Positions 1-64,000 of a stretch of DNA of 64,000 nt are shown in pieces. The translations under genes were made by a program, and so were the position numbers. The notes beneath the pieces were generated by a model. It made no database searches. It was not told the DNA's origin and saw only the letters and a list, made by a program, of their open reading frames with translations. The stretch is from positions 248,001 through 312,000 of the forward strand of contig NZ_WJPP01000004.1 of NCBI RefSeq assembly GCF_009649225.1, read 5' to 3'. Positions within the stretch are counted from its first letter, which is position 1, and each line of letters begins with the position of its first letter. Source of the stretch: Spiribacter salilacus. Its GTDB lineage: Bacteria > Pseudomonadota > Gammaproteobacteria > Nitrococcales > Nitrococcaceae.

Positions 1-1922
1 TTTATGCCAGCGTTTCCTTTGATAAAGAAAACCCACAGCAGCGGGCCGGCCTTTGGCGTTGGATTGAGGGGCTTGCTGCCTTGTTTGCGCTGCCAGCACT
101 TTATGCCTTGTTTCAAGTTTGGGTTTTTTGGCAAAGTCTGCAAGGCGGTGCCATGCGCATCGATCCGCTTTTAGAACAATGGCATTTTGGCGTGCCTTTG
201 CTTGTGGCAACCGGTGGCGGCATTCTTCTTGGCTGGATTACGCCGGGTACGCGGTCTCGCATTCTGGCTTCAGATGCAGTTTTAATGATTTGTGCGGTAG
301 CGGTTGCCGCGTATTTATTGGTTGTTTTTAACACCCCCCTCCGAATGAGCACGGGCACCTCCTTTGCGCCCGTTGGCATATCATTGGCAGCGATTGCCGG
401 TTGTGCCCTGATTATGGAACTCACGCGGCGGGTGACGGGTTTAGCGCTGGTCATCATTTCGCTGGTATTTTTGATATACGTCTTCTTTGGTCCCTATCTG
501 CCGGGCTTTTTGGGTTATCCCGGGCTATCTATTAATCGATTTTTTAGCCAGGTCTATACCGATGCGGGTGTGTTGGGGCCGACCACTGCGGTGAGCTCGA
601 CGTATATCATTTTATTTATCATTTTTGCCGCGTTTTTACAGGCCTCCAAAGTGGGCGAGTATTTTGTGAACTTTGCCTTTGCGGTGGCCGGACGTGCACG
701 CGGTGGGCCGGCTAAGGTGGCTATTTTTGCCTCTGGGCTGATGGGAATGATTAACGGGACCAGTGCCGGTAACGTGGTATCGACAGGCTCACTCACCATC
801 CCTTTAATGCGCAAAGTGGGTTATTCCAAGCAGTCTTCCGGTGCAATTGAGGCTGCCGCATCAACGGGCGGGCAGATTATGCCGCCAATTATGGGTGCTG
901 GCGCTTTTATCATGGCTGAAATTACCGGTATTCCGTATACCGAAATTGCGCTGGCCGCTGTTATTCCTGCAATTCTGTATTTCACGGCCGTTTATTTCAT
1001 GGTGGATTTTGAGGCTGCGCAGCTGGGCATGCGCGGCTTGAACGATGATGAGCTGCCTTTGCTTGGCCGCATGTTGCGCCAGGCCTATCTGTTTATTCCC
1101 ATCATCATTTTGATTGTGGCGCTGTTTGTGGGCTACTCAGTGATCCGTGCTGGCACACTCGCCATTATCTCGGCGGTGGTGGTCAGTTGGCTCACGCCCC
1201 ATGCGATGGGGCCAAAGCGCATTGGTAAGGCGCTGCGGCTGGGCGGTGAAATGTCGATTCAAATCATCGCCGTGTGCGCCTGCGCAGGCATTATCGTGGG
1301 GGTGATCTCGCTAACAGGAGTGGGTGGGCGTTTTTCCTCCTTACTCCTCGGGTTGGCCGAAGCCAGCCAGCTACTCGCGCTGGTGTTTGCGATGTTCATC
1401 TCAATCTTGCTGGGCATGGGGATGCCGACAACCGCGGCGTATGCGGTGGCAGCCTCCGTTGTAGCGCCAGGTTTAATACGACTGGGCATTGATCCGCTGA
1501 CTGCGCATTTCTTTGTGTTCTATTTTGCAGTGGTTTCTGCCATTACACCGCCTGTGGCACTCGCCTCTTATGCCGCGGCTGGGATATCGGGTGGTAATCC
1601 CATGTCGACATCGGTAGCCTCATTCCGTATTGGCATCGCTGCGTTTGTGGTGCCGTTTATGTTCTTCTACTCCAGTGCCTTGCTGGGTGATGCAGACTGG
1701 CTATTGGTGCTTCGCGCAGCCGTTACAGCCATCGCTGGTGTGTTTTTGCTCGCGGCTGCGGTGCAGGGGTGGTTTATTGGGCGCAACGCCGGTTGGGTGG
1801 TGCGACCGCTGCTGGGCGGCTCGGCATTAACACTGATTCAAGGCGGTTGGATTACCGATTTGGTTGGCCTTGGTATTTTGGCCGTCGCCGTCTTGCTGCA
1901 GTTAAGGAGAAAACAGGCTTAA
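1..1922 (+). CDS. TRAP transporter fused permease (DctQM-like, 4TM/12TM type), 5' end cut by window edge
   Basis: Integral inner-membrane permease of a tripartite ATP-independent periplasmic (TRAP) transporter, which imports organic acids or related solutes using an ion gradient and a periplasmic binding protein. The protein is almost wholly hydrophobic with many predicted membrane segments. It carries the DctM-type core around positions 740-1040, with a GTSAGNVVSTGSLTIPLM-like stretch followed by a Gly/Ala-rich ASTGGQIMPPIMGAGAF motif typical of the fused 4TM/12TM family. The frame is open to the first base. A TTG at 81 could start it, but the family usually has a longer N-terminus, so I take the gene as truncated by the window. 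The stop overlaps dsbB (TAATG). The binding protein gene is probably upstream, outside the window. The substrate cannot be read from the sequence. Confidence 0.9.
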   Translation, partial: YASVSFDKENPQQRAGLWRWIEGLAALFALPALYALFQVWVFWQSLQGGAMRIDPLLEQWHFGVPLLVATGGGILLGWITPGTRSRILASDAVLMICAVAVAAYLLVVFNTPLRMSTGTSFAPVGISLAAIAGCALIMELTRRVTGLALVIISLVFLIYVFFGPYLPGFLGYPGLSINRFFSQVYTDAGVLGPTTAVSSTYIILFIIFAAFLQASKVGEYFVNFAFAVAGRARGGPAKVAIFASGLMGMINGTSAGNVVSTGSLTIPLMRKVGYSKQSSGAIEAAASTGGQIMPPIMGAGAFIMAEITGIPYTEIALAAVIPAILYFTAVYFMVDFEAAQLGMRGLNDDELPLLGRMLRQAYLFIPIIILIVALFVGYSVIRAGTLAIISAVVVSWLTPHAMGPKRIGKALRLGGEMSIQIIAVCACAGIIVGVISLTGVGGRFSSLLLGLAEASQLLALVFAMFISILLGMGMPTTAAYAVAASVVAPGLIRLGIDPLTAHFFVFYFAVVSAITPPVALASYAAAGISGGNPMSTSVASFRIGIAAFVVPFMFFYSSALLGDADWLLVLRAAVTAIAGVFLLAAAVQGWFIGRNAGWVVRPLLGGSALTLIQGGWITDLVGLGILAVAVLLQLRRKQA

Positions 1923-2404
1923 TGCCCTCGGTACGTTTGTTGAATGCTGCGGCGGGTTTAGGCTGCTTGGCGCTTATTGCTTATGCGCTGATTTTGCAGT
2001 GGGTAGATGGCCTTGAGCCCTGCCCATTATGTATTTTTCAGCGTGTGTCGTTTGCGGTGATGGCGGTATTCTTTTTTCTAGGCGCAGCGCTGCCGGGAAG
2101 GTTAGCTGCGGCCGGTATTGGTCTGGCAGCGCTTAGTGGTGTGGGGTTGGCATGGCGCCACTTATGGTTGCAATCACTACCGCCCGACCAAGTGCCGGCC
2201 TGTGGGCCAGGGCTTGATTATATGCTGGGGACTTTTCCGCTCAGCGAGGTTTTTGCAATGGTGCTGTCAGGGTCTGGAGAGTGTGCTGAGATCGATTACG
2301 TATTTGGGTTGAGCATCCCGTTGTGGACGCTAATTGCCTTCGTGGTGATTGGCACTGTGGGCGTTTTCGCTAACCTTTCCAAGCGCGCATCTGCAGCCCG
2401 TTGA
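1922..2404 (+). CDS. dsbB: Disulfide bond formation protein B (DsbB)
   Basis: Inner-membrane quinone reductase that reoxidises periplasmic DsbA. The 160-residue product has four predicted membrane segments. The first periplasmic loop has the redox pair C34-P-L-C37 in an EPCPLCIFQR context, and the second loop has C94 and C121, which are the four cysteines needed for electron transfer to ubiquinone. The start is the ATG overlapping the stop of the TRAP permease, preceded by AAGGAGA about 12 bases upstream. The open frame extends further left, but that part lies inside the permease gene in another frame. The stop overlaps the start of the following helicase gene, so the three genes are probably co-transcribed. 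The link to a TRAP permease looks positional rather than functional. Confidence 0.94.
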   Translation: MPSVRLLNAAAGLGCLALIAYALILQWVDGLEPCPLCIFQRVSFAVMAVFFFLGAALPGRLAAAGIGLAALSGVGLAWRHLWLQSLPPDQVPACGPGLDYMLGTFPLSEVFAMVLSGSGECAEIDYVFGLSIPLWTLIAFVVIGTVGVFANLSKRASAAR

Positions 2405-4329
2405 TGCAAGATTCTAACTCGGCGCTTGAACAGCTGTTTGCCACTGATGGGCCATTAAGCACACGCCTCGAGCAGTTTTCTCCGCGCCATGAGCAAGTGG
2501 CGATGGCCAAAGCAGTTGCTGCGGCCGTCTTAAGCGATGAAACGCTTGTGGTGGAAGCGGGAACAGGGATCGGCAAAACGCTGGGTTATTTAATTCCAGT
2601 CTTACAACTGGGCAAGCGTGCGTTAATTTCTACGGGTACGCGAGCACTTCAAGATCAACTATTTCAACGGGATTTACCGCTGGCGGTTGCAGCGGTGGAT
2701 CAACCGATCAGGGCGGCGCTTCTGAAAGGGCGCGGCAACTACCTTTGTCATTACCGCCTAGAGCGTACGCTGGAAGCAGGCCGATTTGAGACCCGTCAAA
2801 CCGCTGATCTTCTACAAAGACTGCGTATTTGGGCCGGCCGCACGCACAGCGGCGATTTAGCAGACTTTCCTGATGAAGCCGTGCCGGGGCGGGTGCAACC
2901 CATGGTGACCTCAACGGCAGACAACTGCCTGAATCAGGATTGCCCCTTTTACAGTGACTGCTTTGTGATGAAGGCACGGCGCGAGGCGCAAGATGCGGAT
3001 GTGGTTGTGGTCAATCATCATCTGCTGATGGCAGATTGGGCGATTCGTGAAGGCGGATTTGGCGAGGTATTGCCGAGTGTCGATGTGCATGTGCTTGATG
3101 AAGCACATCAGCTGCCTGAAATTGCGGGGCGATTTTTTGGCATGGTGCTCTCGGGGCGACAGCTCTCCGATCTAGGGCGCGATGTGCGCTTGGAGCAGCT
3201 GCGTGAGGCCGGTGATGCCGGTCATCTGGCTGACTTGGCAAGCGAGTTGGAGCGGGCCAGCGCAGATTTACGTTTGGCGCTGGGTGATGACTGTCGAGAC
3301 GCATGGGCGCGCTTGCCGCGTGAGTCCAATGCGCCACAAGCAGCGCTTGATTTATTAGCGGTGATCTATGCATTAGTGCAGGCGCTTGAGCCACAGGCGC
3401 CGAGGGGCACCGGTTTGGAGTCTTGCTATCGCCGAATGCAGGCGGTGCATGCTGATTTGCAGCGGTTTTTGCATGGGGGAGATGCCGATGCTGATGCCGA
3501 TTATGTGCGTTGGGTAGAAACGGTAGGCACAGGCTATCGCTTACGGTTGACGCCCTTAGATGTTGCCGGGCCGTTTACGGCTGGTCGTGCCCGTAATCCG
3601 GGTTCTTGGATTTTTACCTCGGCAACCCTATCAGTACGTGATCAGTTTGATCACTTCACCAACCGTTTGGGCCTGCAGGATGCGCAGACCTGCCGCTTCG
3701 ATAGCCCCTTTGATTATCGGTCTAATGCTTTGCTGTATGTGCCGGACGGCATTCCTACGCCTAGTGAAGCGGGCTTTATTGATGCCTATTTAGACCGTGC
3801 ACTGGAGGTGCTAAAAATCAGCGGTGGGCGGGCGTTTATGTTGTTTACCAGCCATCGAGCGCTGCAAATGGCCGCTCAGCGGCTGCGCGCTGAGCGAGTG
3901 GAGCCGCTATTAGTTCAGGGCGATGCCAATCCGCAGCGGCTTTTGGATCAGTTTCGAGAACGGGGTAATGCCGTGCTATTGGGCACTCAGTCTTTTTGGG
4001 AAGGCGTTGATGTGCGCGGCCCTGCTTTATCTTGCGTCATGATCGATCGATTGCCGTTTGGATCGCCGGGAGATCCGGTTTTACAGGCACGAATCGATTG
4101 GTTTCGTGAGCAAGGCCGCAATCCGTTTGCTGATCTGCAGCTGCCTGATGCCGTCATTAGTCTGCGGCAGGGGGTGGGGCGGCTAATACGGGGGCCGGAA
4201 GATCGGGGGCTTTTAGTCGTGGGCGATCACCGCCTACTCACCAAAAGCTATGGGCGAGTCTTTCGCGAGAGCCTACCGCCGGTCCCGCTAACTCGGGATC
4301 CGGCGGCGGTTGCTGACTTTTTCTCGTGA
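2404..4329 (+). CDS. yoaA: YoaA-type ATP-dependent DNA helicase (DinG/XPD family)
   Basis: Superfamily 2 Fe-S helicase of the DinG/XPD group. E. coli YoaA (about 636 residues) aids replication-fork repair together with HolC. The product is about 641 residues, matching YoaA rather than the longer DinG. Visible motifs are Walker A in an EAGTGIGKTLGYL context, a VLDEAHQ DEAH box near residue 232, and a four-cysteine cluster (one Cys in NYLCHYRL, then C-x4-C-x5-C in DNCLNQDCPFYSDC) expected to hold a 4Fe-4S cluster. C-terminal motifs include GTQSFWEGVD and RQGVGRLIR. I prefer ATG at 2404 (TGATG overlap with dsbB) over TTG at 2401. No LexA box is visible upstream. Confidence 0.92.
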   Translation: MQDSNSALEQLFATDGPLSTRLEQFSPRHEQVAMAKAVAAAVLSDETLVVEAGTGIGKTLGYLIPVLQLGKRALISTGTRALQDQLFQRDLPLAVAAVDQPIRAALLKGRGNYLCHYRLERTLEAGRFETRQTADLLQRLRIWAGRTHSGDLADFPDEAVPGRVQPMVTSTADNCLNQDCPFYSDCFVMKARREAQDADVVVVNHHLLMADWAIREGGFGEVLPSVDVHVLDEAHQLPEIAGRFFGMVLSGRQLSDLGRDVRLEQLREAGDAGHLADLASELERASADLRLALGDDCRDAWARLPRESNAPQAALDLLAVIYALVQALEPQAPRGTGLESCYRRMQAVHADLQRFLHGGDADADADYVRWVETVGTGYRLRLTPLDVAGPFTAGRARNPGSWIFTSATLSVRDQFDHFTNRLGLQDAQTCRFDSPFDYRSNALLYVPDGIPTPSEAGFIDAYLDRALEVLKISGGRAFMLFTSHRALQMAAQRLRAERVEPLLVQGDANPQRLLDQFRERGNAVLLGTQSFWEGVDVRGPALSCVMIDRLPFGSPGDPVLQARIDWFREQGRNPFADLQLPDAVISLRQGVGRLIRGPEDRGLLVVGDHRLLTKSYGRVFRESLPPVPLTRDPAAVADFFS

Positions 4330-4341
4330 GCAGGTAGCCAG

Positions 4342-4731
4342 TTAGTCAGTAATCAGCTCGTAGGCACCGTCGCTATCATGCTTTTCTTGACCGGTAACCG
4401 GTGGATTAAACGCACAGATGAGGCGCATATCTTCGGTGCCGCCGCGCAAAATATGCCGATCATGCTGATCGAGCGCATATAAAATGCCATCGTGTAGGGA
4501 GTGCACATCGCCAGTGGCGAGATCTTCGATGCTGCCATTGCCGGCAACGCAGTAAACCGCCTCAAGATGGTACTTATACCAAAGTGTCATTTCTGCGCCG
4601 GCAGGAATAATGGTTTCGTGAAACGAAAAGCCCATGCCATCGCTTTTGAGTAAAAGGCGGCGGCTTGTCCAGCCAGGGCCTTCAACCTCTCTTTCTGATC
4701 CAATAATGTCTTTAACGTCAACAACCTTCAT
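4342..4731 (-). CDS. ectC: L-ectoine synthase (EctC)
   Basis: Cupin-fold cyclase that converts N-gamma-acetyl-diaminobutyrate into the osmoprotectant ectoine in the cytoplasm. The 129 residues match the family length. The N-terminus [18 protein letters not shown], the [22 protein letters not shown] region, the metal-site [13 protein letters not shown] segment and the [11 protein letters not shown] segment near the C-terminus are all characteristic. It lies 28 bases downstream of ectA on the same strand. In the usual operon ectB (diaminobutyrate aminotransferase) sits between them, but here it is absent. Its convergent neighbour, the helicase gene, ends 12 bases away. Identification is secure. 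What is uncertain is where EctB activity comes from. Confidence 0.96.
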
Positions 4732-4759
4732 CTCTTTTCCTTTATGGTTTTATGGTGAT

Positions 4760-5302
4760 TTAGAGTGCCAACTGATTCAGGGCATCGGGTCTGAACGGCC
4801 CAATGCTAAACAGTTCTTCTGGCTCATGGGTTGGCTCGGGAAAATCTTCGCTAGCGAATAATGGAGAAACACGGCAATCCACATCTAACTCGCGGGCAAT
4901 TGCCTCAAAAAGCCCACGGGATGCGGCATTATCAGGGCTAATTGTGGTCTCAAGAATACTGGCACGATCGGCGCCGGGTTGGCGCAGAAAACCGGCAACT
5001 AGCTGTTTGCCCAGGCCTTGGCCCTGAAAGTCTGGGTGAATGGCAACTTGCCAGAGAAAAATGACCTCGGGATAGCGTGGTCGTCGGTAACCGGTGGCAA
5101 AACCGACAATCACGCCGTCTTGCTCGGCGACCACACAGGTGTCTGCAAAATCGCGCGCGAGTAACAGGTATAAATAGCCTGAGTTTAAATCAAGAGTTCC
5201 GGTATCATGCGCCAGCTGCCATAAGGCGCTGCCCTCCTCAGGGCGAGGGGCGCGTAGCCGAATACCGGCATCGAGTATATCTTCGCTGTTAGTAGGCGTC
5301 AT
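4760..5302 (-). CDS. ectA: L-2,4-diaminobutyrate N-gamma-acetyltransferase (EctA)
   Basis: GNAT-family acetyltransferase for the second step of ectoine synthesis, acetyl-CoA plus 2,4-diaminobutyrate to N-gamma-acetyl-diaminobutyrate. The 180 residues include IRLRAPRPEEGSALWQLAHD near the N-terminus, the LNSGYLYLLLARDF segment typical of EctA, and GNAT motif A around residues 85-101 (VAIHPDFQGQGLGKQL). The ATG at 5302 is 36 bases from the divergently oriented MFS gene, so the promoter must lie in or close to that short spacer. It is followed directly by ectC. The absence of ectB from this operon is unusual and is listed as a finding. Confidence 0.95.
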   Translation of the reverse strand: MTPTNSEDILDAGIRLRAPRPEEGSALWQLAHDTGTLDLNSGYLYLLLARDFADTCVVAEQDGVIVGFATGYRRPRYPEVIFLWQVAIHPDFQGQGLGKQLVAGFLRQPGADRASILETTISPDNAASRGLFEAIARELDVDCRVSPLFASEDFPEPTHEPEELFSIGPFRPDALNQLAL

Positions 5303-5338
5303 ACACTAGATCATAGCAAACTAGACGAGTTGATCATC

Positions 5339-6628
5339 ATGTTGCGAACACTCTCTCCGTTTATTGCGTTGTTCGTGTCATTCGGGCTGCTGCTTACCGG
5401 CGGCGGCCTGCTGACAACGCTGGTCGGTGTTCGCATGTCTGAAGAGGCCTTCCCTATCGAGTTAATCGGTGTGGTAGCAGCTTGTTATTCCGTGGGTTTT
5501 GTCATCGCAACCCGCGTTTGCGCAGGTATCATTGCGCGCGTCGGTCACATTCGTAGTTTTGCTGCTTTTGCCGCATCAGCGGCAATTAGCACGTTGGCCT
5601 ATCCCATGCTGATTGAGCCCTGGTTATGGGCATTGATGCGACTGACCTATGGGTTTAGCTTGGCCGGTTTATATATGGTCACAGAGAGTTGGCTGAACGA
5701 TAGAACGCCAACGGATCGGCGTGGCCAAGTGCTTGGTGTGTATAGCATCGTCGCGTATGTTGGGTTGGGTGGCGGGCAGTTTTTGCTGCTGCTGGGTCGC
5801 CCGGGCGGTTTTGAATTATTTAGTTTGGCGGCCATGTTGATTGCCGCTGCGGTAGTGCCGGTAACCATCACGCGCATTACCTCACCTGAGCTTCCACAAA
5901 TTGAACCCATCTCTTTGCGACGCGTGTTAGAGGCCTCGCCCCTTGGGTTGATGGGCTCGGCGCTGTCCGGTGTGATTGCCGGCGCGTTTTTAAGCTTAGC
6001 GCCTGTCTTTGCGCGAGATTCCGGATTTTCTGACACCGGCATCGCCTTATTGATGGGAATGAGCATTTTGGGCGGTTTTATGCTGCAGTGGCCGATTGGC
6101 CATTTATCCGATCGGTTTGATCGACGGCTTGTGATGATGTTTGTCAGCTTTGCGGTAACTGGGTCTAGCCTTGCCATTATTGCCGCAACAGGCGAGAGCG
6201 ATATTTTAGTGATTGGGTTTGCCATTTTATGGGGTGGTTTGGCCTTTACGCTGTATCCGATTGCCGTGTCGTTGGTGAATGACTTTATGGACTCAAGTCA
6301 GATGTTAGGCGCAAGCGCTGCATTATTGCTGGTGCATGGTCTTGGGATGATTTTGGGGCCGCTGATGGCAACGCAGCTCATGCTATTGTTGGGGCCTGAT
6401 GGTTTGTTTTGGACGCTGGCGGCAACGGCGTTGTTGCTGGCATTGTTTGCTTGGTATCGGCGTCAGTTTGGGCCGCCTATCCCGGTGGGCGAACCATCCA
6501 CCTATCGGGTGGTGCCTCGCGAGGGTGTCTACTCAGGTGGATTGGATCCGCGGTATGAAGAAATACAGTTGGAGCTGGATTTTGAATCCGAACCCATCGT
6601 AGTCGAAGAGCCAGAGGTGGAACCATGA
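5339..6628 (+). CDS. MFS transporter (YcaD-like)
   Basis: Major facilitator superfamily permease with about 12 hydrophobic segments over roughly 429 residues, followed by an acidic tail (many Glu residues in the last 40). The region around residues 115-135 (ESWLNDRTPTDRRGQVLG) is the loop signature seen in E. coli YcaD and related carriers of unknown substrate. A second loop, HLSDRFDRR, is the typical MFS motif between TM8 and TM9. I prefer ATG at 5339, which has GACGAG about 10 bases upstream. A TTG nine bases earlier is the alternative. The stop overlaps tsaB (ATGA). It heads a run of six tightly packed genes ending at the photolyase gene. Substrate unknown. Confidence 0.88.
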   Translation: MLRTLSPFIALFVSFGLLLTGGGLLTTLVGVRMSEEAFPIELIGVVAACYSVGFVIATRVCAGIIARVGHIRSFAAFAASAAISTLAYPMLIEPWLWALMRLTYGFSLAGLYMVTESWLNDRTPTDRRGQVLGVYSIVAYVGLGGGQFLLLLGRPGGFELFSLAAMLIAAAVVPVTITRITSPELPQIEPISLRRVLEASPLGLMGSALSGVIAGAFLSLAPVFARDSGFSDTGIALLMGMSILGGFMLQWPIGHLSDRFDRRLVMMFVSFAVTGSSLAIIAATGESDILVIGFAILWGGLAFTLYPIAVSLVNDFMDSSQMLGASAALLLVHGLGMILGPLMATQLMLLLGPDGLFWTLAATALLLALFAWYRRQFGPPIPVGEPSTYRVVPREGVYSGGLDPRYEEIQLELDFESEPIVVEEPEVEP

Positions 6629-7326
6629 CGGTAGGGCCGGTCATTATTGCGCTAGATGCTAGCGCGCAACATTGCTCTGCGGCGCTGTTATCTAAAGGAC
6701 AGATCCGGGGCTATAAGCAGACCCAAGCCCGCGGGCACGACAGTTTGTTGCTTGGCTGGGTAGAAGCATTGCTTGCCGAAGCCGAGCTCTCACGCTCGGC
6801 AGTAGATGCCTTTGCGTTTGCGCAGGGCCCAGGCAGTTTTACCGGCGTGCGCATTGCTAGCGGCGTCACTCAAGGTTTGGCTTTTGGGCTTGATCGTCCG
6901 GTTATCGGTCTGTCCAGCCTTCAGCTACTGGCTGAACAGGCAGCGGCGGCCAGCCCTGATGCAGAAGGCTTGATTGTTAGTTTGCTGGATGCCCGAATGG
7001 GCGAGATTTATGGCGGTGTATTTTCCCGCATGATGACAGGTGATGTGCGCACACAGCCGGTTGGCCAAGAGTGGTTGGGCACCCCACAGATCAGCGATCT
7101 GCCAACATCGCCATGGTTAGGGGTAGGCGAGGGTTTTTCCGCGTATCCCGAATTGCAGGCTGAATCGCAACGCATTGCCCCTGGTTTGTTTGACGCATTG
7201 CCCGATGCTCGTTTTGGCCTGCAAGTTGCAGCCAGTCGATATCAGAGCGGTCAGCTGGAGCCTGCTCACCAAGCGCAGCCAATTTATTTGCGGAATCAAG
7301 TGGCAAAAAAGGCAGGTGGGCTGTGA
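6625..7326 (+). CDS. tsaB: tRNA threonylcarbamoyladenosine biosynthesis protein TsaB
   Basis: Partner of TsaD, TsaE and TsaC in making the t6A modification next to the anticodon of ANN-decoding tRNAs. TsaB is a catalytically inactive ASKHA-fold protein that scaffolds TsaD. The 233 residues begin with the family strand IIALDASAQHCSAALL and contain the AFAQGPGSFTGVRIASGVTQGLAFG segment that is diagnostic of TsaB. The ATG overlaps the stop of the MFS gene by four bases, and its own stop overlaps the GTG of the next gene. The position between a transporter and a Fur-family regulator suggests shared transcription rather than shared function. Confidence 0.94.
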   Translation: MTVGPVIIALDASAQHCSAALLSKGQIRGYKQTQARGHDSLLLGWVEALLAEAELSRSAVDAFAFAQGPGSFTGVRIASGVTQGLAFGLDRPVIGLSSLQLLAEQAAAASPDAEGLIVSLLDARMGEIYGGVFSRMMTGDVRTQPVGQEWLGTPQISDLPTSPWLGVGEGFSAYPELQAESQRIAPGLFDALPDARFGLQVAASRYQSGQLEPAHQAQPIYLRNQVAKKAGGL

Positions 7327-7817
7327 GCAAATCTAAAGGGGTGGTAAGCCGATTCCCTGAATCTGGGCATGATCATGCCAGTTGTGTTGTTGAGGCAGTT
7401 GCGCGAGCTAAACGCATTTGCGCCGCTCGCGGGCGGCGCTGGACGCCTTTGCGGCAGCGCGTTCTTGAGCTGGTGTGGCAAAGTCATCAACCCGTTAAGG
7501 CCTATGAGCTGCTTGAGCAACTGCGCGTAGAGGGCCAAGCCAGCGCAGCCCCGCCTACGGTGTATCGCACCCTAGATTTTTTGTTGGCTGAGGGATTAGT
7601 ACATCGGCTTGCCTCCATGAATGCCTTTGTCGGTTGTGCTAGCCCAGATCATCGCCATGCCGGTCAGTTTTTGATTTGTGGTCAGTGTCATGCGGTTGCT
7701 GAACTGGATGATGCCGATGTCACTCGCTTATTGGATGATCGAGCGAAGGCACTGGGTTTTACACTGACCGATCAAACTATCGAGCTAGAAGGGGTATGTC
7801 CGCGCTGTGGCGAATAG
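7323..7817 (+). CDS. zur: Fur-family transcriptional regulator, Zur-like
   Basis: Metal-responsive repressor of about 164 residues. The N-terminal winged helix carries RGRRWTPLRQRVLELVWQ and TVYRTLDFLLAEGLVHRL, the usual Fur-family DNA-binding elements. The C-terminal part has two CxxC pairs (CGQCHAV and CPRCGE) that hold the structural zinc, and an N-terminal His/Cys-containing extension. The pattern HRLASMNAFVGC...HAGQFLICGQC resembles Zur (zinc uptake regulator) more than Fur. GTG start within the tsaB stop (GTGA). No zinc uptake genes are adjacent, so its targets lie elsewhere. Zur is the likely subgroup, but this rests on motif resemblance only. Confidence 0.85.
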   Translation: MSKSKGVVSRFPESGHDHASCVVEAVARAKRICAARGRRWTPLRQRVLELVWQSHQPVKAYELLEQLRVEGQASAAPPTVYRTLDFLLAEGLVHRLASMNAFVGCASPDHRHAGQFLICGQCHAVAELDDADVTRLLDDRAKALGFTLTDQTIELEGVCPRCGE

Positions 7818-8550
7818 TGTTGATCCTGAAGAAATGGCCCACTATGAGAAGCTGGCGGCGTTGTGGTGGGACCCCACGGGGCCATTTTGGCCATTACATG
7901 GCCTTAATATTTTTCGGGTCGCTTACCTACGTCAACACCTTCTAGAGCACTTTGCTTTAACTGATGGGCCACAGCCACTGAAGGAGCTGCGTGTATTAGA
8001 TATCGGTTGTGGTGGCGGGATCTTAAGTGAGTCTATGGCACAGTTAGGTGCAACCGTTTGCGGTATTGATCCGTTGCCCCGAAACATTGCCATTGCGCAG
8101 GGTCATGCTGAGCAATCGGGTTTAAAAATAGACTATCGCTGCGAAACAGTAGAGCAGCATGTGTTGAGTGCAACGCCCTATGATGTCGTGCTGAACATGG
8201 AAGTGGTGGAGCATGTTGAAGGGGTTGATGATTTTTTGCGCACGTGTGCCGATTTGGTAAGACCAGACGGCGCAATGTTTGTTGCTACGATAAACCGCAC
8301 GTTATGGGCGGGGTTTACGGCAATCTTTGCCGCGGAAAATATCCTGCGTTGGTTGCCTCGTGGCACGCATCAGTATCGCAAATTGCGCCGCCCCGAAGAG
8401 GTTATTACCCCGCTTGAGGCGAAAGGGCTGGCTGTGGTGCGCCGCACGGGGGTGGCTGTTAGCCCGATTACCCGGCGTTTTCGATTTACCCGGAGTATGG
8501 CGGTAAATTATATGTTGATGGCGGTGCGTCCGGCGCCAGTAGAGGGGTAG
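7807..8550 (+). CDS. ubiG: Ubiquinone biosynthesis O-methyltransferase UbiG
   Basis: SAM-dependent methyltransferase that performs both O-methylations of ubiquinone synthesis. The N-terminal segment (VDPEEMAHYEKLAALWWD... followed by LHGLNIFRVAYL) is the UbiG signature, and the SAM motif I is LRVLDIGCGGGILSE, with motif post-I GIDPLPRN and motif II LNMEVVEHVE. About 247 residues, as usual. The chosen GTG overlaps the end of the Zur gene by 11 bases. A purine-rich AGAAGGGG sits about 13 bases upstream. It points to an aerobic ubiquinone-using respiratory chain. Confidence 0.94.
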   Translation: MANSVDPEEMAHYEKLAALWWDPTGPFWPLHGLNIFRVAYLRQHLLEHFALTDGPQPLKELRVLDIGCGGGILSESMAQLGATVCGIDPLPRNIAIAQGHAEQSGLKIDYRCETVEQHVLSATPYDVVLNMEVVEHVEGVDDFLRTCADLVRPDGAMFVATINRTLWAGFTAIFAAENILRWLPRGTHQYRKLRRPEEVITPLEAKGLAVVRRTGVAVSPITRRFRFTRSMAVNYMLMAVRPAPVEG

Positions 8551-8553
8551 GTG

Positions 8554-9363
8554 ATGCGGTATCGGGGTTTACTGATTTTAGCGTTTATGTTGCTCGGGCA
8601 CGGAATGTCTACGGCCCTTGCGCTTGAGTGGAAAGGTCAGGCCATTCAGGGTGGCTTGTTAACCGGATATGTCGATTCAGGCGCTAACGTTGAGGCACTC
8701 GGTCAGTCTATTTCCGTGATGGAGGACGGACGTTTTTTGTTGGGTTTGGGGCGTGAAGCACCGGCTGAACTGGATGTGGTGGTGATTAAACCGAATGGCG
8801 ATCGGCAGAATTATTTGCTTTCCATTGAACAAAGAGACTACGACATTCAGCGGATTGATGGGTTGCCCGATTCGCAGGTTACGCCAGATGAGCAAACGCT
8901 ACAGCGGATACGGGCCGAGGCTGCCCGTGTAAGAGCCGCTCGTGAGCAGCGTTTTGATACGCCGTTTTTCGATACGGGGTGGATTTGGCCGGTAACCGGG
9001 CCCATTACCGGTGTGTATGGCAGTCAGCGCATTCTTAACGGCCAACCTCGCCAACCCCATTACGGAATTGATATTGCAGCGGCAACCGGCACGCCGGTGA
9101 AGGCGCCGGCAGATGGTGTGGTCACCTTGGTAGAGCCGGATCTTTTCTTTTCCGGTGGCACACTCATTGTCGATCATGGCCATGGCTTATCATCGAGCTT
9201 CCTGCATTTAGCATCGATTGATGTGGAATTGGGGCAGCGCGTGCAACGGGGTGACACCATTGCAACCGTGGGTGCTACGGGTCGAGTGACAGGGGCGCAT
9301 CTCGATTGGCGAATGAACTGGTTTGATCAACGCATTGATCCAACGCTGGTGCTGAATCAATGA
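8554..9363 (+). CDS. M23-family murein endopeptidase (periplasmic)
   Basis: Exported LytM-type zinc metallopeptidase that likely cuts peptidoglycan cross-links or acts in cell-wall remodelling. The N-terminus is a signal peptide (positively charged start, hydrophobic run, cut after about 24 residues near ALA-LEW). The C-terminal peptidase domain has PHYGIDIAAATGTPVKAPADG with the first zinc His and Asp, then HGHGL and later GAHLDWRMNW with the third zinc ligand, so the site looks complete. The N-terminal half resembles a bacterial Ig-like or prealbumin-like fold. ATG at 8554 has AGAGGGG at good spacing, and a GTG three bases earlier is less likely. Its stop overlaps the photolyase start. Confidence 0.9.
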   Translation: MRYRGLLILAFMLLGHGMSTALALEWKGQAIQGGLLTGYVDSGANVEALGQSISVMEDGRFLLGLGREAPAELDVVVIKPNGDRQNYLLSIEQRDYDIQRIDGLPDSQVTPDEQTLQRIRAEAARVRAAREQRFDTPFFDTGWIWPVTGPITGVYGSQRILNGQPRQPHYGIDIAAATGTPVKAPADGVVTLVEPDLFFSGGTLIVDHGHGLSSSFLHLASIDVELGQRVQRGDTIATVGATGRVTGAHLDWRMNWFDQRIDPTLVLNQ

Positions 9364-10916
9364 GCCTATCTCAGCGGCGACTAATTGTGATTTTAGGTGA
9401 GCAGTTGGGGCGGCAAAGCCCATTGCTCGAAGACCTTGATCCTGCAACCGATTTGATTTGGATGGCAGAGTCAGCATGCGAGCCAGCGCAACGCCCCACC
9501 CACCAGCAGCGCTTGGTGCTGTGTTGCAGCGCGATGCGGCATTTTCGTGATGACATGCTTAATCGTGGGGTTGAGGTGCATTACCACGCGCTGGAGCTAA
9601 CGCCGCGCCCAGATGATGAACGCCCCATTGCCGAGCGGTTGCGGCAAGATCTTGACAGGCTTGCCCCTGCCTGTGTGCTGATGATGGAAGGGGGAGACTG
9701 GCAGGCCGAAGCGGAACTGCAAGCCGCGGTGAGCGATGCAGACATCCCCTTGCAGTGGCGCGAAGATCGGCATTTTTTATGCAGTAGAAGCGACTTTGCG
9801 AGCTGGGCAAAGGGGCGTAAAACACTGATGATGGAGCATTTTTACCGAATGATGCGGCAGCGTTATCAGGTATTAATGGAAGATGGCGGGCCTGTCGGCG
9901 GTGTTTGGAATTTAGATCGAGAAAATCGTGAGTCCTTTGGTAAAACGGGCCCAGAGTCGTTGCCCGCCCATCCCAGTTTTCCGCCGGATGAAATCACCCA
10001 AGCGGTCATCGCCATGGTTGAAACACGCTTCTCGAGCCATCCTGGGCATGCAGCCGATTTTAACTTGCCGGTCACACCACAAGATGCGCAGCTTGCGCTG
10101 GATGACTTTATTGCACATCGCTTGGCCTCGTTTGGAACTTGGCAGGATGCCATTTGGGTGGGTGAGCCACTGCTCTACCATTCTCGCTTATCAACGGCCA
10201 TTAACTGGCACTTGCTCGATCCGATGACGTGCATTGAAGCGGCGGTGAATGCATGGCAGCAAGGTCAAGCACCGTTGAATGCGGTGGAGGGCTTTGTGCG
10301 CCAAATCCTTGGCTGGCGTGAGTTTGTGCACGGCATTTATTGGCTGAAAATGCCTGAGTACGCATCGCTAAATGCCCTTGAACATACCGCAGACATGCCT
10401 AATCTATTTTGGGATGGGCAAACCGATATGGCGTGTTTGGCTGATGCCATGCAGGCTTTGCTGAAACATGGCTATGCGCATCATATTCAGCGGCTAATGG
10501 TTTTAGGATTGTTTGCGCAACTGTATGGCGTTAACCCCCGTGCTTTCCATGACTGGCACATGGCAATGTATCTTGACTCGGTAGACTGGGTGAGTTTACC
10601 CAACACCGTTGGCATGAGTCAGTATGGAGATGGCGGTGTTGTGGGTAGCAAGCCCTACTGTGCAAGCGGTGCCTACATTAACCGCATGAGCAACGCCTGC
10701 AGTCAGTGCCGGTATCAGCCGCAAAAAGCGCTGGGTGACACCGCTTGCCCATTTACTACGTTGTACTGGGACTTTCTCGATCGGCACGAGGAGCGCCTGC
10801 AAGGTAATCGGCGAATGCAATTTCAGCTCGCTAACCTAAAACGGAAGAGCCAAGAAGACCGTAGCGAGATTCGGGCGGCGGCGGCGCGCTTACGAAAGAC
10901 ATTGACGGGAGCATAA
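9360..10916 (+). CDS. Fe-S cluster bacterial photolyase/cryptochrome (PhrB/CryB family)
   Basis: Flavoprotein of the FeS-BCP group, which repairs (6-4) photoproducts by light or acts as a blue-light sensor. The 518 residues begin with LIVILGEQLG, the deoxyribodipyrimidine photolyase-related fold. The C-terminal catalytic part contains the family segments GFVRQILGWREFVHGIYW and WVSLPNTVGMSQYGDGGVVGSKPY, then the cluster cysteines in CASG, SNACSQCRY and DTACPF (four Cys for a 4Fe-4S centre). ATGA overlap with the peptidase gene. Whether it is a repair enzyme or a photoreceptor cannot be told from sequence alone, though the intact C-terminal region favours a working photolyase. Confidence 0.92.
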   Translation: MSLSQRRLIVILGEQLGRQSPLLEDLDPATDLIWMAESACEPAQRPTHQQRLVLCCSAMRHFRDDMLNRGVEVHYHALELTPRPDDERPIAERLRQDLDRLAPACVLMMEGGDWQAEAELQAAVSDADIPLQWREDRHFLCSRSDFASWAKGRKTLMMEHFYRMMRQRYQVLMEDGGPVGGVWNLDRENRESFGKTGPESLPAHPSFPPDEITQAVIAMVETRFSSHPGHAADFNLPVTPQDAQLALDDFIAHRLASFGTWQDAIWVGEPLLYHSRLSTAINWHLLDPMTCIEAAVNAWQQGQAPLNAVEGFVRQILGWREFVHGIYWLKMPEYASLNALEHTADMPNLFWDGQTDMACLADAMQALLKHGYAHHIQRLMVLGLFAQLYGVNPRAFHDWHMAMYLDSVDWVSLPNTVGMSQYGDGGVVGSKPYCASGAYINRMSNACSQCRYQPQKALGDTACPFTTLYWDFLDRHEERLQGNRRMQFQLANLKRKSQEDRSEIRAAAARLRKTLTGA

Positions 10917-10922
10917 AAACGC

Positions 10923-11759
10923 ATGGCGATGGGTGAGTGGCGTGCAAACGCTGGGGAGTGGATTGAAAGCCGCGGGCCTCGTAATTTTATTATCGGCCTG
11001 ATTGTTTTTAATGCCATTTTGCTTGGCCTGGCAACTTCAGACTGGGTCATGGGCCGTTTTGCATCGGTATTACTCGGTCTGGAAGCGGTCATCATCGCGT
11101 TTTTTACGCTAGAGATTTTAATCAAGCTATTTGCTTGGGGGCCGCGTTTTTTCAAAAGTGGCTGGAATTGGTTCGACTTTTTGATTGTTGCTATTTCGCT
11201 GGTGCCAGCCACCGGGCCATTTACGGTTTTGCGCGCCTTGCGAATCCTTCGTGTACTCAGACTACTGTCTACAGTGAAGCGCCTGCGCTTATTAGTTGAT
11301 GCCCTGATCGCGGCGATTCCAAGTATTGGCTGGATTGTTTTTCTATTGGGAATGGTGTTCTACATTTACGGCGTTATGGGCACCGAGCTATTTGGTGATC
11401 GCTTCCCTGAGTGGTTTGGAACACTTGGCGCTGCGATGTTCACGTTATTTCAGGTGATGACACTCGAGAGCTGGTCAATGGGCATTGCACGGCCGGTGAT
11501 GGCTGAATTTAGCTTTGCGTGGCTATATTTTGTGTCGTTTATTCTCGTAACTGCTTTTACGATTTTGAACCTTTTTATCGGTTTAATTGTCAACACCATG
11601 CAAGCAGCGCATTGGGAAGAAGAAGACGAACGTCGCGCTACAATGGAAGCGCAGGCACATCGTGAAAGAGAAGAAATTCTCACATTAGCGCGGCGTGCCG
11701 ACGAACGCCTGACGATGCTGGAAGAGGCGATATTTGATCGCTCCAAGCACAAATCCTAA
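10923..11759 (+). CDS. Bacterial voltage-gated sodium channel (BacNav / NaChBac family)
   Basis: Homotetrameric six-TM channel subunit of 278 residues. S1-S3 span about residues 20-93. S4 carries gating arginines at every third position (R104, R107, R110, R113) followed by K119 and R120. The pore loop has the selectivity filter T180-L-E-S-W-S185, identical to that of NavAb, in which Glu182 forms the high-field-strength Na+ site. After S6 (through NLFIGLIVNTMQ) there is a charged EEEDERR neck and a predicted coiled coil to the end, as in characterised BacNav channels. Start ATG 6 bases after the photolyase stop. Known family members occur in alkaliphilic, marine and halophilic bacteria and influence motility, chemotaxis and pH balance. 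The role here is inferred. Confidence 0.95.
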   Translation: MAMGEWRANAGEWIESRGPRNFIIGLIVFNAILLGLATSDWVMGRFASVLLGLEAVIIAFFTLEILIKLFAWGPRFFKSGWNWFDFLIVAISLVPATGPFTVLRALRILRVLRLLSTVKRLRLLVDALIAAIPSIGWIVFLLGMVFYIYGVMGTELFGDRFPEWFGTLGAAMFTLFQVMTLESWSMGIARPVMAEFSFAWLYFVSFILVTAFTILNLFIGLIVNTMQAAHWEEEDERRATMEAQAHREREEILTLARRADERLTMLEEAIFDRSKHKS

Positions 11760-11807
11760 TCGCTACAGGATTACGCAAACGCTCTATAGCTTTGGTATAG
11801 TGCAACG

Positions 11808-11865
11808 CAACACAGAGTTTTACATCTCTCCTCCTCTTGGCCGGCAGCATTGCCGGCTTTTTTTT
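11808..11865 (+). ncRNA. Candidate small RNA with anti-Shine-Dalgarno-like loop
   Basis: The 108-base spacer after the sodium channel gene holds an extended -10 element (TGGTATAGT, 11793-11801), then an unstructured C/U-rich run CTCTCCTCCTCTT (11826-11838) complementary to Shine-Dalgarno sequences, then a strong intrinsic terminator. That order is what an independent trans-acting sRNA would show, with a predicted length of about 58 bases. No clear -35 element is present. Equally, this may be just the 3' untranslated end of the channel mRNA, or a processed 3' UTR sRNA. No known RNA family was recognised. Confidence 0.3.
11840..11865 (+). terminator. Rho-independent terminator after the sodium channel gene
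   Basis: Perfect 7-bp stem GCCGGCA / TGCCGGC with a GCAT loop (11840-11857), followed by eight T residues (11858-11865). It would end the plus-strand transcript that starts upstream of the MFS gene. It lies 3 bases before the stop of the convergent pdeM gene. Confidence 0.9.
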
Positions 11866-11867
11866 GC

Positions 11868-12518
11868 CTAATCAATGGCAATAACGCGATCATTGGCCAC
11901 CGCAAAGCGTTGCCGGCCTTTGCATTGTGAAAGATCCATACCGCCGGTGAACTCCCCAAATGCCGGCAACACTAACCCCTGCGTTGGCTCTAGTGAGAAA
12001 ACAGGTAACCGCAACGTATCAATACCGGCTCGTAATTTGGCCATTGGATGCCAATGCCCGCCAAGCCATGGTGCGCTGAGTACGTTAGCCGGTGGTTCGT
12101 GGCAAAAAATTAATCCGGCTTCGGTGGTTTGTGGTGCACGCCAGTCAATAACTGATTCGATGACGGCCCGATGACGGTCGTGATTACCCACAATGGCCTC
12201 AAAGGTCAGCTTGGCATGCGTTGCTCGCCACGCAGATAGCCTAGCGATAAGCTCAGCATGTTGCTGAAGGCTGCCATGAATTACATCGCCCAAAAGCAAG
12301 AGCCGTTGGGGGTTGAGCTTTTGAATGAGCTGATCAATACGCTGAAGTGTGAGCTCATCGGGCCCTTCGGGTACTGGAATACCGGCGCGACGCAAAATGG
12401 CCGTTTTACCCAGGTGTAAGTCCGCCAATATCAGCGTTTCTTGAGCTGCCCACCAAAGCCCACGTTCTGCCAGCAAGGTCAGTTGATTGCCGCCGAGCTC
12501 AAGCGTCAATGCCTTCAT
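11868..12518 (-). CDS. pdeM: Ligase-associated DNA-damage-response metallophosphoesterase (PdeM)
   Basis: Calcineurin-like phosphoesterase of 216 residues, always seen with an ATP-dependent DNA ligase and Lhr-type helicase in proteobacteria. Metal-binding motifs are in order: LILADLHLGK (DxH), LLLGDVIHG (GDxxH), IVGNHDR (GNHD), FCHEPP and GGHWHP (GHxH). All are intact. It is the last gene of the four-gene operon, and its start overlaps the helicase stop by four bases. It probably removes damaged DNA ends or acts as an endonuclease, but its substrate is not established here. Confidence 0.92.
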   Translation of the reverse strand: MKALTLELGGNQLTLLAERGLWWAAQETLILADLHLGKTAILRRAGIPVPEGPDELTLQRIDQLIQKLNPQRLLLLGDVIHGSLQQHAELIARLSAWRATHAKLTFEAIVGNHDRHRAVIESVIDWRAPQTTEAGLIFCHEPPANVLSAPWLGGHWHPMAKLRAGIDTLRLPVFSLEPTQGLVLPAFGEFTGGMDLSQCKGRQRFAVANDRVIAID

Positions 12519-14962
12519 GTTTTATCCGCCGCTTTCTCAAGACGAGCTACCATGGCAGCGACTCGTTCCGCCCAACTTTCAGTGCTCACGCGATTGCGCT
12601 GTCGCTCAGCCCAGAGCGGGAAAGCAAACGGGCTAAACCGCTCTGGTTTTTCCATGATGATGCGTGCCTGACTAAGCTCAATGAGTGTCTGCTGAATGCG
12701 GGATACCTCTAGAGTGCTTTCCAATACCTCTCGAGCAGCCTGGTCCAATAGCCGATGATCTGGGTCGTACCGCTGAAGGGTGTCAAACATCAGCCCGCTG
12801 GAGGCTTGCAGTTGCCGCGCACTTTTGCCTTTGCCAGGGTGGCCCTGAAAAATGAGCCCAGCGACGCGAGCGATATCTCGAAATTGCCGGCGCACCAATT
12901 CGCCGGCATTTAAGCTAGCCAGTAAGTCTTCGGCAAGATGATCTGGGCTGAGTAAGTTGCGTAGCAAGGTTTCATCCAGCTCGGGCAGCTCATTGCTTAA
13001 GATTTCAAGGCCATAATCGTTGGCTGCCAAACTGAAGGTGCCGGCGCTCTGCTGCCCTAAGCGCCAAGCAAGCAAAGAAGCCAAGCCCTCGTGAGCCAGG
13101 CGGCCGGCAAAGGGGAAAATAAATAGATGCTGGCCCTCTCGAGAGTCTGTGCGCTCCACAAGCAGGCACCCTGGTTGAGGCAGTTTCGACCAACGGTTCT
13201 GCAACTCCAGTAATGGGCTAATGGCTAGTATCTCAGGCTCTTTGCACCGCCCAGCGGTGTATTCGGCGAGTAGCTCCAGCATTTCATCGGCTAATGCGGA
13301 AGACAGCGGAAGCCGGCCTCCCTGCCAATGAGGTACGGCTTGGCGAGAGGCGCGACTGCGCTTTACATAGGCGACGAGTTCTCGCACCCGAATAAGCTCA
13401 AGTGATAGGCCGGCAAATAAAAAGCGATCTCCTGGGCGTAGTCGCGCAATAAAGCGCTCTTCGACGGTACCGATATGTCCGCCACTTTGGTATTTCACAG
13501 CAATGGCCGCATCGCTGGTAATGGTGCCAATGCTCATTCGGTGTCTATTAGCCAGCGTGCGGGTCGCGATGCGATAACGCCCATCAATGCCTTTTACAAC
13601 GCGCTGAAAATCAGGATAAGCACTTAATACCTCGCCGCCATGGGTAATAAAATCTAACGTCCACTGCCAAGCCGCTGGGTCAAGCTGGGCAAAGGCGTGA
13701 GTGCTGCGAACCTCATCAAAGGTGGCTTGGGCATCAAATCCATCGCCACTGGCAAGGCTTACCAAGTGCTGCGCTAAAACATCAAGGCAGTTACGAAGGG
13801 CAGGGCGGGCTTCTATATGCCCAGCCTGCCAAGCGCGCCGTGCGGCAGCAATTTCCAATAGCTCTAAGGCATGCGTGGGCACACAGAGAATTTGGCTCAT
13901 GCCATCAGGCTGATGGCCACACCGTCCCGCTCGTTGGGCAAGCCGTGCAATGCCCTTGGGGCTGCCAATTTGAATGACCCGATCAACGGGTGAAAAATCG
14001 ACGCCCAAATCAAGGCTAGATGTGGCCACCACGCAGCGAAAATCCCCTTGCCTAAGCCCCTGTTCAATTTGCTCGCGCAGCCCGCGATCAATGGAACCAT
14101 GGTGCAAGCCCAATGTTTCTAGCCAGTCCATGCGGGCTTTAAGAATCGACTCAAACCAAATTTCCGCCTGAGCGCGCGTGTTGGTGAATAGCAAACTGCT
14201 ATAGGCGTCTTCCAAATAGCTCAGAACCGGTTCGAGTAAGTGGGTCCCTAAATGCCCAGCCCAAGGAAAGCGCGCGTTGGCTTGCGGCAGCGCCGCGGTA
14301 ATTTTCAGGTTTTTCCGCGCAGGGCCGGTGATGAGCTGGCCGGGTTGGGCTTGCTGACCGAGCAAGGCATCGCGGGCTTGCTCAAGATTGCCCAATGTGG
14401 CGGATAACCCCCAAATCTTTAGCCCCGGTGCTAGCTGCCGGAGGCGCGCTAAACACAGCTCTAGCTGCACACCCCGTTTGCTGCCCAGCAGCTCATGCCA
14501 TTCATCAACAATAACCGCATCGAGATGGCCAAAGCGTTTTTCCGCATGACGATAAGATAATAAAAGTGAAAGGCTCTCTGGCGTGGTGACCAGAGTTTCT
14601 GGCGGATGCGTGCGTTGTTTGTTGCGAATGCTACCCGGGGTATCGCCGGTTCGCTTTTCAATTCGCCAATTCAGCCCCAGCCCACGCGCCGCTGCGCTGA
14701 GTGAAGAGACGGTATCGTTAGCCAATGCGCGCAGGGGGGTAATCCAGAGCACGCGCAGGCCGCTGCCGGGTGTGGTTAGCCCTGAGAGCAAGGGGCCGCC
14801 CCAGGCCGCGAGTGACTTACCTGAGCCCGTTGCCGAATGAATTAAACCGCTTTGCCCATCAAGATAGGCCTGCCATGCTTGACGTTGAAAACCCGCCGGC
14901 ACCCAGCCTTGTTCAGCAAACCATTTCTCTAGCGGCTGCAGCGTTTCTTGAGGTTTAGTCAT
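12515..14962 (-). CDS. lhr: Ligase-associated DEXH-box DNA helicase (Lhr-core type)
   Basis: Superfamily 2 helicase of 815 residues, the short Lhr-core form found next to an ATP-dependent ligase. Walker A is in HSATGSGKSLAAWGG, the DEXH motif is VDEWHELLGSKRG (typical of this subgroup), and the second RecA-like domain has VATSSLDLGVDF and RLAQRAGRCGHQ. A winged helix and the Lhr beta-barrel follow. Lhr-core enzymes translocate 3'-5' on single-stranded DNA and unwind DNA and RNA:DNA hybrids. Its start overlaps the ligase stop by eight bases and its stop overlaps pdeM, so the operon is tightly coupled. Confidence 0.93.
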   Translation of the reverse strand: MTKPQETLQPLEKWFAEQGWVPAGFQRQAWQAYLDGQSGLIHSATGSGKSLAAWGGPLLSGLTTPGSGLRVLWITPLRALANDTVSSLSAAARGLGLNWRIEKRTGDTPGSIRNKQRTHPPETLVTTPESLSLLLSYRHAEKRFGHLDAVIVDEWHELLGSKRGVQLELCLARLRQLAPGLKIWGLSATLGNLEQARDALLGQQAQPGQLITGPARKNLKITAALPQANARFPWAGHLGTHLLEPVLSYLEDAYSSLLFTNTRAQAEIWFESILKARMDWLETLGLHHGSIDRGLREQIEQGLRQGDFRCVVATSSLDLGVDFSPVDRVIQIGSPKGIARLAQRAGRCGHQPDGMSQILCVPTHALELLEIAAARRAWQAGHIEARPALRNCLDVLAQHLVSLASGDGFDAQATFDEVRSTHAFAQLDPAAWQWTLDFITHGGEVLSAYPDFQRVVKGIDGRYRIATRTLANRHRMSIGTITSDAAIAVKYQSGGHIGTVEERFIARLRPGDRFLFAGLSLELIRVRELVAYVKRSRASRQAVPHWQGGRLPLSSALADEMLELLAEYTAGRCKEPEILAISPLLELQNRWSKLPQPGCLLVERTDSREGQHLFIFPFAGRLAHEGLASLLAWRLGQQSAGTFSLAANDYGLEILSNELPELDETLLRNLLSPDHLAEDLLASLNAGELVRRQFRDIARVAGLIFQGHPGKGKSARQLQASSGLMFDTLQRYDPDHRLLDQAAREVLESTLEVSRIQQTLIELSQARIIMEKPERFSPFAFPLWAERQRNRVSTESWAERVAAMVARLEKAADKT

Positions 14963-16547
14963 TCAATAACGCCTTGGCTTGGGCCAGTGTGTCAGCGTCT
15001 GTCACTGCAATATCCTCCCGCCAGCGCACAATGCGCGGGAAACGTAGGGCAAGGCCTGATTTATGTCGATTAGAGGGAGCAATCCCCTCAAAGGCCAGCT
15101 CAAACACCTGCTCCGGCTCCACGGCACGCACCGGGCCATAGCGTTGTATCGTATGCGCGCGTATCCATCGATCTAGCCGCCGAATTTCTTTATCGGTAAG
15201 CCCAGAGTAGGCTTTTGCGATGGGCACCCACTGATCGCCATCTGGTACGGCAAAGCTGTAATCTGTATATAAATTAGCGCGCCGACCACGCCCTGGAGCG
15301 GCGTAAACCAATACGGCATCAATGGTGAGTGGTTCAACTTTCCACTTCCACCAAGGGCCGCGAGGCCGACCTGTGCCATACACGCTGTCTTTGCGCTTAA
15401 GCATTAGGCCTTCAACCCCGCGTGATCGAGATTCATCTCGCAGCTGATGTAGCGCCTTCCAGCTTTTTGCGGATGCCAAGGGAGAGAGTGCAAGCGGTAG
15501 CTCGCAGTCTTTGAGCAGCGCCTCTAGCTGCACGCGGCGCTCACTTAACGGGGCCGATCGCAGATCTTGCCCATGGAGTTCTAGTAAGTCGTAAATTAAT
15601 AAACGCACCGGCGTTTCAGCGCGTAATTTCGCGCTGACTTGTTTTCTGCCCAAGCGCCGCTGAAGCGCTGCAAATGGCATAACGCCGTCACGCCAGGCCA
15701 AAATCTCACCATCAAAAACAGTTCCCGGGGGTAGGTGTTGTGCCGCTTCGAGGAGTTCTGGAAACGCAGTATCGATCATTTGTTCACCGCGCGACCAAAG
15801 ATGCCGTGCACCTTGACGGCATAGCAGTTGGGCACGAATACCATCCCATTTCCACTCAATTTGCCAATCGTTAATGGCCTCAAGTTCGGCCGCCGGATCG
15901 GTCTTAATGGGATGTGCAAGAAAGAATGGATAGGGTTGTGAGGCCATTTCTTCAGCTGAGCGCGCTTCGAAAAGGCTGCTAAAAAAATCTGGGGTGGGTT
16001 CCCATTGGCCCATGAGCCGATGGGCAATTACCGCGCGGGGCTGCTCGGTGGCCTCGGCCAGTGCCCGTTCAACCAGCGTTTGGGATACGCCAATGCGCAG
16101 GGCACCGGTGAGTAATTTCGTGTAAACGAATCGGCTCCAAGCATCCAGTGCCTGCCAAGCATGCACCACGGCTTGTTGACGGTTGGTATCGTCTAAATCG
16201 CGCAAGCCAAGCACACGGGTATCAACCCAGTGACTTAGCCCCTCTGACAGCGCCGGCGAGTTATTGGGTTTAGGGTCGAGTAACAGGGCCACAGTTTCTG
16301 CTAAATCGCCAACATGCGCGTGGGTTTCTTCCACTAGCCATAAGGGGAGCTCGCTGGCCTGCGCAAGCCATTCTTTAAGCTGAGCGGGGCCGAGTAGTCG
16401 TTTAATGCGGCGGCCGCTTAGAAAATATACAGCCCAAGCCGCATCGGCCGCTGGCGCCGCGCGAAAATAGCTGACAAGGCAGTGCACCTTATCGTTGGTA
16501 CCGCGCGCCCGATCGAGTTGCGCAATAAGTTCGACGAACGTCCTCAT
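14955..16547 (-). CDS. ATP-dependent DNA ligase (repair operon type)
   Basis: 530-residue ATP-dependent ligase, in addition to the NAD-dependent LigA that the cell must also have. The N-terminal domain is the DNA-binding DNA_ligase_A_N fold. The adenylation motif I, EWKWDGIRAQL, holds the active-site lysine, followed by VFDGEILAWRDG, GVEGLMLKRKDSVYGTGR and WWKWKVEPLTID (motifs IIIa-V). An OB-fold C-terminus follows. No LigD-type polymerase or Ku gene is adjacent, so this is not the NHEJ ligase. It overlaps its neighbours at both ends. The family is thought to seal breaks during a repair pathway with the helicase and two nucleases. Confidence 0.93.
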   Translation of the reverse strand: MRTFVELIAQLDRARGTNDKVHCLVSYFRAAPAADAAWAVYFLSGRRIKRLLGPAQLKEWLAQASELPLWLVEETHAHVGDLAETVALLLDPKPNNSPALSEGLSHWVDTRVLGLRDLDDTNRQQAVVHAWQALDAWSRFVYTKLLTGALRIGVSQTLVERALAEATEQPRAVIAHRLMGQWEPTPDFFSSLFEARSAEEMASQPYPFFLAHPIKTDPAAELEAINDWQIEWKWDGIRAQLLCRQGARHLWSRGEQMIDTAFPELLEAAQHLPPGTVFDGEILAWRDGVMPFAALQRRLGRKQVSAKLRAETPVRLLIYDLLELHGQDLRSAPLSERRVQLEALLKDCELPLALSPLASAKSWKALHQLRDESRSRGVEGLMLKRKDSVYGTGRPRGPWWKWKVEPLTIDAVLVYAAPGRGRRANLYTDYSFAVPDGDQWVPIAKAYSGLTDKEIRRLDRWIRAHTIQRYGPVRAVEPEQVFELAFEGIAPSNRHKSGLALRFPRIVRWREDIAVTDADTLAQAKALLND

Positions 16548-17545
16548 TCGTCTTCTTCACCATAGCGGGTTGCAAAGGGCGCGGCGTTTAAGCCTTGCTC
16601 GCGTAAATAACGCACAAGCTCTTCGGCGCGCCCGTGGGTGGTATACACCTGCTCTGCCCCGGTTTGCTGGATGGTTTGCAGCAGGGTGGGCCAATCTACG
16701 TGGTCAGAAATGACAAACCCTCGATCGTGTCCGCGTCGGCGGCGATTGCCGCGAATGCGCATCCAGCCCGAGGCAAATGCCGTTGATGGATCGGCAAAGC
16801 GCTGCAGCCACGGCGTGCCGGCGGCACTCGGTGGTGCAATGATTAAACTGGTGGAGAAGTCTTCTTCTTTGGTTGCTTGGCTAACGGGTTCAGCCGGTGC
16901 CATGGCAACGCCGGCTTCGCGATAAAGCGTGGTTAATGGTGCCACGGCGCCATGCAAATAAACGGGGCCTGGCAGTGGGGCGGGCAGTGAGGCCAGCACA
17001 CGCTGTGCTTTGCCTAAGGCATAGCAAAGTAGCACGCTGCTGCGGCCCGCTTGCGCATTGGCCTGCCACCATTGCATTAACTCATTGATAACCTCCTGCA
17101 TCGGCGGCCAGCGATAGGCGGGCAGTGCAAAGGTGGCCTCAGTAATGAACGTATCGCAAGCAACGGGCTCAAAAGGCTGACAGGTGGGGTCAGGGTCACG
17201 TTTGTAATCGCCAGATACCACCCATACCCTATTGCCATCGCTCACGCGGACTTGTGCGGAGCCAAGCACATGCCCGGCAGGATGCAGGCTAACGGAGATC
17301 GGGCCAAAGTGAACCGTTTCGCCATAATCAAGTGGGGTCATTGAAATATCTTGCCCCAAGCGATGGCGCAATAATGACTCGCCATCAACAGCCGCCCAGT
17401 AGTGCTGGCTGCCGGTACGCGCGTGATCAGCATGCGCATGCGTAACAACGGCGCGCTCGACGGGACGCCACGGGTCGATATAAAAATCGCCAGCCGGGCA
17501 ATAAAGCCCATGTGCTGAGGGTTCGATTAACGCATCGATAGTCAT
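16544..17545 (-). CDS. Ligase-associated MBL-fold exonuclease (SNM1/CPSF-like)
   Basis: Metallo-beta-lactamase fold nuclease of 333 residues, first gene of the repair operon. The THAHADHARTGS motif provides the HxHxDH zinc site. HPAGHVLGSAQV and VSGDYKRDPDP give the third and fourth ligand motifs, and a C-terminal beta-CASP-like part ends with a conserved VISDHVDWPTLLQTI segment. Related to SNM1/Apollo and archaeal/eukaryotic processing nucleases. The start is 34 bases from the divergent SDR gene, so the operon promoter lies in this spacer or within the SDR start. Likely trims DNA ends for the ligase. Confidence 0.91.
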   Translation of the reverse strand: MTIDALIEPSAHGLYCPAGDFYIDPWRPVERAVVTHAHADHARTGSQHYWAAVDGESLLRHRLGQDISMTPLDYGETVHFGPISVSLHPAGHVLGSAQVRVSDGNRVWVVSGDYKRDPDPTCQPFEPVACDTFITEATFALPAYRWPPMQEVINELMQWWQANAQAGRSSVLLCYALGKAQRVLASLPAPLPGPVYLHGAVAPLTTLYREAGVAMAPAEPVSQATKEEDFSTSLIIAPPSAAGTPWLQRFADPSTAFASGWMRIRGNRRRRGHDRGFVISDHVDWPTLLQTIQQTGAEQVYTTHGRAEELVRYLREQGLNAAPFATRYGEEDE

Positions 17546-17579
17546 CGTTAAATTGTAACGCGGTCAGGAGTAAGAACGG

Positions 17580-18347
17580 ATGAATACCTTGGGTCAGCAA
17601 TCAAATGTGCTTGTTGTGGGTGCCACGGGGGCCATTGGCGCTGCGTTTGTGCGCCGATTGGCTAACCAAGTGGGCGTTCAGCGGGTGTGGGCGGCATCGC
17701 GCCAAGTTCACTCTCCTGTGATGCAAGCTTTGGTAGAGGCCTGTGGCGATACCGTTGTGCCGATTTCCGTCGAGCTCACAGACCCAAGCTCCATTCAGGC
17801 GATGGCAGCGCGTATTGCTGAAGAAACTCCTTGCCTGCATCTGCTGATCAATGCTTTTGGCATTTTGCATGACGATGAGGCGGGCATTCGGCCTGAAAAA
17901 CGCTTAGAAGATCTTTCTGCTGAGGGGCTACTGGCTAACTACCAAATTAATGCGATGGCGCCAGCGCTGATTGGCCGGCATTGCCTTGGATTGCTTAACC
18001 ATAAAGATCGGGCCGTATTTGCCAGTCTTTCTGCCCGTGTGGGCAGTATTACGGATAATTCGTTAGGCGGTTGGTATGCCTATCGGATGAGCAAAGCTGC
18101 ACAGAATATGTTTACTCGCGGGATGGCCATAGAATGCGCGCGGCGGGCGCGGCGAGTGATTTGCTTGGCACTGCACCCAGGCACCACCGATTCGGCCTTA
18201 TCAGCACCGTTTCAATCCCGTGTGCCCACTGGCAAGTTATTTACCCCAGATTTTGTTGCTGAGCAGCTACTGGCACATATCGACCGGGCACAGCCCGAGG
18301 ATTCGGGCCGTTTTATTGCCTGGGATGGTCAGTCTATTCCTTGGTAG
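17580..18347 (+). CDS. Short-chain dehydrogenase/reductase (C-factor-like)
   Basis: NAD(P)-dependent SDR of 255 residues. The Rossmann glycine motif is GATGAIGAAFVRRL near residue 14, the NAG-type region is LINAFG, and the catalytic Ser and Tyr-x-x-x-Lys appear in SLSARVGSI and YAYRMSKAAQNM. The segment GGWYAYRMSKAAQNMFTR and the CLALHPGTTDS region resemble the CsgA/C-factor subgroup. The ATG has AGGAGT about 9 bases upstream. The last 14 bases overlap the convergent M20 peptidase gene. Substrate unknown. Confidence 0.9.
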   Translation: MNTLGQQSNVLVVGATGAIGAAFVRRLANQVGVQRVWAASRQVHSPVMQALVEACGDTVVPISVELTDPSSIQAMAARIAEETPCLHLLINAFGILHDDEAGIRPEKRLEDLSAEGLLANYQINAMAPALIGRHCLGLLNHKDRAVFASLSARVGSITDNSLGGWYAYRMSKAAQNMFTRGMAIECARRARRVICLALHPGTTDSALSAPFQSRVPTGKLFTPDFVAEQLLAHIDRAQPEDSGRFIAWDGQSIPW

Positions 18348-19731
18348 TGGCTTGGGCGGTTAACGCCTCGGCCACAACACCGGTTAGCCGACGAGCCATG
18401 GGCAGGTGCAAAAACTCATTGGGCCCATGCGCGTTTGAGCCTGGCCCCAGCACGCCGGTAACCAAAAACTTAGCCGCTGGAAATTTTCCAGCGAGCAAGT
18501 TCATGAGCGGAATGCTTCCGCCTTCACCCATAAACACGGCGGGCTTGCCAAACCAAGTCTTTGAGGCGCGTTCGAGGCTTTCACCTAACCAGCCTGAAAA
18601 GGCGGGGGCATCCCAGCCATCGGCACCACCACCGCCGTTAAAGCTCACCGAGGCGCCGTAGGGCGGGTTGGCCGTGAGTGCATCGGCCATTGCCTGCGCC
18701 GCGGCGCTGCTTGGCACGGTGGGTGGCAGGCGCATGGACAAGCGCAATGTGGTGCCTGACCGTAGTACGTTGCCCGCTTCACCGGTCGGTGGCAGGCCCT
18801 CGGCACCGATTATCTCTAACCACGGCCGCCATGTGCGATTGAGTATCAGCGTGGCTGGGTCATCGGTGAGTGGCTGCGTTGAGCCGGTAAAAGGAAATTT
18901 ACCAGCCAGCTGCTCACCAATAACTCCTGCGGCAGTTTGGGCTTGCTGTTGTCGCTCTTCAGGAATGGTTGCCTGCAGTGCAGAGAGCTTGATCTCGCCT
19001 GTGGTAGTGTCTTCGATACGATCAAGCAGCTCCCGTGCAATACGAAAGCTAGAGGGCACCACACCGCTGGCATCGCCGGAATGCACGCCCGCTTCGAGCA
19101 CTTTAACGGTCAAATCCCCGGCCAGCATGCCGCGCAGCGAGGTAGTCACCCACAGTTGGTCATAATTGGCGCAGCCAGAGTCGAGGCAAACGACTAACCC
19201 GGGGTTGCCCAGGCGCTTGCCCAGATGGTTGAGGCAGGCGGGCAGGTCGGGGCTGCCGCTTTCTTCAGCACATTCGATAACCAAACGGCAGGTGGGGTAG
19301 GGCAGCCCAGCATCATGCAATAAACGAATCGCCCATAACGAGGCGAACATGGCATAGCCATCATCGGCAGCTCCGCGGCCGTAGAGACGATCATTCTCAA
19401 TAACCGGCTTCCAAGGGCCTTTGCCGGCATCCCACCCCGTCGATTCGGGCTGTTTGTCTAAATGCCCGTACAGGATAGCTTCGCCAGCGCCGGTGCCAGG
19501 GATTTCCACAAACAACAGCGGCGTGCGGCCCGGCAGCCGCAGCACCTCAATTTGCGTGCCCTCTGGGGCATGCTGACGACACCAGTTTTCGGCAAGCGCA
19601 ACAGCCGCATCAATATGCCCATTGCGCGCCCAATCCGCATCAAAGCCGGGCGATAAAGCCGGAATGCGAACAAATTCCATGAGTGTGGGCAGAATGTGTT
19701 GTTCCCAAGCGGTATCGAGTGCTTTTTGCAT
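18334..19731 (-). CDS. M20-family metallopeptidase (dipeptidase-like)
   Basis: Zinc-dependent aminoacylase/carboxypeptidase-fold enzyme of 465 residues, cytoplasmic. Zinc and catalytic motifs are ILYGHLDKQP (His and Asp), GRGAADDGYA (bridging Asp), IECAEESGSPDL (catalytic Glu and second metal Glu), CLDSGC (Asp) and a C-terminal GSNAHGPNE with the last His. The dimerisation domain sits between about residues 205 and 350. This pattern fits the M20 dipeptidase subgroup that includes carnosinase-like enzymes. It lies 12 bases before the start of no other gene on its strand except the DASS transporter upstream (start to stop gap 11 bases), so the two are probably co-transcribed, perhaps for amino acid or peptide use. 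Confidence 0.9.
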   Translation of the reverse strand: MQKALDTAWEQHILPTLMEFVRIPALSPGFDADWARNGHIDAAVALAENWCRQHAPEGTQIEVLRLPGRTPLLFVEIPGTGAGEAILYGHLDKQPESTGWDAGKGPWKPVIENDRLYGRGAADDGYAMFASLWAIRLLHDAGLPYPTCRLVIECAEESGSPDLPACLNHLGKRLGNPGLVVCLDSGCANYDQLWVTTSLRGMLAGDLTVKVLEAGVHSGDASGVVPSSFRIARELLDRIEDTTTGEIKLSALQATIPEERQQQAQTAAGVIGEQLAGKFPFTGSTQPLTDDPATLILNRTWRPWLEIIGAEGLPPTGEAGNVLRSGTTLRLSMRLPPTVPSSAAAQAMADALTANPPYGASVSFNGGGGADGWDAPAFSGWLGESLERASKTWFGKPAVFMGEGGSIPLMNLLAGKFPAAKFLVTGVLGPGSNAHGPNEFLHLPMARRLTGVVAEALTAQATTKE

Positions 19732-19742
19732 GGTTTTGATCC

Positions 19743-21530
19743 TTAAAGTGGCCAGATGCGCGGGATAATCAGCATGGCAACAGTCATTACTAGCAGGTTT
19801 AACGGCAAGCCAAAGCGCACATAATCTAAGAAGCGATAACCGCCGGGGCCCATTACCATCAGGTTAGTCTGATAACCAATAGGCGTTGCAAATGCCGCCG
19901 AGGCCGCCACCATTATCGCCACCACATAAGGCATTGGCGAGGCACCCAGCGCATCGGCAGCCGCCATGGCGATGGGAAAAATAAGCACCGCGGCGGCGTT
20001 ATTGGTAACAGCTTCCGTTGTAATAGAGGTTAACAGGTAGATTGCCAGTAATGTCAAAAGCGGATGGTCTGCGGTCAGGGTAATCACTTGTAGGCCAATT
20101 ACCTCGGCGGCACCGCTGTTGTTTAATGACTGCCCTAGCCCGATTGCGGCCCCAATAACCAGTAGAACATCCCAGCGTATTGCGCGCAGTGCTTCGCTCA
20201 GATTAACGCAGCGCGTAACGATGAGTGCAATCACGGCAAGCAAAGCCGCATTGAGCATCGTGACCCATGGTGATGCGGCTAACAGCACCATAATGGCCAT
20301 AATCGGTAGTGCAATTGGCGCTTTTTCATGCCGCACGGCACTGGAGTCGCTAACACCGCTAACGAGATAAAAGTCACGACTATCGCGATGCGCATCAATA
20401 AATTCTGGGTGAGTTTCTAGCAATAGCGTATCGCCGGGGCGTAAGACAATGTCACCGATTTTGCCTTCTAGCTGGCGGTTACCGCGCGAAACCGCAATAA
20501 CTGCGGCGCGATAGCGTTCGCGAAAGCGACCCACACGAATACTACGGCCAACGAGGGGGCAGGTTTCTGCAACCACCGCCTCAACAAGGCAGCGCTCCGT
20601 TTTTGGCGCTTCTAGGTTTTCTACCGCATCGGTGGCAGGGCGCAGGCCACGCATTTGATGTAAATCGACAACCGAGTCGAGAATGCCAACAAGCACTAGC
20701 CGATCACCACCTTGCAGGCGTTCGTTGGGACCAACCGCCGGAATGATACGGCCATGGCGCTCAATTTCGGCCAAGAAAAGCCCGGGCAGATGGCGCAGTC
20801 CCGCCTCTTCAACGGTTTGATCGACAAGCGCCCCGTCTTCCTCAACCTCTACCTCAACCGTGTAGCGTTTTGGATCAAGCTGCTCGCGTCGCGCATCGGC
20901 TCGATCCGGCAGCAACAGGCCTGACATTAAAACGATATAAAGCAGACCCAGCGCCAAGGCAGGAATGCCCACCCAAGCAAGGTCGAACAGGGCAAGGCCA
21001 AGGCCATCGCGCTCCAATAAAAGCTCGTTAACAATAAGGTTGGTACTGGTGCCAATTAATGTACAAGTACCGCCAAGAATGGCCGCGTAGCTCAACGGCA
21101 AATAAAGCCGTGACGCCGGCACTTTTAGGCGACGGGCCAGATCATCTATCACGGGTAAAAAGACCGCCACAATCGGCGTGTTATTTAAAAATGCACTTAA
21201 GCCAGCGACTGGGGTGAGCAGCCGAATTTGTGCTGAGGCAAGACCTTTTGCCTGACCCAGTAGCGGTTGAATAAGCCACTGAATGGCGCCAGTGCGGGTA
21301 AGTCCATTGGCCACGGCAAAAAGCAGCCCAACGGTGATGAGCCCGATATTGCCAAAGCCACTGGCGGCCTCACCAGCACTTAGTAATCGGTTGGAGCCCG
21401 TAGCTGCGGCGGTAGTCATTAATATGGCAAGCGCGGTAAATAAGGCAGCCAAAGGTGATGCCCGATGCGATGCCATCGCGATGAGTGCAGCAAGAACCAC
21501 CCCAAGGGTGAGCCATCCCTCCCACAACAT
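19743..21530 (-). CDS. DASS/SLC13-family transporter with two TrkA-C domains
   Basis: Divalent anion:Na+ symporter family membrane protein of 595 residues, with hydrophobic blocks at about 1-195 and 395-595. Between them is a soluble region with two RCK_C/TrkA-C repeats (ending in [17 protein letters not shown] and [16 protein letters not shown]), a layout common in bacterial sulfate or dicarboxylate carriers. The hairpin signature [15 protein letters not shown] appears in the first half and [16 protein letters not shown] in the second; both contain the SNT-like substrate and sodium motifs. The substrate (sulfate, C4-acids or another anion) is not clear. Located between proQ and the peptidase on the same strand with short gaps. 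Confidence 0.88.
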
Positions 21531-21541
21531 GCACTGCTCCC

Positions 21542-22018
21542 TTAGTCTTTGTTGTTGAAGTGTTCGGCTAGGCGATTAAGCTTAGCGGCACGGCGCTCGG
21601 CTGCGGCTGCCTCTGCCTGTGCTTTGCGACGCGCCTCTGCAGCGGCTTTTTGCTGTGTCCGTCGGTCTTTAGCAGCGGCGATGGCTTCAGGCGATACCGC
21701 TTCGACGGTTTCTCCCTGCAGGTTAATTCGGGGTTTGCCGTCAATAATGGCCTGCAGGTAGGCAGGGGACCCGGTATAACGAGCCAGCGCTTGCCGAACC
21801 AGCCATGCCGGCGTTTCTGCTAGCGTTTCATGCTCGGTTAGTGCTGCCTTCAGCGTTGCCTGTATACCAATCGCCAGAGGACGCACGGCGGCACGGTCTG
21901 CGGTAAAGCACTGTGGAAAGTGCTCGCAGAGTGCTTGCAAGAACACTCGGGTGCGTTCAGCCCGACGGCGCTTTTGATTATCGGTTGTCCCCATACCCGA
22001 AAGCATACCCGAATGCAT
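21542..22018 (-). CDS. proQ: ProQ/FinO-domain RNA chaperone
   Basis: Global RNA-binding protein of up to 158 residues. The ProQ/FINO domain covers roughly residues 20-110, with LCEHFPQCFTADRAAVRPLAIGI and ALARYTGSPAYLQAI as recognisable segments and RINLQGETVEAVS following. The C-terminus is an Ala/Arg/Lys-rich helix (about 112-150) typical of a flexible RNA-binding tail. No C-terminal Tudor-like domain is present, so it is the short form. The start is uncertain: three in-frame ATGs (22018, 22006, 21994) arise from a 12-bp tandem repeat, and none has a strong ribosome binding site. The 21994 ATG (MGTTDNQKRRR) gives the most usual N-terminus. Confidence 0.87.
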   Translation of the reverse strand: MHSGMLSGMGTTDNQKRRRAERTRVFLQALCEHFPQCFTADRAAVRPLAIGIQATLKAALTEHETLAETPAWLVRQALARYTGSPAYLQAIIDGKPRINLQGETVEAVSPEAIAAAKDRRTQQKAAAEARRKAQAEAAAAERRAAKLNRLAEHFNNKD

Positions 22019-22086
22019 CGTGACTCAACAGACTGCGCGCGCGGCTGTATGATAGAGGTATGCGCGCTGTAAAAGGAGGCAAAGCA

Positions 22087-22506
22087 ATGAATGCCGATGC
22101 TCTAATCTCTAAAGAAATTCTTTTGCAGATTCTAGAAGAAAGCCCATTTGAGCATATGGATAGTAGTGTGCACGTAATGGACAGTAGTGTTGGCAAAGGC
22201 CATGAGCTTGCTGGTGTATCCATTTACGGTAATGAACGAGGCTGGACGGCGCAGATTAATTGGCGCGCGGTTATTGAAGCCGATGAAATTACGCTGCGCG
22301 TGGGCGATGGCGATACGGGTGAGCGGGCGTATGAGCTGCGTGATGAGCACCGTTCAAGGATTGCTGTTGGTAACGCAGATGGTGCCGTTGCCAGCCCAGA
22401 TGAAATTTCCGCCGTGGTTGCCAAATCGCGGCTTGCGCGCAGTTGGGAGTCTGATGTGCTTGGTGTGCTGCGGGATACGCGTGAGCGACAGGCAACCATT
22501 CATTAA
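22087..22506 (+). CDS. Uncharacterised small acidic protein
   Basis: I do not recognise this 139-residue protein. It is acidic, has no signal peptide or membrane segment, and contains a central region (HELAGVSIYGNERGWTAQIN) that looks like alternating beta strands, then GDTGERAYELRDEHRS and a helical C-terminus. A very good ribosome binding site, AAAGGAGG, stands 7 bases before ATG 22087, so the start is clear and the gene is well translated. It is followed by an overlapping glycosylase-like gene (26 bases) and then the creatininase gene, so all three probably form one transcript leading into the putative pteridine cluster. Confidence 0.7.
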   Translation: MNADALISKEILLQILEESPFEHMDSSVHVMDSSVGKGHELAGVSIYGNERGWTAQINWRAVIEADEITLRVGDGDTGERAYELRDEHRSRIAVGNADGAVASPDEISAVVAKSRLARSWESDVLGVLRDTRERQATIH

Positions 22507-23131
22507 CGCGGGGCTTCGAGCCCTCGCTCAAAACCTCGAAGGTGTTGACCGCAGTGCCTATGCGGCTGCTGGCCGAGACCCCTGCGAGCCGATTTTTGGC
22601 CTTGGGCCAAAGCATGCAAAGATTGCCTTTTTTGGCCGTGACCCTGGGCGTGAAGAAGTTAACGTCGGCCTGCCCTTTGTTGGCGCGGGTGGCCGGCAGA
22701 TTCGCAATGTATTGCATGCGCGTGATCCTGACATGGCGGGAGATGCCTATTTTTGGGCAAACACAGTGCCTTATAAGCCAATCGGTAATAAGGCCTGGTC
22801 AATGTCGGTGAAGCGCCAGTTTCAGCCGTTAGTGGCTGAGGTTTTGCTTACGCAGTGGCATGGAGACAACGTCATTACGTTAGGACGTGAGGCATTTTTT
22901 TGGTTTGCCCTTGCTCAAAGCAAAGCCGTGGGTCAGGCAATTAAAACCCATTGGGAATCTGCGGATCGGTTTACTAAAAGCTTGCCGATTGAATACCAAG
23001 GGCCAACAGCAGTTGCAGGGCGAACATTAACACTGCACCCCTTGCCGCATCCCTCACCACTAAACGCAGTCTGGTTTAAGCGTTTTCCCAATTTGCTGGC
23101 AGACCGTTTAGATGCTTTGGAGCGCCGCTAA
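22481..23131 (+). CDS. Uracil-DNA glycosylase superfamily protein
   Basis: About 216 residues. The segment IAFFGRDPGREEVNVGLPFVGAGGRQI corresponds to UDG motif 1 of families 4/5 (GEDPGxxE...GxPFVGxAG). LTLHPLPHPSPLN is motif 2 (HPSP). There is no clear set of four Fe-S cysteines of the family 4 enzymes: only one Cys (DPCEPIFGLG) precedes motif 1. The enzyme may remove uracil or another modified base, or act on free nucleobases. The GTG at 22481 overlaps the end of the previous gene by 26 bases, and the open frame to the left lacks family similarity. Its stop overlaps the creatininase start (TAATG), which makes a link with the downstream pathway possible. Confidence 0.78.
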   Translation: MSDRQPFINAGLRALAQNLEGVDRSAYAAAGRDPCEPIFGLGPKHAKIAFFGRDPGREEVNVGLPFVGAGGRQIRNVLHARDPDMAGDAYFWANTVPYKPIGNKAWSMSVKRQFQPLVAEVLLTQWHGDNVITLGREAFFWFALAQSKAVGQAIKTHWESADRFTKSLPIEYQGPTAVAGRTLTLHPLPHPSPLNAVWFKRFPNLLADRLDALERR

Positions 23132-23877
23132 TGGCAGTACATCACTGGAAAACGCTAGCAGCGCCTGATATTCCGGCGTTAATGGCTAAAAACCCGGTCG
23201 CCATTCTGCCAATGGGTGCCTTCGAGCAGCATGGCCCGCACCTTCCATTTGCCACCGATAGTTTGTTGGCTGAATCATTGGTTGACTATGCGCTTGAGCA
23301 ACTATCAGGCCCGATTTCAGTGATTCGGCTACCGCTCCTGCCGCTTGGCGATAGCATTGAGCATCATGCATTTGCCGGTACGCTATCGTTAGAGCCCAAT
23401 ACGCTGCAGGCTGTAGCGTATGAATGCGGCGCAAGCTTTGCAGCGGCCGGCGGGCGGCGGTTGGTTTTTTTTAGTGGGCATGGTGGCAATAAAGCCGGCT
23501 TAGATATTGCCGCTACGCGTTTGCGTCGGGATTTTGGGCTGCAGGTGGCCAGCGTTTGTTACTTTGACTGGCCAATACCAGAAAGCCTTTTGCCTGCGGC
23601 TGTGCGGCAGTACGATTTGCACGGCGGTGCAATAGAAACCGCTCTAATGCGCTATTTTATGCCTGATTTGGTGCGTGATGCGGCCGTGTCTGATTGGCAG
23701 CCCAACGCCACCGCCGCGTTGCTCAATGGCCAATTAGCTTGGATGGCAGAAGATCTTTGCGCGGCGGGCGTTGCAGGCAACGCCACACTGGGCACAAGCG
23801 AGCTCGGTGAGCAGCTCGCTGCGCGTTATGCCATGGCTTTAAATCAGCTCATCATCGAGATGGCTGATCTTCAATAA
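23131..23877 (+). CDS. Creatininase-family amidohydrolase (ArfB/MftE-like)
   Basis: Metal-dependent hydrolase of 248 residues. The family motifs are complete: MGAFEQHGPHLPFATD (Glu, two His and Asp metal ligands), FFSGHGGNKAGL (HGGN) and DLHGGAIETALMRYF (HxGxxETS-type). Known members are creatininase, the archaeal riboflavin-pathway deformylase ArfB, and the mycofactocin protein MftE. Adjacent genes are a GTP cyclohydrolase II and a RibD-C-type reductase, which makes an ArfB-like formamide hydrolase role on a pyrimidine intermediate the best guess. The last 26 bases overlap the convergent cyclohydrolase gene. Inference from neighbourhood only: the substrate is not shown by sequence. Confidence 0.85.
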   Translation: MAVHHWKTLAAPDIPALMAKNPVAILPMGAFEQHGPHLPFATDSLLAESLVDYALEQLSGPISVIRLPLLPLGDSIEHHAFAGTLSLEPNTLQAVAYECGASFAAAGGRRLVFFSGHGGNKAGLDIAATRLRRDFGLQVASVCYFDWPIPESLLPAAVRQYDLHGGAIETALMRYFMPDLVRDAAVSDWQPNATAALLNGQLAWMAEDLCAAGVAGNATLGTSELGEQLAARYAMALNQLIIEMADLQ

Positions 23878-24961
23878 GAATCTCGTCAAGCAAATGGCCA
23901 GCACGATCAGACTTGGCATTCAGGTAACGCGCGTTGTGGTGGTTAAGCTCACCAAGTACCGCTTCACGGCCTTTTACAGAAATACCGGCTGCCTCAAGGG
24001 CGTTAATTTTGGCGGGGTTATTGGTAAATAGCGTCAATTGCTTAATACCTAAATCCTGCAAGATCGCGGCTGTGCCCTCGTATTGGCGTTCATCATCGCC
24101 AAAGCCTAATTCTGCGTCTGCATCAATCGTGTCATATCCACTATCTTGCAGCGCATAGGCCCGTAATTTGTTGGCAAGACCAATACCCCGGCCTTCTTGA
24201 TCGAGATAGAGCAAAACCCCTCCGCCCGCAGCGGCAATGCCTGCCACACCGCGGCGCAGTTGCTCGCCGCAGTCACAGCGCAGCGACCCAAATAAATCAC
24301 CGGTCAGGCAGGCAGAATGCAGTCTTACCGCTGGTGCGTCTGGCCATTCATTAGGATTACCAACAATAACCGCAACATGCTCACCCAGGCCATCGGGTTC
24401 GCGATACAGCACAAATCGGGCCTCTTCCGATTCGCTGAGCGGAACGCGAGCCTCGCTAATACGCTCGGGCTTTTCGGTGGTCTGGGCGTTAATCTGCTGC
24501 AGCAACGGTCGCGGAACGGAGAGGAGCTCTCCGTCGATTACTTGCTGTGCCACGATAGCGGTGTATTGGGGCGCAATGCTGGCGGAAATTAAACAAGGCA
24601 GTAAACGCGCGCGCCGCGCCAGCGCAATAGCTGCGGTATCCATTAAATGCAAATGAGCTATCGGGGCGATTTGGTTTTTAGCAGTGCCTGCGCAACATAG
24701 CCCGGCAAGTGCTTCAATGTTCGGTGTATCCGCTAAAGATAAGGCAACGGGGCCATCCCCTTCCGTTGCATAGCCTAGAGAGCGAGCGCGGTGCGCAGTT
24801 ACCAAAAGGCGTAGCGGCTTTTCGGTAAATGCCTTGAGCATTTCTAGCCGGTTTGCGTTGAGTGTCTCTACAGCCAGAATTAAACTGGGGTCTCGTTCAT
24901 CACTTAAAAAAAGTGGCTCGCCACTTCTAAGCTCTGCCAGCGCTCGTCGGATGCGTTGCAT
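23852..24961 (-). CDS. ribA: GTP cyclohydrolase II with degenerate N-terminal RibB-like domain
   Basis: 369 residues. The C-terminal half (about 175-369) is a complete GTP cyclohydrolase II: zinc cysteines C218, C229 and C231 in HSACLTGDLFGSLRCDCG, the catalytic YLDQEGRGIGL, FGDDERQYE and the final FTNNPAKINALEAAG. The first 170 residues are alignable by eye with the dihydroxybutanone-phosphate synthase RibB (ALAELRSGEPLFLSDERD at the start), but the DDEDRENEGD acid motif and the GHTEA region of RibB are missing, so that half should be inactive. Start ATG has GGAG 8 bases upstream. 35 bases separate it from the divergent reductase gene, too short for an FMN riboswitch. Probably a paralogue serving the cluster rather than normal riboflavin synthesis. 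Confidence 0.9.
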   Translation of the reverse strand: MQRIRRALAELRSGEPLFLSDERDPSLILAVETLNANRLEMLKAFTEKPLRLLVTAHRARSLGYATEGDGPVALSLADTPNIEALAGLCCAGTAKNQIAPIAHLHLMDTAAIALARRARLLPCLISASIAPQYTAIVAQQVIDGELLSVPRPLLQQINAQTTEKPERISEARVPLSESEEARFVLYREPDGLGEHVAVIVGNPNEWPDAPAVRLHSACLTGDLFGSLRCDCGEQLRRGVAGIAAAGGGVLLYLDQEGRGIGLANKLRAYALQDSGYDTIDADAELGFGDDERQYEGTAAILQDLGIKQLTLFTNNPAKINALEAAGISVKGREAVLGELNHHNARYLNAKSDRAGHLLDEILIEDQPSR

Positions 24962-24996
24962 TATGACTCCTTATTTTTGTTCAAAAGGAATAGACC

Positions 24997-25710
24997 ATGG
25001 AGCAGGGTAACAATTCCCCGTACGACGTATTACGGGATCATTACGCCAATAGGCCACAGGTGATTGCGCAATTAGGGCAGAGTTTAGATGGCCGTATTGC
25101 AACCGTCACTGGCCATTCCCATTTTGTCACAAGCCAAGCTGATCGGGTTCACCTGCATCAACTACGTGAAATCTGTGATGCGGTACTCATTGGCCCAGGC
25201 ACTCTGATTAAAGATAACCCCCAATTAACGGTGCGGCACGTTGCTGGGGCAAATCCGCTACGTGTGATTATGGCGCCCCGAGCGCCATTTGACACACACT
25301 ATGCCGTTTTTAATGATCATCAGGCGCCTACCTTATTGTTGCTGCCCCCCGATCAGACAGTATCGCTGCCTGCGCATATTGAATGCCTGTATCCGCAGCC
25401 CTATACCCCACAGGGTATCTTGGCGGCATTAGCAAAGCGGGGCGTGCAACAATTGCTGGTTGAAGGCGGAGCGAGAACGGTGTCTGCCTGGTTTGCTGCT
25501 GACTTATTGGATTGGCTTTATTTAACCATTGCACCGGTCGTGATTGGCGCGGGGCCAACGGGGCTTACGCTGCCGCCCATTAGCCACATGGATCAGGCCA
25601 AGCGTTTGCCGGTTAAACGCTTTTCGCTGGGTGAAGATATGTTGTTCAGACTGGACTGCCGCGCCGCCAAATCACCACAAGACCCGGCAGAGCCGTCAGT
25701 AGAGCCATAA
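24997..25710 (+). CDS. RibD C-terminal-domain reductase (diaminopyrimidinone reductase-like)
   Basis: Dihydrofolate-reductase-fold protein of 237 residues equivalent to the reductase half of RibD or archaeal ArfC, without the deaminase half. Diagnostic segments are AQLGQSLDGRIATVTG, CDAVLIGPGTLIKDNPQLT, LLVEGGARTVSAWF and IAPVVIGAGPTGL. These bind NADPH and the ribosylamino-pyrimidine phosphate. The known activity is reduction of the ribosyl side chain to ribityl. AAAAGGAA precedes the ATG. The gene is divergent from the cyclohydrolase gene. Its last 65 bases overlap the convergent membrane-protein gene, a long overlap for two real genes. Function within this cluster is inferred. Confidence 0.9.
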   Translation: MEQGNNSPYDVLRDHYANRPQVIAQLGQSLDGRIATVTGHSHFVTSQADRVHLHQLREICDAVLIGPGTLIKDNPQLTVRHVAGANPLRVIMAPRAPFDTHYAVFNDHQAPTLLLLPPDQTVSLPAHIECLYPQPYTPQGILAALAKRGVQQLLVEGGARTVSAWFAADLLDWLYLTIAPVVIGAGPTGLTLPPISHMDQAKRLPVKRFSLGEDMLFRLDCRAAKSPQDPAEPSVEP

Positions 25711-26512
25711 GGCCGTAAAAAAAGGCAGCAGCCACGCCGTCTGCAGAAGATAGCGTTGCCCACGCCCAAAGCGCTGCGGCCGCGCCTTCACGCAGCCCCC
25801 ATCCGGCAACGGTAATCGGAATTAACATGGTAAATAACACCAGCGGAATGAGTGGCAGCCAGTCTGCTAGCGAACTGGCGGCCTGTGGGTTGATGGCCAT
25901 CACACAGCAGGCAAAAGCCGCCACACAGGCAATGGCTGCCAGCAATGAAGCGGTCAGTTGAACTAGCAGCACCGGTGGGTTTAAAAGCGCGATACGCAAC
26001 GCTTGTAACCAATTGGCCACCTGAGCCTGATGCCTTAACAGCCAGAATACCAATAGGAGCGCAGCGGTAATGAGTAAGCTGATAGCCAGCGTCGTACCCA
26101 GTGAGCCGATCGGTAGCGATATCAGTGCCAGTAAAATCATGGCAATTTGCCCGGATAATCGTTCAATCACCACTGCCTGAAACGCTGGGCTGCGGCGCGT
26201 TAAGGTATTCGAATGACGCCATGCCCGGTGTGCATCGCCTAAAACGCCGCCCGGCAGTACTTGGTTAATCAGGATGGCCAAATAGTACTCACGAACGGCA
26301 GTGGTGGCGGTTAACGCCATTCCCAGTTGTGCTGCGGTATAGCGCCAGCGCCAAGCTGAAATCAGAATTTGCAGGGTTAATAGTGCGCCGGCTGCCACTA
26401 GCCACTCGGCTTTTGCGTTTTGTAGACGCTGCAATAGCGTTACGTGATCGAGCTGCCAGACGATCAGGCCGATAAGCAGCAAGCTGATTAAAAAACGCAG
26501 TAAACGAGGCAT
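25646..26512 (-). CDS. YbhN / lysylphosphatidylglycerol synthase TM-domain protein (flippase-like)
   Basis: Membrane protein of 288 residues with about eight hydrophobic segments. It belongs to the LPG_synthase_TM/UPF0104 (YbhN) fold: QILISAWRWRYTAAQLGM near the first segments, YLAILINQVLPGGVLGDAHRAWRH as the conserved loop, and a GWGLREGAAAALWAWA motif close to the C-terminus. Members include the flippase part of MprF and uncharacterised proteins next to glycosyltransferases. It is the last gene of a minus-strand operon (dehydrogenase, pterin-synthase fold, glycosyltransferase, methyltransferase, this gene), so it may move a lipid-linked or glycosylated product across the membrane. It has no lysyltransferase domain. 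Start ATG overlaps the methyltransferase stop. Confidence 0.85.
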   Translation of the reverse strand: MPRLLRFLISLLLIGLIVWQLDHVTLLQRLQNAKAEWLVAAGALLTLQILISAWRWRYTAAQLGMALTATTAVREYYLAILINQVLPGGVLGDAHRAWRHSNTLTRRSPAFQAVVIERLSGQIAMILLALISLPIGSLGTTLAISLLITAALLLVFWLLRHQAQVANWLQALRIALLNPPVLLVQLTASLLAAIACVAAFACCVMAINPQAASSLADWLPLIPLVLFTMLIPITVAGWGLREGAAAALWAWATLSSADGVAAAFFYGLMALLTALPGLVVIWRRGSPV

Positions 26513-27303
26513 CAGGCAGGCAGCGCTAATAGATCTTGATGGCCAACACGCAGCTGTTTGTGAGCCATCTGTTTAAGGTGATCCTGTTGCCATTGAGCAA
26601 ACATTGCCGCGTTCTCGGGCTGTACCGCTGAGGCGGCCTGTACCCAGCCGCTAATCAGTAGTTGTTGTAATTCAGTTTCATCAGCGCCCAGTTGCCATGG
26701 ACTGTCAGCAACATAAACGCGATAACCGTGCTCACGAAATCGCTTAGCACAGTATTGGCTTGCATCAGGCCCAAGGGCCGGGCCAAAGCCCTTGTCACTG
26801 CGCTGATGGATATTAACCGCAGTCTCCAGCGCTTGGTCAGTCACTGTCGCGGGCACACGACTAATATGCCCATCGTAGCTAAGCGCAAATAGGGCAGGAA
26901 TGCGTTGGGCAACCACGTGATCAATAAGTGCATCAAGCCACGGAGCACTGACTAAATCGAGCAGGGCAGAGGCTGTAATTAAATCGGTGTTTTTCAGAAG
27001 TAATCGTTCGTTTCCGCTGATGAGGGCCTTTAAATCCCCCACCACACGCGTGACTTCGTCTTCTTTTTCGGTGTGGGCGAGTAGGGCTGAGTCATGATCA
27101 TAAAGCGTCCAATGCTGAGGCAGTGCCAGCTTTGGGGAAAGGTAGCGATAATTGCTGCCCCTGCCTGCGCCTAAATCCAGCACACGCAGCTGTGTCTGCC
27201 CGGCCACAGCGGCATTGAGTGGGGCGATTAAGCGACTCGCCCGAGCGCGATGATCGGCGGGCTCACGCAGAGTCAGCCAATCGGCCGCAAAATGTTCGCT
27301 CAT
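26512..27303 (-). CDS. Class I SAM-dependent methyltransferase
   Basis: Cytoplasmic methyltransferase of 263 residues. SAM motif I is LRVLDLGAGRGSNYRYL at about residues 39-55, and the acidic motif II is LYDHD about 18 residues later. ITASALLDLVSAPWLDAL is the post-motif region. The N-terminus ADWLTLREPADHRARASRL and the later ALGPDASQYCAKRFREHGY are typical of a subgroup I associate with pterin-synthase and glycosyltransferase neighbours, though I cannot verify that here. It lies 7 bases downstream of the glycosyltransferase gene and is joined at its stop to the membrane-protein gene. The methyl acceptor is unknown; the neighbourhood suggests a pteridine or its sugar. Confidence 0.85.
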   Translation of the reverse strand: MSEHFAADWLTLREPADHRARASRLIAPLNAAVAGQTQLRVLDLGAGRGSNYRYLSPKLALPQHWTLYDHDSALLAHTEKEDEVTRVVGDLKALISGNERLLLKNTDLITASALLDLVSAPWLDALIDHVVAQRIPALFALSYDGHISRVPATVTDQALETAVNIHQRSDKGFGPALGPDASQYCAKRFREHGYRVYVADSPWQLGADETELQQLLISGWVQAASAVQPENAAMFAQWQQDHLKQMAHKQLRVGHQDLLALPA

Positions 27304-27310
27304 TCGGTGC

Positions 27311-28378
27311 TCATTCCTTTGTTAGTGCGTCACTAAATGCCTGTCCGCGCACAGACCATGGGGTTAGGTGTTGGCGGGCGTCTCGTGCGCCATCGCGCAA
27401 GCGTTGCTGGAGTGAGGCATCGGTCAAAAATGATTGGATTGCCACTTTTAGTGCAGCGGCATCATTGGGATTTACCGCAATTCCTGCATGGGGCGGCAGC
27501 GTATCGACGAGTGCTCCGGCCGTTGTCGTAATAATGGGTAGGCCCCGTGCAATGGCCTCGGTAACAACCATGCCATAGCCTTCATAGCGTGATGGCAAAA
27601 TCAGGCAGTCAGCCGTTGCATAGGCTTGGGTTAGCGCGGCTGCCTCTAGTGCGCCAGCTAGGGTAACTCGATGAGCAAGATTGGCGTGCTCAATCTGCTG
27701 GCTAACGTTTTGGGCGAATGCGGGCGCGAGCTCGGTAGAGCCTATAAGCTGGCAGTGCCAAGCGGGCGCATCATCGCTAATCTGGCTCAGTGCCTCAACT
27801 AATACATCCTGCCCCTTTCGTGGTGTGATACTGCCAACGCAAATCAGCTCAATTTGATCAGCATGGCCACCAGTGCTTAATGGCGCAGGCGCGCAACCTG
27901 GCTCTACCGTTATCACGGTGTCTTGGTAAAGATCTAAAGCGGCCAGCTGTAAACGCGTATGTTCGCTGGTGGCAATAACTTTTTGGCAATAGCTAAGGGC
28001 TTGTTTTTCCCGCTGTTGGAGTGCCTCTGCCGCTTGAGTTGATAGCCCACTTTCCAGGCAAAGCGGGTGGTGGACTAGGGCGATCAGTTCCAAGCGCTGA
28101 GCATGGGGCGCGAAAGACTCAGGTAACCCCCCGAGCACTAGGCCATCAATAATCACTGAGCTATTTGACTCAATTGCATTGAGCGCGGCTTCTACGGCTT
28201 GGGCCGCTATTTGATCTGGGCCTGGAAACTGCCCGGTAAGCTCTGTTACCGCTACTGAATGCCCCTGTGCGATGAGTGCATTCACTATTTCTCGATCGTA
28301 ACGACTGCCGCCCGTCGGCCGATTGATGGAGCCAGGCACTAAAAAATGCAATGCCGTTGGCCTACAGCGTTTGCTCAT
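27311..28378 (-). CDS. Family 4 glycosyltransferase
   Basis: GT-B-fold sugar transferase of about 355 residues. N-terminal LHFLVPGSINRPTGGSRYDREIV shows the GT4 glycine-rich loop. The C-terminal half contains VGSITPRKGQDVLVEAL and LPSRYEGYGMVVTEAIARGLPIITT, with the E-x7-E motif that binds the nucleotide sugar. Three in-frame ATGs are possible: 28405, 28396 and 28378. I chose 28378 because it gives a usual N-terminus and a short 17-base overlap with the upstream gene; the first would overlap 44 bases. The acceptor is likely the product of the neighbouring pterin-type enzymes, but that is inference. Confidence 0.87.
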   Translation of the reverse strand: MSKRCRPTALHFLVPGSINRPTGGSRYDREIVNALIAQGHSVAVTELTGQFPGPDQIAAQAVEAALNAIESNSSVIIDGLVLGGLPESFAPHAQRLELIALVHHPLCLESGLSTQAAEALQQREKQALSYCQKVIATSEHTRLQLAALDLYQDTVITVEPGCAPAPLSTGGHADQIELICVGSITPRKGQDVLVEALSQISDDAPAWHCQLIGSTELAPAFAQNVSQQIEHANLAHRVTLAGALEAAALTQAYATADCLILPSRYEGYGMVVTEAIARGLPIITTTAGALVDTLPPHAGIAVNPNDAAALKVAIQSFLTDASLQQRLRDGARDARQHLTPWSVRGQAFSDALTKE

Positions 28379-28760
28379 AAGCTGCAGAGGCAACATGCGA
28401 CTCATGCAAGGTCACTTTTAACCCAGTGATTTTTCGAGCCCCTTCGCCCAACTGGCCTTGATGAATGGCCTCAATCAGCGCCTGGGCGATATGGCCTGCC
28501 AAATATTCAGTGGTGGTATTGATACCCGAGAACTCGGGTAAGTCATCGAGATTTTTTAGGTTATATCGGGCCAATAGGCTCTTTAGCACATCGGTGGCTC
28601 TGGCAATATCAACCACCACGCCATCGGCGTCGAGTTGCTCTCGATAGAAGCTGGCATCAGTGGTGTATGTGGCGCCATGAAGCGCTTGTGCTGGGCCAAA
28701 AGTATTGCCCTGAAAGCTATGAGCAATCATAAAATGATCACGAACGGTTACGGTGTACAT
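28362..28760 (-). CDS. 6-pyruvoyltetrahydropterin synthase/QueD-fold protein with altered active site
   Basis: 132-residue T-fold protein. The N-terminal DHFMIAHSFQG and FGPAQALHGATY segments align with the QueD/PTPS zinc region, NTTTEYLA is the pterin-recognition strand, and LHESHVASAAYE at the C-terminus gives the substrate-anchoring Glu. Compared with E. coli QueD, two zinc histidines are present (H14, H28), but the third is Ala (A30), and the catalytic Cys four residues before H28 is Ala (A24). The family fold is clear, while the reaction is probably not standard. It starts at the dehydrogenase stop (one-base overlap) and runs into the glycosyltransferase gene. Likely a pteridine-acting enzyme of an uncharacterised subgroup. 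Confidence 0.86.
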   Translation of the reverse strand: MYTVTVRDHFMIAHSFQGNTFGPAQALHGATYTTDASFYREQLDADGVVVDIARATDVLKSLLARYNLKNLDDLPEFSGINTTTEYLAGHIAQALIEAIHQGQLGEGARKITGLKVTLHESHVASAAYEQTL

Positions 28761-29743
28761 TAAGTAGTCTCCGGGTAAATGATCCGATGGCAGAGGCCCT
28801 GCCCTGATGCGATTTTAGGCATGGTTTGGGGTAGTTCTGCAAAGGCAGATTCGCTATCAATTAGCGCGTCCCAAGCCGTGTTTTCTGCCAGCAAGCTCAG
28901 CGCTAGGTTAAGCCGGCCATCGGTAGTCCATTGTGAAGCCCTATGCGGCGGCACCTGCCCCACTTGGCTGGAGCGCAGTGTTAGACGACGCGCGTGAAAA
29001 TCTTGTCCTAAAGGTAATGAGACCGGGGTCTTGCCAAACCAGCTCATCTCAAGAATTACGCCGTTGGTGGCAACAAGAGTGAGTGCATGGTTAAGCCCGG
29101 CCTGTGTTGCGCTGGTATGCACCACGCGATCGGCTTGCGTCCATGCCGTCTGTGGCGTTGCAAATTCAACGCCCAGCGCAGCGGCTGTTGTTGCACGCGC
29201 AGGGTTGATGTCAATCAGTTGCGCTTGGCAGCCTGGCATTGCTTGTATCAGGCTTGCCACTAAGCAACCTACAACACCGGCGCCAATAACAGCAATACGC
29301 TCGCCCATTTGCGGTTGTAAATCCCAGATCGCGTTAATTGCGGTTTCAACATTTGCCGCTAATATGCCGCGCTCGGCGGGTAAGTCTTCGGGTAAGCGAT
29401 GGGCGGCTTGCTGTGGCACGACATAACGATCTTGATGGGGGAAGAGGCAAAACACCTGCGCACCCACCCAATCCGATGGCCCCACCTCCACCACACCCAC
29501 GTTGGCATAGCCGTATTTAACGGGGGCAGGGAAATGGCCTTCCTGAAACGGCGCACGCATGCGTTGATATTCGCTTTCTGGAACTAAGCCGTTCCAAACA
29601 AGTGCTTCGGTGCCGCGGCTAATTCCGCTATAAAGTGTGCGAACTTGCAGCATGTCAGGTGATGGTGCAGCACAATGCCCCTGGTGAATTGAACCAGATT
29701 GGGGTGAATCGATCCAAAATGCATGGGTTGTGATGGCTGGCAA
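28760..29743 (-). CDS. Medium-chain dehydrogenase/reductase, zinc-less, BchC-like
   Basis: NAD(P)-binding oxidoreductase of about 327 residues. The N-terminal GroES-like domain has LYSGISRGTEALVW in place of the Cys-His zinc site, so it probably lacks catalytic zinc, a trait shared with BchC-type dehydrogenases. The Rossmann motif is IAVIGAGVVGCLVASL at about residue 148, with the ribose-binding Asp in LIDINPAR. The start appears to be TTG at 29743, with AGGACA 7-8 bases upstream; no ATG is available nearby. It heads the five-gene minus-strand operon and is divergent (46 bases) from the CDP-alcohol transferase gene. It may oxidise or reduce a side chain or sugar of the cluster's product. Confidence 0.85.
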   Translation of the reverse strand: MPAITTHAFWIDSPQSGSIHQGHCAAPSPDMLQVRTLYSGISRGTEALVWNGLVPESEYQRMRAPFQEGHFPAPVKYGYANVGVVEVGPSDWVGAQVFCLFPHQDRYVVPQQAAHRLPEDLPAERGILAANVETAINAIWDLQPQMGERIAVIGAGVVGCLVASLIQAMPGCQAQLIDINPARATTAAALGVEFATPQTAWTQADRVVHTSATQAGLNHALTLVATNGVILEMSWFGKTPVSLPLGQDFHARRLTLRSSQVGQVPPHRASQWTTDGRLNLALSLLAENTAWDALIDSESAFAELPQTMPKIASGQGLCHRIIYPETT

Positions 29744-29789
29744 AGCTGTGTCCTACTGGCAAAGAGTCAAAAACTAAGGAGAGCGTAGC

Positions 29790-30491
29790 ATGCGTGCGGC
29801 GGGCCGCTTTGATCGCTGGCTGGGAATTTTGCCAGATTTGCTATTCATGGGCATTGTTGTGATGGCAGCGGGGGCATGGCTCGCGCAAGCGGGCAGTGAG
29901 GGCTCGATTCGTGTGCTGCCATTGACGCTGCTTGGTTGGGTGGTGTTTGTGGCAGTCATTGGCGGTACAAGTGAAGTGCGTGCTTTTACGCCGGCCGATC
30001 GAGTCACGCTGGGTCGGGTGATGCTGCTTATTTTGCTAAGTGCCTTGCTGTTGGGCGCAAGCCCTTCACAGGTGGATAGTGGGTTGGTTTTTGCACTGGC
30101 GATGGTCGTTGCGCTATTGGATGCGCTGGATGGGGCAATTGCACGCCGACTAAAGTGTGAACGGCCTTTTGGCGCCCGCTTTGATATGGAAGTGGATGCG
30201 GCCATGTTAATGATCTTTAGTTTATGGTTGTTTGCTTTAGATCGCGCCGGTATCTGGGTTCTGCTGATTGGGTTGTGGCGCTATGTGTTTGTCCTGATCA
30301 GTCAATTTCGGCCTGCGTTGCGGGCGCCGTTGCCGTTTTCTCAGCGGCGCCGGGTAATTTGTGGCATTCAAGGAGTCGGTTTAGCGCTTTGTTTGGCCCC
30401 GGGTATGCCAGCAACCGCATCAGCGCCCGTTGCGGCCGGTCTGCTTTTGCTGCTCAGTTATTCATTTATGGTTGATATGTTGAGGAGATAA
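29790..30491 (+). CDS. CDP-alcohol phosphatidyltransferase-family membrane enzyme
   Basis: Integral membrane protein of 233 residues with about six hydrophobic segments. The signature D-x2-D-G-x2-A-R-x8-G-x3-D-x3-D is complete (D111, D114, G115, A118, R119, G128, D132, D136 in LLDALDGAIARR...FGARFDMEVD). Family members join a CDP-activated group to an alcohol to make phospholipids or phosphodiester-linked compounds. The rest of the protein does not identify PgsA, PssA or a cardiolipin synthase. AAGGAGA precedes the ATG. It sits directly divergent from the pterin-type operon and may attach the product to lipid. That link is inference; it might be an ordinary lipid gene. Confidence 0.87.
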   Translation: MRAAGRFDRWLGILPDLLFMGIVVMAAGAWLAQAGSEGSIRVLPLTLLGWVVFVAVIGGTSEVRAFTPADRVTLGRVMLLILLSALLLGASPSQVDSGLVFALAMVVALLDALDGAIARRLKCERPFGARFDMEVDAAMLMIFSLWLFALDRAGIWVLLIGLWRYVFVLISQFRPALRAPLPFSQRRRVICGIQGVGLALCLAPGMPATASAPVAAGLLLLLSYSFMVDMLRR

Positions 30492-30493
30492 CC

Positions 30494-31078
30494 ATGGTAA
30501 AGATCACATCATTCATGGCGCTGGCTGGCGTTTTAGTAACGAGCGTTGCGGTTGCTGAGCCAGAACGGTTTGTATTGGATGAAAGCCATCTGAGCATTGG
30601 TTTTATTGTGGGTCATGCGCAATATGCGGGTGTGTTAGGGCAGTTTACCGAGGCCGAAGGTGAATTTGTGTATGACGAAACAAATCAGGTATTACATTCA
30701 GGGCGCGTAGTGGTTGATGCCGCCAGCGTGTTTAGTGGGCATAAACGGCGTGATGAACATGTACGCAATGCCGATTTTCTACATGTTGATGAACACCCGC
30801 AGATTGTTTTTGAAGCCACCGAGTTTCGACCGGCCTCAGCAAACACCGGCGAGTTGGTAGGGGAGCTCACGATGCTGGGCGTCACTCAGCCCTTAACCCT
30901 GGATGTCGTGATTAATCAGCGTGCCCCTCACCCAATTGGTGGTGCCGATACCTTAGGTGTTTCGGCCCGCGGTGCACTGCTGAGGAGCGAATTCGGCATG
31001 GATTATGCGCTTGAGGGCGAGCTGGTGGGTGACGAGGTAGAGCTTATTATCGAATTGGAAGCGATTCACGATGACTGA
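30494..31078 (+). CDS. YceI-family periplasmic protein
   Basis: Secreted protein of 194 residues. Signal peptide in the first 21 residues, cut near SVAVA-EPE. The rest is the YceI lipocalin-like beta barrel: FVLDESHLSIGFIVGHAQYAG at its start, HKRRDEHVRNADFLHVDEHPQIVFEATEF as the conserved middle motif, and MLGVTQPLTLDVVIN. YceI proteins bind long polyisoprenoids or lipids. A strong GAGGAGA binding site overlaps the end of the CDP-alcohol transferase gene (2-base gap), so the two are translationally linked. In the context of the cluster, binding of an isoprenoid or amphipathic product is possible. The final bases overlap the patatin gene by 8. Confidence 0.9.
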   Translation: MVKITSFMALAGVLVTSVAVAEPERFVLDESHLSIGFIVGHAQYAGVLGQFTEAEGEFVYDETNQVLHSGRVVVDAASVFSGHKRRDEHVRNADFLHVDEHPQIVFEATEFRPASANTGELVGELTMLGVTQPLTLDVVINQRAPHPIGGADTLGVSARGALLRSEFGMDYALEGELVGDEVELIIELEAIHDD

Positions 31079-32015
31079 TGCACCGCGTATCGGACTAGCG
31101 CTGGGCGGCGGTGCTGCCAGAGGATGGGCGCATATCGGCGTGATTCGGGGCCTTGAGGCCCAGGGTATTCGCCCGGATTTAATTGCCGGCACTTCGGTGG
31201 GTGCCATTGTGGGGGCAATGGCATGCAATGGGCATTTTGACGACTTTGAGGCTTGGGTGCGCAAATTAACGCGTCGTGATGTGCTGGCCCATATGGACTT
31301 TGCGCTTGGCAATGGAGGTTTTATTCAGGGAGAGCGACTACTCGAGCGGTTTCGAGAGACCTTTGGCCTAAAAACCTTTAAAGACCTTCAGCAGCCGCTA
31401 GGCGTGGTAGCAACCTCGTTATACACCGGCCAAGAGCGCTGGCTTCGTGACGGTGATGTGGTAACGGCCATGCGCGCTTCCATGGCTTTGCCCGGTATGT
31501 TCACCCCAGTCCATCACGAAGGGGAATGGCTAGTGGATGGGGGGTTGGTTAATCCCGTGCCGGTGTCGCTGTGCCATGCCATGGGCGCGGACTTTGTGAT
31601 TGCGGTCAATTTGAGTGATGGCTTGATCGGTCGGCATTTTATAGAGCGTGAGCATCGCTCGGCCGTGGCAGATTCTGTGGAGAGTGGAGATGCTAAAAGC
31701 TGGATCGAGCGGCTGAGTATGGGCTTTAAAGAAGGCTTTAAGGATGGTGCTGATTTGCTCCAACGACAGTTTGAGCGAGGGGATCATGAAACCTCACCCG
31801 GTGTATTTGATGTAATCGCTTCGTCGGTCACGATTATGCAGGATCGTATTACCCGCAGCCGTATGGCGGGCGACCCCCCCGATGTTTTAATTGCGCCGCA
31901 ATTGGCCCATATCGGTTTACTGGAGCTTTATCGTGGATCAGACGCGATTGAAGAGGGCTATCAAGCCGTTGAGCGGATCAAACCGGCGCTTGAGTCCTTT
32001 AAACAGCGTTTGTAG
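31071..32015 (+). CDS. rssA: Patatin-like phospholipase (RssA-like)
   Basis: Serine hydrolase of 314 residues with all patatin motifs: GLALGGGAARGWAHIGVIRGL (oxyanion glycine loop), AGTSVGAIVGAM (nucleophile GxSxG) and DGGLVNPVPVS (catalytic Asp-Gly). Length and order match E. coli RssA. It probably hydrolyses membrane or storage lipids in the cytoplasm. Start ATG lies within the last codons of the yceI gene. The last 17 bases overlap the convergent phosphoribulokinase-like gene. Natural substrate unknown. Confidence 0.9.
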   Translation: MTDAPRIGLALGGGAARGWAHIGVIRGLEAQGIRPDLIAGTSVGAIVGAMACNGHFDDFEAWVRKLTRRDVLAHMDFALGNGGFIQGERLLERFRETFGLKTFKDLQQPLGVVATSLYTGQERWLRDGDVVTAMRASMALPGMFTPVHHEGEWLVDGGLVNPVPVSLCHAMGADFVIAVNLSDGLIGRHFIEREHRSAVADSVESGDAKSWIERLSMGFKEGFKDGADLLQRQFERGDHETSPGVFDVIASSVTIMQDRITRSRMAGDPPDVLIAPQLAHIGLLELYRGSDAIEEGYQAVERIKPALESFKQRL

Positions 32016-33018
32016 GTGTGGCCAAATGGCCTAAAAACGGCCACGCCACCAGCATTTGGGCAAATCGAATGGTAGGGGGTAGTGCTTGTGACGCGGTGGT
32101 TGTGGCAGGTGCTGCGGGCTTGCCAATAAATTGCCGAATTTCATTTTCTAGTGTGTCTAGCGCGGCCAGTGGCATGTGCCCATCGACGTGTAGCACGTTC
32201 ACACCATGCCCCTGAAAACGACTGGGTATCATCGCCAGCATAAATGGCAGCGCTTCTTGTCGCGTCATCGTGCTTAAATCAACGGGAAAATACAGCGAGC
32301 CCTGACTTAACTGATTAGGGGTGACGATGACCTCGATGTGGTAGCAAGTATCATTGCAGTCATCTTCCACACCATCGAGTGCTAAGGTGCCAAGCGTGCT
32401 CGGATGGATGCGCACAACCACATCCGCCGCGTATTGTTGATCAGCCAGCCATTTTTCAAACTCATCAGCTCGTGAAGCAATCTGTGATTCTGCCTCGGTA
32501 TCGGCATAACCTCGCTCTTGAGTGTCGCGCGTAAATTTCCACTCACGCTTCACGCGCACATCAGAATCCACAAAGATCCGAAAATCTAGCAACGATTGAA
32601 ACTCTGGATACAGGGTATGCAATCCCTCAATTAGGATGACGGGGGTTGGGGTGTGACGCCTTGGTGGTAAAAACTGCCCCTGCCGATGATCATAACGCGG
32701 GATATCAACGGCAATGCCTTGTTGTAATTGCGCTAAATCTGCCGCTGCTTGGGCTAGATGATTCGCGTTAGGGTCTAAGGGCGAAGCACCAGATTGACGC
32801 CGCGTAGCACGATCTTCTTTATGATAACCATCGAGGCTGATTTGGCTGACCAGATCGGCACCCAAAAGCCACTCTATACCCTCGGTATAAGTGGTTTTGC
32901 CGCTGCCGCTATCGCCCGCTACACCCACCAGCAAAGGGCGTTGGCCGCGATCAAAACGATCGCGCAGCGCATGAGCAAGACTGCCCTCGGCAAAGCGTGG
33001 CGGTTGTGCGTTTTCCAT
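31999..33018 (-). CDS. Phosphoribulokinase/uridine kinase-family protein (plant/cyanobacterial PRK-like)
   Basis: P-loop kinase of 339 residues. Walker A is GVAGDSGSGKTTY at residues 33-44. ISLDGYHKEDR matches the ribulose-phosphate-binding DDYHSLDR of class II phosphoribulokinase, and LDPNANHL, IEGLHTLYPEF and REWKFTRDTQERGY follow with the same spacing as in cyanobacterial and plant PRK. The terminal 40 residues are extra and rich in Ala, Pro and Thr. No RuBisCO or Calvin-cycle gene is nearby, so it may phosphorylate another sugar or nucleoside. Starts at ATG 33018. Overlaps the patatin gene tail by 17 bases. It is sequence-similar to PRK but should not be called Calvin-cycle PRK on this evidence. 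Confidence 0.85.
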   Translation of the reverse strand: MENAQPPRFAEGSLAHALRDRFDRGQRPLLVGVAGDSGSGKTTYTEGIEWLLGADLVSQISLDGYHKEDRATRRQSGASPLDPNANHLAQAAADLAQLQQGIAVDIPRYDHRQGQFLPPRRHTPTPVILIEGLHTLYPEFQSLLDFRIFVDSDVRVKREWKFTRDTQERGYADTEAESQIASRADEFEKWLADQQYAADVVVRIHPSTLGTLALDGVEDDCNDTCYHIEVIVTPNQLSQGSLYFPVDLSTMTRQEALPFMLAMIPSRFQGHGVNVLHVDGHMPLAALDTLENEIRQFIGKPAAPATTTASQALPPTIRFAQMLVAWPFLGHLATPTNAV

Positions 33019-33150
33019 TAGATACTCAAAGGCTGTTTAGGCGCTCTATTCTGCGCTCGCCAAAGGTGGTGTCAAATACAAAGCGCGAATGGGTTGCTAA
33101 CCGCGCGGCGGAGGGTTAGCGTTATTCATTGATTTATAAAGGAGATATCG

Positions 33151-33630
33151 ATGGCCATTAAGACCAGCGATTTATGCGATGAGCACGAAGATGAGCTGCA
33201 GATTTTAGCACCCCTATTTAGTAACTACGGGGGGCGGCATAACTTTTCTGGCATTATCGAAACGGTTAAGACATTTGAAGACAACACACAGGTTCGCGCG
33301 CTGCTTGAGCAGCCGGGAGACGGCCGGGTATTAGTTGTTGATGGGGCCGCTTCGCTGCGCTGTGCACTGCTGGGCGATCAACTCGGTGCGTTGGCACGGG
33401 ATAATGGCTGGAGCGGCGTGGTTGTGTACGGCTGTGTGCGTGATGCCGCGGATTTGGCGGAAATCGACATTGGGGTTAAGGCACTCAACACACATCCGCG
33501 GCGCAGTATGAAGGGGGATGGCGGCGAAATCGGTGTGCCGGTGACGTTGGCGGGGGTAACACTCACCCCAGGGCAGTGGTTATGCGCCGATCGGGATGGG
33601 ATTGTGGTTGCCGAGACGCCGCTAGGATGA
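33151..33630 (+). CDS. rraA: RraA-family protein (ribonuclease E inhibitor / HMG-oxaloacetate aldolase fold)
   Basis: 159 residues of the RraA fold. TSDLCDEHEDELQIL at the N-terminus, a central VVDGAASLRCALLGDQLGALA and GVVVYGCVRDAADLAEIDIGVKAL are characteristic; GDQLG with RDxxD gives the aldolase substrate and metal residues that some members keep. E. coli RraA binds RNase E and lowers its activity. The longer form of the family catalyses aldol cleavage, and both are possible here. AAAGGAGA stands at the right distance from ATG 33151. The stop overlaps the Hsp15 gene (ATGA). Pairing with another RNA-binding protein supports an RNA-related role. Confidence 0.9.
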   Translation: MAIKTSDLCDEHEDELQILAPLFSNYGGRHNFSGIIETVKTFEDNTQVRALLEQPGDGRVLVVDGAASLRCALLGDQLGALARDNGWSGVVVYGCVRDAADLAEIDIGVKALNTHPRRSMKGDGGEIGVPVTLAGVTLTPGQWLCADRDGIVVAETPLG

Positions 33631-34019
33631 ATGCAGAGGTTTCGGTACGGCTTGATCGCTGGCTATGGGCCGCTCGGTTTTTTAAAACCCGGCGGCTAGC
33701 AGCCGATGCCATTCGCGCTGGCAAGGTGAGTGTTGATGGGGTGCGTGCCAAGCCAGCACGCGCCATTCGGGTAGGGCAACGTGTTGTGGTGGGCAAGGGC
33801 CCAGTGGTGTTTGAAGTGGATGTGCTGGGGTTAAGCGAGCAACGGGGGCCGGCGTCAGTTGCACAGCAGCTGTATGCAGAAACCGCAGAAAGTACGGCAA
33901 AAAGAGAGGAGCAGCGGCTAACGCAGCGGGCAAGCATGGCGGCGCAGCCCCGGCCCGAGCATCGACCTGAGCGCCGCGACCGCCGTGAGCTTGCCGCCTT
34001 TAAGCGTCAGTCTAATTAG
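33627..34019 (+). CDS. hslR: Heat-shock protein 15 (S4-domain RNA-binding protein)
   Basis: 130-residue Hsp15. The S4 domain occupies residues 6-70: VRLDRWLWAARFFKTRRLA followed by AIRAGKVSVDGVRAKPARAIRVGQ, which are diagnostic of this family. The C-terminal part is basic with a RERRDRR-like tail. Hsp15 binds stalled 50S subunits that carry peptidyl-tRNA and helps recycling after heat shock. ATG at 33627 overlaps the rraA stop, and the open frame further left is the overlap with rraA only. Convergent with the HbpS-like gene, overlapping by four bases. Confidence 0.92.
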   Translation: MNAEVSVRLDRWLWAARFFKTRRLAADAIRAGKVSVDGVRAKPARAIRVGQRVVVGKGPVVFEVDVLGLSEQRGPASVAQQLYAETAESTAKREEQRLTQRASMAAQPRPEHRPERRDRRELAAFKRQSN

Positions 34020-34480
34020 TCGGGCGTATCGATACCTGACTGATAGCCTGCGGCCTGAATGCCAGCAACGGCGCATTCTTCATCTGCATCAGAGGTATCG
34101 CCACTGATGCCAACCGCACCAATCGCTACGCCATCTTCTAATACTAAGACGCCACCTGCTACGGGAATAAACTGCCCATCGGCAGCGGTTGCAAGCGCGG
34201 CTAAAAACGCTTCGCGACCTTGGTTACGCTCGCCAATCGTGCGGCTAGAAATGCCCAAGCCTAGAGCGCCACGCGCCTTGCCCTGTGCGATTTGCTGACG
34301 CACATTACCCGCGCCGTCTTCGCGCGCCATGGCAACAATATGCCCACCACTATCCATGACAACCACGGTTAGCGGCATAAAGCCGCGCTCCCGGCCTTTT
34401 GCCAGTGCAGACTCAATGATTTGGTTGGCTTTTGCTAGGGGTAGGTCGACCCGCACGGGAAAAATGGAACTTTTAGGCAT
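34016..34480 (-). CDS. GlcG/HbpS-family protein
   Basis: 154-residue protein of the DUF336 (GlcG/HbpS) fold. LPLAKANQIIESALAKGRERG, LTVVVMDSGGHIVAMAREDGA and IPVAGGVLVLEDGVAIGAVGISGDTSDADEECA are the family segments. HbpS of Streptomyces binds haem in redox sensing, and GlcG is an E. coli glycolate-operon protein of unknown role. No signal peptide is visible, so it should be cytoplasmic. It is the last gene of the minus-strand run of ABC exporter, tmcA and tandem uvrA (18-base gap after uvrA). Its function here is unknown. Confidence 0.87.
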   Translation of the reverse strand: MPKSSIFPVRVDLPLAKANQIIESALAKGRERGFMPLTVVVMDSGGHIVAMAREDGAGNVRQQIAQGKARGALGLGISSRTIGERNQGREAFLAALATAADGQFIPVAGGVLVLEDGVAIGAVGISGDTSDADEECAVAGIQAAGYQSGIDTPD

Positions 34481-34498
34481 ATTGCTTTCCTTTACTAG

Positions 34499-37400
34499 TT
34501 AACGGTTTTGAAATTCTGCCAAGAGCCGGCCCGTTTGTGAGGCCGCTTTGCGCATGACTTGCTCAGGTGTGCCTTCAGCAACAATCTTGCCACCGGCATC
34601 GCCGCCCTCGGGGCCCAAATCAATGAGCCAATCGGCCTCGGCAATTAAATCGAGGTTGTGTTCGATAATGACCACACTATGGCCAGCATCCACCAGTCGA
34701 TGCAGGATACGAATTAGACGTTCTACATCCGCAATATGCAAGCCGACGGTGGGTTCATCCAAAATATAAAGCGTTTTGGGTTGTTTGCCGCGGCTGCCGG
34801 CGGGCCGGGCCTTGGCAAGCTCGCTGACCAGTTTGATGCGCTGTGCCTCACCGCCCGATAAGGTGGGGCTGGGCTGGCCGAGTGTCAGATAGCCTAAGCC
34901 GGTATCACGTAGTAGCCCAAGGGCATGATGGAGCTTGGGTTGGGCGGCAAAAAAATCGACTGCCGTTTCAATATCCATGTTGAGCACATCACCAATGGAA
35001 TGATCGCGCCAAGTAACCGCCAGCGTTTCTGCACTAAACCGCTGGCCATGGCAGACATCGCAGGGCAGGGTAACATCGGGCAGAAAACTCATTTCGATGC
35101 GTTTAACACCTTGGCCTTCGCACTCTGGGCATCGCCCCTCACGAGTGTTAAACGAAAATCGACTCGGGCCGTAGCCGCGAATGCGCGCTTCTTCGGTTTC
35201 GGCAAACAAGCGGCGAATATCATCATAAAGCCCAACATACGTGGCCGGGCAGGAGCGTGGTGTTTTGCCAATGGGCGTTTGGTCTACTTCAAGCACGCGA
35301 TCAATTGGCTGCGCTTTGGCCGTTTCACGATCTGCCAGTCGACGTTTAAGCTCGCTATGCAGTACCTCGCGAATGAGCGTGCTTTTGCCAGATCCAGAGA
35401 CACCGCTGACCACGGTCAGGCACTCCAGAGGAAGGCGAAGATTTACGTCTTTAAGGTTGTTGGCTTGCGCCTTGTTAATCACAATTGCCTCGGCATTGGC
35501 TGCATCTCGGCGTTTGCCAAGGCTTGGGTGGGCAAGCGGCTGCGCCAGCGCTCGCCCGGTTACCGAGTGGGGGTTAGCCAGTAGCTCATCAAGCGTACCC
35601 TCGGCAACCACCCGGCCGCCCCTGATGCCGGCGCCTGGGCCCAAGTCGATGACATGCGCGGCACGCCGAATCGTGTCTTCGTCATGCTCCACCACTAGCA
35701 GCGTGTTGCCCTTTTGCTCCAGTTTCTCGAGCGTATCGAGTAATAAACGATTATCCCGTGCGTGCAGACCTATCGTGGGTTCATCCAAAATGTAGCAGAC
35801 CCCCTGTAGGTTAGAGCCCAGTTGAGCTGCCAGCCGAATTCGCTGCGCTTCGCCGCCGGATAGCGTGGGCGCGGCGCGATCAAGGGTGAGATAGCCTAGA
35901 CCCACGTCTTGCAGAAAACCCAAACGGTTTTGCAGCTCGGGCAAGATGTCTCTGGCAATCGCGGCATCACGACCCTCTAAGGTGAGGTCAGCAAATAAGG
36001 CCTTGGCAGCGCTCACGGAAAGCGCACCATATTCTGCAATGCCGCGGCCAATAAACCGGACTGCTAGGGCCTCGGGCCGCAGACGATGTCCATTGCATAG
36101 CGGGCAGGTTTCTGGCTCCTCGGGGGGTTCAACTTGAGTGCGGCCCGTGCCCAAACAACCGGGGCACCAACCATGCGCGGTGTTGTAGGAAAAAAGCCGC
36201 GGATCCAGCGGGTTAAAGCTGCGTGCACAACCTGGGCAGGCGCGCTCGGTGGAGTACAGTGTTGAACTGCCGTTTGCCGTGGACACACGGACTTGCCCCT
36301 TGCCATAGGCGAGGGCTTGGTCAAGCGCGGCCAGCAGGCCAGCTTCATCCGCTGGGTTTGGGGTAAGAGTGATGACCGGCAGGTCAATATCATGCTCACG
36401 AAAGCGATCAAGCCGTGGCCACTGCTCAGTGGGCTGATCTTGGCCATCTACGCGGAGTTTTTCAAAGCCTTTGTTGGCGGCCCATTGTGCTAAATCGGTG
36501 TAATAGCCTTTGCGGGCAATAACCAGCGGTGCCAATAGCTCGATGGGCTGCCCCCGGTGTGTATTGAGTAAATGCTCGGCAATCGCCTCGCGGCTGCGCT
36601 CGGTAATGGGTAAATCACAATCAGGGCAATACTGGGTGCCGAGCTTAACAAACAGCAAACGTAAAAAGTGATGAAGCTCAGTGAGCGTGCCGACCGTGCT
36701 CTTATGGCCGCCACGACTGGTGCGCTGCTCAATGGCCACGGTAGGGGGTATGCCGGTAACCGCATCAACATCGGGTTTGGCGGCCGGTTGCACAAACTGC
36801 CGCGCATACGCATTAAGTGATTCTAAATACCGGCGCTGCCCTTCATTAAACACAATATCGAAAGCCACGGTGCTTTTGCCTGAGCCCGATAACCCGGTGA
36901 TCACGCTCATGCGGTTGCGCGGGATGCGCAGATCAATGCCGCGCAGATTATGCTCACGCGCATTGTGAATCATAATGGCCTGATCGGGGTTGGCAGCTTG
37001 CCGGGCCGGAGGGGGTTCGGCCACTTGCAATGCTGCACTTGGCTCGAGGGCGGCCACATGGCGGCGCAAGGCAGCCCCCGTGGCGCTGTGCGCTGCGGCA
37101 TCCATGAGTGCATCGGGTGAGCCCTGAGCGATAACCTGCCCGCCGGCATCGCCGCCTTCCGGGCCAAGGTCAATTAACCAGTCTGCGGCATGCATTACAT
37201 CGAGGTTGTGCTCAATCACAATAATCGAATGCCCGGCATCAAGCAGCCTTTCCAGCGCGGTCAGTAATACGCGGATATCATCAAAATGCAGCCCGGTGGT
37301 CGGCTCATCAAATAAAAATAAAGTGTGACCCGCTTTTTTGCGCTTTGCCTTGGCCAAATGCCCGGCAAGTTTAAGGCGCTGGGCCTCACCGCCTGATAGT

Positions 37401-39841
37401 GTAGGCACGGGCTGACCGAGGCGCAGGTACCCCAAACCCACCGCTTCTAGTGGCTCGAGTCCACGCAGGATGTCGGGCTTGTTGGCAAAAAACACCTTCG
37501 CTTGGGCAACCGTCATCTCTAAACAATCTGCTATTGAGGCAGGCAGGGCATCGCAGCCGGGCGCAGGCGGCAATCGAACATCTAATACGGCATCACGGTA
37601 ACGCCGCCCATCGCAGTCAACGCAGCGTAAATACACATCGGAGAGGAACTGCATTTCCACATGCTCAAAGCCATTACCCCCACAAGTGGGGCAGCGCCCA
37701 TTGCCGCTATTAAAGCTAAAGGTGCTGGCGGTATAGCCGCGCTCAATGGCTAGTGGCTCACGCGCAAAGGCCTTGCGGAGTGGGTCGAGCACACCCACAT
37801 GACTGGCGGGGTTAGATCGGGTGGTGCGCCCAATGGCGCTTTGATCTACCAGGATTACCTCATCAATCGACTCATGCCCGGTAAAGCCAGCAAAGGCACC
37901 GGGTGGGTCTACCGCTTCGCCCAAATGCTTGCGCAGGCCACGATAAAGAATCGATTCAAGCAGTGTGGATTTGCCAGACCCGGAGACACCCGTTAAGCAG
38001 ACTAAACGCTGCAGCGGCAGCGCCACGTCAATATTTTGTAGGTTATGTTCGGTAGCGCCGAGTACGTTAAGCCACTGTTCTGGCGCAGGCCGGCGGGTGC
38101 GATGCTCAGCTTGAACGCGGGTTTCGCCACGCAGGTAAGCGCCGGTCAGGCTTTTTTGATCGGCCAGTAGTTCGGGGAGGGTGCCGTTAAAAACAATGTT
38201 TCCGCCGCGCTCTCCCGGGCCAGGGCCAATGTCTAAAACCCGATCGGCGGCACGGATTATGTCGGGATCATGCTCCACCACTAACAGCGTGTTGCCGGCA
38301 TCGCGCAGCCGCTGCATGACGCCGGTAATTCGGTCGATATCCCGCGGATGTAAGCCAATGCTGGGCTCATCTAATACAAACAGCGTGTTGACCAGCGAGG
38401 TACCTAACGCCGTGGTGAGGTTAATGCGTTGCACCTCGCCACCCGAGAGGGTGCGAGATTGCCGATCAAGGGTCAGGTAACCCACGCCAACGGCCTCTAG
38501 AAAACCAAGCCGGTCGCGAATGGCCTCTAAGACCAGGGGCACCGCTTCATCAAGCGGCGGGGGTAGGGTGAGATGATTAAAAAAATCGGTGGCTCGGCTG
38601 AGCGGCAGGGTCATAATTTCGTGCAGATTGAGGGCCTGATCGCCCTCGCCAAGTCGCCAAAGTAGCGCTTCTGGTTTTAGCCGTGCGCCTTGGCAATCAG
38701 GGCAGAGGTCGTAGCTGCGGTACTTCGATAGCAGCACGCGCACATGCATTTTATAGCTTTTTGCCTCAAGCCAGTCGAAAAAACCCTTGATGCCATACCA
38801 TTTGCCGCGGCCTTTGCCTTCGCCGTTGAGCACCCACTCCCGGTCTGCTTCGGGCAGGTCCTCCCACGGGATATCCATGGCGATGTTTTTTGCGGCGGCA
38901 TGCCGGGCCAGATCTTTTTGACAATCTGCCGAGCGGCCTGACTGCCACGGCCGAATGGCACCGCCGGCCAGTGTTTTGCGCGGATCAGGGATGACCAACC
39001 CATAGTCGATGCCCATGACGCGGCCGAACCCGCGGCAGGTGTCGCAGGCGCCCATGGGTGAGTTAAAAGAAAATAAGCTTGGCAGTGGGTCTTGATAATG
39101 ACGATTACAATCGGGGCAGTGTAAATCGCTAGAGAAACGATGCTCGGCGGTGGCTTCACGTTCGTCGTTGAGTGTTTCGATAACAACCTGCCCGCGGCCA
39201 TGTCGCAGTGCGGCTTCAACGGCCTCAACCAGACGATCGCGGCGGCTTTCCTGCGCTTTGATGCGATCTTGAGTGACCCGCAGTTGGCCGGCTTTTAAGG
39301 TGGCGATGCGGGTATAGCCTTGGGCCTGAAGTAATTGACGAATTTCTGTTTCGTCATACGGCGCGGGCACGGGGATGTCAAAGTTGATGCTTAGTCTTTC
39401 GCCAGCGCAGCGGGTAAGCATGCGCTCGGCAATGCCATCTGGCGTGTCGCGACTAACCTGACGGCCGCAGCCGCCGCAATAGAGCCGTGCCGCCCGGGCA
39501 AAGAGCAGCTTAAGATGATCATTGAGTTCGGTCATCGTGCCAACGGTGGAGCGCGAGGTACGGACTGGGTTGGTTTGATCAATGGCAATGGCCGGTGGAA
39601 TACCTTCGACCTTATCTGTGGCAGGCCGATCCATTCGGTCTAAAAACTGCCGAGCATAGGGCGAGAAGGTTTCTACATAGCGGCGTTGACCCTCGGCATA
39701 AATGGTATCGAAGGCCAGCGAAGACTTGCCGGAGCCGGAAACACCGGTCACCACAATCAGCTCACCAATCGGTAGATCAAGGTTAAGGTTGCGTAGGTTG
39801 TTTTGACGCGCCCCACGAATGCGAATGCATCCTGTATTCAT
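34499..39841 (-). CDS. uvrA: Double-length UvrA (tandem UvrA fusion, four ABC ATPase domains)
   Basis: One uninterrupted protein of 1780 residues, nearly twice the usual 940. Copy 1 covers about 1-930 and copy 2 about 945-1780. Each has two Walker A loops (GVSGSGKSS and GVSGSGKST, then GLSGSGKST and GVSGSGKST), matching LSGGE signatures and DEP Walker B boxes, and zinc-finger cysteine sets (CPxC pairs). UvrA normally dimerises to find bulky lesions for UvrB; here both halves of such a dimer may be covalently joined. It starts at ATG 39841, 4 bases after the tmcA stop, with no LexA box directly upstream. Such long UvrA proteins are known in some bacteria as a separate class. A normal uvrA may exist elsewhere in this genome. 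Confidence 0.93.
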   Translation of the reverse strand: MNTGCIRIRGARQNNLRNLNLDLPIGELIVVTGVSGSGKSSLAFDTIYAEGQRRYVETFSPYARQFLDRMDRPATDKVEGIPPAIAIDQTNPVRTSRSTVGTMTELNDHLKLLFARAARLYCGGCGRQVSRDTPDGIAERMLTRCAGERLSINFDIPVPAPYDETEIRQLLQAQGYTRIATLKAGQLRVTQDRIKAQESRRDRLVEAVEAALRHGRGQVVIETLNDEREATAEHRFSSDLHCPDCNRHYQDPLPSLFSFNSPMGACDTCRGFGRVMGIDYGLVIPDPRKTLAGGAIRPWQSGRSADCQKDLARHAAAKNIAMDIPWEDLPEADREWVLNGEGKGRGKWYGIKGFFDWLEAKSYKMHVRVLLSKYRSYDLCPDCQGARLKPEALLWRLGEGDQALNLHEIMTLPLSRATDFFNHLTLPPPLDEAVPLVLEAIRDRLGFLEAVGVGYLTLDRQSRTLSGGEVQRINLTTALGTSLVNTLFVLDEPSIGLHPRDIDRITGVMQRLRDAGNTLLVVEHDPDIIRAADRVLDIGPGPGERGGNIVFNGTLPELLADQKSLTGAYLRGETRVQAEHRTRRPAPEQWLNVLGATEHNLQNIDVALPLQRLVCLTGVSGSGKSTLLESILYRGLRKHLGEAVDPPGAFAGFTGHESIDEVILVDQSAIGRTTRSNPASHVGVLDPLRKAFAREPLAIERGYTASTFSFNSGNGRCPTCGGNGFEHVEMQFLSDVYLRCVDCDGRRYRDAVLDVRLPPAPGCDALPASIADCLEMTVAQAKVFFANKPDILRGLEPLEAVGLGYLRLGQPVPTLSGGEAQRLKLAGHLAKAKRKKAGHTLFLFDEPTTGLHFDDIRVLLTALERLLDAGHSIIVIEHNLDVMHAADWLIDLGPEGGDAGGQVIAQGSPDALMDAAAHSATGAALRRHVAALEPSAALQVAEPPPARQAANPDQAIMIHNAREHNLRGIDLRIPRNRMSVITGLSGSGKSTVAFDIVFNEGQRRYLESLNAYARQFVQPAAKPDVDAVTGIPPTVAIEQRTSRGGHKSTVGTLTELHHFLRLLFVKLGTQYCPDCDLPITERSREAIAEHLLNTHRGQPIELLAPLVIARKGYYTDLAQWAANKGFEKLRVDGQDQPTEQWPRLDRFREHDIDLPVITLTPNPADEAGLLAALDQALAYGKGQVRVSTANGSSTLYSTERACPGCARSFNPLDPRLFSYNTAHGWCPGCLGTGRTQVEPPEEPETCPLCNGHRLRPEALAVRFIGRGIAEYGALSVSAAKALFADLTLEGRDAAIARDILPELQNRLGFLQDVGLGYLTLDRAAPTLSGGEAQRIRLAAQLGSNLQGVCYILDEPTIGLHARDNRLLLDTLEKLEQKGNTLLVVEHDEDTIRRAAHVIDLGPGAGIRGGRVVAEGTLDELLANPHSVTGRALAQPLAHPSLGKRRDAANAEAIVINKAQANNLKDVNLRLPLECLTVVSGVSGSGKSTLIREVLHSELKRRLADRETAKAQPIDRVLEVDQTPIGKTPRSCPATYVGLYDDIRRLFAETEEARIRGYGPSRFSFNTREGRCPECEGQGVKRIEMSFLPDVTLPCDVCHGQRFSAETLAVTWRDHSIGDVLNMDIETAVDFFAAQPKLHHALGLLRDTGLGYLTLGQPSPTLSGGEAQRIKLVSELAKARPAGSRGKQPKTLYILDEPTVGLHIADVERLIRILHRLVDAGHSVVIIEHNLDLIAEADWLIDLGPEGGDAGGKIVAEGTPEQVMRKAASQTGRLLAEFQNR

Positions 39842-39845
39842 CCCA

Positions 39846-41699
39846 CTAGTTTAGCATTGTCGCCGCCCATTCACGCAGCGAATTTAGGTATTCGCGCTGG
39901 CCGGTAAAGCCATATTGCTTGGCGAGTGGGGCGAGCGCTTGGGGCTGCGCCAGTGCGGCGCTCACCCAATCAGGCGGTGGTGTCGCGGCTGTTGATAAAC
40001 TGCGCTGCAGGGCGCCCACGCTATCCAGCCATGGCCGATGCCCGGTAGCAAACGCAATGCGATCTTGGGTGTCGATGGCGGCAGGATCCGCTATAGGCAG
40101 GGCATGCTGCAAGCGTTGCAGTAAATCAGGCGGTAATGCGGGCTGGGCGTGTTTGATTTGATCGGGCAGATGCACGGCAAAGCGCTCACGAGCCTGAGTC
40201 ATCAAGTGCTGGCCAGCTTTGCTTAAGCCTTTGAGCATAATCACCGCGCGGGCGCCCCCATGGGGGTCAAATCGTTGGCCTAAGCGCACCGGCATAAGCC
40301 CCGTAGACTGCCAAAAATCCAGCAATTCAGGGGTGGCCGAAAAACTGGTACCAAACCAATCGCAACCGTGAGATTGCGCATACGTTTGCATGGCGGCAAT
40401 CAGTTGCTGACCAATGCCGCCTCGCCGATAGACGCTTTGAATGGCAATGCGTTGTAAGCGCAGACCAGACAGGTTGCTAGCGCCTTGAATGCCCGCATGA
40501 AAGGTTAAAGACTGCGCAATCAGATGCCCCATTGGCCGACGCTGCCCCAGCCAAATGGGTTGCGCTAGCGCCGGATCAAGCCCGCCCTCTAATTTTGCCA
40601 TGGCAACACCCACCAGCAGATTAGCCCTGAACGCAGCCGCAATTTTGAGTGTGGGGTCTTCTAAAAGCTGCTGTAAATCACGCGGGCGGGTTTGATAATG
40701 GCTTTCAATCAGTAGGCTGAAAATCGCTGCTAGGCGGTCTGGATTATCGATGAGCTGTTGCTGGTCTATCCACTCGATGTTGACGGGCTGATCAGCATGG
40801 GGCTGATGGGTGGCTGGGCTGAGCGGTGGTGTTTTAAATAAAAGCAACTGATTAATCAACGCTTCAAGGGGGTCGTTCTCCGCCCAGCGTACGGGTTGCT
40901 GGAGGGTAACGCGGTTTGTTGGTATGCGTAATTCTAGCCCGCGCCCGCTGCCTTCATAGCCATGAATGGTGCCCGCTAGCACGCAGCAAGGGTTCTCGCG
41001 AATGAGCTTTTCCAGTAATCCGAGTGGTAAGGCGGCGGCCTCGTCAATAATTAGCGGATCAGTGGCTGGGGTAATGTCTTCGGGGGCTAGAAATTTGGGC
41101 GGATAATTCCCTGCATGCTTAATGACTTCAGCCACCGCTGCGCGTGAGGGGCCGGTCAGACGTGCGTTTGGGCAAATACCTGTGGCAAGGGCTAGGCCGA
41201 GCGCGGTGGATTTGCCCCGCCCGCGATCGGCGGTAATTAATAGTGGATGGGGTTGCGGTACGGATACCGCCGTTTGGCAGGCTTGAATGGCTTTTTGCTG
41301 ATCAGCCGTGGGTTGAATTGCAGGCTCAGTTAGCACCGAGTTTGGCGTAATGGCCTCAGGTAGCGAATCATCAGCCAATACGGTTTCCACCCAAGAGCAG
41401 GCGGCAGCCAGTGTTAGCAAACGCTGCAAAAATCCCGCATGTGGCGGCGGAGGCACGAGTACGATGAGTGCGCCGCCCGCAATCAGGGTGCCGCTGATTG
41501 CGCCTAAATCTTCAGCGTTTAGCGAAGGATGTGCGTCGATAACCGCCGCTGCAAGCGTTTGCCCGAGGTGCTGCCGCCCGCGGCCGGGTTGATCAATCCA
41601 TTGGGCTTGTTCAGGGGGTAAGGGGGCGAGCAGAGTTTGTGCGCGCGCCACCGCACGGGCGTGATCGCCGTGAATTAAAATCAGGCGACGTGGTTGCAT
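39846..41699 (-). CDS. tmcA: tRNA(Met) cytidine acetyltransferase TmcA
   Basis: RNA helicase-acetyltransferase of 617 residues that makes N4-acetylcytidine at the wobble position of elongator tRNA-Met. Domains in order: N-terminal TmcA domain, ATPase/helicase with ITADRGRGKSTALGLALA (Walker A near residue 156) and LIIDEAAALPLGLLEKLI, then a GNAT domain with RLQRIAIQSVYRRGGIGQQLIAAM and GTSFSATPELLDFW. A tail-binding C-terminal region ends at residue 617. It starts two bases after the ABC exporter stop and precedes the tandem uvrA gene. Co-transcription is likely, but no functional link to DNA repair is known. Confidence 0.94.
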   Translation of the reverse strand: MQPRRLILIHGDHARAVARAQTLLAPLPPEQAQWIDQPGRGRQHLGQTLAAAVIDAHPSLNAEDLGAISGTLIAGGALIVLVPPPPHAGFLQRLLTLAAACSWVETVLADDSLPEAITPNSVLTEPAIQPTADQQKAIQACQTAVSVPQPHPLLITADRGRGKSTALGLALATGICPNARLTGPSRAAVAEVIKHAGNYPPKFLAPEDITPATDPLIIDEAAALPLGLLEKLIRENPCCVLAGTIHGYEGSGRGLELRIPTNRVTLQQPVRWAENDPLEALINQLLLFKTPPLSPATHQPHADQPVNIEWIDQQQLIDNPDRLAAIFSLLIESHYQTRPRDLQQLLEDPTLKIAAAFRANLLVGVAMAKLEGGLDPALAQPIWLGQRRPMGHLIAQSLTFHAGIQGASNLSGLRLQRIAIQSVYRRGGIGQQLIAAMQTYAQSHGCDWFGTSFSATPELLDFWQSTGLMPVRLGQRFDPHGGARAVIMLKGLSKAGQHLMTQARERFAVHLPDQIKHAQPALPPDLLQRLQHALPIADPAAIDTQDRIAFATGHRPWLDSVGALQRSLSTAATPPPDWVSAALAQPQALAPLAKQYGFTGQREYLNSLREWAATMLN

Positions 41700-41701
41700 G
41701 G

Positions 41702-43513
41702 CTACTGATATCCCGCGGCCTGTAATTCAAACAAGGTGGCGTATTTGCCACCCGCCGCCACTAAATCGGCATGGCTGCCCTGCTCGGTAATGCGGCCGTT
41801 TTCGAGCACTAAAATCTCATCGGCAATTCGTACGGTTGAGAAGCGATGCGAGATTAAAATGGCCATGCGATCTTTCGTGAGCTCGCTGAAATGCGCAAAG
41901 ATTTCAGCTTCGGCGGCCGCATCCATGGCCGCAGTGGGTTCATCAAGCACCAAAATATCGGCACTCTCACGCATAAATGCCCGGGCCATCGCAATTTTTT
42001 GCCATTGCCCACCTGATAGCTCCCGGCCGTCTTTAAACCAGCGGCCCAGTTGGGCATGGTATTTGCCAGGAATCTCCTCAATAAAACGCTCCGCGAGGCC
42101 ACGCTCGGCGGCCTTTTGCCAGCGTGCTTCATCGCTAAAGTGTTGGATATCGCCGCTTCCAATGTTCTCACCCACGGGTAGTTGGTAGCGCATAAAATCC
42201 TGAAAAATAATGCCGATGCGCCGTCGCAGCGCTTCTGGTTGCCAGTCTTGCAGAGAGCTACCGTCAAGCAACACGCGCCCTTCGTAAGGTTTATACAGAC
42301 CGGCTAATAGCTTAATGAGTGTGGTTTTGCCGGAGCCGTTTTCGCCCACAAGCGCAAGGCTATGGCCGGGTTGTAAGTGAAAGCTGATTTGGCTAAGGGC
42401 ATCCACTTCACTGCCGGGGTAGCGAAAGCTGACTTTCTCAAAACGCAGTCCATCACCGGGCGTCGTGCCCTGAGTAAGCGTGCCGGTGGATGCCTCAACG
42501 GGCTGCTCGAGATATTCATACAGGTTAGAAAGATAGAGGTTGTCTTCATACATGCCGCCAATGGCACTGAGGCTGGCGCTAACGGCTGCCTGGCCTTGCC
42601 GAAACACCACCAAATACATGGTCATTTGCCCCAGCGTGATGGCGCCCGCCACCGTGGTTGCGACAATCCAGCCGTAGGTTGCATAAAAGGCAAGGGTAGC
42701 AATTAAGCCTAAAATAAATCCCCATGTTTCACGGCGCAGTGTGAGGTTGCGGTCTTCTTTATACAGTCGCTCAAAAATGCCGCGGTACCGATCAAGCAAT
42801 AGTGGGCCAAGCTCAAAGAGCTTGACCTCTTTAGCGCTATCTTCCCGAGCTAAAACGGTTTCAAGATACATTTGCTGACGGGTATCAGGGCTGCGCCAGC
42901 GAAAAAGCCGAAACGCATCGCCTGAGAATTTGGCTTCAGAAAAGAACTGCGGCAAGCCAGCCGCCAGTAAAATAACCACTGCCCACGGCGAGAATCCAAT
43001 TAATAACCCCGCAAAACTGGCCAGCGAAATCCCGTTTTGCAAAAGGCCAAAGGTGCGGTTAACCAGGCTTAATGGCCGAGTTGATGCTTCACGCCGGGCC
43101 CGGGTGAGCTTGTCGTAAAATTCTGAGTCTTCAAAATCCACCAGCTGCAGCGTTTGAGCCTTGTCTAAAATCATGACATTGACGCGCTGGCCAAGCTGGG
43201 CGCGCAGCAAAGACTGAGCCGTTTGCAGCGCTCGCTGAGCCGCGGCAATGCCGGCAATGATGCCGCCTTCCAGCGCAACCAGCCAGAGCAGTGCGTTGGG
43301 TACACCGGCGTTTGCATCGATAGCGGCAACAACCCCATCTACGATGAGCTGACCCACCCAGGCCGCCGCGGCCGGCAATAACCCAGCCACCAGCGTTGCG
43401 CCCGCTAATACAAGCGTAAGCGGTTTAGAGGTTTGCCAAACTAAGCCGATGGCCCGTTGGCTGTAACGAAAAACGCCAAGATATTGGCGCCAAGATTGAC
43501 TGTGCTCTGCCAT
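41702..43513 (-). CDS. ABC exporter, fused permease and ATP-binding domains
   Basis: 603-residue half-transporter that works as a homo- or heterodimer in the inner membrane. Residues 1-330 contain about six hydrophobic segments. The ATPase domain follows, with GENGSGKTTLIKLLAGL (Walker A), the Q-loop region, LSGGQWQKIAMARA (signature) and ILVLDEPTAAMDA (Walker B), and an ISHRFSTVR switch His. It is in the MsbA-like multidrug/lipid exporter family. Subgroup and substrate cannot be resolved. The 78-base region before its start contains the porin terminator, so the operon with tmcA and uvrA may have its promoter there or depend on readthrough. Confidence 0.9.
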   Translation of the reverse strand: MAEHSQSWRQYLGVFRYSQRAIGLVWQTSKPLTLVLAGATLVAGLLPAAAAWVGQLIVDGVVAAIDANAGVPNALLWLVALEGGIIAGIAAAQRALQTAQSLLRAQLGQRVNVMILDKAQTLQLVDFEDSEFYDKLTRARREASTRPLSLVNRTFGLLQNGISLASFAGLLIGFSPWAVVILLAAGLPQFFSEAKFSGDAFRLFRWRSPDTRQQMYLETVLAREDSAKEVKLFELGPLLLDRYRGIFERLYKEDRNLTLRRETWGFILGLIATLAFYATYGWIVATTVAGAITLGQMTMYLVVFRQGQAAVSASLSAIGGMYEDNLYLSNLYEYLEQPVEASTGTLTQGTTPGDGLRFEKVSFRYPGSEVDALSQISFHLQPGHSLALVGENGSGKTTLIKLLAGLYKPYEGRVLLDGSSLQDWQPEALRRRIGIIFQDFMRYQLPVGENIGSGDIQHFSDEARWQKAAERGLAERFIEEIPGKYHAQLGRWFKDGRELSGGQWQKIAMARAFMRESADILVLDEPTAAMDAAAEAEIFAHFSELTKDRMAILISHRFSTVRIADEILVLENGRITEQGSHADLVAAGGKYATLFELQAAGYQ

Positions 43514-43540
43514 TAGACCGCTAAGGGTAGCAGAAAAAAC

Positions 43541-43562
43541 AAAGGCCCCTGACGGGGCCTTT
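43541..43562 (-). terminator. Rho-independent terminator of the porin gene
   Basis: Perfect 9-bp inverted repeat AAAGGCCCC / GGGGCCTTT with a 4-base loop. Read on the minus strand it lies 28 bases after the porin stop and is followed by GTTTTTTCTG. It should stop the porin transcript before the ABC exporter gene. Confidence 0.9.
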
Positions 43563-43590
43563 GGATAACGTCATTTAAGACGCGGGGTGC

Positions 43591-44517
43591 TTAGAAGACC
43601 ACCTGTACGCCGAAGCTAAGGATGTCTTCGCCGTCGTTGATGCCGTCATCAGACGAAGAGAAACCGGCAAAACCGGTAACACCGCTGCCGAAAGCGTAGG
43701 CAGCTTCTGCGGCCATGGAGCTATCGTCGCCAGCTTCTAAGTCACGATCGGTATAGGCGGCTTTGAGCGTAAGCTCTTCAGTCGCGCTAACCGTGGCAAC
43801 CACCTCGTAAGGGGTACCGTTATCGTTGTAGGAGCCAACACCATCATTGTCAGACATGGAGCCTGCGAGGGTGAACATGCCGAAATCATAGCTAGCAGCA
43901 AATGCTGTTGCTTCGGAGCTGTTCTCGTCGTCAGCTTCCATATAGGTTGCGGACACATAGAGGTCGCCGAAGGAGTAACGGGCTGACACAGTCATTGTGT
44001 CGAACTCATCACTGCTATCGTCGGATGCCAGCATGTTGCCACCGACTGCGATGTCAAGACCGCCGAGGGAAGGTGCATAGTAGAAGATCGCACCGTCTTG
44101 CCGGAAGACAAAGTCTGTGGAACGGGCGCCAGTGTAAGCACCACTGGTGAACACGTCGGTGGTAGCGGTGGTCCAGAGGTAACCTGGGTTCCACTGACTA
44201 CCGATGCGCACGGAACCAAAATCACCGCTCAGCGCAGCATTGGCCAAACGAATACCAGGACCTTCGCCCTGTGCCTTGGTGACACCGTACTCAAGCTGTG
44301 CATCGCCAGTCACGGCACCGAATTCACGGCTGCCACGAATGCCGAAGCGGCTTGGGGAGTTACCGTTTCCGGTGGCATCCCATTCAGTACCATTGTCCTG
44401 AACTTCAGCAGTGATCCAGCCGTAAACGGACATGGATGCGTGGTCGTCAGCCATGACAGGCGTGGCGGCTAGGGCCAGCGCGCTGGTTGCGGCTGCTGCA
44501 AGATAAACTTTCTTCAT
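43591..44517 (-). CDS. Outer-membrane porin (Gram-negative trimeric type)
   Basis: Outer-membrane beta-barrel of 308 residues. Signal peptide of about 23 residues ends TPVMA-DDH. The mature N-terminus SMSVYGWITAEVQDNGT and SRFGIRGSREFG match the Gram_neg_porins family, alternating aromatic strands run through the protein, and the last residue is Phe (GVQVVF), the BAM sorting signal. It is acidic, with many Asp and Glu, as in marine and halophilic porins. GGGAG lies 10 bases before the ATG. A single-gene transcript is likely, given its own promoter candidate and the terminator. Probably a major general porin. Confidence 0.9.
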   Translation of the reverse strand: MKKVYLAAAATSALALAATPVMADDHASMSVYGWITAEVQDNGTEWDATGNGNSPSRFGIRGSREFGAVTGDAQLEYGVTKAQGEGPGIRLANAALSGDFGSVRIGSQWNPGYLWTTATTDVFTSGAYTGARSTDFVFRQDGAIFYYAPSLGGLDIAVGGNMLASDDSSDEFDTMTVSARYSFGDLYVSATYMEADDENSSEATAFAASYDFGMFTLAGSMSDNDGVGSYNDNGTPYEVVATVSATEELTLKAAYTDRDLEAGDDSSMAAEAAYAFGSGVTGFAGFSSSDDGINDGEDILSFGVQVVF

Positions 44518-44606
44518 TTTTTAATCTCCCAATCAAATTTGATGGATCCGGTGTTTGGCCAATTGTTGCGAAAGTGCAACAGGTGTGGCGTTCAAACACT
44601 GTGGCA

Positions 44607-44634
44607 ATTTTATGACAATTTTATGTAATTGCAA
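44607..44634 (-). promoter_or_regulatory. Predicted sigma-70 promoter of the porin gene
   Basis: On the minus strand, TTGCAA (44634-44629) and TAAAAT (44612-44607) are separated by 16 bases, with a start expected near 44600 and a leader of about 85 bases. Exact 10-bp copies of CAACAGGTGT lie at 44577-44586 and 44656-44665, on both sides. The leader also holds the small hairpin GTTGC-N6-GCAAC (44565-44580). The -35 match is weak. Confidence 0.35.
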
Positions 44635-44675
44635 GTTTTTGGTGATGCGTGGATACAACAGGTGTTGTCTTTTGG

Positions 44676-46490
44676 TTACCGCGGCATTGGCAAAGTCGTC
44701 AGAGTTTCTAAAAATGCCGTGCCATATTTGGTTAACTTATGGGTACCAACGCCAGGCACGCTCGATAATTCATCCAGGCTTTGCGGGCGTTGCTCAAGCA
44801 TGGCCAGCAGGGTGGCATCATGAAAAATCACGTAGGGCGGAACGCCTTCTGCTTCGGCCAAATGGCGCCGTTTGGCGCGCAGGGCGGCCCAGGCTTCTGG
44901 GTCAACGGCTACCTCGCTGGCCCTAACGCGCGGCGTGCGCTGAGTGGCGCCGCTGCTAGGCGGCAGGCTGTCTTTGCGCAAGGTAAGCTTATCCTCACCG
45001 CGCAACAGGGCTCGGCAGTCTGGTGATAGAGCTAAGCCACCATGCCCTGCGGGATCAGGTATGAGTAAACCTCGACCGAGTAACTGGCGAATAACAGAAA
45101 ACCAAAGGGTGCGTGAATGTGCCTTGCCAATGCCAAAAGTGCTCAGCGTATGGTGTGAGCGAGCTGTTATGCGCTCATTTTGATGGCCAAGTAATACATC
45201 AACAATATGGGTGGCCCCAAAGCGCTGACCGGTGCGGTAAATACAAGATAGTGCGATGCGGGCCGCTTCAGTGGCATCCCATTGCTCGGGCGGTGCTAGG
45301 CAATTGTCGCAATGGTTGCAATGGCCGGGGTGGCTCTCATTAAAGTGCCTGAGCAAAAGGGCGCGGCGGCACTCAGTGGTTTCGCAAAACGCCAATAGGG
45401 CCTCTAGCCGGGCGCGTTCGTCTTGTTTATCAGTGGTCATTTGGCGCAGGCGATAAATATCTTGTAAGCCATAAACAAGCCAGGCTTCGGCGGGTAAGCC
45501 ATCACGGCCGGCGCGGCCGGTTTCCTGATAATAGGCCTCTAGTGTTTTGGGCAGATCAAGATGTACCACAAAACGCACATCGGGCTTATCGATACCCATC
45601 CCGAATGCCACCGTGGCTACCATCACAAGGCCATCTTCACGAATAAATCGGGCTTGATGGTCTCGGCGTTGACTGGCCTCTAGGCCGGCGTGGTAAGCCA
45701 ATGCGGGTATATCGCGTGCGTTTAGGTAATCGGCAATTTCTTCAGTGGCCCGGCGTGACATGCAATAAACGATGCCGGAATGGCCTACATGATTTTGCCG
45801 AATGAACTGTAAAAGCTGCTCACGCGGGCGTTGTTTTAAACCCACACGGTAACGAATGTTGGGTCGGTCAAAGCTGGAAACGAAGGTTTGTGCCGAGTTG
45901 GGTAGCAGGTGACGCTCAATTTCAGCGCGGGTGCGCTGATCGGCGGTGGCGGTAAGTGCAACGCGCGGTACATTAGGAAAGCGCTCGCCTAATACGCTGA
46001 GCTTTAAATACTCGGGCCGAAAGTCATGCCCCCATTGCGAAACGCAATGCGCCTCATCAATTGCAAATAGGGCAATATCGATTTGGGTAAGTCGCTGCAT
46101 CAGATTGCCGCTGAGCAATCGCTCAGGTGCCACATAAAGCAGATCAAGCTGGCCTGTGTGTAAGTCGCGCTCTACCTGTTGGCGCTCTTCGGGTGTCAAG
46201 CCAGAATGCAAGCCGGCGGCGCGCGCACCTTGCTGACGCAACGCGGCCACTTGGTCTTCCATTAAAGCGATGAGTGGTGAGATAACAATACCCGTGCCAG
46301 AACGCACGATGGCTGGTATTTGGTAGCACAGCGATTTACCACCACCGGTGGGCATTAAGACCAGTGCGCTTTGCCCTTGAATCAGGCAATCAACAATCTT
46401 AGCTTGTTGATCGCGAAATTCTGGATAACCAAAAACGTCTTTAAGGGCAGCCCGTGCTTGCAGGCTGCCCATCTGTGTACTCGATGACAC
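44676..46490 (-). CDS. recQ: ATP-dependent DNA helicase RecQ
   Basis: 604-residue RecQ, 3'-5' helicase of recombination and fork repair. Motifs: [16 protein letters not shown] (Walker A), [20 protein letters not shown] (DEAH and the aromatic loop), [20 protein letters not shown] and [10 protein letters not shown] (motifs V, VI). A RecQ-C zinc part with [12 protein letters not shown] and HCNHCDNC follows, then winged helix and a C-terminal HRDC domain (residues about 525-600, ending [12 protein letters not shown]). Full length. It lies 8 bases after the OmpA-like gene stop, and may share its transcript. Confidence 0.95.
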
Positions 46491-46498
46491 CGCCGCGC

Positions 46499-47107
46499 TT
46501 AGTTAGCGGGTTCGAGTTCCATTACCAATGTGGCGCGGCGATTGGGTGCTAGACACTCAATCAGCGCATCGCGCGACAAATCGCTATCACACTGCACAAC
46601 CGGATCGCTCATGCCACGGCCAATGGCCGTAATCGATACATTCGCCATGCCGGGTTGGGCTTCTAAGTAGTTGGCAACCGCGGCTGCGCGCTCCTCAGAG
46701 AGGTTCTGGTTATAGGCCTGCGTACCAATTTGATCGGTATGACCGACAACCCGAACAGCCGTAATCACCCAGTCACTGCCAACCTCGGCAACGGCGTCGT
46801 CAATGGCGGCCTGCCCCTCTGCGGTCAGTACACTGCGATCAAAACCAAATAAGGCACGGGCCGATAGCTCTTTGCTTTCTTCAACCACTGGCTCTTCGGT
46901 GGTTTCGGCCACAGGCATAGGGTCTCCACAGGCCTCAACCGGGCCGCTGCTTCGTAAGTGGTTACGAACACACTCACCATCAGAGTTACGCACGATCACG
47001 CCATCGGGGTTAGTCCAAACGGCATCATAGTTCTGTTCAGCAGAGACGATGGCAGATGCCATAACCAAGCTGACCAAACCACTAAGCATTAAAATACGGG
47101 TTTTCAT
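46499..47107 (-). CDS. OmpA-family peptidoglycan-associated protein
   Basis: Exported protein of 202 residues. Signal peptide to about residue 23 (IVSA-EQN), no lipobox Cys. A short linker with two Cys ([19 protein letters not shown]), resembling a YgiW/OmpA-type '[17 protein letters not shown]' segment, precedes an acidic linker. The C-terminal OmpA domain has [47 protein letters not shown] and [10 protein letters not shown], the peptidoglycan-binding signature. Two further Cys in the domain ([13 protein letters not shown]) fit a periplasmic disulfide. No barrel is present. Probably anchors outer membrane to cell wall. Confidence 0.9.
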
Positions 47108-47151
47108 TGGAATCTCATCCCTATCAAAAATAAATCGTTGGCAGTAGTTTA

Positions 47152-50127
47152 TCAGGTAATTTGATTTTCGAGATTACCTAAAAAAGGGTCTTCATTTTCA
47201 AAGCGCCCAGCAATTAGATGCTCAACATCGCCGCGGCGTTCCCAAATGCCGACTACACCCAGTAAACGCACTTGGTATAAAAGATGTTGGTGGCGCTCTG
47301 CCAGATTGCGCCACACCACCACATTCACAATGCCGGTTTCATCTTCAAGCGTTAAAAACATCACGCCCTTTGCTGCGCCGGGGCGCTGGCGGTTAATGAC
47401 CAGACCAGCGGCACGCGCGATACGACGATGAGCTTTTTGTTTAAGCTCACTAGCTGGGCGATAGCCGCGTTTGCGCAGTGGCTCGCGTAGTAGGGCAATC
47501 GGGTGTCTGCCCAACGTTAGACCCATGCTGCGATAATCACCCACCACATCCTGTGCTTCGGTAGGCGGGTTAAGGGTGGGGATAGACTCCTTATTATGAG
47601 TGGCGCTAAATAAAGGCGTTGGGCGTTCAACCCCCAGCACCTGCCACCAGGCCTGATGACGATGCCCGGTAATACCGGCCAACGCGCCGGCATCGGCAAG
47701 TGCCCGCAAAGCACCGCGATCAAGTTGCGCGCGGTGGGTTAAATCCGCCACATTCGCAAATGCCGCGCCATGCTCACGGCTATGCATAATGCGCTGCCCT
47801 ACGGCATGGCCGAGCCCTTTTATTAGACGCAGCCCCAGCCGCAGGGCAGGCTGACAGGAGTCGCTTGGCTCAAGCGTGCAGTCCCAATCGCTATAGCGCA
47901 CATCTACCGGTAATACCTGAACCTGATGCGCGCGCACATCGGCAACAAGCTGGGCGGGGGCATAAAAGCCCATGGGCTGGCTATTGAGTAACGCACAGGT
48001 AAATGCAGCAGGGTAATGGCATTTAAGCCAGGCCGAGACGTAAACCAGCAAGGCAAAGCTGGCGGCATGTGATTCTGGAAAGCCGTAATCACCAAAGCCA
48101 CAAATTTGATCATAAAGCCGTTCAGCAAACTCCGGTGCATAGCCGCGAGCCGCCATGCCATCGAGCAGACGTTTACGAAAATGCCCCAGCCCGCCGCGCT
48201 TTTTCCAGGCGGCCATGGCGCGGCGCACCTGATCGGCCTCGCCAGGGCTAAAGCCAGCAGCCACAATCACCAGCTGCATGACTTGCTCCTGAAAAATCGG
48301 CACCCCAAGCGTGCGCTCTAATACCGCTTTGACCTCTGCGCTGGGGTAGGTAACGGTTTCTTTGCCTTCTCGGCGGCGTAAATACGGATGCACCATATCC
48401 CCTTGTATGGGCCCGGGGCGCACAATCGATATTTGAATAATGAGGTCATAAAAGCTCCGTGGGCGCAGTCGCGGCAGCATCGACATTTGTGCGCGCGACT
48501 CCACTTGAAAAACGCCTACCGTATCGGCGCGACAAAGCATGTCGTACACCGTCTTATCATCGGCAGGCACCTGCGCAAGAGATAATGTGCGGCCATGATG
48601 GGCGGCAATCAGGTCAAAACAGCGATGAATGGCGCTCAACATGCCTAGCGCTAAACAGTCGACTTTGAGTAAACCCAGTGATTCAAGGTCATCCTTATCC
48701 CATTGAATAATGCTGCGCCCAGCCATGGCAGCGTTTTCTGTGGGTACCAACTCACTTAATGGCCCGCGGCTGATCACAAAGCCGCCCACATGTTGTGAAA
48801 GATGGCGAGGAAAGCCGATTAATGTTTGCGTTAATTGCTGGCATAGCGCTGAGTTTGGGTTGCCGCCTAGCGCTTTACTGACGTCACGCAGCGCGCTTTT
48901 CTCTCGATAGCAGATTACGGTAGCTGCTAAGGCGGCGCGATGCCGGCCGTATTTGCGATAAATGTATTGGATAACCTCTTCACGGCGGTCATGCTCAAAG
49001 TCGACGTCAATATCGGGTGGCTCATTACGCTCACGCGAAATAAATCGCTCAAATAACAAGCTAGCGCGGCTGGGGTCCACCGAGGTGATTCCTAAGCAAA
49101 AGCAAACCGCAGAATTAGCGGCAGAGCCGCGCCCTTGGCAAAGAATATTTTGCTGCCGAGCAAAGGCCACCACATCGTGAACGGTTAAAAAGTAAGGTTC
49201 GTAATTAAGGGCATGAATAAGCTCTAGCTCATGCTCAATCATTGCGGTGACTTTAGCGGGCACGCCGGCTGGCCAGTGTTGTGCCGCGCCGCGCTCAGTG
49301 AGCACACGCAACCAACTTGCTGGGGTGTGCCCAGCGGGGACAAGCTCGGCGGGGTATTCGTAGCGCAGTACATCAAGAGAAAATGTGCAGCGCTTAGCAA
49401 TGGCAATTGTCTCTGCCAGCATGCTCTCGGGGTAGCTACGGGCTAGGCGCTGCCGGGGTTTTAAATGTCGCTCACCATTTGAGGCGAGTTGACGGCCTAA
49501 TGTACTAACGGGGCAATTAAGCCGAATTGCGGTGAGTGTGTCTTGCAGCGCTCGGCGGCCTTGGCGATGCATGAGTACAGCGCCGCTGGCAACGGCAGGT
49601 AGGCTAAATCGCGCGGCTAGTGCTTGGCAGTGCGCTAAACGTGCGGTGTCTTGCCCATCTTGATGCAAGCTTGTAGTGAGCCAGGCCCGATGAGGGAAGG
49701 TGCTGGCTGCCCACTGAACTATTTCATCTGGGCTACTGGGTTCTACAACTAACAGCGCAAGGCAGTTGGGCACGCTACCTTGCAGGTCGCTGCGAGAAAG
49801 CTGATAACTGCCTTTTTTGGCTTGACTACGCGCCAGTGAAATTAGGGCGGAGAGTTGCCCGTAAGCGGCACGGTCAGGGGCAATTAAAATCAGTGATAAT
49901 TGGGTGTCAATTTGAAAAAAACTACCGATAATCAGTTTGATGTGATGCGTTTTTGCGGCGCGATGCGCGCGGACTACACCAGCCAGCGAGCATTCATCGG
50001 TAATCGCAATGGCTTGATAACTCAGTGAGCCAGCCTGAATAACCAGCTCTTCAGGGTGCGAAGCGCCTTTAAGAAAACTAAAGTTACTCAGGCAATACAG
50101 CTCGGCATAATCAGGCAAAAAGGCCAT
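47152..50127 (-). CDS. dnaE2: Error-prone DNA polymerase DnaE2 (ImuC)
   Basis: Family C polymerase of about 991 residues, the lesion-bypass alpha subunit of the SOS mutasome. The PHP domain is at the start (YAELYCLSNFSFLKGASHPEEL). The polymerase palm has PPDIDVDFEHDRREEVIQY with the two catalytic Asp and FVISRGPLSELVP. A helix-hairpin-helix and an OB domain (VMFLTLEDETGIVNVVVW) follow. The chosen ATG (50127) gives the normal N-terminus and overlaps the imuB stop by 17 bases; an upstream start at 50184 has no family match. Operon lexA-imuA-imuB-dnaE2. Confidence 0.94.
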   Translation of the reverse strand: MAFLPDYAELYCLSNFSFLKGASHPEELVIQAGSLSYQAIAITDECSLAGVVRAHRAAKTHHIKLIIGSFFQIDTQLSLILIAPDRAAYGQLSALISLARSQAKKGSYQLSRSDLQGSVPNCLALLVVEPSSPDEIVQWAASTFPHRAWLTTSLHQDGQDTARLAHCQALAARFSLPAVASGAVLMHRQGRRALQDTLTAIRLNCPVSTLGRQLASNGERHLKPRQRLARSYPESMLAETIAIAKRCTFSLDVLRYEYPAELVPAGHTPASWLRVLTERGAAQHWPAGVPAKVTAMIEHELELIHALNYEPYFLTVHDVVAFARQQNILCQGRGSAANSAVCFCLGITSVDPSRASLLFERFISRERNEPPDIDVDFEHDRREEVIQYIYRKYGRHRAALAATVICYREKSALRDVSKALGGNPNSALCQQLTQTLIGFPRHLSQHVGGFVISRGPLSELVPTENAAMAGRSIIQWDKDDLESLGLLKVDCLALGMLSAIHRCFDLIAAHHGRTLSLAQVPADDKTVYDMLCRADTVGVFQVESRAQMSMLPRLRPRSFYDLIIQISIVRPGPIQGDMVHPYLRRREGKETVTYPSAEVKAVLERTLGVPIFQEQVMQLVIVAAGFSPGEADQVRRAMAAWKKRGGLGHFRKRLLDGMAARGYAPEFAERLYDQICGFGDYGFPESHAASFALLVYVSAWLKCHYPAAFTCALLNSQPMGFYAPAQLVADVRAHQVQVLPVDVRYSDWDCTLEPSDSCQPALRLGLRLIKGLGHAVGQRIMHSREHGAAFANVADLTHRAQLDRGALRALADAGALAGITGHRHQAWWQVLGVERPTPLFSATHNKESIPTLNPPTEAQDVVGDYRSMGLTLGRHPIALLREPLRKRGYRPASELKQKAHRRIARAAGLVINRQRPGAAKGVMFLTLEDETGIVNVVVWRNLAERHQHLLYQVRLLGVVGIWERRGDVEHLIAGRFENEDPFLGNLENQIT

Positions 50128-51379
50128 GTAAATACCACCTGCCTGCCTTGCACCGATCACGGAAAATCCACAGCCGCTCGCCATGTGTATTGCTGGCTAA
50201 GTAGTAGTCTCGGCGGATGTCATGACCATCCCACCAGCCAGATTCGATACGCTCTGGGCCTTGTTCTAAAACAAGTTGGCCATGGTATTGCGGCTGCCCT
50301 TGCGGTGCGGCAAGTGGGCGCGGTTGCTCTAGCAGCCAAAGCGGGCGGGGCATGGGGGGTAGGCTGGTATCGCTTTGCTGCGCCGGCGCACTATATTGCC
50401 AAGCGTATTCTGGGCGGTGTTCATCACATAGTTGTAGCCCGCGTACACGGTCTTTGCTCAAGCGGCTGCTAAGATCCTCTACCAGCGTTTGCCAAGATGC
50501 TCGTTGTGTTTCTGCTGGGTCTAATGTGGCCAGTAAGTCAGTGGGGGCATCCTGACTCATGCTAAATGGGCCTGCGGTGCAGGCCACAGCGATGATGGGC
50601 GCTTTAAGGGTGAGGTTATCCAAATGCTGTGCCAGCAGCTCTTTAAGCCTTGGTGCATCTCGAGTGGGTGTGAGCACGCCAACGCTTAGCGCAGTAGGTG
50701 GGCGCTGACGATGCTGCAGCTCAATTACTAATGTGCTGACTTCAGCATGCAGGCGTTGTAGGCGCTGGCAGAGCTGATCAATCATTTTGCTGAGCATGGC
50801 GAGCGGGATGTGGGTCTGCCAGCTCTCATCTGTAAGATCTTCTTTTGCGGTAAACGTTGGCGAGGGTGCCCAGTATTCGCGAGGGTCAGCCCGCTCGCCA
50901 AAAGCGCATTGCAACTGCATGAGCAATGGGCGCCCAAGTCGGCGCGCCAAACCATCGGCCGGCATGCTGCGTAAGCCGTCAATACTTCGGCAGCCCAAGC
51001 CTTGCAGGGCCATAGCCTGTTTGTTGGAAAGCGCCAGTGTGTTCACTGATAAATGCCCTAAACGTGTGCCGAGTTCGGCGTGGTGAATGACCGGTGTTGA
51101 GTCATTTGCCCGTGCCAATAGCAAGGCTGCCGTTGGGGTAGGCGCAATGCCGGATTGGACGTGCCACATTTGTTGCGCAAGCGCGTTATCTATCTGCTGG
51201 CGTAATGCCTCAAGCCCACCGAAGTAGTGCAAGCTGCCACCAATTTCTAGCAGTACCGCTTGTGGCGGAGCTAGGCTAATTCGCGCCGTAAACTGCAACG
51301 CCCACTCGGCTGCATCTTCAAGTAAGTGGGCGTTTCCCTCTTTAAGTTGAGGAAAGTGAAGGCATAGCCACAACATCAT
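50111..51379 (-). CDS. imuB: ImuB, catalytically inactive Y-family polymerase
   Basis: 422-residue DinB-like protein. It begins MLWLCLHFPQL, and the acidic active-site residues of working Y-family polymerases (DxD and the DE pair) are not present, as is usual for ImuB. The thumb/HhH region GLGCRSIDGLRSMPADGLARRLG is visible, and the C-terminus should bear the interaction sites for the beta clamp, DnaE2 and ImuA. It links DnaE2 to the replisome during damage. Start MM; either of two consecutive ATG can serve. Overlaps imuA by 38 bases. Confidence 0.92.
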   Translation of the reverse strand: MMLWLCLHFPQLKEGNAHLLEDAAEWALQFTARISLAPPQAVLLEIGGSLHYFGGLEALRQQIDNALAQQMWHVQSGIAPTPTAALLLARANDSTPVIHHAELGTRLGHLSVNTLALSNKQAMALQGLGCRSIDGLRSMPADGLARRLGRPLLMQLQCAFGERADPREYWAPSPTFTAKEDLTDESWQTHIPLAMLSKMIDQLCQRLQRLHAEVSTLVIELQHRQRPPTALSVGVLTPTRDAPRLKELLAQHLDNLTLKAPIIAVACTAGPFSMSQDAPTDLLATLDPAETQRASWQTLVEDLSSRLSKDRVRGLQLCDEHRPEYAWQYSAPAQQSDTSLPPMPRPLWLLEQPRPLAAPQGQPQYHGQLVLEQGPERIESGWWDGHDIRRDYYLASNTHGERLWIFRDRCKAGRWYLHGLFA

Positions 51380-52049
51380 CAGTAGTTGCCAATGCGGTTG
51401 GGGTGGTGGCGTTGGGGGTAGCCCAGGTGTCTAAAGTGATTGAGCCAGTGGGTGTGCCGCGGCATTTAAGAATGCGCACATCAAGCCGCTGGCCGGTGGT
51501 ATGCCCCAGTGCAAGGCGTAATGCAGCGGGCGAGTGACTTTCTGCAGCCTGAGTATGGCGGAAAAGCAGCCCCAAACTATTGCCGGCTTCTGCGGCAAGC
51601 TGTAGCCGACGCAAGCTACGCTCATCACACTGTTTTGGCCATGCTAAAACAGCGGCGCAAGTGCCAGCGCGTAGGGCTTTTTCAATAGCCCACAGGGCTT
51701 GTTGGTTGCCATGAGGATGCACAATCATTACCCGTGACAAATCAAGCCCTTGAGCCGCTAGTGCAGGTGCATAAGGCAGAAATGGGGGTGCAATCATTGC
51801 AATCCACCGCCCCCCTCTAGAAAGCCGGGCCAGTGCGGGCATGGTTAAACGGAGTTCTCCAATGCCATGCCGTGCATGCAAAATTTCGCTGAGCGCCCCC
51901 GCAGGAAAGCCACCGCCAGGTAAGGCGGCATCTAAAGCTGAAAACCCCGTGGGGATGTGATGCGCGGCCTTATTAATGTTGGGAGAAGATGTATGGTTAC
52001 CCCGCCAGATTTCAGGGCGCTGTAGTAGCTGTTCAATAGCTGTTTGCAT
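51342..52049 (-). CDS. imuA: ImuA (RecA-like SOS mutagenesis protein)
   Basis: 235-residue RecA/SulA-like protein, partner of ImuB and DnaE2. GFSALDAALPGGGFPAGALSEIL is the RecA-like N-terminal motif with a degenerate P-loop (no GxxxxGKT), so ATP binding is doubtful. GRWIAMIAPPFLPYAPAL and VLAWPKQCDERSLRRLQLAAE are ImuA-typical. It binds RecA and regulates the mutasome in organisms where tested. No LexA box sits in the 32 bases after lexA, so expression likely depends on the lexA promoter. Confidence 0.91.
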   Translation of the reverse strand: MQTAIEQLLQRPEIWRGNHTSSPNINKAAHHIPTGFSALDAALPGGGFPAGALSEILHARHGIGELRLTMPALARLSRGGRWIAMIAPPFLPYAPALAAQGLDLSRVMIVHPHGNQQALWAIEKALRAGTCAAVLAWPKQCDERSLRRLQLAAEAGNSLGLLFRHTQAAESHSPAALRLALGHTTGQRLDVRILKCRGTPTGSITLDTWATPNATTPTALATTDDVVAMPSLSST

Positions 52050-52081
52050 GATTTGCCTCTTAAAATTCTTTGTTTGATGGG

Positions 52082-52708
52082 TTAAAGGCCAGCGCGAATA
52101 ACGCCAACCCCAATGCCTTCAATCGTTAATTCATCTCGCCGCAGATCAAGCTCAAGCGGCTTAAAATCTGGGTTGTCAGGAATTAGCCAGACCTGATGGC
52201 CTTGTTTGGAAAACCGCTTAACGGTGACTTCATCAAGAATGCGAGCCACCACAATCTGCCCTTCTTTGGCTTCTTGAGTGCGATGCACTGCCAGCAAATC
52301 GCCATCGAGTATGCCGGCATCACGCATGCTCATACCGCGAACGCGCAGCAGATAATCGGCACCAGGAGAAAACAATGAGGCACTGACCGGAGAGTGACTT
52401 TCAACATGTGCTTCTGCCAGCAGCGGGCTGCCAGCAGCTACCCGACCAATAACAGGCAGGCCTGTTTCTGCGGGTTCAAGCTCAGCTTCTGGTTGCTCAA
52501 CACAAAGTTGAATGCCGCGCGATGCCCCAGGTTGCAGCCGAATAACGCCTTTTTTAGCAAGGGCCCGTAGGTGCTGCTCGGCGGCATTAGCAGAGCGAAA
52601 GCCCAGCTCAGCCGCAATTTCGCTACGCGTGGGCGGGTAACCGGTTTGGTTTAAGAACCGCTGAATGAGTAGCAGAATTTCTTGTTGTCGATCAGTTAAT
52701 GTTTCCAT
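52082..52708 (-). CDS. lexA: SOS repressor LexA
   Basis: 208-residue repressor. N-terminal winged helix [34 protein letters not shown] binds the SOS box. The autocleavage site is A92-G93 in [10 protein letters not shown], with catalytic Ser127 (RGMSMRD) and Lys164 (VTVKRF). The ATG at 52708 gives the normal METLTDRQ start. It has no ribosome binding site: the LexA box and a TATAAA -10 lie immediately upstream, so the transcript should start within 0-3 bases of the ATG and be leaderless. A TTG at 52744 gives 12 extra residues without better signals. Confidence 0.93.
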
Positions 52709-52710
52709 AA

Positions 52711-52726
52711 CTGTTAATTTATACAG
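52711..52726. promoter_or_regulatory. LexA (SOS) box between lexA and relA
   Basis: CTGT-N8-ACAG, with sequence CTGTTAATTTATACAG, matching the E. coli consensus half-sites exactly. It overlaps the predicted lexA -10 (TATAAA on the minus strand, 52723-52718), giving autoregulation. A TTGCAT at 52744-52739 could be the -35 with a short 15-base spacer. The same site is about 45 bases from the relA start and might also affect it. Confidence 0.88.
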
Positions 52727-52769
52727 TACTGTATGGATATGCAATACCTACGGGCGATATACTAAGGAA

Positions 52770-54968
52770 ATGGTAAAAACACAGGATCAAATCAGCGCAC
52801 AGCGCCCTGGGGATTTAGCCTTTGAAGCTTGGCTTGAACGTTTGCCCGTTGCGTTTGATACCGCTGATCAAGCACGTCTTTTAAAAGCGTGGGAGTTAGC
52901 TCAGAGCCAATATGGGCAAACAACCCGTCAAACAGGTGATCGCTGCATTGATCACGCGCTTTTTGTTGCAGAAATATTGGCCGATTTACGGCTTGATGCG
53001 GATTCACTCATTGCCGCGCTGTTGTACGACATTCCGGAAGGGGTTGCGCAGCATGCGGGGGATACGGTTGCCAGCTTAATCGATGGCTGTTTGCGAATGC
53101 GGCAGGTTAGCCATTTACATAGTGCAGGCAGCCACGGGCGGGCCGGAGAGCGGGCCGAGGCATTACGCAAAATGTTGCTGGCCATGGCAAAAGACATTCG
53201 CGTGGTGTTTTTGGTGCTTGCAGAGCGTTTGCATGACATGCGCCTACTCCGTGAGCTGGATGATGCACAGCAAGTTGCGCTGGCTGCAGAAACGCTTGAT
53301 CTTTATGCGCCGCTTGCTAATCGCTTGGGCATTTGGCAGATCAAATGGGAGCTAGAAGATCTCTCTTTTCGTTGCCTTGAGCCGACTGCCTACAAGCGAA
53401 TTGCCAGTTTGCTGGCAGAAAAGCGAACGGATCGAGAGCGCTTTATTCAGGCAATGCAAACTCGGTTAGAACAAGCACTGGCAGAAGCCAACATTAAGGC
53501 TGAGGTCACGGGTCGACCAAAGCATCTCTTTAGTATTTGGCGAAAAATGCAGCGCAAGGGGCTCGATTTTGATCAGCTATTTGATTTACGTGCCTTTCGG
53601 ATTTTGGTAGACGATGTGGCGCAGTGCTATGCCGCCTTGGGTGTAGTGCATAGTCAATGGCCGCCCATTGCGCGTGAGTTTGACGATTACATTGCAGCCC
53701 CAAAAGAAAACCAGTACCGCTCTTTGCACACCGCGGTGGTGGGCGAAGGCGGCCGGCCGGTAGAGGTGCAAATTCGCACCTACGAAATGCATCAACAAGC
53801 CGAGCTCGGTATTGCCGCCCATTGGCGGTACAAAGAGGGTAAACCTGCAGATCCTGCTTTCGATGCACGCGTTGCCTGGCTGCGCACCTTGTTGGAATCT
53901 TCGCCAGATGCCGATGGCGACAAAGATGATGACTTTATTGATCGCTTTAAGGCAGAAGTTTTTGAAGACCGTGTTTATGTCATGACCCCCAAAGGCGATG
54001 TGATTGATTTGCCCCGCGGCGCAACCGCATTGGATTTTGCCTATGCCGTGCACAGCGAAGTGGGGCATCGCTGCCGTGGCGCGAAGGTCAATGGTCAAAT
54101 TGCGCCACTATCGCGGCCGTTAGGTAATGGTGATTATGTTGAGGTGCTCACAGCGCGCAATGCCCGACCCAGCCGCGATTGGCTGAACCCCTCATTGGGT
54201 TATTTGCGCACGCCACGTGCATTGGCGCGAGTGCGTAGTTGGTTTCGCCAGCAAGATTACGAACAAAACGTTAGCGATGGGCGCGGTTTGCTTGAGCGTG
54301 AACTGCATAGGCTGGGTGTAGAAGACGTCAATCTTGACACACTGGCTGCCCGTTCGGCACAGGGCAATCTGTCTGATTTTTTGGCGGCCATTGGTCGCGG
54401 CGATGTAACGGGTGGCCAGATTGCCTCTTTGCTAAGTGATCGATTGCTACCCCAGCGAGACTCAGAAGCCCATTTAGTTCGTCAGCGCCGTACGGGTGTT
54501 AAATCAGACAAAATTGCTGATGGCGATATACGCATCTACGGGGTTGGCAATTTACTTACGCGGTTGGCGCGCTGCTGTCAGCCTACACCAGGCGATGCGA
54601 TTATTGGCTTTATTACCCGCGGCGAGGGTATCAGTATTCATCGGCAAGACTGCGCGAATGTCAGGCGGCTTGAAGAGGTTTCTCCAGAGCGTTTAATTGA
54701 GGTGAGCTGGTCAGGCGCAGGTCAGCAGCAGTATCCAGTTGATATTTTAGTAGAGGCGCATGATCGGCGGGGGCTGATTCGTGATATCTCATTGTTGCTA
54801 AACAATGAAGGCATCAATGTAACGGCCGTGAATACGCGAACAGATCCAGATCAGGAAGTGGCATTTATGACGTTAACGATCGAGGTGTCTGATGCCGATC
54901 AGCTAAGCCGTGTTATTGATCGGATTGCGGGTTTGCGCAATGTGCGTGAGGTACGCCGTGCAGGGTAA
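52770..54968 (+). CDS. relA: RelA, (p)ppGpp synthetase
   Basis: 732-residue RelA/SpoT homologue. The N-terminal hydrolase region keeps the helical fold (HALFVAEILADLRLDADSLIAALLYDIPEG), but the HD motif is absent (YDIPE instead of HDxxED), so it can only synthesise. The synthetase domain has ILVDDVAQCYAALGVVHSQW, FDDYIAAPKENQYRSLHTAVV and PVEVQIRTYEMHQQAELGIAAHW. TGS, the zinc/helical part and a C-terminal ACT domain (LIRDISLLLNNEGINVTAVNT) follow. It responds to uncharged tRNA on the ribosome. ATG 52770 has AAGGA only one base away, too close to act normally, and a TATACT at 52758-52763 could make the mRNA leaderless. Divergent from lexA. Confidence 0.93.
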   Translation: MVKTQDQISAQRPGDLAFEAWLERLPVAFDTADQARLLKAWELAQSQYGQTTRQTGDRCIDHALFVAEILADLRLDADSLIAALLYDIPEGVAQHAGDTVASLIDGCLRMRQVSHLHSAGSHGRAGERAEALRKMLLAMAKDIRVVFLVLAERLHDMRLLRELDDAQQVALAAETLDLYAPLANRLGIWQIKWELEDLSFRCLEPTAYKRIASLLAEKRTDRERFIQAMQTRLEQALAEANIKAEVTGRPKHLFSIWRKMQRKGLDFDQLFDLRAFRILVDDVAQCYAALGVVHSQWPPIAREFDDYIAAPKENQYRSLHTAVVGEGGRPVEVQIRTYEMHQQAELGIAAHWRYKEGKPADPAFDARVAWLRTLLESSPDADGDKDDDFIDRFKAEVFEDRVYVMTPKGDVIDLPRGATALDFAYAVHSEVGHRCRGAKVNGQIAPLSRPLGNGDYVEVLTARNARPSRDWLNPSLGYLRTPRALARVRSWFRQQDYEQNVSDGRGLLERELHRLGVEDVNLDTLAARSAQGNLSDFLAAIGRGDVTGGQIASLLSDRLLPQRDSEAHLVRQRRTGVKSDKIADGDIRIYGVGNLLTRLARCCQPTPGDAIIGFITRGEGISIHRQDCANVRRLEEVSPERLIEVSWSGAGQQQYPVDILVEAHDRRGLIRDISLLLNNEGINVTAVNTRTDPDQEVAFMTLTIEVSDADQLSRVIDRIAGLRNVREVRRAG

Positions 54969-56532
54969 AAAAACGCTATTTGCTCTGCTTTTCTTTGTTT
55001 CGGTACTGGCAAACGCGGATTGCGGCCAGCCGGGTACAACAGCACTGCATAAGATCACCATTGGCGAGGCCGTCACGATAGAGGCAGTGGTAACCGGGGC
55101 CTTTCCTGGCGATGACGGTTTGCGAGGGTTTTATGTGGGCACCGAGTCAGCTGGGTTATTTGTTTATGCCCCCGAGCTAACCGCTGAGCAATCACCAAAG
55201 GCAGGAGAGCGCTGGCGCCTAAACGCCGTGGCGGGGCAATATCGCGGGCAAAAGCAGCTTCAGCAGGTTAAGCAGCTGCAATTTTGCGGCAAAGAGGCAC
55301 TGCCGCCCGCGTTGCTGAGTTTTACACACGGCCTGCCGGATTTTGCTCAGTATAAAGATCGATTAGTGCATATTGAGCAGCCATTAACCATTGCCGATAC
55401 CTACCTGTTGGGTCGTTACGGATCGCTTGGTTTAGCCTTAAACGGCCGAGCCTTTGCACCCAATACGGGTGTGCAAGGCGGGCAATTGCTGGATTTGGTA
55501 CTCGATGATGGGCGGTATCAGCGCGATGCCCGCCCCGTACCCTTTCTCGATGCGCAGGGTGTAAGGCGTGCGGGCGATGAATTAACGGAAGTAACCGGTA
55601 TTTTAACGCGCGCGTTTGGGCAATGGCGAATACATCCGATTGCACCCCCACAATTCCGGTCGACCAACCCGCGGCCTGAGCCTTTACCCGAATGGAGCGG
55701 TATTCGGGCTGTGAACTTCAACGTTAAGAATTATTTTATTGATCTTGGCAGTCGTGGTGCCAATACGAAGGCCGAATTCAATCGCCAAAAACAGCGTTTG
55801 GCCGAAAGCCTGCACTTGTTGGATGCCGACATCTTGGCGTTACACGAAATTCAAAACAAACCCGCAGCCGTTGATGATTTGTTGGCATTGCTTAATGCGA
55901 ATCAATCCGCAGAGCAGCATTATGCAGCCGCCCGGCTTGATCGTCGGCCCGCCGCCATTCGGAGTGTGATTTTTTATCGGCCGGCGCGTTTAACCAAAGT
56001 GGCGGTGGAGCAACAAGTCGATAGCATTCACCCGCGAGATCCCATCGCCGCGATGTTCCATGATCAGCATGGCAACCCACTCTTAGTGATTGCCGCGCAC
56101 TACAAGTCGCGGGGTGGATGTCCTGAGGTGGGTGATATTAATCGGGGTGAGGGTTGTTGGGCAGAGCGCCGTCATGGCCAAAGTCTGGCTTTAGTTGATT
56201 GGCTAACGCCATGGTTAGCGGAAGACGTCCCGTTACTGGTTTTGGCAGATTTCAATGCGCATGCACAGGAAACGGCCATCCGTTTATTGCAGGAAGCGGG
56301 GTTAATAGACCTACTTGCCGCACATGTGCCTGCCGAGCAACGCTATACCTATTCGTTTCGCGGGCAGGCGGCCTATTTAGATTATGCGCTGGCATCTCCA
56401 GCGCTCTTGGAGCAAATCAGCAACGTTGCATTGTGGCCAATTAATGCGGACGAGCCAGCCTACTTGGCAAAAGAGGGGCAGTCTGTTTGGCGCGCCTCCG
56501 ATCATGATCCGATTGTGATTGACCTGCGTTGA
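54958..56532 (+). CDS. Secreted endonuclease/exonuclease/phosphatase-family protein (ExeM/NucH-like)
   Basis: Exported hydrolase of about 524 residues. GTG 54958 (GAGGT five bases upstream) starts a signal peptide cut near ANA-DCG. An OB-like nuclease-associated domain covers about 25-240. The EEP domain follows with VNFNVKNYF, LALHEIQNK (catalytic Glu), LVLADFNAHAQE (Asp/Asn) and RASDHDPIVIDL (terminal His). This arrangement is that of extracellular nucleases used to degrade DNA in biofilms or for phosphate and nucleoside uptake. Overlaps the relA stop by 11 bases. The two cysteines of the mature N-terminus and the CPEVGDINRGEGCW loop suggest disulfides. Confidence 0.88.
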   Translation: MQGKKTLFALLFFVSVLANADCGQPGTTALHKITIGEAVTIEAVVTGAFPGDDGLRGFYVGTESAGLFVYAPELTAEQSPKAGERWRLNAVAGQYRGQKQLQQVKQLQFCGKEALPPALLSFTHGLPDFAQYKDRLVHIEQPLTIADTYLLGRYGSLGLALNGRAFAPNTGVQGGQLLDLVLDDGRYQRDARPVPFLDAQGVRRAGDELTEVTGILTRAFGQWRIHPIAPPQFRSTNPRPEPLPEWSGIRAVNFNVKNYFIDLGSRGANTKAEFNRQKQRLAESLHLLDADILALHEIQNKPAAVDDLLALLNANQSAEQHYAAARLDRRPAAIRSVIFYRPARLTKVAVEQQVDSIHPRDPIAAMFHDQHGNPLLVIAAHYKSRGGCPEVGDINRGEGCWAERRHGQSLALVDWLTPWLAEDVPLLVLADFNAHAQETAIRLLQEAGLIDLLAAHVPAEQRYTYSFRGQAAYLDYALASPALLEQISNVALWPINADEPAYLAKEGQSVWRASDHDPIVIDLR

Positions 56533-56583
56533 TGCGGGTAATGCTGATACCCTTTGACAACTCACGGTAGAAGAGACAGAACA

Positions 56584-57096
56584 ATGAAGCAATTTTTTAG
56601 TGCAGTTTTACTCAGTGTTGCGTTAGCGACAACCGCTCAAGCTTCTGATATTCCAGAAAACCCAGCAGAAATCGAGCAAGAGCTCAGAACCCTACAGGAA
56701 CGCTTATCAGCAGCGCGTGAACAGGCAATGACTGCCAATCCCAAGCTGCAAAAGCGTCAAGAAGCGCTGCAAGATGAAGTGATGTCACGAATGCGCGATG
56801 AGGGGGTATTCCCGCGTCGGCAGATTCGTGAAATTCAAGATATGGCGAGCGAGCTCTCTGGGGGTGAGTTGGCTGAGGAAGAGCGCGAAGTGCTTTTAGC
56901 CGAGTATCAGGTTGCCCGTGACGAATTGTTAGCTGCTCGACGAACTGCCCTTGAGGATGAGCGGATTATTGCCTCACAGCGCGCGTTTAGCGATGAGTTA
57001 ATGAATGCCATGTTGGCGGTTGACCCGCAGGCTGACGAAATGGCAGAACGTTTTGAAGTGCTTCGAGAGGCACTGTCGGCGCTTCGTGCCCAATGA
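56584..57096 (+). CDS. Uncharacterised periplasmic coiled-coil protein
   Basis: Not recognised. 170 residues with a clear signal peptide (MKQFFSAVLLSVALATTAQA cut before SDI) and a mature part that is nearly all charged helix, rich in Glu, Arg, Ala and Leu, with heptad-like spacing in residues 30-75 and 95-165. This suggests a periplasmic coiled coil, loosely like Spy/CpxP or LTXXQ-type chaperones but without the LTxxQ motif. GAAGAGA lies about 9 bases before ATG. Stop overlaps the diguanylate cyclase start (ATGA), so it may sense a periplasmic state for it. That is speculation. Confidence 0.7.
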   Translation: MKQFFSAVLLSVALATTAQASDIPENPAEIEQELRTLQERLSAAREQAMTANPKLQKRQEALQDEVMSRMRDEGVFPRRQIREIQDMASELSGGELAEEEREVLLAEYQVARDELLAARRTALEDERIIASQRAFSDELMNAMLAVDPQADEMAERFEVLREALSALRAQ

Positions 57097-58172
57097 CAAC
57101 GCAGCGCTGGATAGGGGCGGTACTGCCCCTTGAAGATCCTCGGCAGGGGCTACGAGTCAGGCGATTTTTATTGGCTGCACTCGTTTATGCGTTAGCCATT
57201 GCAATGTTGGGGCTTTATGTTCGCCAAGGGCTGCTGTATCCCCATGAATGGCAGTTTCTAGCGCTTATCATCGTGTTATTTAACGGGGTGATCTATGCGC
57301 TGTTACGCAGTGGCAGAAATGAGCGCTTTGCGGATCCGAGCCTGACTGGCATTCAAATGATTTTGGTCTGCATTGTGATGGGTCTCACCATGTACCTGAT
57401 TGACAGCGGGCGTGGCGGGATGCTGCTTGTGTATTTGGTGTTGCTGATGTTTGGCGTGTTGCGGCTCAATCCACGGCAGTTTACCGCCGTGGGTGGATTT
57501 GCGCTGGTTTGCTATGCCAGCGCGATGGCGGCGGTGTGGCAACAACGGCCCGAGGCATTTAATGCACAGGTTGAACTCCTGCATTTAGCAGCGCTAAGTA
57601 CCTTGGTACCGTGTGGCGGTTTTTTTGCTAGCCATGTTAGTGGGTTACGTCGGCAACTACGTGAGCGGCAAATCGAGTTACAGCGCGCCCAAGAAAATGT
57701 GCATGATCTAACGGTGCTCGATAGCTTAACGCGGGTGAGTAATCGCAGTGCTATCGTGAATTTTTTAGAACAAGAACGCGCAAGGGCGGTTCGCTTAGAT
57801 CAACCACTAGCGCTGGTGTTGGTTGATTTGGTGCGGTTTAAGCAAGTTAATCGGCAATTTGGTCATCCGGTTGGTGATGAGTTGTTGCGCCAAGTTGCCA
57901 CGCAGCTCAGAAAAAACGTGCGTGACATCGACGGGGTGGGGCGATACGGAGGCGAGGAGTTTTTGCTGGTGCTCCCAGATACAGCGCAAACTGATGCCAC
58001 TGCAATTGCCGCCCGAGTTAAAGAGTGTATACAACGGGTGCGAGCCGCCAGTGTGCCTGCTGATTTTGTAGTGCGTGCCCGAGTTGGTGTGGCCATGTTT
58101 GCTGGTGAAGAAAATATTTGGGAGTTTATTGAGCAGGCCCGCAGTGCTGCGACTCCGGAAATGGAGAGCTAG
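57093..58172 (+). CDS. Membrane-bound GGDEF diguanylate cyclase
   Basis: 359-residue protein making cyclic di-GMP. The N-terminal 180 residues hold about six hydrophobic segments that form a membrane sensor. The GGDEF domain follows from about 205: LDSLTRVSNRSAIVNFL, metal Asp245 (LVDLVRF), FGHPVGDELL and GRYGGEEF with the GGEEF at 286-290. An RxxD inhibitory site (R277-D280) sits five residues before, so product inhibition is likely. Active-site residues look complete. The start overlaps the coiled-coil gene (ATGA). The stop is one base before the ppx start. Confidence 0.91.
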   Translation: MTTQRWIGAVLPLEDPRQGLRVRRFLLAALVYALAIAMLGLYVRQGLLYPHEWQFLALIIVLFNGVIYALLRSGRNERFADPSLTGIQMILVCIVMGLTMYLIDSGRGGMLLVYLVLLMFGVLRLNPRQFTAVGGFALVCYASAMAAVWQQRPEAFNAQVELLHLAALSTLVPCGGFFASHVSGLRRQLRERQIELQRAQENVHDLTVLDSLTRVSNRSAIVNFLEQERARAVRLDQPLALVLVDLVRFKQVNRQFGHPVGDELLRQVATQLRKNVRDIDGVGRYGGEEFLLVLPDTAQTDATAIAARVKECIQRVRAASVPADFVVRARVGVAMFAGEENIWEFIEQARSAATPEMES

Positions 58173-58173
58173 T

Positions 58174-59664
58174 GTGAGCGAAGAGGTAGCAGCCATTGAT
58201 TTAGGCTCTAATAGCTTTCACATGATTGTGGCGCGTCAGGAAGGGGATGGCCTTAGGGTTGTCGATCGTCTTCGTGAGTCGGTGCGTTTAGCCGCCGGCC
58301 TAAATAAGAAAAAACAGCTAGATGATGATTGTCGAGAGCGAGCGTTGGCCTGCTTAGAGCGTTTTGGCCAACGGGTTGATGGCCTACCGCCAGCGAATGT
58401 TAGGGCAGTTGGCACAAATACCTTGCGCCAGCTGCGACGGGCTGGCGATTTTCTTGAACAAGCCGAACAGGCCCTTGGGCATTCCATTCAAGTGATTTCT
58501 GGCTACGAAGAAGCCCGACTTATCTATTTAGGTGTTGCGCATAGCATTGCGGATGAGGCAGGGCAGCGGCTAGTGATTGATATCGGCGGCGGCAGTACCG
58601 AGTTAATTATTGGTGAGCATTTTCAGCCGCGCGTTATGGAAAGTCTGCATATGGGCTGTGTGAGCACAACACAGCGCCATTTTGCGGATGGCCTGATCAA
58701 TTCAGCACAGCTTCGGCGGGCGCGAATTGCTGCTGAACAAGAGCTTGAGCCCATAGCAGATCGGTATCGAAAACAGGGCTGGGACCGTGTTGTTGGTGCC
58801 TCGGGTACTATTCGGGCAATCGCCCGTTGCCTTGAGTTACAAGGATGGGCCGCCGGCGAAATTCACCTCGAGGGGCTTAAGCAGTTATCGGCAGCCCTAC
58901 GTCAATTCGACAGCGTTAAAGCGATTGATCTCAAGGGGATTAGCCCTGCGCGTGCCGAAGTATTGCCCGGTGGGTTAGCGGTTTTAATGGGCATTTTTGA
59001 GCAGCTGGGCATTAAGCGCATGGAAGTGGCCGACGGTGCCCTGCGAGAAGGATTACTGTTTGATTTGGTGGGGCGAATTCATCACGAAGATGTACGCATG
59101 GCAAGCGTCGTTGCATTAGCGCGGCGTTATCATTGCGACCCGTTGCAGGCCGAGCGGGTGGGGCGTTCTGCAGAACATCTCCGGCAAAAAGCGGCCAAAG
59201 CCTGGGGCCTTGATAAGGGGCCGTTTGCTGATCTGTTGAGCTGGGCTGCGCAAATCCATGAAGTTGGGCTGGATATATCGCATAGCCAATTTCATAAACA
59301 TGGCGCTTACATTGTGGCGCACACCGATCTGGCTGGATTTACGCGAGATGAGCAGCAAATGCTGGCGGCTCTGGTTCGTGTTCACCGCCGTAAGTTCTCG
59401 CAGAGTGTATTTAGTGAATTTGCTGAGCGCTGGCAAACGCCCTTGGCGCGGTTAGCCGTTATTCTGCGTCTTGCTGTTGCGCTGCATCGTGCCCGCGCCG
59501 TTGAGGTGCCTTCTACCCTGTCGTTACGTGTTGAGGGTAATGCTCTGCAGTTGCGGTTGCCCGCTGATTGGCTGGCTGGGCATCCACTGCTTGAGGCAGA
59601 CCTTGCTGAAGAAGCAGATATGTTAGCGGCGGCTGGGTTTAATCTTTCTGTGCGTACGCGTTAA
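58174..59664 (+). CDS. ppx: Exopolyphosphatase / pppGpp phosphohydrolase (Ppx/GppA)
   Basis: 496 residues with an ASKHA fold. AAIDLGSNSFHMIVARQ (phosphate 1) and VIDIGGGSTELIIGE (phosphate 2) are the active-site loops, and EVLPGGLAVLMGIFE and DGALREGLLFDLV end the catalytic part. The C-terminal HD-like domain follows. It removes terminal phosphate from polyphosphate and may convert pppGpp to ppGpp. GTG 58174 is 2 bases after the cyclase stop; the frame to its left overlaps the cyclase and has no similarity. The last 26 bases overlap the convergent ppk1 gene. With relA upstream and ppk1 downstream, the region covers ppGpp and polyphosphate. Confidence 0.93.
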   Translation: MSEEVAAIDLGSNSFHMIVARQEGDGLRVVDRLRESVRLAAGLNKKKQLDDDCRERALACLERFGQRVDGLPPANVRAVGTNTLRQLRRAGDFLEQAEQALGHSIQVISGYEEARLIYLGVAHSIADEAGQRLVIDIGGGSTELIIGEHFQPRVMESLHMGCVSTTQRHFADGLINSAQLRRARIAAEQELEPIADRYRKQGWDRVVGASGTIRAIARCLELQGWAAGEIHLEGLKQLSAALRQFDSVKAIDLKGISPARAEVLPGGLAVLMGIFEQLGIKRMEVADGALREGLLFDLVGRIHHEDVRMASVVALARRYHCDPLQAERVGRSAEHLRQKAAKAWGLDKGPFADLLSWAAQIHEVGLDISHSQFHKHGAYIVAHTDLAGFTRDEQQMLAALVRVHRRKFSQSVFSEFAERWQTPLARLAVILRLAVALHRARAVEVPSTLSLRVEGNALQLRLPADWLAGHPLLEADLAEEADMLAAAGFNLSVRTR

Positions 59665-61717
59665 GCAAATCAGATTGCGCGCTCATTGGCTCTGCTCCCT
59701 CTGCGGGAGCGAGTCGGTGATAAGCACCCTCGCTATCCATTACCCATGCCTGAGTGTTGTCAGCAAGATAACAGGCAAGGTCATCTTCAACCCGCTGGCG
59801 CAGAATTGGATCTTTGATGGGAAAGCAGGTTTCTACGCGTCTAAAGAAGTTTCTTTCCATCCAATCGGCTGAGCTTAGGTAGAGTTCTGGCTCTCCCGCA
59901 TTGGCAAAATAAAACACGCGAGTGTGTTCTAAGAATCGGCCAATTATCGAGCGCACACGAATGTTTTCACTCACCCCCTCTAGGCCGGGTTTTAGTGAAC
60001 ACATGCCCCGTACAATCAGATCGATTTGCACACCGGCCATCGAAGCCCGATACAGCGCGCGAATAATTCGCGGCTCAACCAGCGAGTTAATTTTTACGAT
60101 AATCCGACCTTCACGGCCTGCCTCGGCATGGGCTTGTTCGCGCGCAATTTTATCGAGCATGCCCTGATGCAAAGTAAAGGGAGATTCTAATAAATCGTTG
60201 AGTGAGGAAACTTTGCCCAAGCTAGTCAGCTGCAGGAACACCCGATGGACATCCTCGCCAAGCACCGAGTCTGCGCTTAAAAGCCCATAGTCGGTATAGA
60301 GCCGCGCGGTGCGAGAGTGATAATTGCCTGTACCCAGATGCACATAGGGGCGTAATCGATCGCCTTCACGCCTAACGATCAGCATCATTTTGGCATGTGT
60401 TTTATGGCCAACAACACCATAAACCACATGCGCGCCTGCCTCTTGTAGTCGGTTTGCTAGGCCGATATTGGCTTCTTCATCAAAGCGTGCGCGCAGCTCG
60501 ACCACCACGGTTACCTCTTTGCCGGCTCGGGCAGCGGTGACGAGGTGATCAACAATGGCAGAATCAGGCCCGGTGCGATAAAGCGTTTGTTTAATCGCAA
60601 GCACTTCAGGGTCTTGCGCTGCTTGGCGTAAAAACTCTGCAACGGGGGCAAACGAATCAAACGGATGATGAAGTAAAATATCGCGCCGGCGAACTGCTTC
60701 AAATAAATCACCGCTATGGCCCAGCTCGGTCGGTAGGGCGGGCGTAAAGCCTGGATATTTTAAATCCGGCCGATCTACCAAATCACAAACGGCCAGCAGC
60801 CGGTTAAGATTAACTGGGCCATTGACCTGATAGAGATCGCTATCGTCTAGTCCGTATTCCTGAAGCAGAAATTGCGCCATATGAGGTGGGCAATTGGCTG
60901 CAACCTCAAGCCGAACCGCCTCGCCATACCGCCGAGAGGGCAGTTCGCCTTCCATTGCGCGCAGAAGATCGTCAACTTCTTCTTCATCAACAAACAAATC
61001 ACTGTTTCGCGTGACTCTGAATTGATAACAGCCCGTGGCATTCATGCCCGGAAATAGCGCGGTGACTTGGGCATGAATGATGGATGATAGGAAAACAAAA
61101 TCAGTCTCGCCGTTACCCTCAGTACCAGCAGGCAGCTGAATGATGCGTGGAAGCGCGCGGGGTGCCTGCACAATCGCCATTCCGCTACTGCGCCCAAAGG
61201 CATCTTTGCCTTCTAGGGCCACAATAAAGTTGAGGCTTTTATTGAGCACCTGCGGGAATGGATGCGCCGGATCAAGCCCCATGGGGCTGAGAATTGGCAA
61301 TAGCTCGGTTTCAAAGAAATCTTTAATCCAAGCTTTTTGTGCGGTTGTCCATTCATCTCGCCGTAAAAAGCGAATGCCTGTTTCGGCAAGTTCAGGCACG
61401 AGTACATCGTTAAGCAGCGCATATTGCTCTTCAACTAATGCATGTGTGCGTTGGCTGATTTCGCGCAGCAGCTGCTGTGGTGCTCGATTATCCGCGCCGG
61501 CCTGAGTGGCGCCTAGCGCACTTGCCTGCTTTAGCCCGGCCACCCGGATTTCAAAGAATTCATCTAAATTAGAGCTGGCAATACATAAAAACTTGAGCCG
61601 CTCTAATAACGGATTAGCATCATCCGCCGCTTGCGCCAGTACTCGGCGATTAAATTCTAATAAGCTGAGCTGGCGATTGACGTAGAGATCTGGATTTTTT
61701 AGCTCGGTAGACTCCAT
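59639..61717 (-). CDS. ppk1: Polyphosphate kinase Ppk1
   Basis: 692-residue histidine-kinase-like enzyme that makes polyphosphate from ATP. Segments: N domain (YVNRQLSLLEFNRRVL), head domain (LFVDEEEVDDLLRAMEGEL), C1 with LLHHPFDSFAPV, DEEANIGLANRLQEAGAHVVYG, then VGHKTHAKMMLIVRRE (catalytic His region), HLGTGNYHSRTARLYTDYG and the C2 part with NAGEPELYLSSADWMERNF. All as in E. coli. Tail-to-tail with ppx, with a 26-base overlap. Gap to the thioesterase gene is 5 bases. Confidence 0.95.
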   Translation of the reverse strand: MESTELKNPDLYVNRQLSLLEFNRRVLAQAADDANPLLERLKFLCIASSNLDEFFEIRVAGLKQASALGATQAGADNRAPQQLLREISQRTHALVEEQYALLNDVLVPELAETGIRFLRRDEWTTAQKAWIKDFFETELLPILSPMGLDPAHPFPQVLNKSLNFIVALEGKDAFGRSSGMAIVQAPRALPRIIQLPAGTEGNGETDFVFLSSIIHAQVTALFPGMNATGCYQFRVTRNSDLFVDEEEVDDLLRAMEGELPSRRYGEAVRLEVAANCPPHMAQFLLQEYGLDDSDLYQVNGPVNLNRLLAVCDLVDRPDLKYPGFTPALPTELGHSGDLFEAVRRRDILLHHPFDSFAPVAEFLRQAAQDPEVLAIKQTLYRTGPDSAIVDHLVTAARAGKEVTVVVELRARFDEEANIGLANRLQEAGAHVVYGVVGHKTHAKMMLIVRREGDRLRPYVHLGTGNYHSRTARLYTDYGLLSADSVLGEDVHRVFLQLTSLGKVSSLNDLLESPFTLHQGMLDKIAREQAHAEAGREGRIIVKINSLVEPRIIRALYRASMAGVQIDLIVRGMCSLKPGLEGVSENIRVRSIIGRFLEHTRVFYFANAGEPELYLSSADWMERNFFRRVETCFPIKDPILRQRVEDDLACYLADNTQAWVMDSEGAYHRLAPAEGAEPMSAQSDLLNAYAQKD

Positions 61718-61722
61718 AACCC

Positions 61723-62172
61723 CTAATCGTACGGCAGTTTTATGACATAACGACGAAACTGTTCCTTGGCGGCGTCTGGAATAGCTTGGGGCGATCGGCT
61801 GTTGTAGTCAAAACACACCAGTCCGGTTTTAACCAGTGCGATTTCTACTTGATCGTGCATGCGCATTAGCCGGTACACGCAATCAAACCCTTTGCGATGA
61901 ATAGCCGAAATGCCCAGGGCAACCTCAATTTGATCTCCGGCAAACGCCTCGGCCCGGTACTGGACAGCGGCATCAGCCAAAATAAGCCCGACGCCCTCAA
62001 GATCAATTTCGCTATAGCCGAGGGATTGCAGAAACGCGACGCGAGCTTCTTGGCAGTAAACCAACACCTGCTGATGGGCCAGATGCCCGCCATAATTTAG
62101 GTCGGTGGTGCGCACATTCAGTGAGAACGTAAATGGCAGCGCTTCGGGCAACGACAGACGAATACGGCGCAT
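61723..62172 (-). CDS. Acyl-CoA thioesterase (hotdog fold, 4HBT-like)
   Basis: Hotdog-fold thioesterase of about 149 residues. The strand FSLNVRTTDLNYGGHLAHQQVLVYCQEAR contains the DxNYGGHL catalytic motif of the YbgC/4-hydroxybenzoyl-CoA thioesterase group, and RKGFDCVYRLMR follows. Start: ATG at 62172 has AAAAGG seven bases upstream, 10 bases after sthA; an in-frame ATG at 62205 would overlap sthA by 23 bases. Acts on short acyl-CoA of unknown identity. Same strand and spacing suggest co-transcription with sthA and possibly ppk1. Confidence 0.86.
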   Translation of the reverse strand: MRRIRLSLPEALPFTFSLNVRTTDLNYGGHLAHQQVLVYCQEARVAFLQSLGYSEIDLEGVGLILADAAVQYRAEAFAGDQIEVALGISAIHRKGFDCVYRLMRMHDQVEIALVKTGLVCFDYNSRSPQAIPDAAKEQFRRYVIKLPYD

Positions 62173-62182
62173 AGCAAACCTT

Positions 62183-63580
62183 TTAGCTGACTCGGTTGTA
62201 CCCATTGAGGGCGGCCACTCGATAGCCTTCAGCCATGGTGGGGTAGTTGAACGTGGTATTCATAAAATAACGCAGTGTGTTGCCCGGTGCCGGTTGCGCC
62301 ATAATCGCCTGGCCGATATGCACAATTTCTGCCGCCTGGTCACCAAAACAGTGGATGCCCAACAGTTCGAGTGTTTCGGTATGAAATAGCAACTTAAGCA
62401 TTCCCACCGTTTGCCCTGAAATCTGTGCTCTGGCCAAGTCTTTAAAAAAGGCATGGCCTACCTCGTAGGGTACTTTCGCTTCGGTGAGCTCCTGTTCAGT
62501 TCGGCCGACAGAGCTAATTTCTGGAATGGTATAAATGCCGGTGGGTACATCATGCGCCAGTCGGTAATCGCAAGTCCCTTCTAAAATGTGGGTGGCGGCG
62601 TAGCGCCCCTGATCATAGGCGGCGCTCGCAAGGCTGGGGTATCCAATGACATCTCCAATCGCATAAATATGCGGCTGAGCCGTTTGAAAATGTTCATTCA
62701 CTTTTACTTGCCCACGACCATCGGCCTGAAGGTCGATAGCGGCTAAATTTAGAGCATCGGTGTTACCTGTGCGGCCATTCGCCCATAAGAGCAAATCTGC
62801 GCGAATACGTTTTCCAGAGGCCAGTTCAAGCGTGACCGACTCATTATCGGCCTCGATTTTGGTGTACTCCTCACGATGCCGGATTAACACCCCATGCTCG
62901 CGCAAGTGGTAAGACAAGGCATCGGAGATTTCGTCATCCAAAAAAGCCAGCATTCGATCCCGTGTATTGATTAAATCAACCTTCACGCCAAGCCCGCGAA
63001 AGATGGAGGCATACTCACTGCCAATAACGCCCGCTCCATAAATAATGATGTTACGAGGCGTATGATCAATGCCTAAAATTTGATCGCTATCGCAGATGCG
63101 CGGATGGCTAAAATCCACATCGCTAGGGCGGTAAGGGCGTGAGCCTGTTGCCAGCACAAAATGTTGAGCGGTGATTTGCGTGTGCTCGCCATCTGGCATG
63201 ATCAGCTCGATGGTATTGGGATCGATAAACCGCGCTTCACCACGTAAGACGGGTACATCATTGCGCAAGTAAAAACGGCTGCGCAGTCCGACTTGTTGGT
63301 CAATGACCTGTGCAGCGTGATTTAAAAGCGTGGGGAAGCCTAAATGCCTTGGCTCGCCGGCTTCGCGAAAAAGCGCGGAGCTGTTGTATTCCATTAACCG
63401 TCTAACATTATGACGAAGTGCCTTAGAAGGAATGGTGCCCCAGTGGGTGCAGCCGCCGCCGACTTTTTGGTGCCGTTCGATCATCGCAACAGACCGGCCA
63501 CCCTTGGCCAGTTTCATGGCGGTACCCTCTCCGCCCGGGCCGCTGCCAAGCACAATTGCATCGTAATGTTGTTGGGTCAT
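62183..63580 (-). CDS. sthA: Soluble pyridine nucleotide transhydrogenase SthA
   Basis: FAD-dependent disulfide-oxidoreductase-like enzyme of 465 residues that passes hydride between NADPH and NAD. FAD motif [34 protein letters not shown] (only one Cys, so no redox disulfide, as is typical of SthA), NAD motif [17 protein letters not shown], and [24 protein letters not shown]-terminal dimer domain follows. It balances NADPH from catabolism. Divergent (66-base spacer) from glcB. Confidence 0.95.
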
Positions 63581-63646
63581 TCATTGCTCCTAGTCGCCCC
63601 GTGGTTTATTTTACCGCAGCTGTTAAAGAATAAGGACCAAAGCAAT

Positions 63647-64000
63647 ATGACCAAGCGTGTAGAAGTGGCAGGGCTGAAAGTAGCCGAGCCACTGCATGAA
63701 TTAATCACCACACAAGCGATTCCTGGCACGGGTGTGTCCCCAGACCAGTTTTGGCAAGGATTGGCTGAGATTGTGGCTGAGCTAGGGCCGCGTAACAAAG
63801 CGCTATTGGCTGAGCGTGATGCGCTACAAGCAAAGATCGATCAATGGCATCGTGATAACCCCGGTCGTCATGCAGACCCCGCTTACCGAGCATTTTTAGA
63901 AGAAATCGGTTATCTGCTGCCGTCTGTTGAAGATTTTAAAGTCAGTACGGCGCAAGTCGATCCAGAAATTGGCGCTGTGGCTGGTCCGCAGCTCGTGGTG
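63647..64000 (+). CDS. glcB: Malate synthase G (GlcB), 3' end outside window
   Basis: First 118 codons of malate synthase G, which condenses glyoxylate and acetyl-CoA to malate. VLPGTG-like TQAIPGTGVSPDQFWQG, LGPRNKALLAERDALQAKIDQWH and AYRAFLEEIGYLLPSVEDFKV, followed by AGPQLVV at the window end, match the family N-terminus. AAGGA is 11 bases before ATG 63647. Points to glyoxylate or glycolate use. The spacer with sthA shows no obvious operator. Confidence 0.93.
   Translation, partial: MTKRVEVAGLKVAEPLHELITTQAIPGTGVSPDQFWQGLAEIVAELGPRNKALLAERDALQAKIDQWHRDNPGRHADPAYRAFLEEIGYLLPSVEDFKVSTAQVDPEIGAVAGPQLVV

Follow-up and report, generated by a model that had tools for sequence, protein, structure and literature searches.

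The closest described counterpart of the locus examined here is the gene neighbourhood of SCO6650 in Streptomyces coelicolor. SCO6650 is a PTPS-fold protein (PDB accession no. 3D7J) which, in the paper on its structure, is said to contain no zinc and to show no PTPS activity. Its neighbour SCO6655 is a GTP cyclohydrolase II (GCHII) with methionine at a switch position; in work of 2006 attributed to Spoonamore it was reportedly assayed and makes the formylated pyrimidine FAPy, with Met120 as the switch. Glycosylated pteridines, a possible end product of the present cluster, are formed by pteridine glycosyltransferases such as PGT of Chlorobium tepidum, but these enzymes act on pterins derived from GTP cyclohydrolase I (GCH I). 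Within the creatininase family, BrbF is a proven FAPy formamidase that serves riboflavin synthesis, its GTP-opening partner not being known (PMC9478397).

The window analysed here comprises 64,000 nucleotides of Spiribacter salilacus (contig NZ_WJPP01000004.1, positions 248,001 to 312,000). It carries what we read, with a probability of about 0.6, as a biosynthetic cluster of two modules for a GTP-derived metabolite. The features are as follows (coordinates are those of the window):

22187-23131: uracil-DNA-glycosylase-superfamily ORF, outside the conserved set (PF03167)
23131..23877, + strand: creatininase-family hydrolase, proposed FAPy formamidase (PF02633, 191 bits)
23852..24961, - strand: GCHII with a RibB-like N-terminal half (PF00925, 182 bits, residues 167-332)
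24997..25710, + strand: RibD C-terminal-type reductase (RibD-C, gene ribDC) without a deaminase domain (PF01872, 125 bits)
25646..26512, - strand: YbhN/AglD-like membrane protein (LPG synthase TM region), possible flippase (PF03706, 112 bits)
26512..27303, - strand: class I SAM-dependent methyltransferase (MT), a family of its own (PF13649, 20.8 bits, and structure model)
27311..28405, - strand: GT4 glycosyltransferase (GT) (PF00534, Glycos_transf_1, 105 bits)
28362..28760, - strand: PTPS-fold protein, SCO6650 ortholog (PF01242, 81 bits)
28760..29743, - strand: medium-chain dehydrogenase (DH), BchC-like (NCBIfam bchC, 47.6 bits)
29790..30491, + strand: CDP-alcohol phosphotransferase, divergent from the DH operon (PF01066, CDP-OH_P_transf, 49 bits)
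30494..31078, + strand: YceI-like protein, optional partner (PF04264, 129 bits)

Profile searches confirmed at 23131-31078 all ten proteins named in a first-pass annotation. That annotation had drawn the cluster from position 22087, a stretch which does hold the ten genes and also covers the ORF at the head of the list, which it had not named; this ORF was found near one relative out of 115, at L038, a locus of the same lineage. Promoter- and terminator-like sites in the locus occurred in counts below the shuffled means.

Relatives were searched for with the DH as marker gene, giving 115 loci (15 non-own matches of the first search, 80 kept of 590 confirmed, and 20 from the third), of which 100 are fully flanked, 65 with ribA and 35 without. 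These loci are not independent, many being from Streptomyces and Halomonadaceae and two (L045 and L181) having an identical DH, so a Fisher p value calculated from them cannot be read as a probability. The gene set was found in Actinomycetota and Pseudomonadota as well as on single contigs from MAGs that bear the labels Gemmatimonadota and Acidobacteria; the order DH-PTPS-GT-MT(-YbhN) is mostly preserved. Chance can by no means account for a gene set that reappears in several phyla with its order largely intact, and the recurrence that the first-pass annotation had suspected in other proteobacteria is borne out on a wide scale. The glycosyltransferase is present near 92 and the methyltransferase near 91 of the 100 fully flanked loci; the YceI gene accompanies the cluster only now and then (14 of 115 loci). 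When 7539 ORFs from 95 relatives and the window were clustered, the 45 largest families included the nine core ones; on visual inspection most of the others resemble opposite-strand shadow ORFs. Some nine genes, whose order varies little among many unrelated bacteria, probably turn GTP into a decorated, vitamin-like molecule. Two further families were observed: ORF family 23 at 24 loci labelled Streptomyces, and an FkbM-type methyltransferase (PF05050 in L031, L073 and L188) with relatives in 17 of the 115 loci, which may be an optional tailoring gene.

The PTPS-fold protein of the window is orthologous to SCO6650 over its full length (phmmer E 9.7e-49), like it without a full zinc site, and part of this orphan cluster is therefore already on record, without a function. 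The pathway had been called undescribed. No paper on the product or pathway was recognised in the mainly open-access literature searched; the word needs qualifying for the components, since the SCO6650 structure is in the PDB and SCO6655 was reportedly assayed in 2006. Streptomyces loci (S. coelicolor itself not among them) carry CDP-alcohol phosphotransferase, DH, PTPS-fold, GT, MT, YbhN, creatininase and GCHII genes. They share with the window the order (CDP-alcohol) DH-PTPS-GT-MT-YbhN, with the creatininase and GCHII genes adjoining and the order of ribA and creatininase swapped. The window differs from the Streptomyces type in a GCHII with the tyrosine kept, an alanine beside a zinc cysteine and a RibB-like N-terminal half, and in having RibD-C kept and YceI added.

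The CDP-alcohol phosphotransferase contains D-x2-DG-x2-AR-x8-G-x3-D-x3-D, the signature of its family, and each of the residues concerned (D111, D114, G115, A118, R119, G128, D132 and D136) is found in 85 of 85 alignment rows. Its gene lies near 81, and that of the YbhN-type protein near 74, of the 100 fully flanked loci, usually in the same place beside the DH and methyltransferase genes. A membrane-bound product, as proposed at first, is a possibility; near 13 of 14 loci from the other classes of the phylum both genes are missing, and membrane anchoring is therefore not universal. A soluble glycosylated pteridine or pyrimidine, secreted or intracellular, with the CDP-alcohol and YbhN genes serving other ends or only some lineages, would account for these 13 loci, which have DH-PTPS-GT-MT with or without ribDC and ribA (L169 has its GT apart and no MT, and L177 has no GT), and for the sister-type loci L033 and L034, from which the two genes are also absent. 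The frequency and regular placement of the genes and the fully conserved CDP-alcohol signature speak against it, as does the alphaproteobacterial locus L116, which has a CDP-alcohol gene; on balance we consider a soluble product unlikely, if by some way the most serious alternative.

The PTPS-fold protein shares with QueD/PTPS (COG0720) the family PF01242 and a conserved ligand-binding glutamate, and differs in having no CxxxHGH, no Asp-His pair and no third zinc histidine. In an alignment with four canonical QueD proteins, the catalytic cysteine is replaced by Ala24, the third zinc histidine by Ala30 and Asp-His by Asn-Leu. Ala30 replaces histidine in 84 of the 85 rows of the family, and H14, H28 and E120 are conserved in all 85. 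None of the PTPS-I, -II and -III motifs, as given in PMC5041015, is matched. With the cysteine, the Asp-His pair and one zinc histidine lost, the protein is no QueD/PTPS, and the PTPS or QueD chemistry once expected of it is not supported. In a sister cluster type the PTPS-fold protein keeps three zinc histidines. A conventional route, in which the protein would use dihydroneopterin triphosphate from GCH I, as happens when biopterin, queuosine or folate is made, while the other enzymes would decorate the pterin, draws on the PF01242 score of 81 bits, the conserved glutamate and the presence of a GCH I gene in the genome. It is improbable in view of the replaced residues, of a second, far better canonical-type PTPS-family match in several cluster genomes, and of the reported lack of zinc and PTPS activity in SCO6650.

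The cluster is not the riboflavin operon, which is located elsewhere. RibD, riboflavin synthase, RibBA, lumazine synthase and a separate RibA are all encoded outside the cluster, and a profile search of the cluster genes found neither riboflavin synthase nor lumazine synthase. The first-pass annotation had left room for these being the only ribA and RibD-type reductase of the genome, simply serving riboflavin synthesis, and this is not the case. The N-terminal half of the window GCHII aligns to DHBP synthase (RibB), a comparison of profiles with the RibBA of this genome giving 95.5%, but it has no match to PF00926 (the genome's own RibBA scores 281 bits), and in the alignment to that RibBA the acidic DDEDRENEGDL-like loop is absent, unlike in a bifunctional RibBA. 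GCHII and RibD-C do come from riboflavin-pathway families, as a second or back-up supply of riboflavin or another flavin would require; given the rib genes elsewhere, the two missing synthases, the degenerate RibB-like half and a DH-PTPS-GT-MT core not needed for flavin synthesis, such a role is very improbable. Least credible is that light-dependent proteins (photolyase/cryptochrome, rhodopsin) use the product as their antenna or cofactor: the genome has a rhodopsin and the window an FeS-type, DPRP-family photolyase-related gene (9360-10916), but that gene lies near none of the 115 loci and only 4 of the 16 genomes that were cluster-positive in the first search are among the photolyase-family positives (44 of 252, a set that may include only some of the 16), and a photolyase/cryptochrome antenna was rejected, with neither a neighbourhood nor a distribution link seen.

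The window GCHII has the canonical features of its family (three zinc cysteines and the catalytic core), Cys218, Cys229 and Cys231 being kept in 64 of 64 alignment rows. Its Tyr269 aligns to E. coli Tyr105, the residue reported to be needed for deformylation and the position of the FAPy switch; the protein has tyrosine where SCO6655 reportedly has methionine. In all 48 actinobacterial cluster GCHIIs examined this position is M, H, L or I (Met in those of Streptomyces), and a creatininase gene lies near 46 of them (one a remnant); at the 47th it is found immediately beyond the boundary of the locus, and the locus of the 48th is cut off where its contig ends. Near the three sister-type GCHIIs that retain Glu217 and Tyr269 there is no creatininase gene, and in the two of their genomes that were searched as a whole (G249 and G182) no PF02633 match was found. 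GCHIIs with Tyr269 and Ala217 are without a nearby creatininase at 7 of 21 loci, and six of those seven genomes have a PF02633 gene elsewhere. As the window protein keeps the tyrosine, a need for a deformylase is unexplained by that switch. Ala217 (Glu to Ala beside the zinc cysteine) was considered as a second FAPy marker and rejected, since its presence in an off-cluster GCHII (L155) makes it unspecific; L157, also bearing Ala217, is the split-off GCHII of genome G223. Ten of 28 cluster-bearing genomes gave no match to GCHII that contains the zinc motif, and none of these ten has archaeal GCH III (PF05165).

The creatininase-family protein is the only PF02633 match in the genome, and its residues E32, H34, D43, H117 and E169, which presumably serve the metal site, are invariant in 59 of 59 rows. 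The best solved relative of RibD-C is 2,5-diamino-6-ribosylamino-pyrimidinone phosphate reductase (6p8c, E 5.9e-27). A creatininase gene is present in 55 of the 65 fully flanked loci with ribA, as against 6 of the 35 without; these six count against the pathway proposed below. The ribDC gene lies near only 53 of the 100 fully flanked loci, so the reductase step is either dispensable or carried out by the housekeeping RibD. In G223 the ribDC-ribA-creatininase block is on a different contig from DH-PTPS-GT-MT. There are thus two separable modules, of which ribDC-ribA-creatininase probably makes a ring-opened pyrimidine. The co-occurrence of ribA and creatininase, the G223 triad and the BrbF precedent (PMC9478397) lend plausibility to the original suggestion that GCHII, creatininase-family hydrolase and RibD-C are consecutive steps. 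By analogy, the cluster enzyme may catalyse the reaction of the FAPy formamidases BrbF and ArfB, BrbF being of the creatininase family; in contrast to BrbF, it is encoded in a cluster that does not serve riboflavin synthesis and that has a GCHII of its own.

For the second module, bchC is the best NCBIfam match of the DH, with a score (47.6 bits) far under the cut-off of 291, and the usual zinc ligands were not recognised in its sequence. The Pfam match of the methyltransferase is weak (PF13649, 20.8 bits; cut-off 27), but its AlphaFold model (pLDDT 94.9; Foldseek best hit 3mgg, E 2.3e-11) has a confident class I SAM-methyltransferase fold. The nearest structures of DH, GT and MT indicated no substrate.

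In the favoured reading of a two-module cluster, GCHII would open GTP to FAPy, or straight to APy, its deformylated form; the formyl group would be stripped by the creatininase-family enzyme, and the stand-alone RibD-C would convert ribose to ribitol, giving 2,5-diamino-6-ribitylamino-4(3H)-pyrimidinone 5'-phosphate; the 2-amino group would be retained because no deaminase domain is present. Gene content, conservation, the joint occurrence of the first-module genes and the residue losses are observations, whereas these three reactions are inferred from family chemistry. The PTPS-fold protein could hold a pterin-like ring through its conserved glutamate, without the residues for the PTPS reaction. 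More speculatively, it and the BchC-like DH would process the pyrimidine or close it into a bicycle, for which an 8-ribityl-pterin is one candidate; methylation and glycosylation might follow. In the majority of gammaproteobacterial and actinobacterial clusters the CDP-alcohol phosphotransferase and YbhN-type protein would probably link the product to a phospholipid and move it across the membrane. In its fullest form the proposal is a phospholipid-anchored, methylated, glycosylated ribityl-pterin (or ribityl-diaminopyrimidine), made from archaeal-style FAPy and ribityl-APy with a zinc-stripped PTPS-fold protein acting on a ring-opened or ribityl substrate, and forming a new compound class across phyla; taken whole, we regard it as doubtful and advance it tentatively.

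New here are the split into modules, the pairing of tyrosine-replaced actinobacterial GCHIIs with creatininase, the residue losses of the PTPS-fold protein, the sister cluster with three zinc histidines, and the absence of CDP-alcohol and YbhN genes at most other-class loci. Streptomyces and halomonads, in which the cluster is common, are easily grown, so it should be feasible to obtain the product. A creatininase-family enzyme paired with a switch-altered GCHII would show that archaeal two-step GTP opening is widespread in bacteria outside riboflavin synthesis. If the product is lipid-linked, it would represent a novel type of membrane molecule, and one anchored to a phospholipid might carry redox equivalents in the membrane or act as a UV-absorbing lipid.

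The cluster (23131-31078) lies in a genome of 2.24 Mb that is essentially complete (window position G000:C13:248001-312000). Its five central genes, assigned by family searches, form a single minus-strand run in which adjacent genes overlap or are at most 7 bases apart:

29790-31078, plus strand: CDP-alcohol phosphotransferase and YceI genes, transcribed away from the dehydrogenase gene
29743-28760, minus strand: BchC-like dehydrogenase (DH)
28760-28362, minus strand: PTPS-like protein
28405-27311, minus strand: GT4 glycosyltransferase
27303-26512, minus strand: methyltransferase
26512-25646, minus strand: YbhN-like protein
24997-25710, plus strand: stand-alone RibD-C reductase (ribDC), divergent to ribA
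24961-23852, minus strand: GTP cyclohydrolase II (GCHII; ribA), divergent to ribDC
23131-23877, plus strand: creatininase-family hydrolase, overlapping the 3' end of ribA

The closest named relative over the whole region, among the matches listed, is an uncultured Ectothiorhodospiraceae contig (L038), which has the cluster and its flanks in common with the window. The neighbouring ORF 22187-23131 carries a uracil-DNA-glycosylase-superfamily domain confined to its C-terminal half (from residue 137), and its true start is probably further downstream. A UvrA-like protein of 1780 residues (34499-39841; PF17760, PF17755) resembles, by eye, a tandem pair of UvrA units. A photolyase/cryptochrome-related gene of the DPRP family (FeS-type) lies about 12 kb from the cluster (9360-10916); a link between the two was looked for and none was found.

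The DH sequence found relatives in 16 genomes out of a sample of 274 from the class, and a DH alignment in 27 out of a sample of 398 from the phylum; both counts include the genome of the window. Among named genomes, at least 596 stretches matched DH patterns, 590 of them encoding relatives; the best 80 of these at least 590 were analysed. They include Streptomyces, Actinomadura, Amycolatopsis, Nocardiopsis, Halomonas, Kushneria and an alphaproteobacterial MAG, as well as two MAG contigs, L073 with the label Gemmatimonadota and L089 with the label Acidobacteria; labels of MAGs may be in error. Window queries found PTPS in 77 of these best 80, CDP-alcohol in 75, glycosyltransferase in 74, methyltransferase in 72, YbhN in 68, creatininase and ribA in 58 each and ribDC in 29. 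Profile searches of the 100 fully flanked loci among all 115 gave PTPS 97, glycosyltransferase 92, methyltransferase 91, CDP-alcohol 81, YbhN 74, ribA 65, creatininase 61 and ribDC 53. The most frequent gene order, (CDP-alcohol) DH, PTPS, glycosyltransferase, methyltransferase, YbhN, (creatininase), ribA, was seen in 29 of 102 loci; 13 of these loci share the window's arrangement, which includes ribDC, ribA and creatininase, and four of the 13 also have YceI. In the tree of DH sequences, whose bootstrap is unsettled, a branch (100/100) separates the 13 Actinomycetota rows from the rest, and L038 is the partner of the window (98/97).

The cluster is not the riboflavin operon, as rib genes are present elsewhere: RibD, riboflavin synthase, RibBA and lumazine synthase are encoded consecutively on contig C11, and a canonical GCHII, with a GCH I gene nearby, on C14 (L035:9825-10421). 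A PF00925 search of the whole genome returned three genes. The GCHII half of RibBA (L036:9753-10877) is without the zinc Cys motif, and the RibA on C14 is canonical. The N-terminal half of the cluster GCHII can be aligned with RibB, lacks the acidic loop and gave no DHBP-synthase match in the family search. In this genome, the creatininase and PTPS families are each matched by the cluster gene alone.

The genes appear to fall into two modules. Among the 100 fully flanked loci, ribA and creatininase were both present in 55, ribA alone in 10, creatininase alone in six and neither in 29. Genome G223 has a DH-PTPS-glycosyltransferase-methyltransferase locus (L023) without ribDC, ribA and creatininase, and these three are grouped with an FkbM-type methyltransferase on a different contig (L188). 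This co-occurrence and split suggest that ribDC, ribA and creatininase would make a precursor which the remaining enzymes would consume; at loci without them, housekeeping enzymes may supply it. That ribDC is near just 53 of the 100 loci counts against the pathway reading.

The cluster creatininase would act second, as deformylase of the formylated pyrimidine made from GTP (FAPy). This assignment draws mainly on BrbF of Sinorhizobium and Brucella, a member of the creatininase family that was shown to deformylate FAPy (PMC9478397). In the cluster proteins, the residues presumed to form the metal site are unchanged in 59/59 rows.

Tyr269 of the window GCHII aligns with the switch position, Tyr105 of E. 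coli RibA. Work by Spoonamore in 2006 reportedly found that S. coelicolor SCO6655, with Met at this position, makes FAPy, and that its Tyr variant makes the deformylated form, APy. PMC3509567 cites Spoonamore 2006 for changed GCHII activities in Streptomyces. Across 72 GCHII rows, window included, whose groups represent few independent lineages, the residue is M (38), H (7), L (2) or I (1) in 48, all from loci titled as Actinomycetota genera. By profile, 46 of these 48 have a creatininase near the DH, one of them remnant-like (L108). Of the other two, L114 has one just past the end of the retrieved locus, on a contig of equal length; L088 is cut off where its contig ends, and no PF02633 match was found in its genome. 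The apparent remnant, L108:14201-14461, occupies the usual position in a Nocardiopsis cluster, and the contig of the same number (G658:C3) carries a longer creatininase match at a distance of about 22 kb. Rows with Tyr269 and Ala217 number 21: 14, all gammaproteobacterial, have a creatininase and seven do not, six of these seven genomes carrying a PF02633 gene elsewhere. None was found near the three Glu217/Tyr269 rows, all of a distant sister type (L032 being a short contig), and genome-wide searches of two of them, G249 and G182, gave none either. The pattern in switch-altered enzymes fits an obligate formamidase; for Tyr-type clusters, the window's included, the switch gives no explanation of the creatininase, and the GCHIIs of these clusters may release FAPy too.

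Zinc-motif GCHII is missing from some cluster-bearing genomes. In nine of 28 scanned (G266, G155, G138, G010, G068, G251, G142, G522 and G651, each at least 96% complete), the single PF00925 match lacks the motif (L158, L159, L160, L163, L164, L165, L194, L195 and L196, respectively), and cluster-bearing G255 gave no PF00925 match. GCH III was found in 0/10 of these genomes; four (G155, G266, G522, G651) have a creatininase-family gene. The missing GCHII and GCH III count against the pathway reading.

The sole PDB relative of the PTPS-like protein (phmmer, E threshold 0.01) is 3D7J, SCO6650, named uncharacterized. In an alignment of the PTPS-like protein with four QueD sequences of canonical type, taken from genomes that carry the cluster, it retains the Glu and two zinc His out of three; Ala24 stands in place of the Cys and Ala30 in place of the third His, and the Asp-His pair is gone. 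Ala24 and Glu120 occur in 85/85 rows and Ala30 in 84/85. The sister type (L031, L033, L034) retains three zinc His, with Glu replacing the catalytic Cys. DH and ribDC are present at its loci, ribDC as a fusion with ribA in L033 and L034. A glycosyltransferase occurs in L031 and L034, a CDP-alcohol gene in L031 and a methyltransferase relative in L033. The DH rows of this type, counting L032, form their own clade (100/100, bootstrap unsettled). Together these residue losses and the three-His sister type suggest that PTPS chemistry was left behind in steps, while the protein would still act on a related substrate.

The methyltransferase is confidently modelled as a class I enzyme, its nearest structural neighbours being uninformative, and the best solved relatives of the GT4 protein include phosphatidylinositol- and inositol-type glycosyltransferases, a family-level likeness only. 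An FkbM-type methyltransferase, possibly an optional tailoring gene, lies near 17/115 loci (L188:10615-11391, also L031, L073, L057, L168 and others); none was recognised beside the window cluster. The CDP-alcohol phosphotransferase signature is complete. Of the 14 loci from the phylum's other classes (L167-L180), 13 have neither this gene nor YbhN nearby, and L170 has both; L116, a named alphaproteobacterial MAG locus, has the CDP-alcohol gene without YbhN. A lipid-linked product is therefore at most lineage-dependent, unless the missing membrane genes lie elsewhere in those genomes.

The first-pass annotation proposed a pathway to a GTP-derived, reduced, methylated, glycosylated and perhaps membrane-anchored pteridine or pyrimidine. 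Its outline holds, and its more specific parts go too far: the pterin assignment is weakened by the lost PTPS residues and the membrane assignment by the distribution of the membrane genes. Parts of the cluster are already on record from Streptomyces without an assigned function, and the whole is a real, widespread and functionally orphan biosynthetic cluster.
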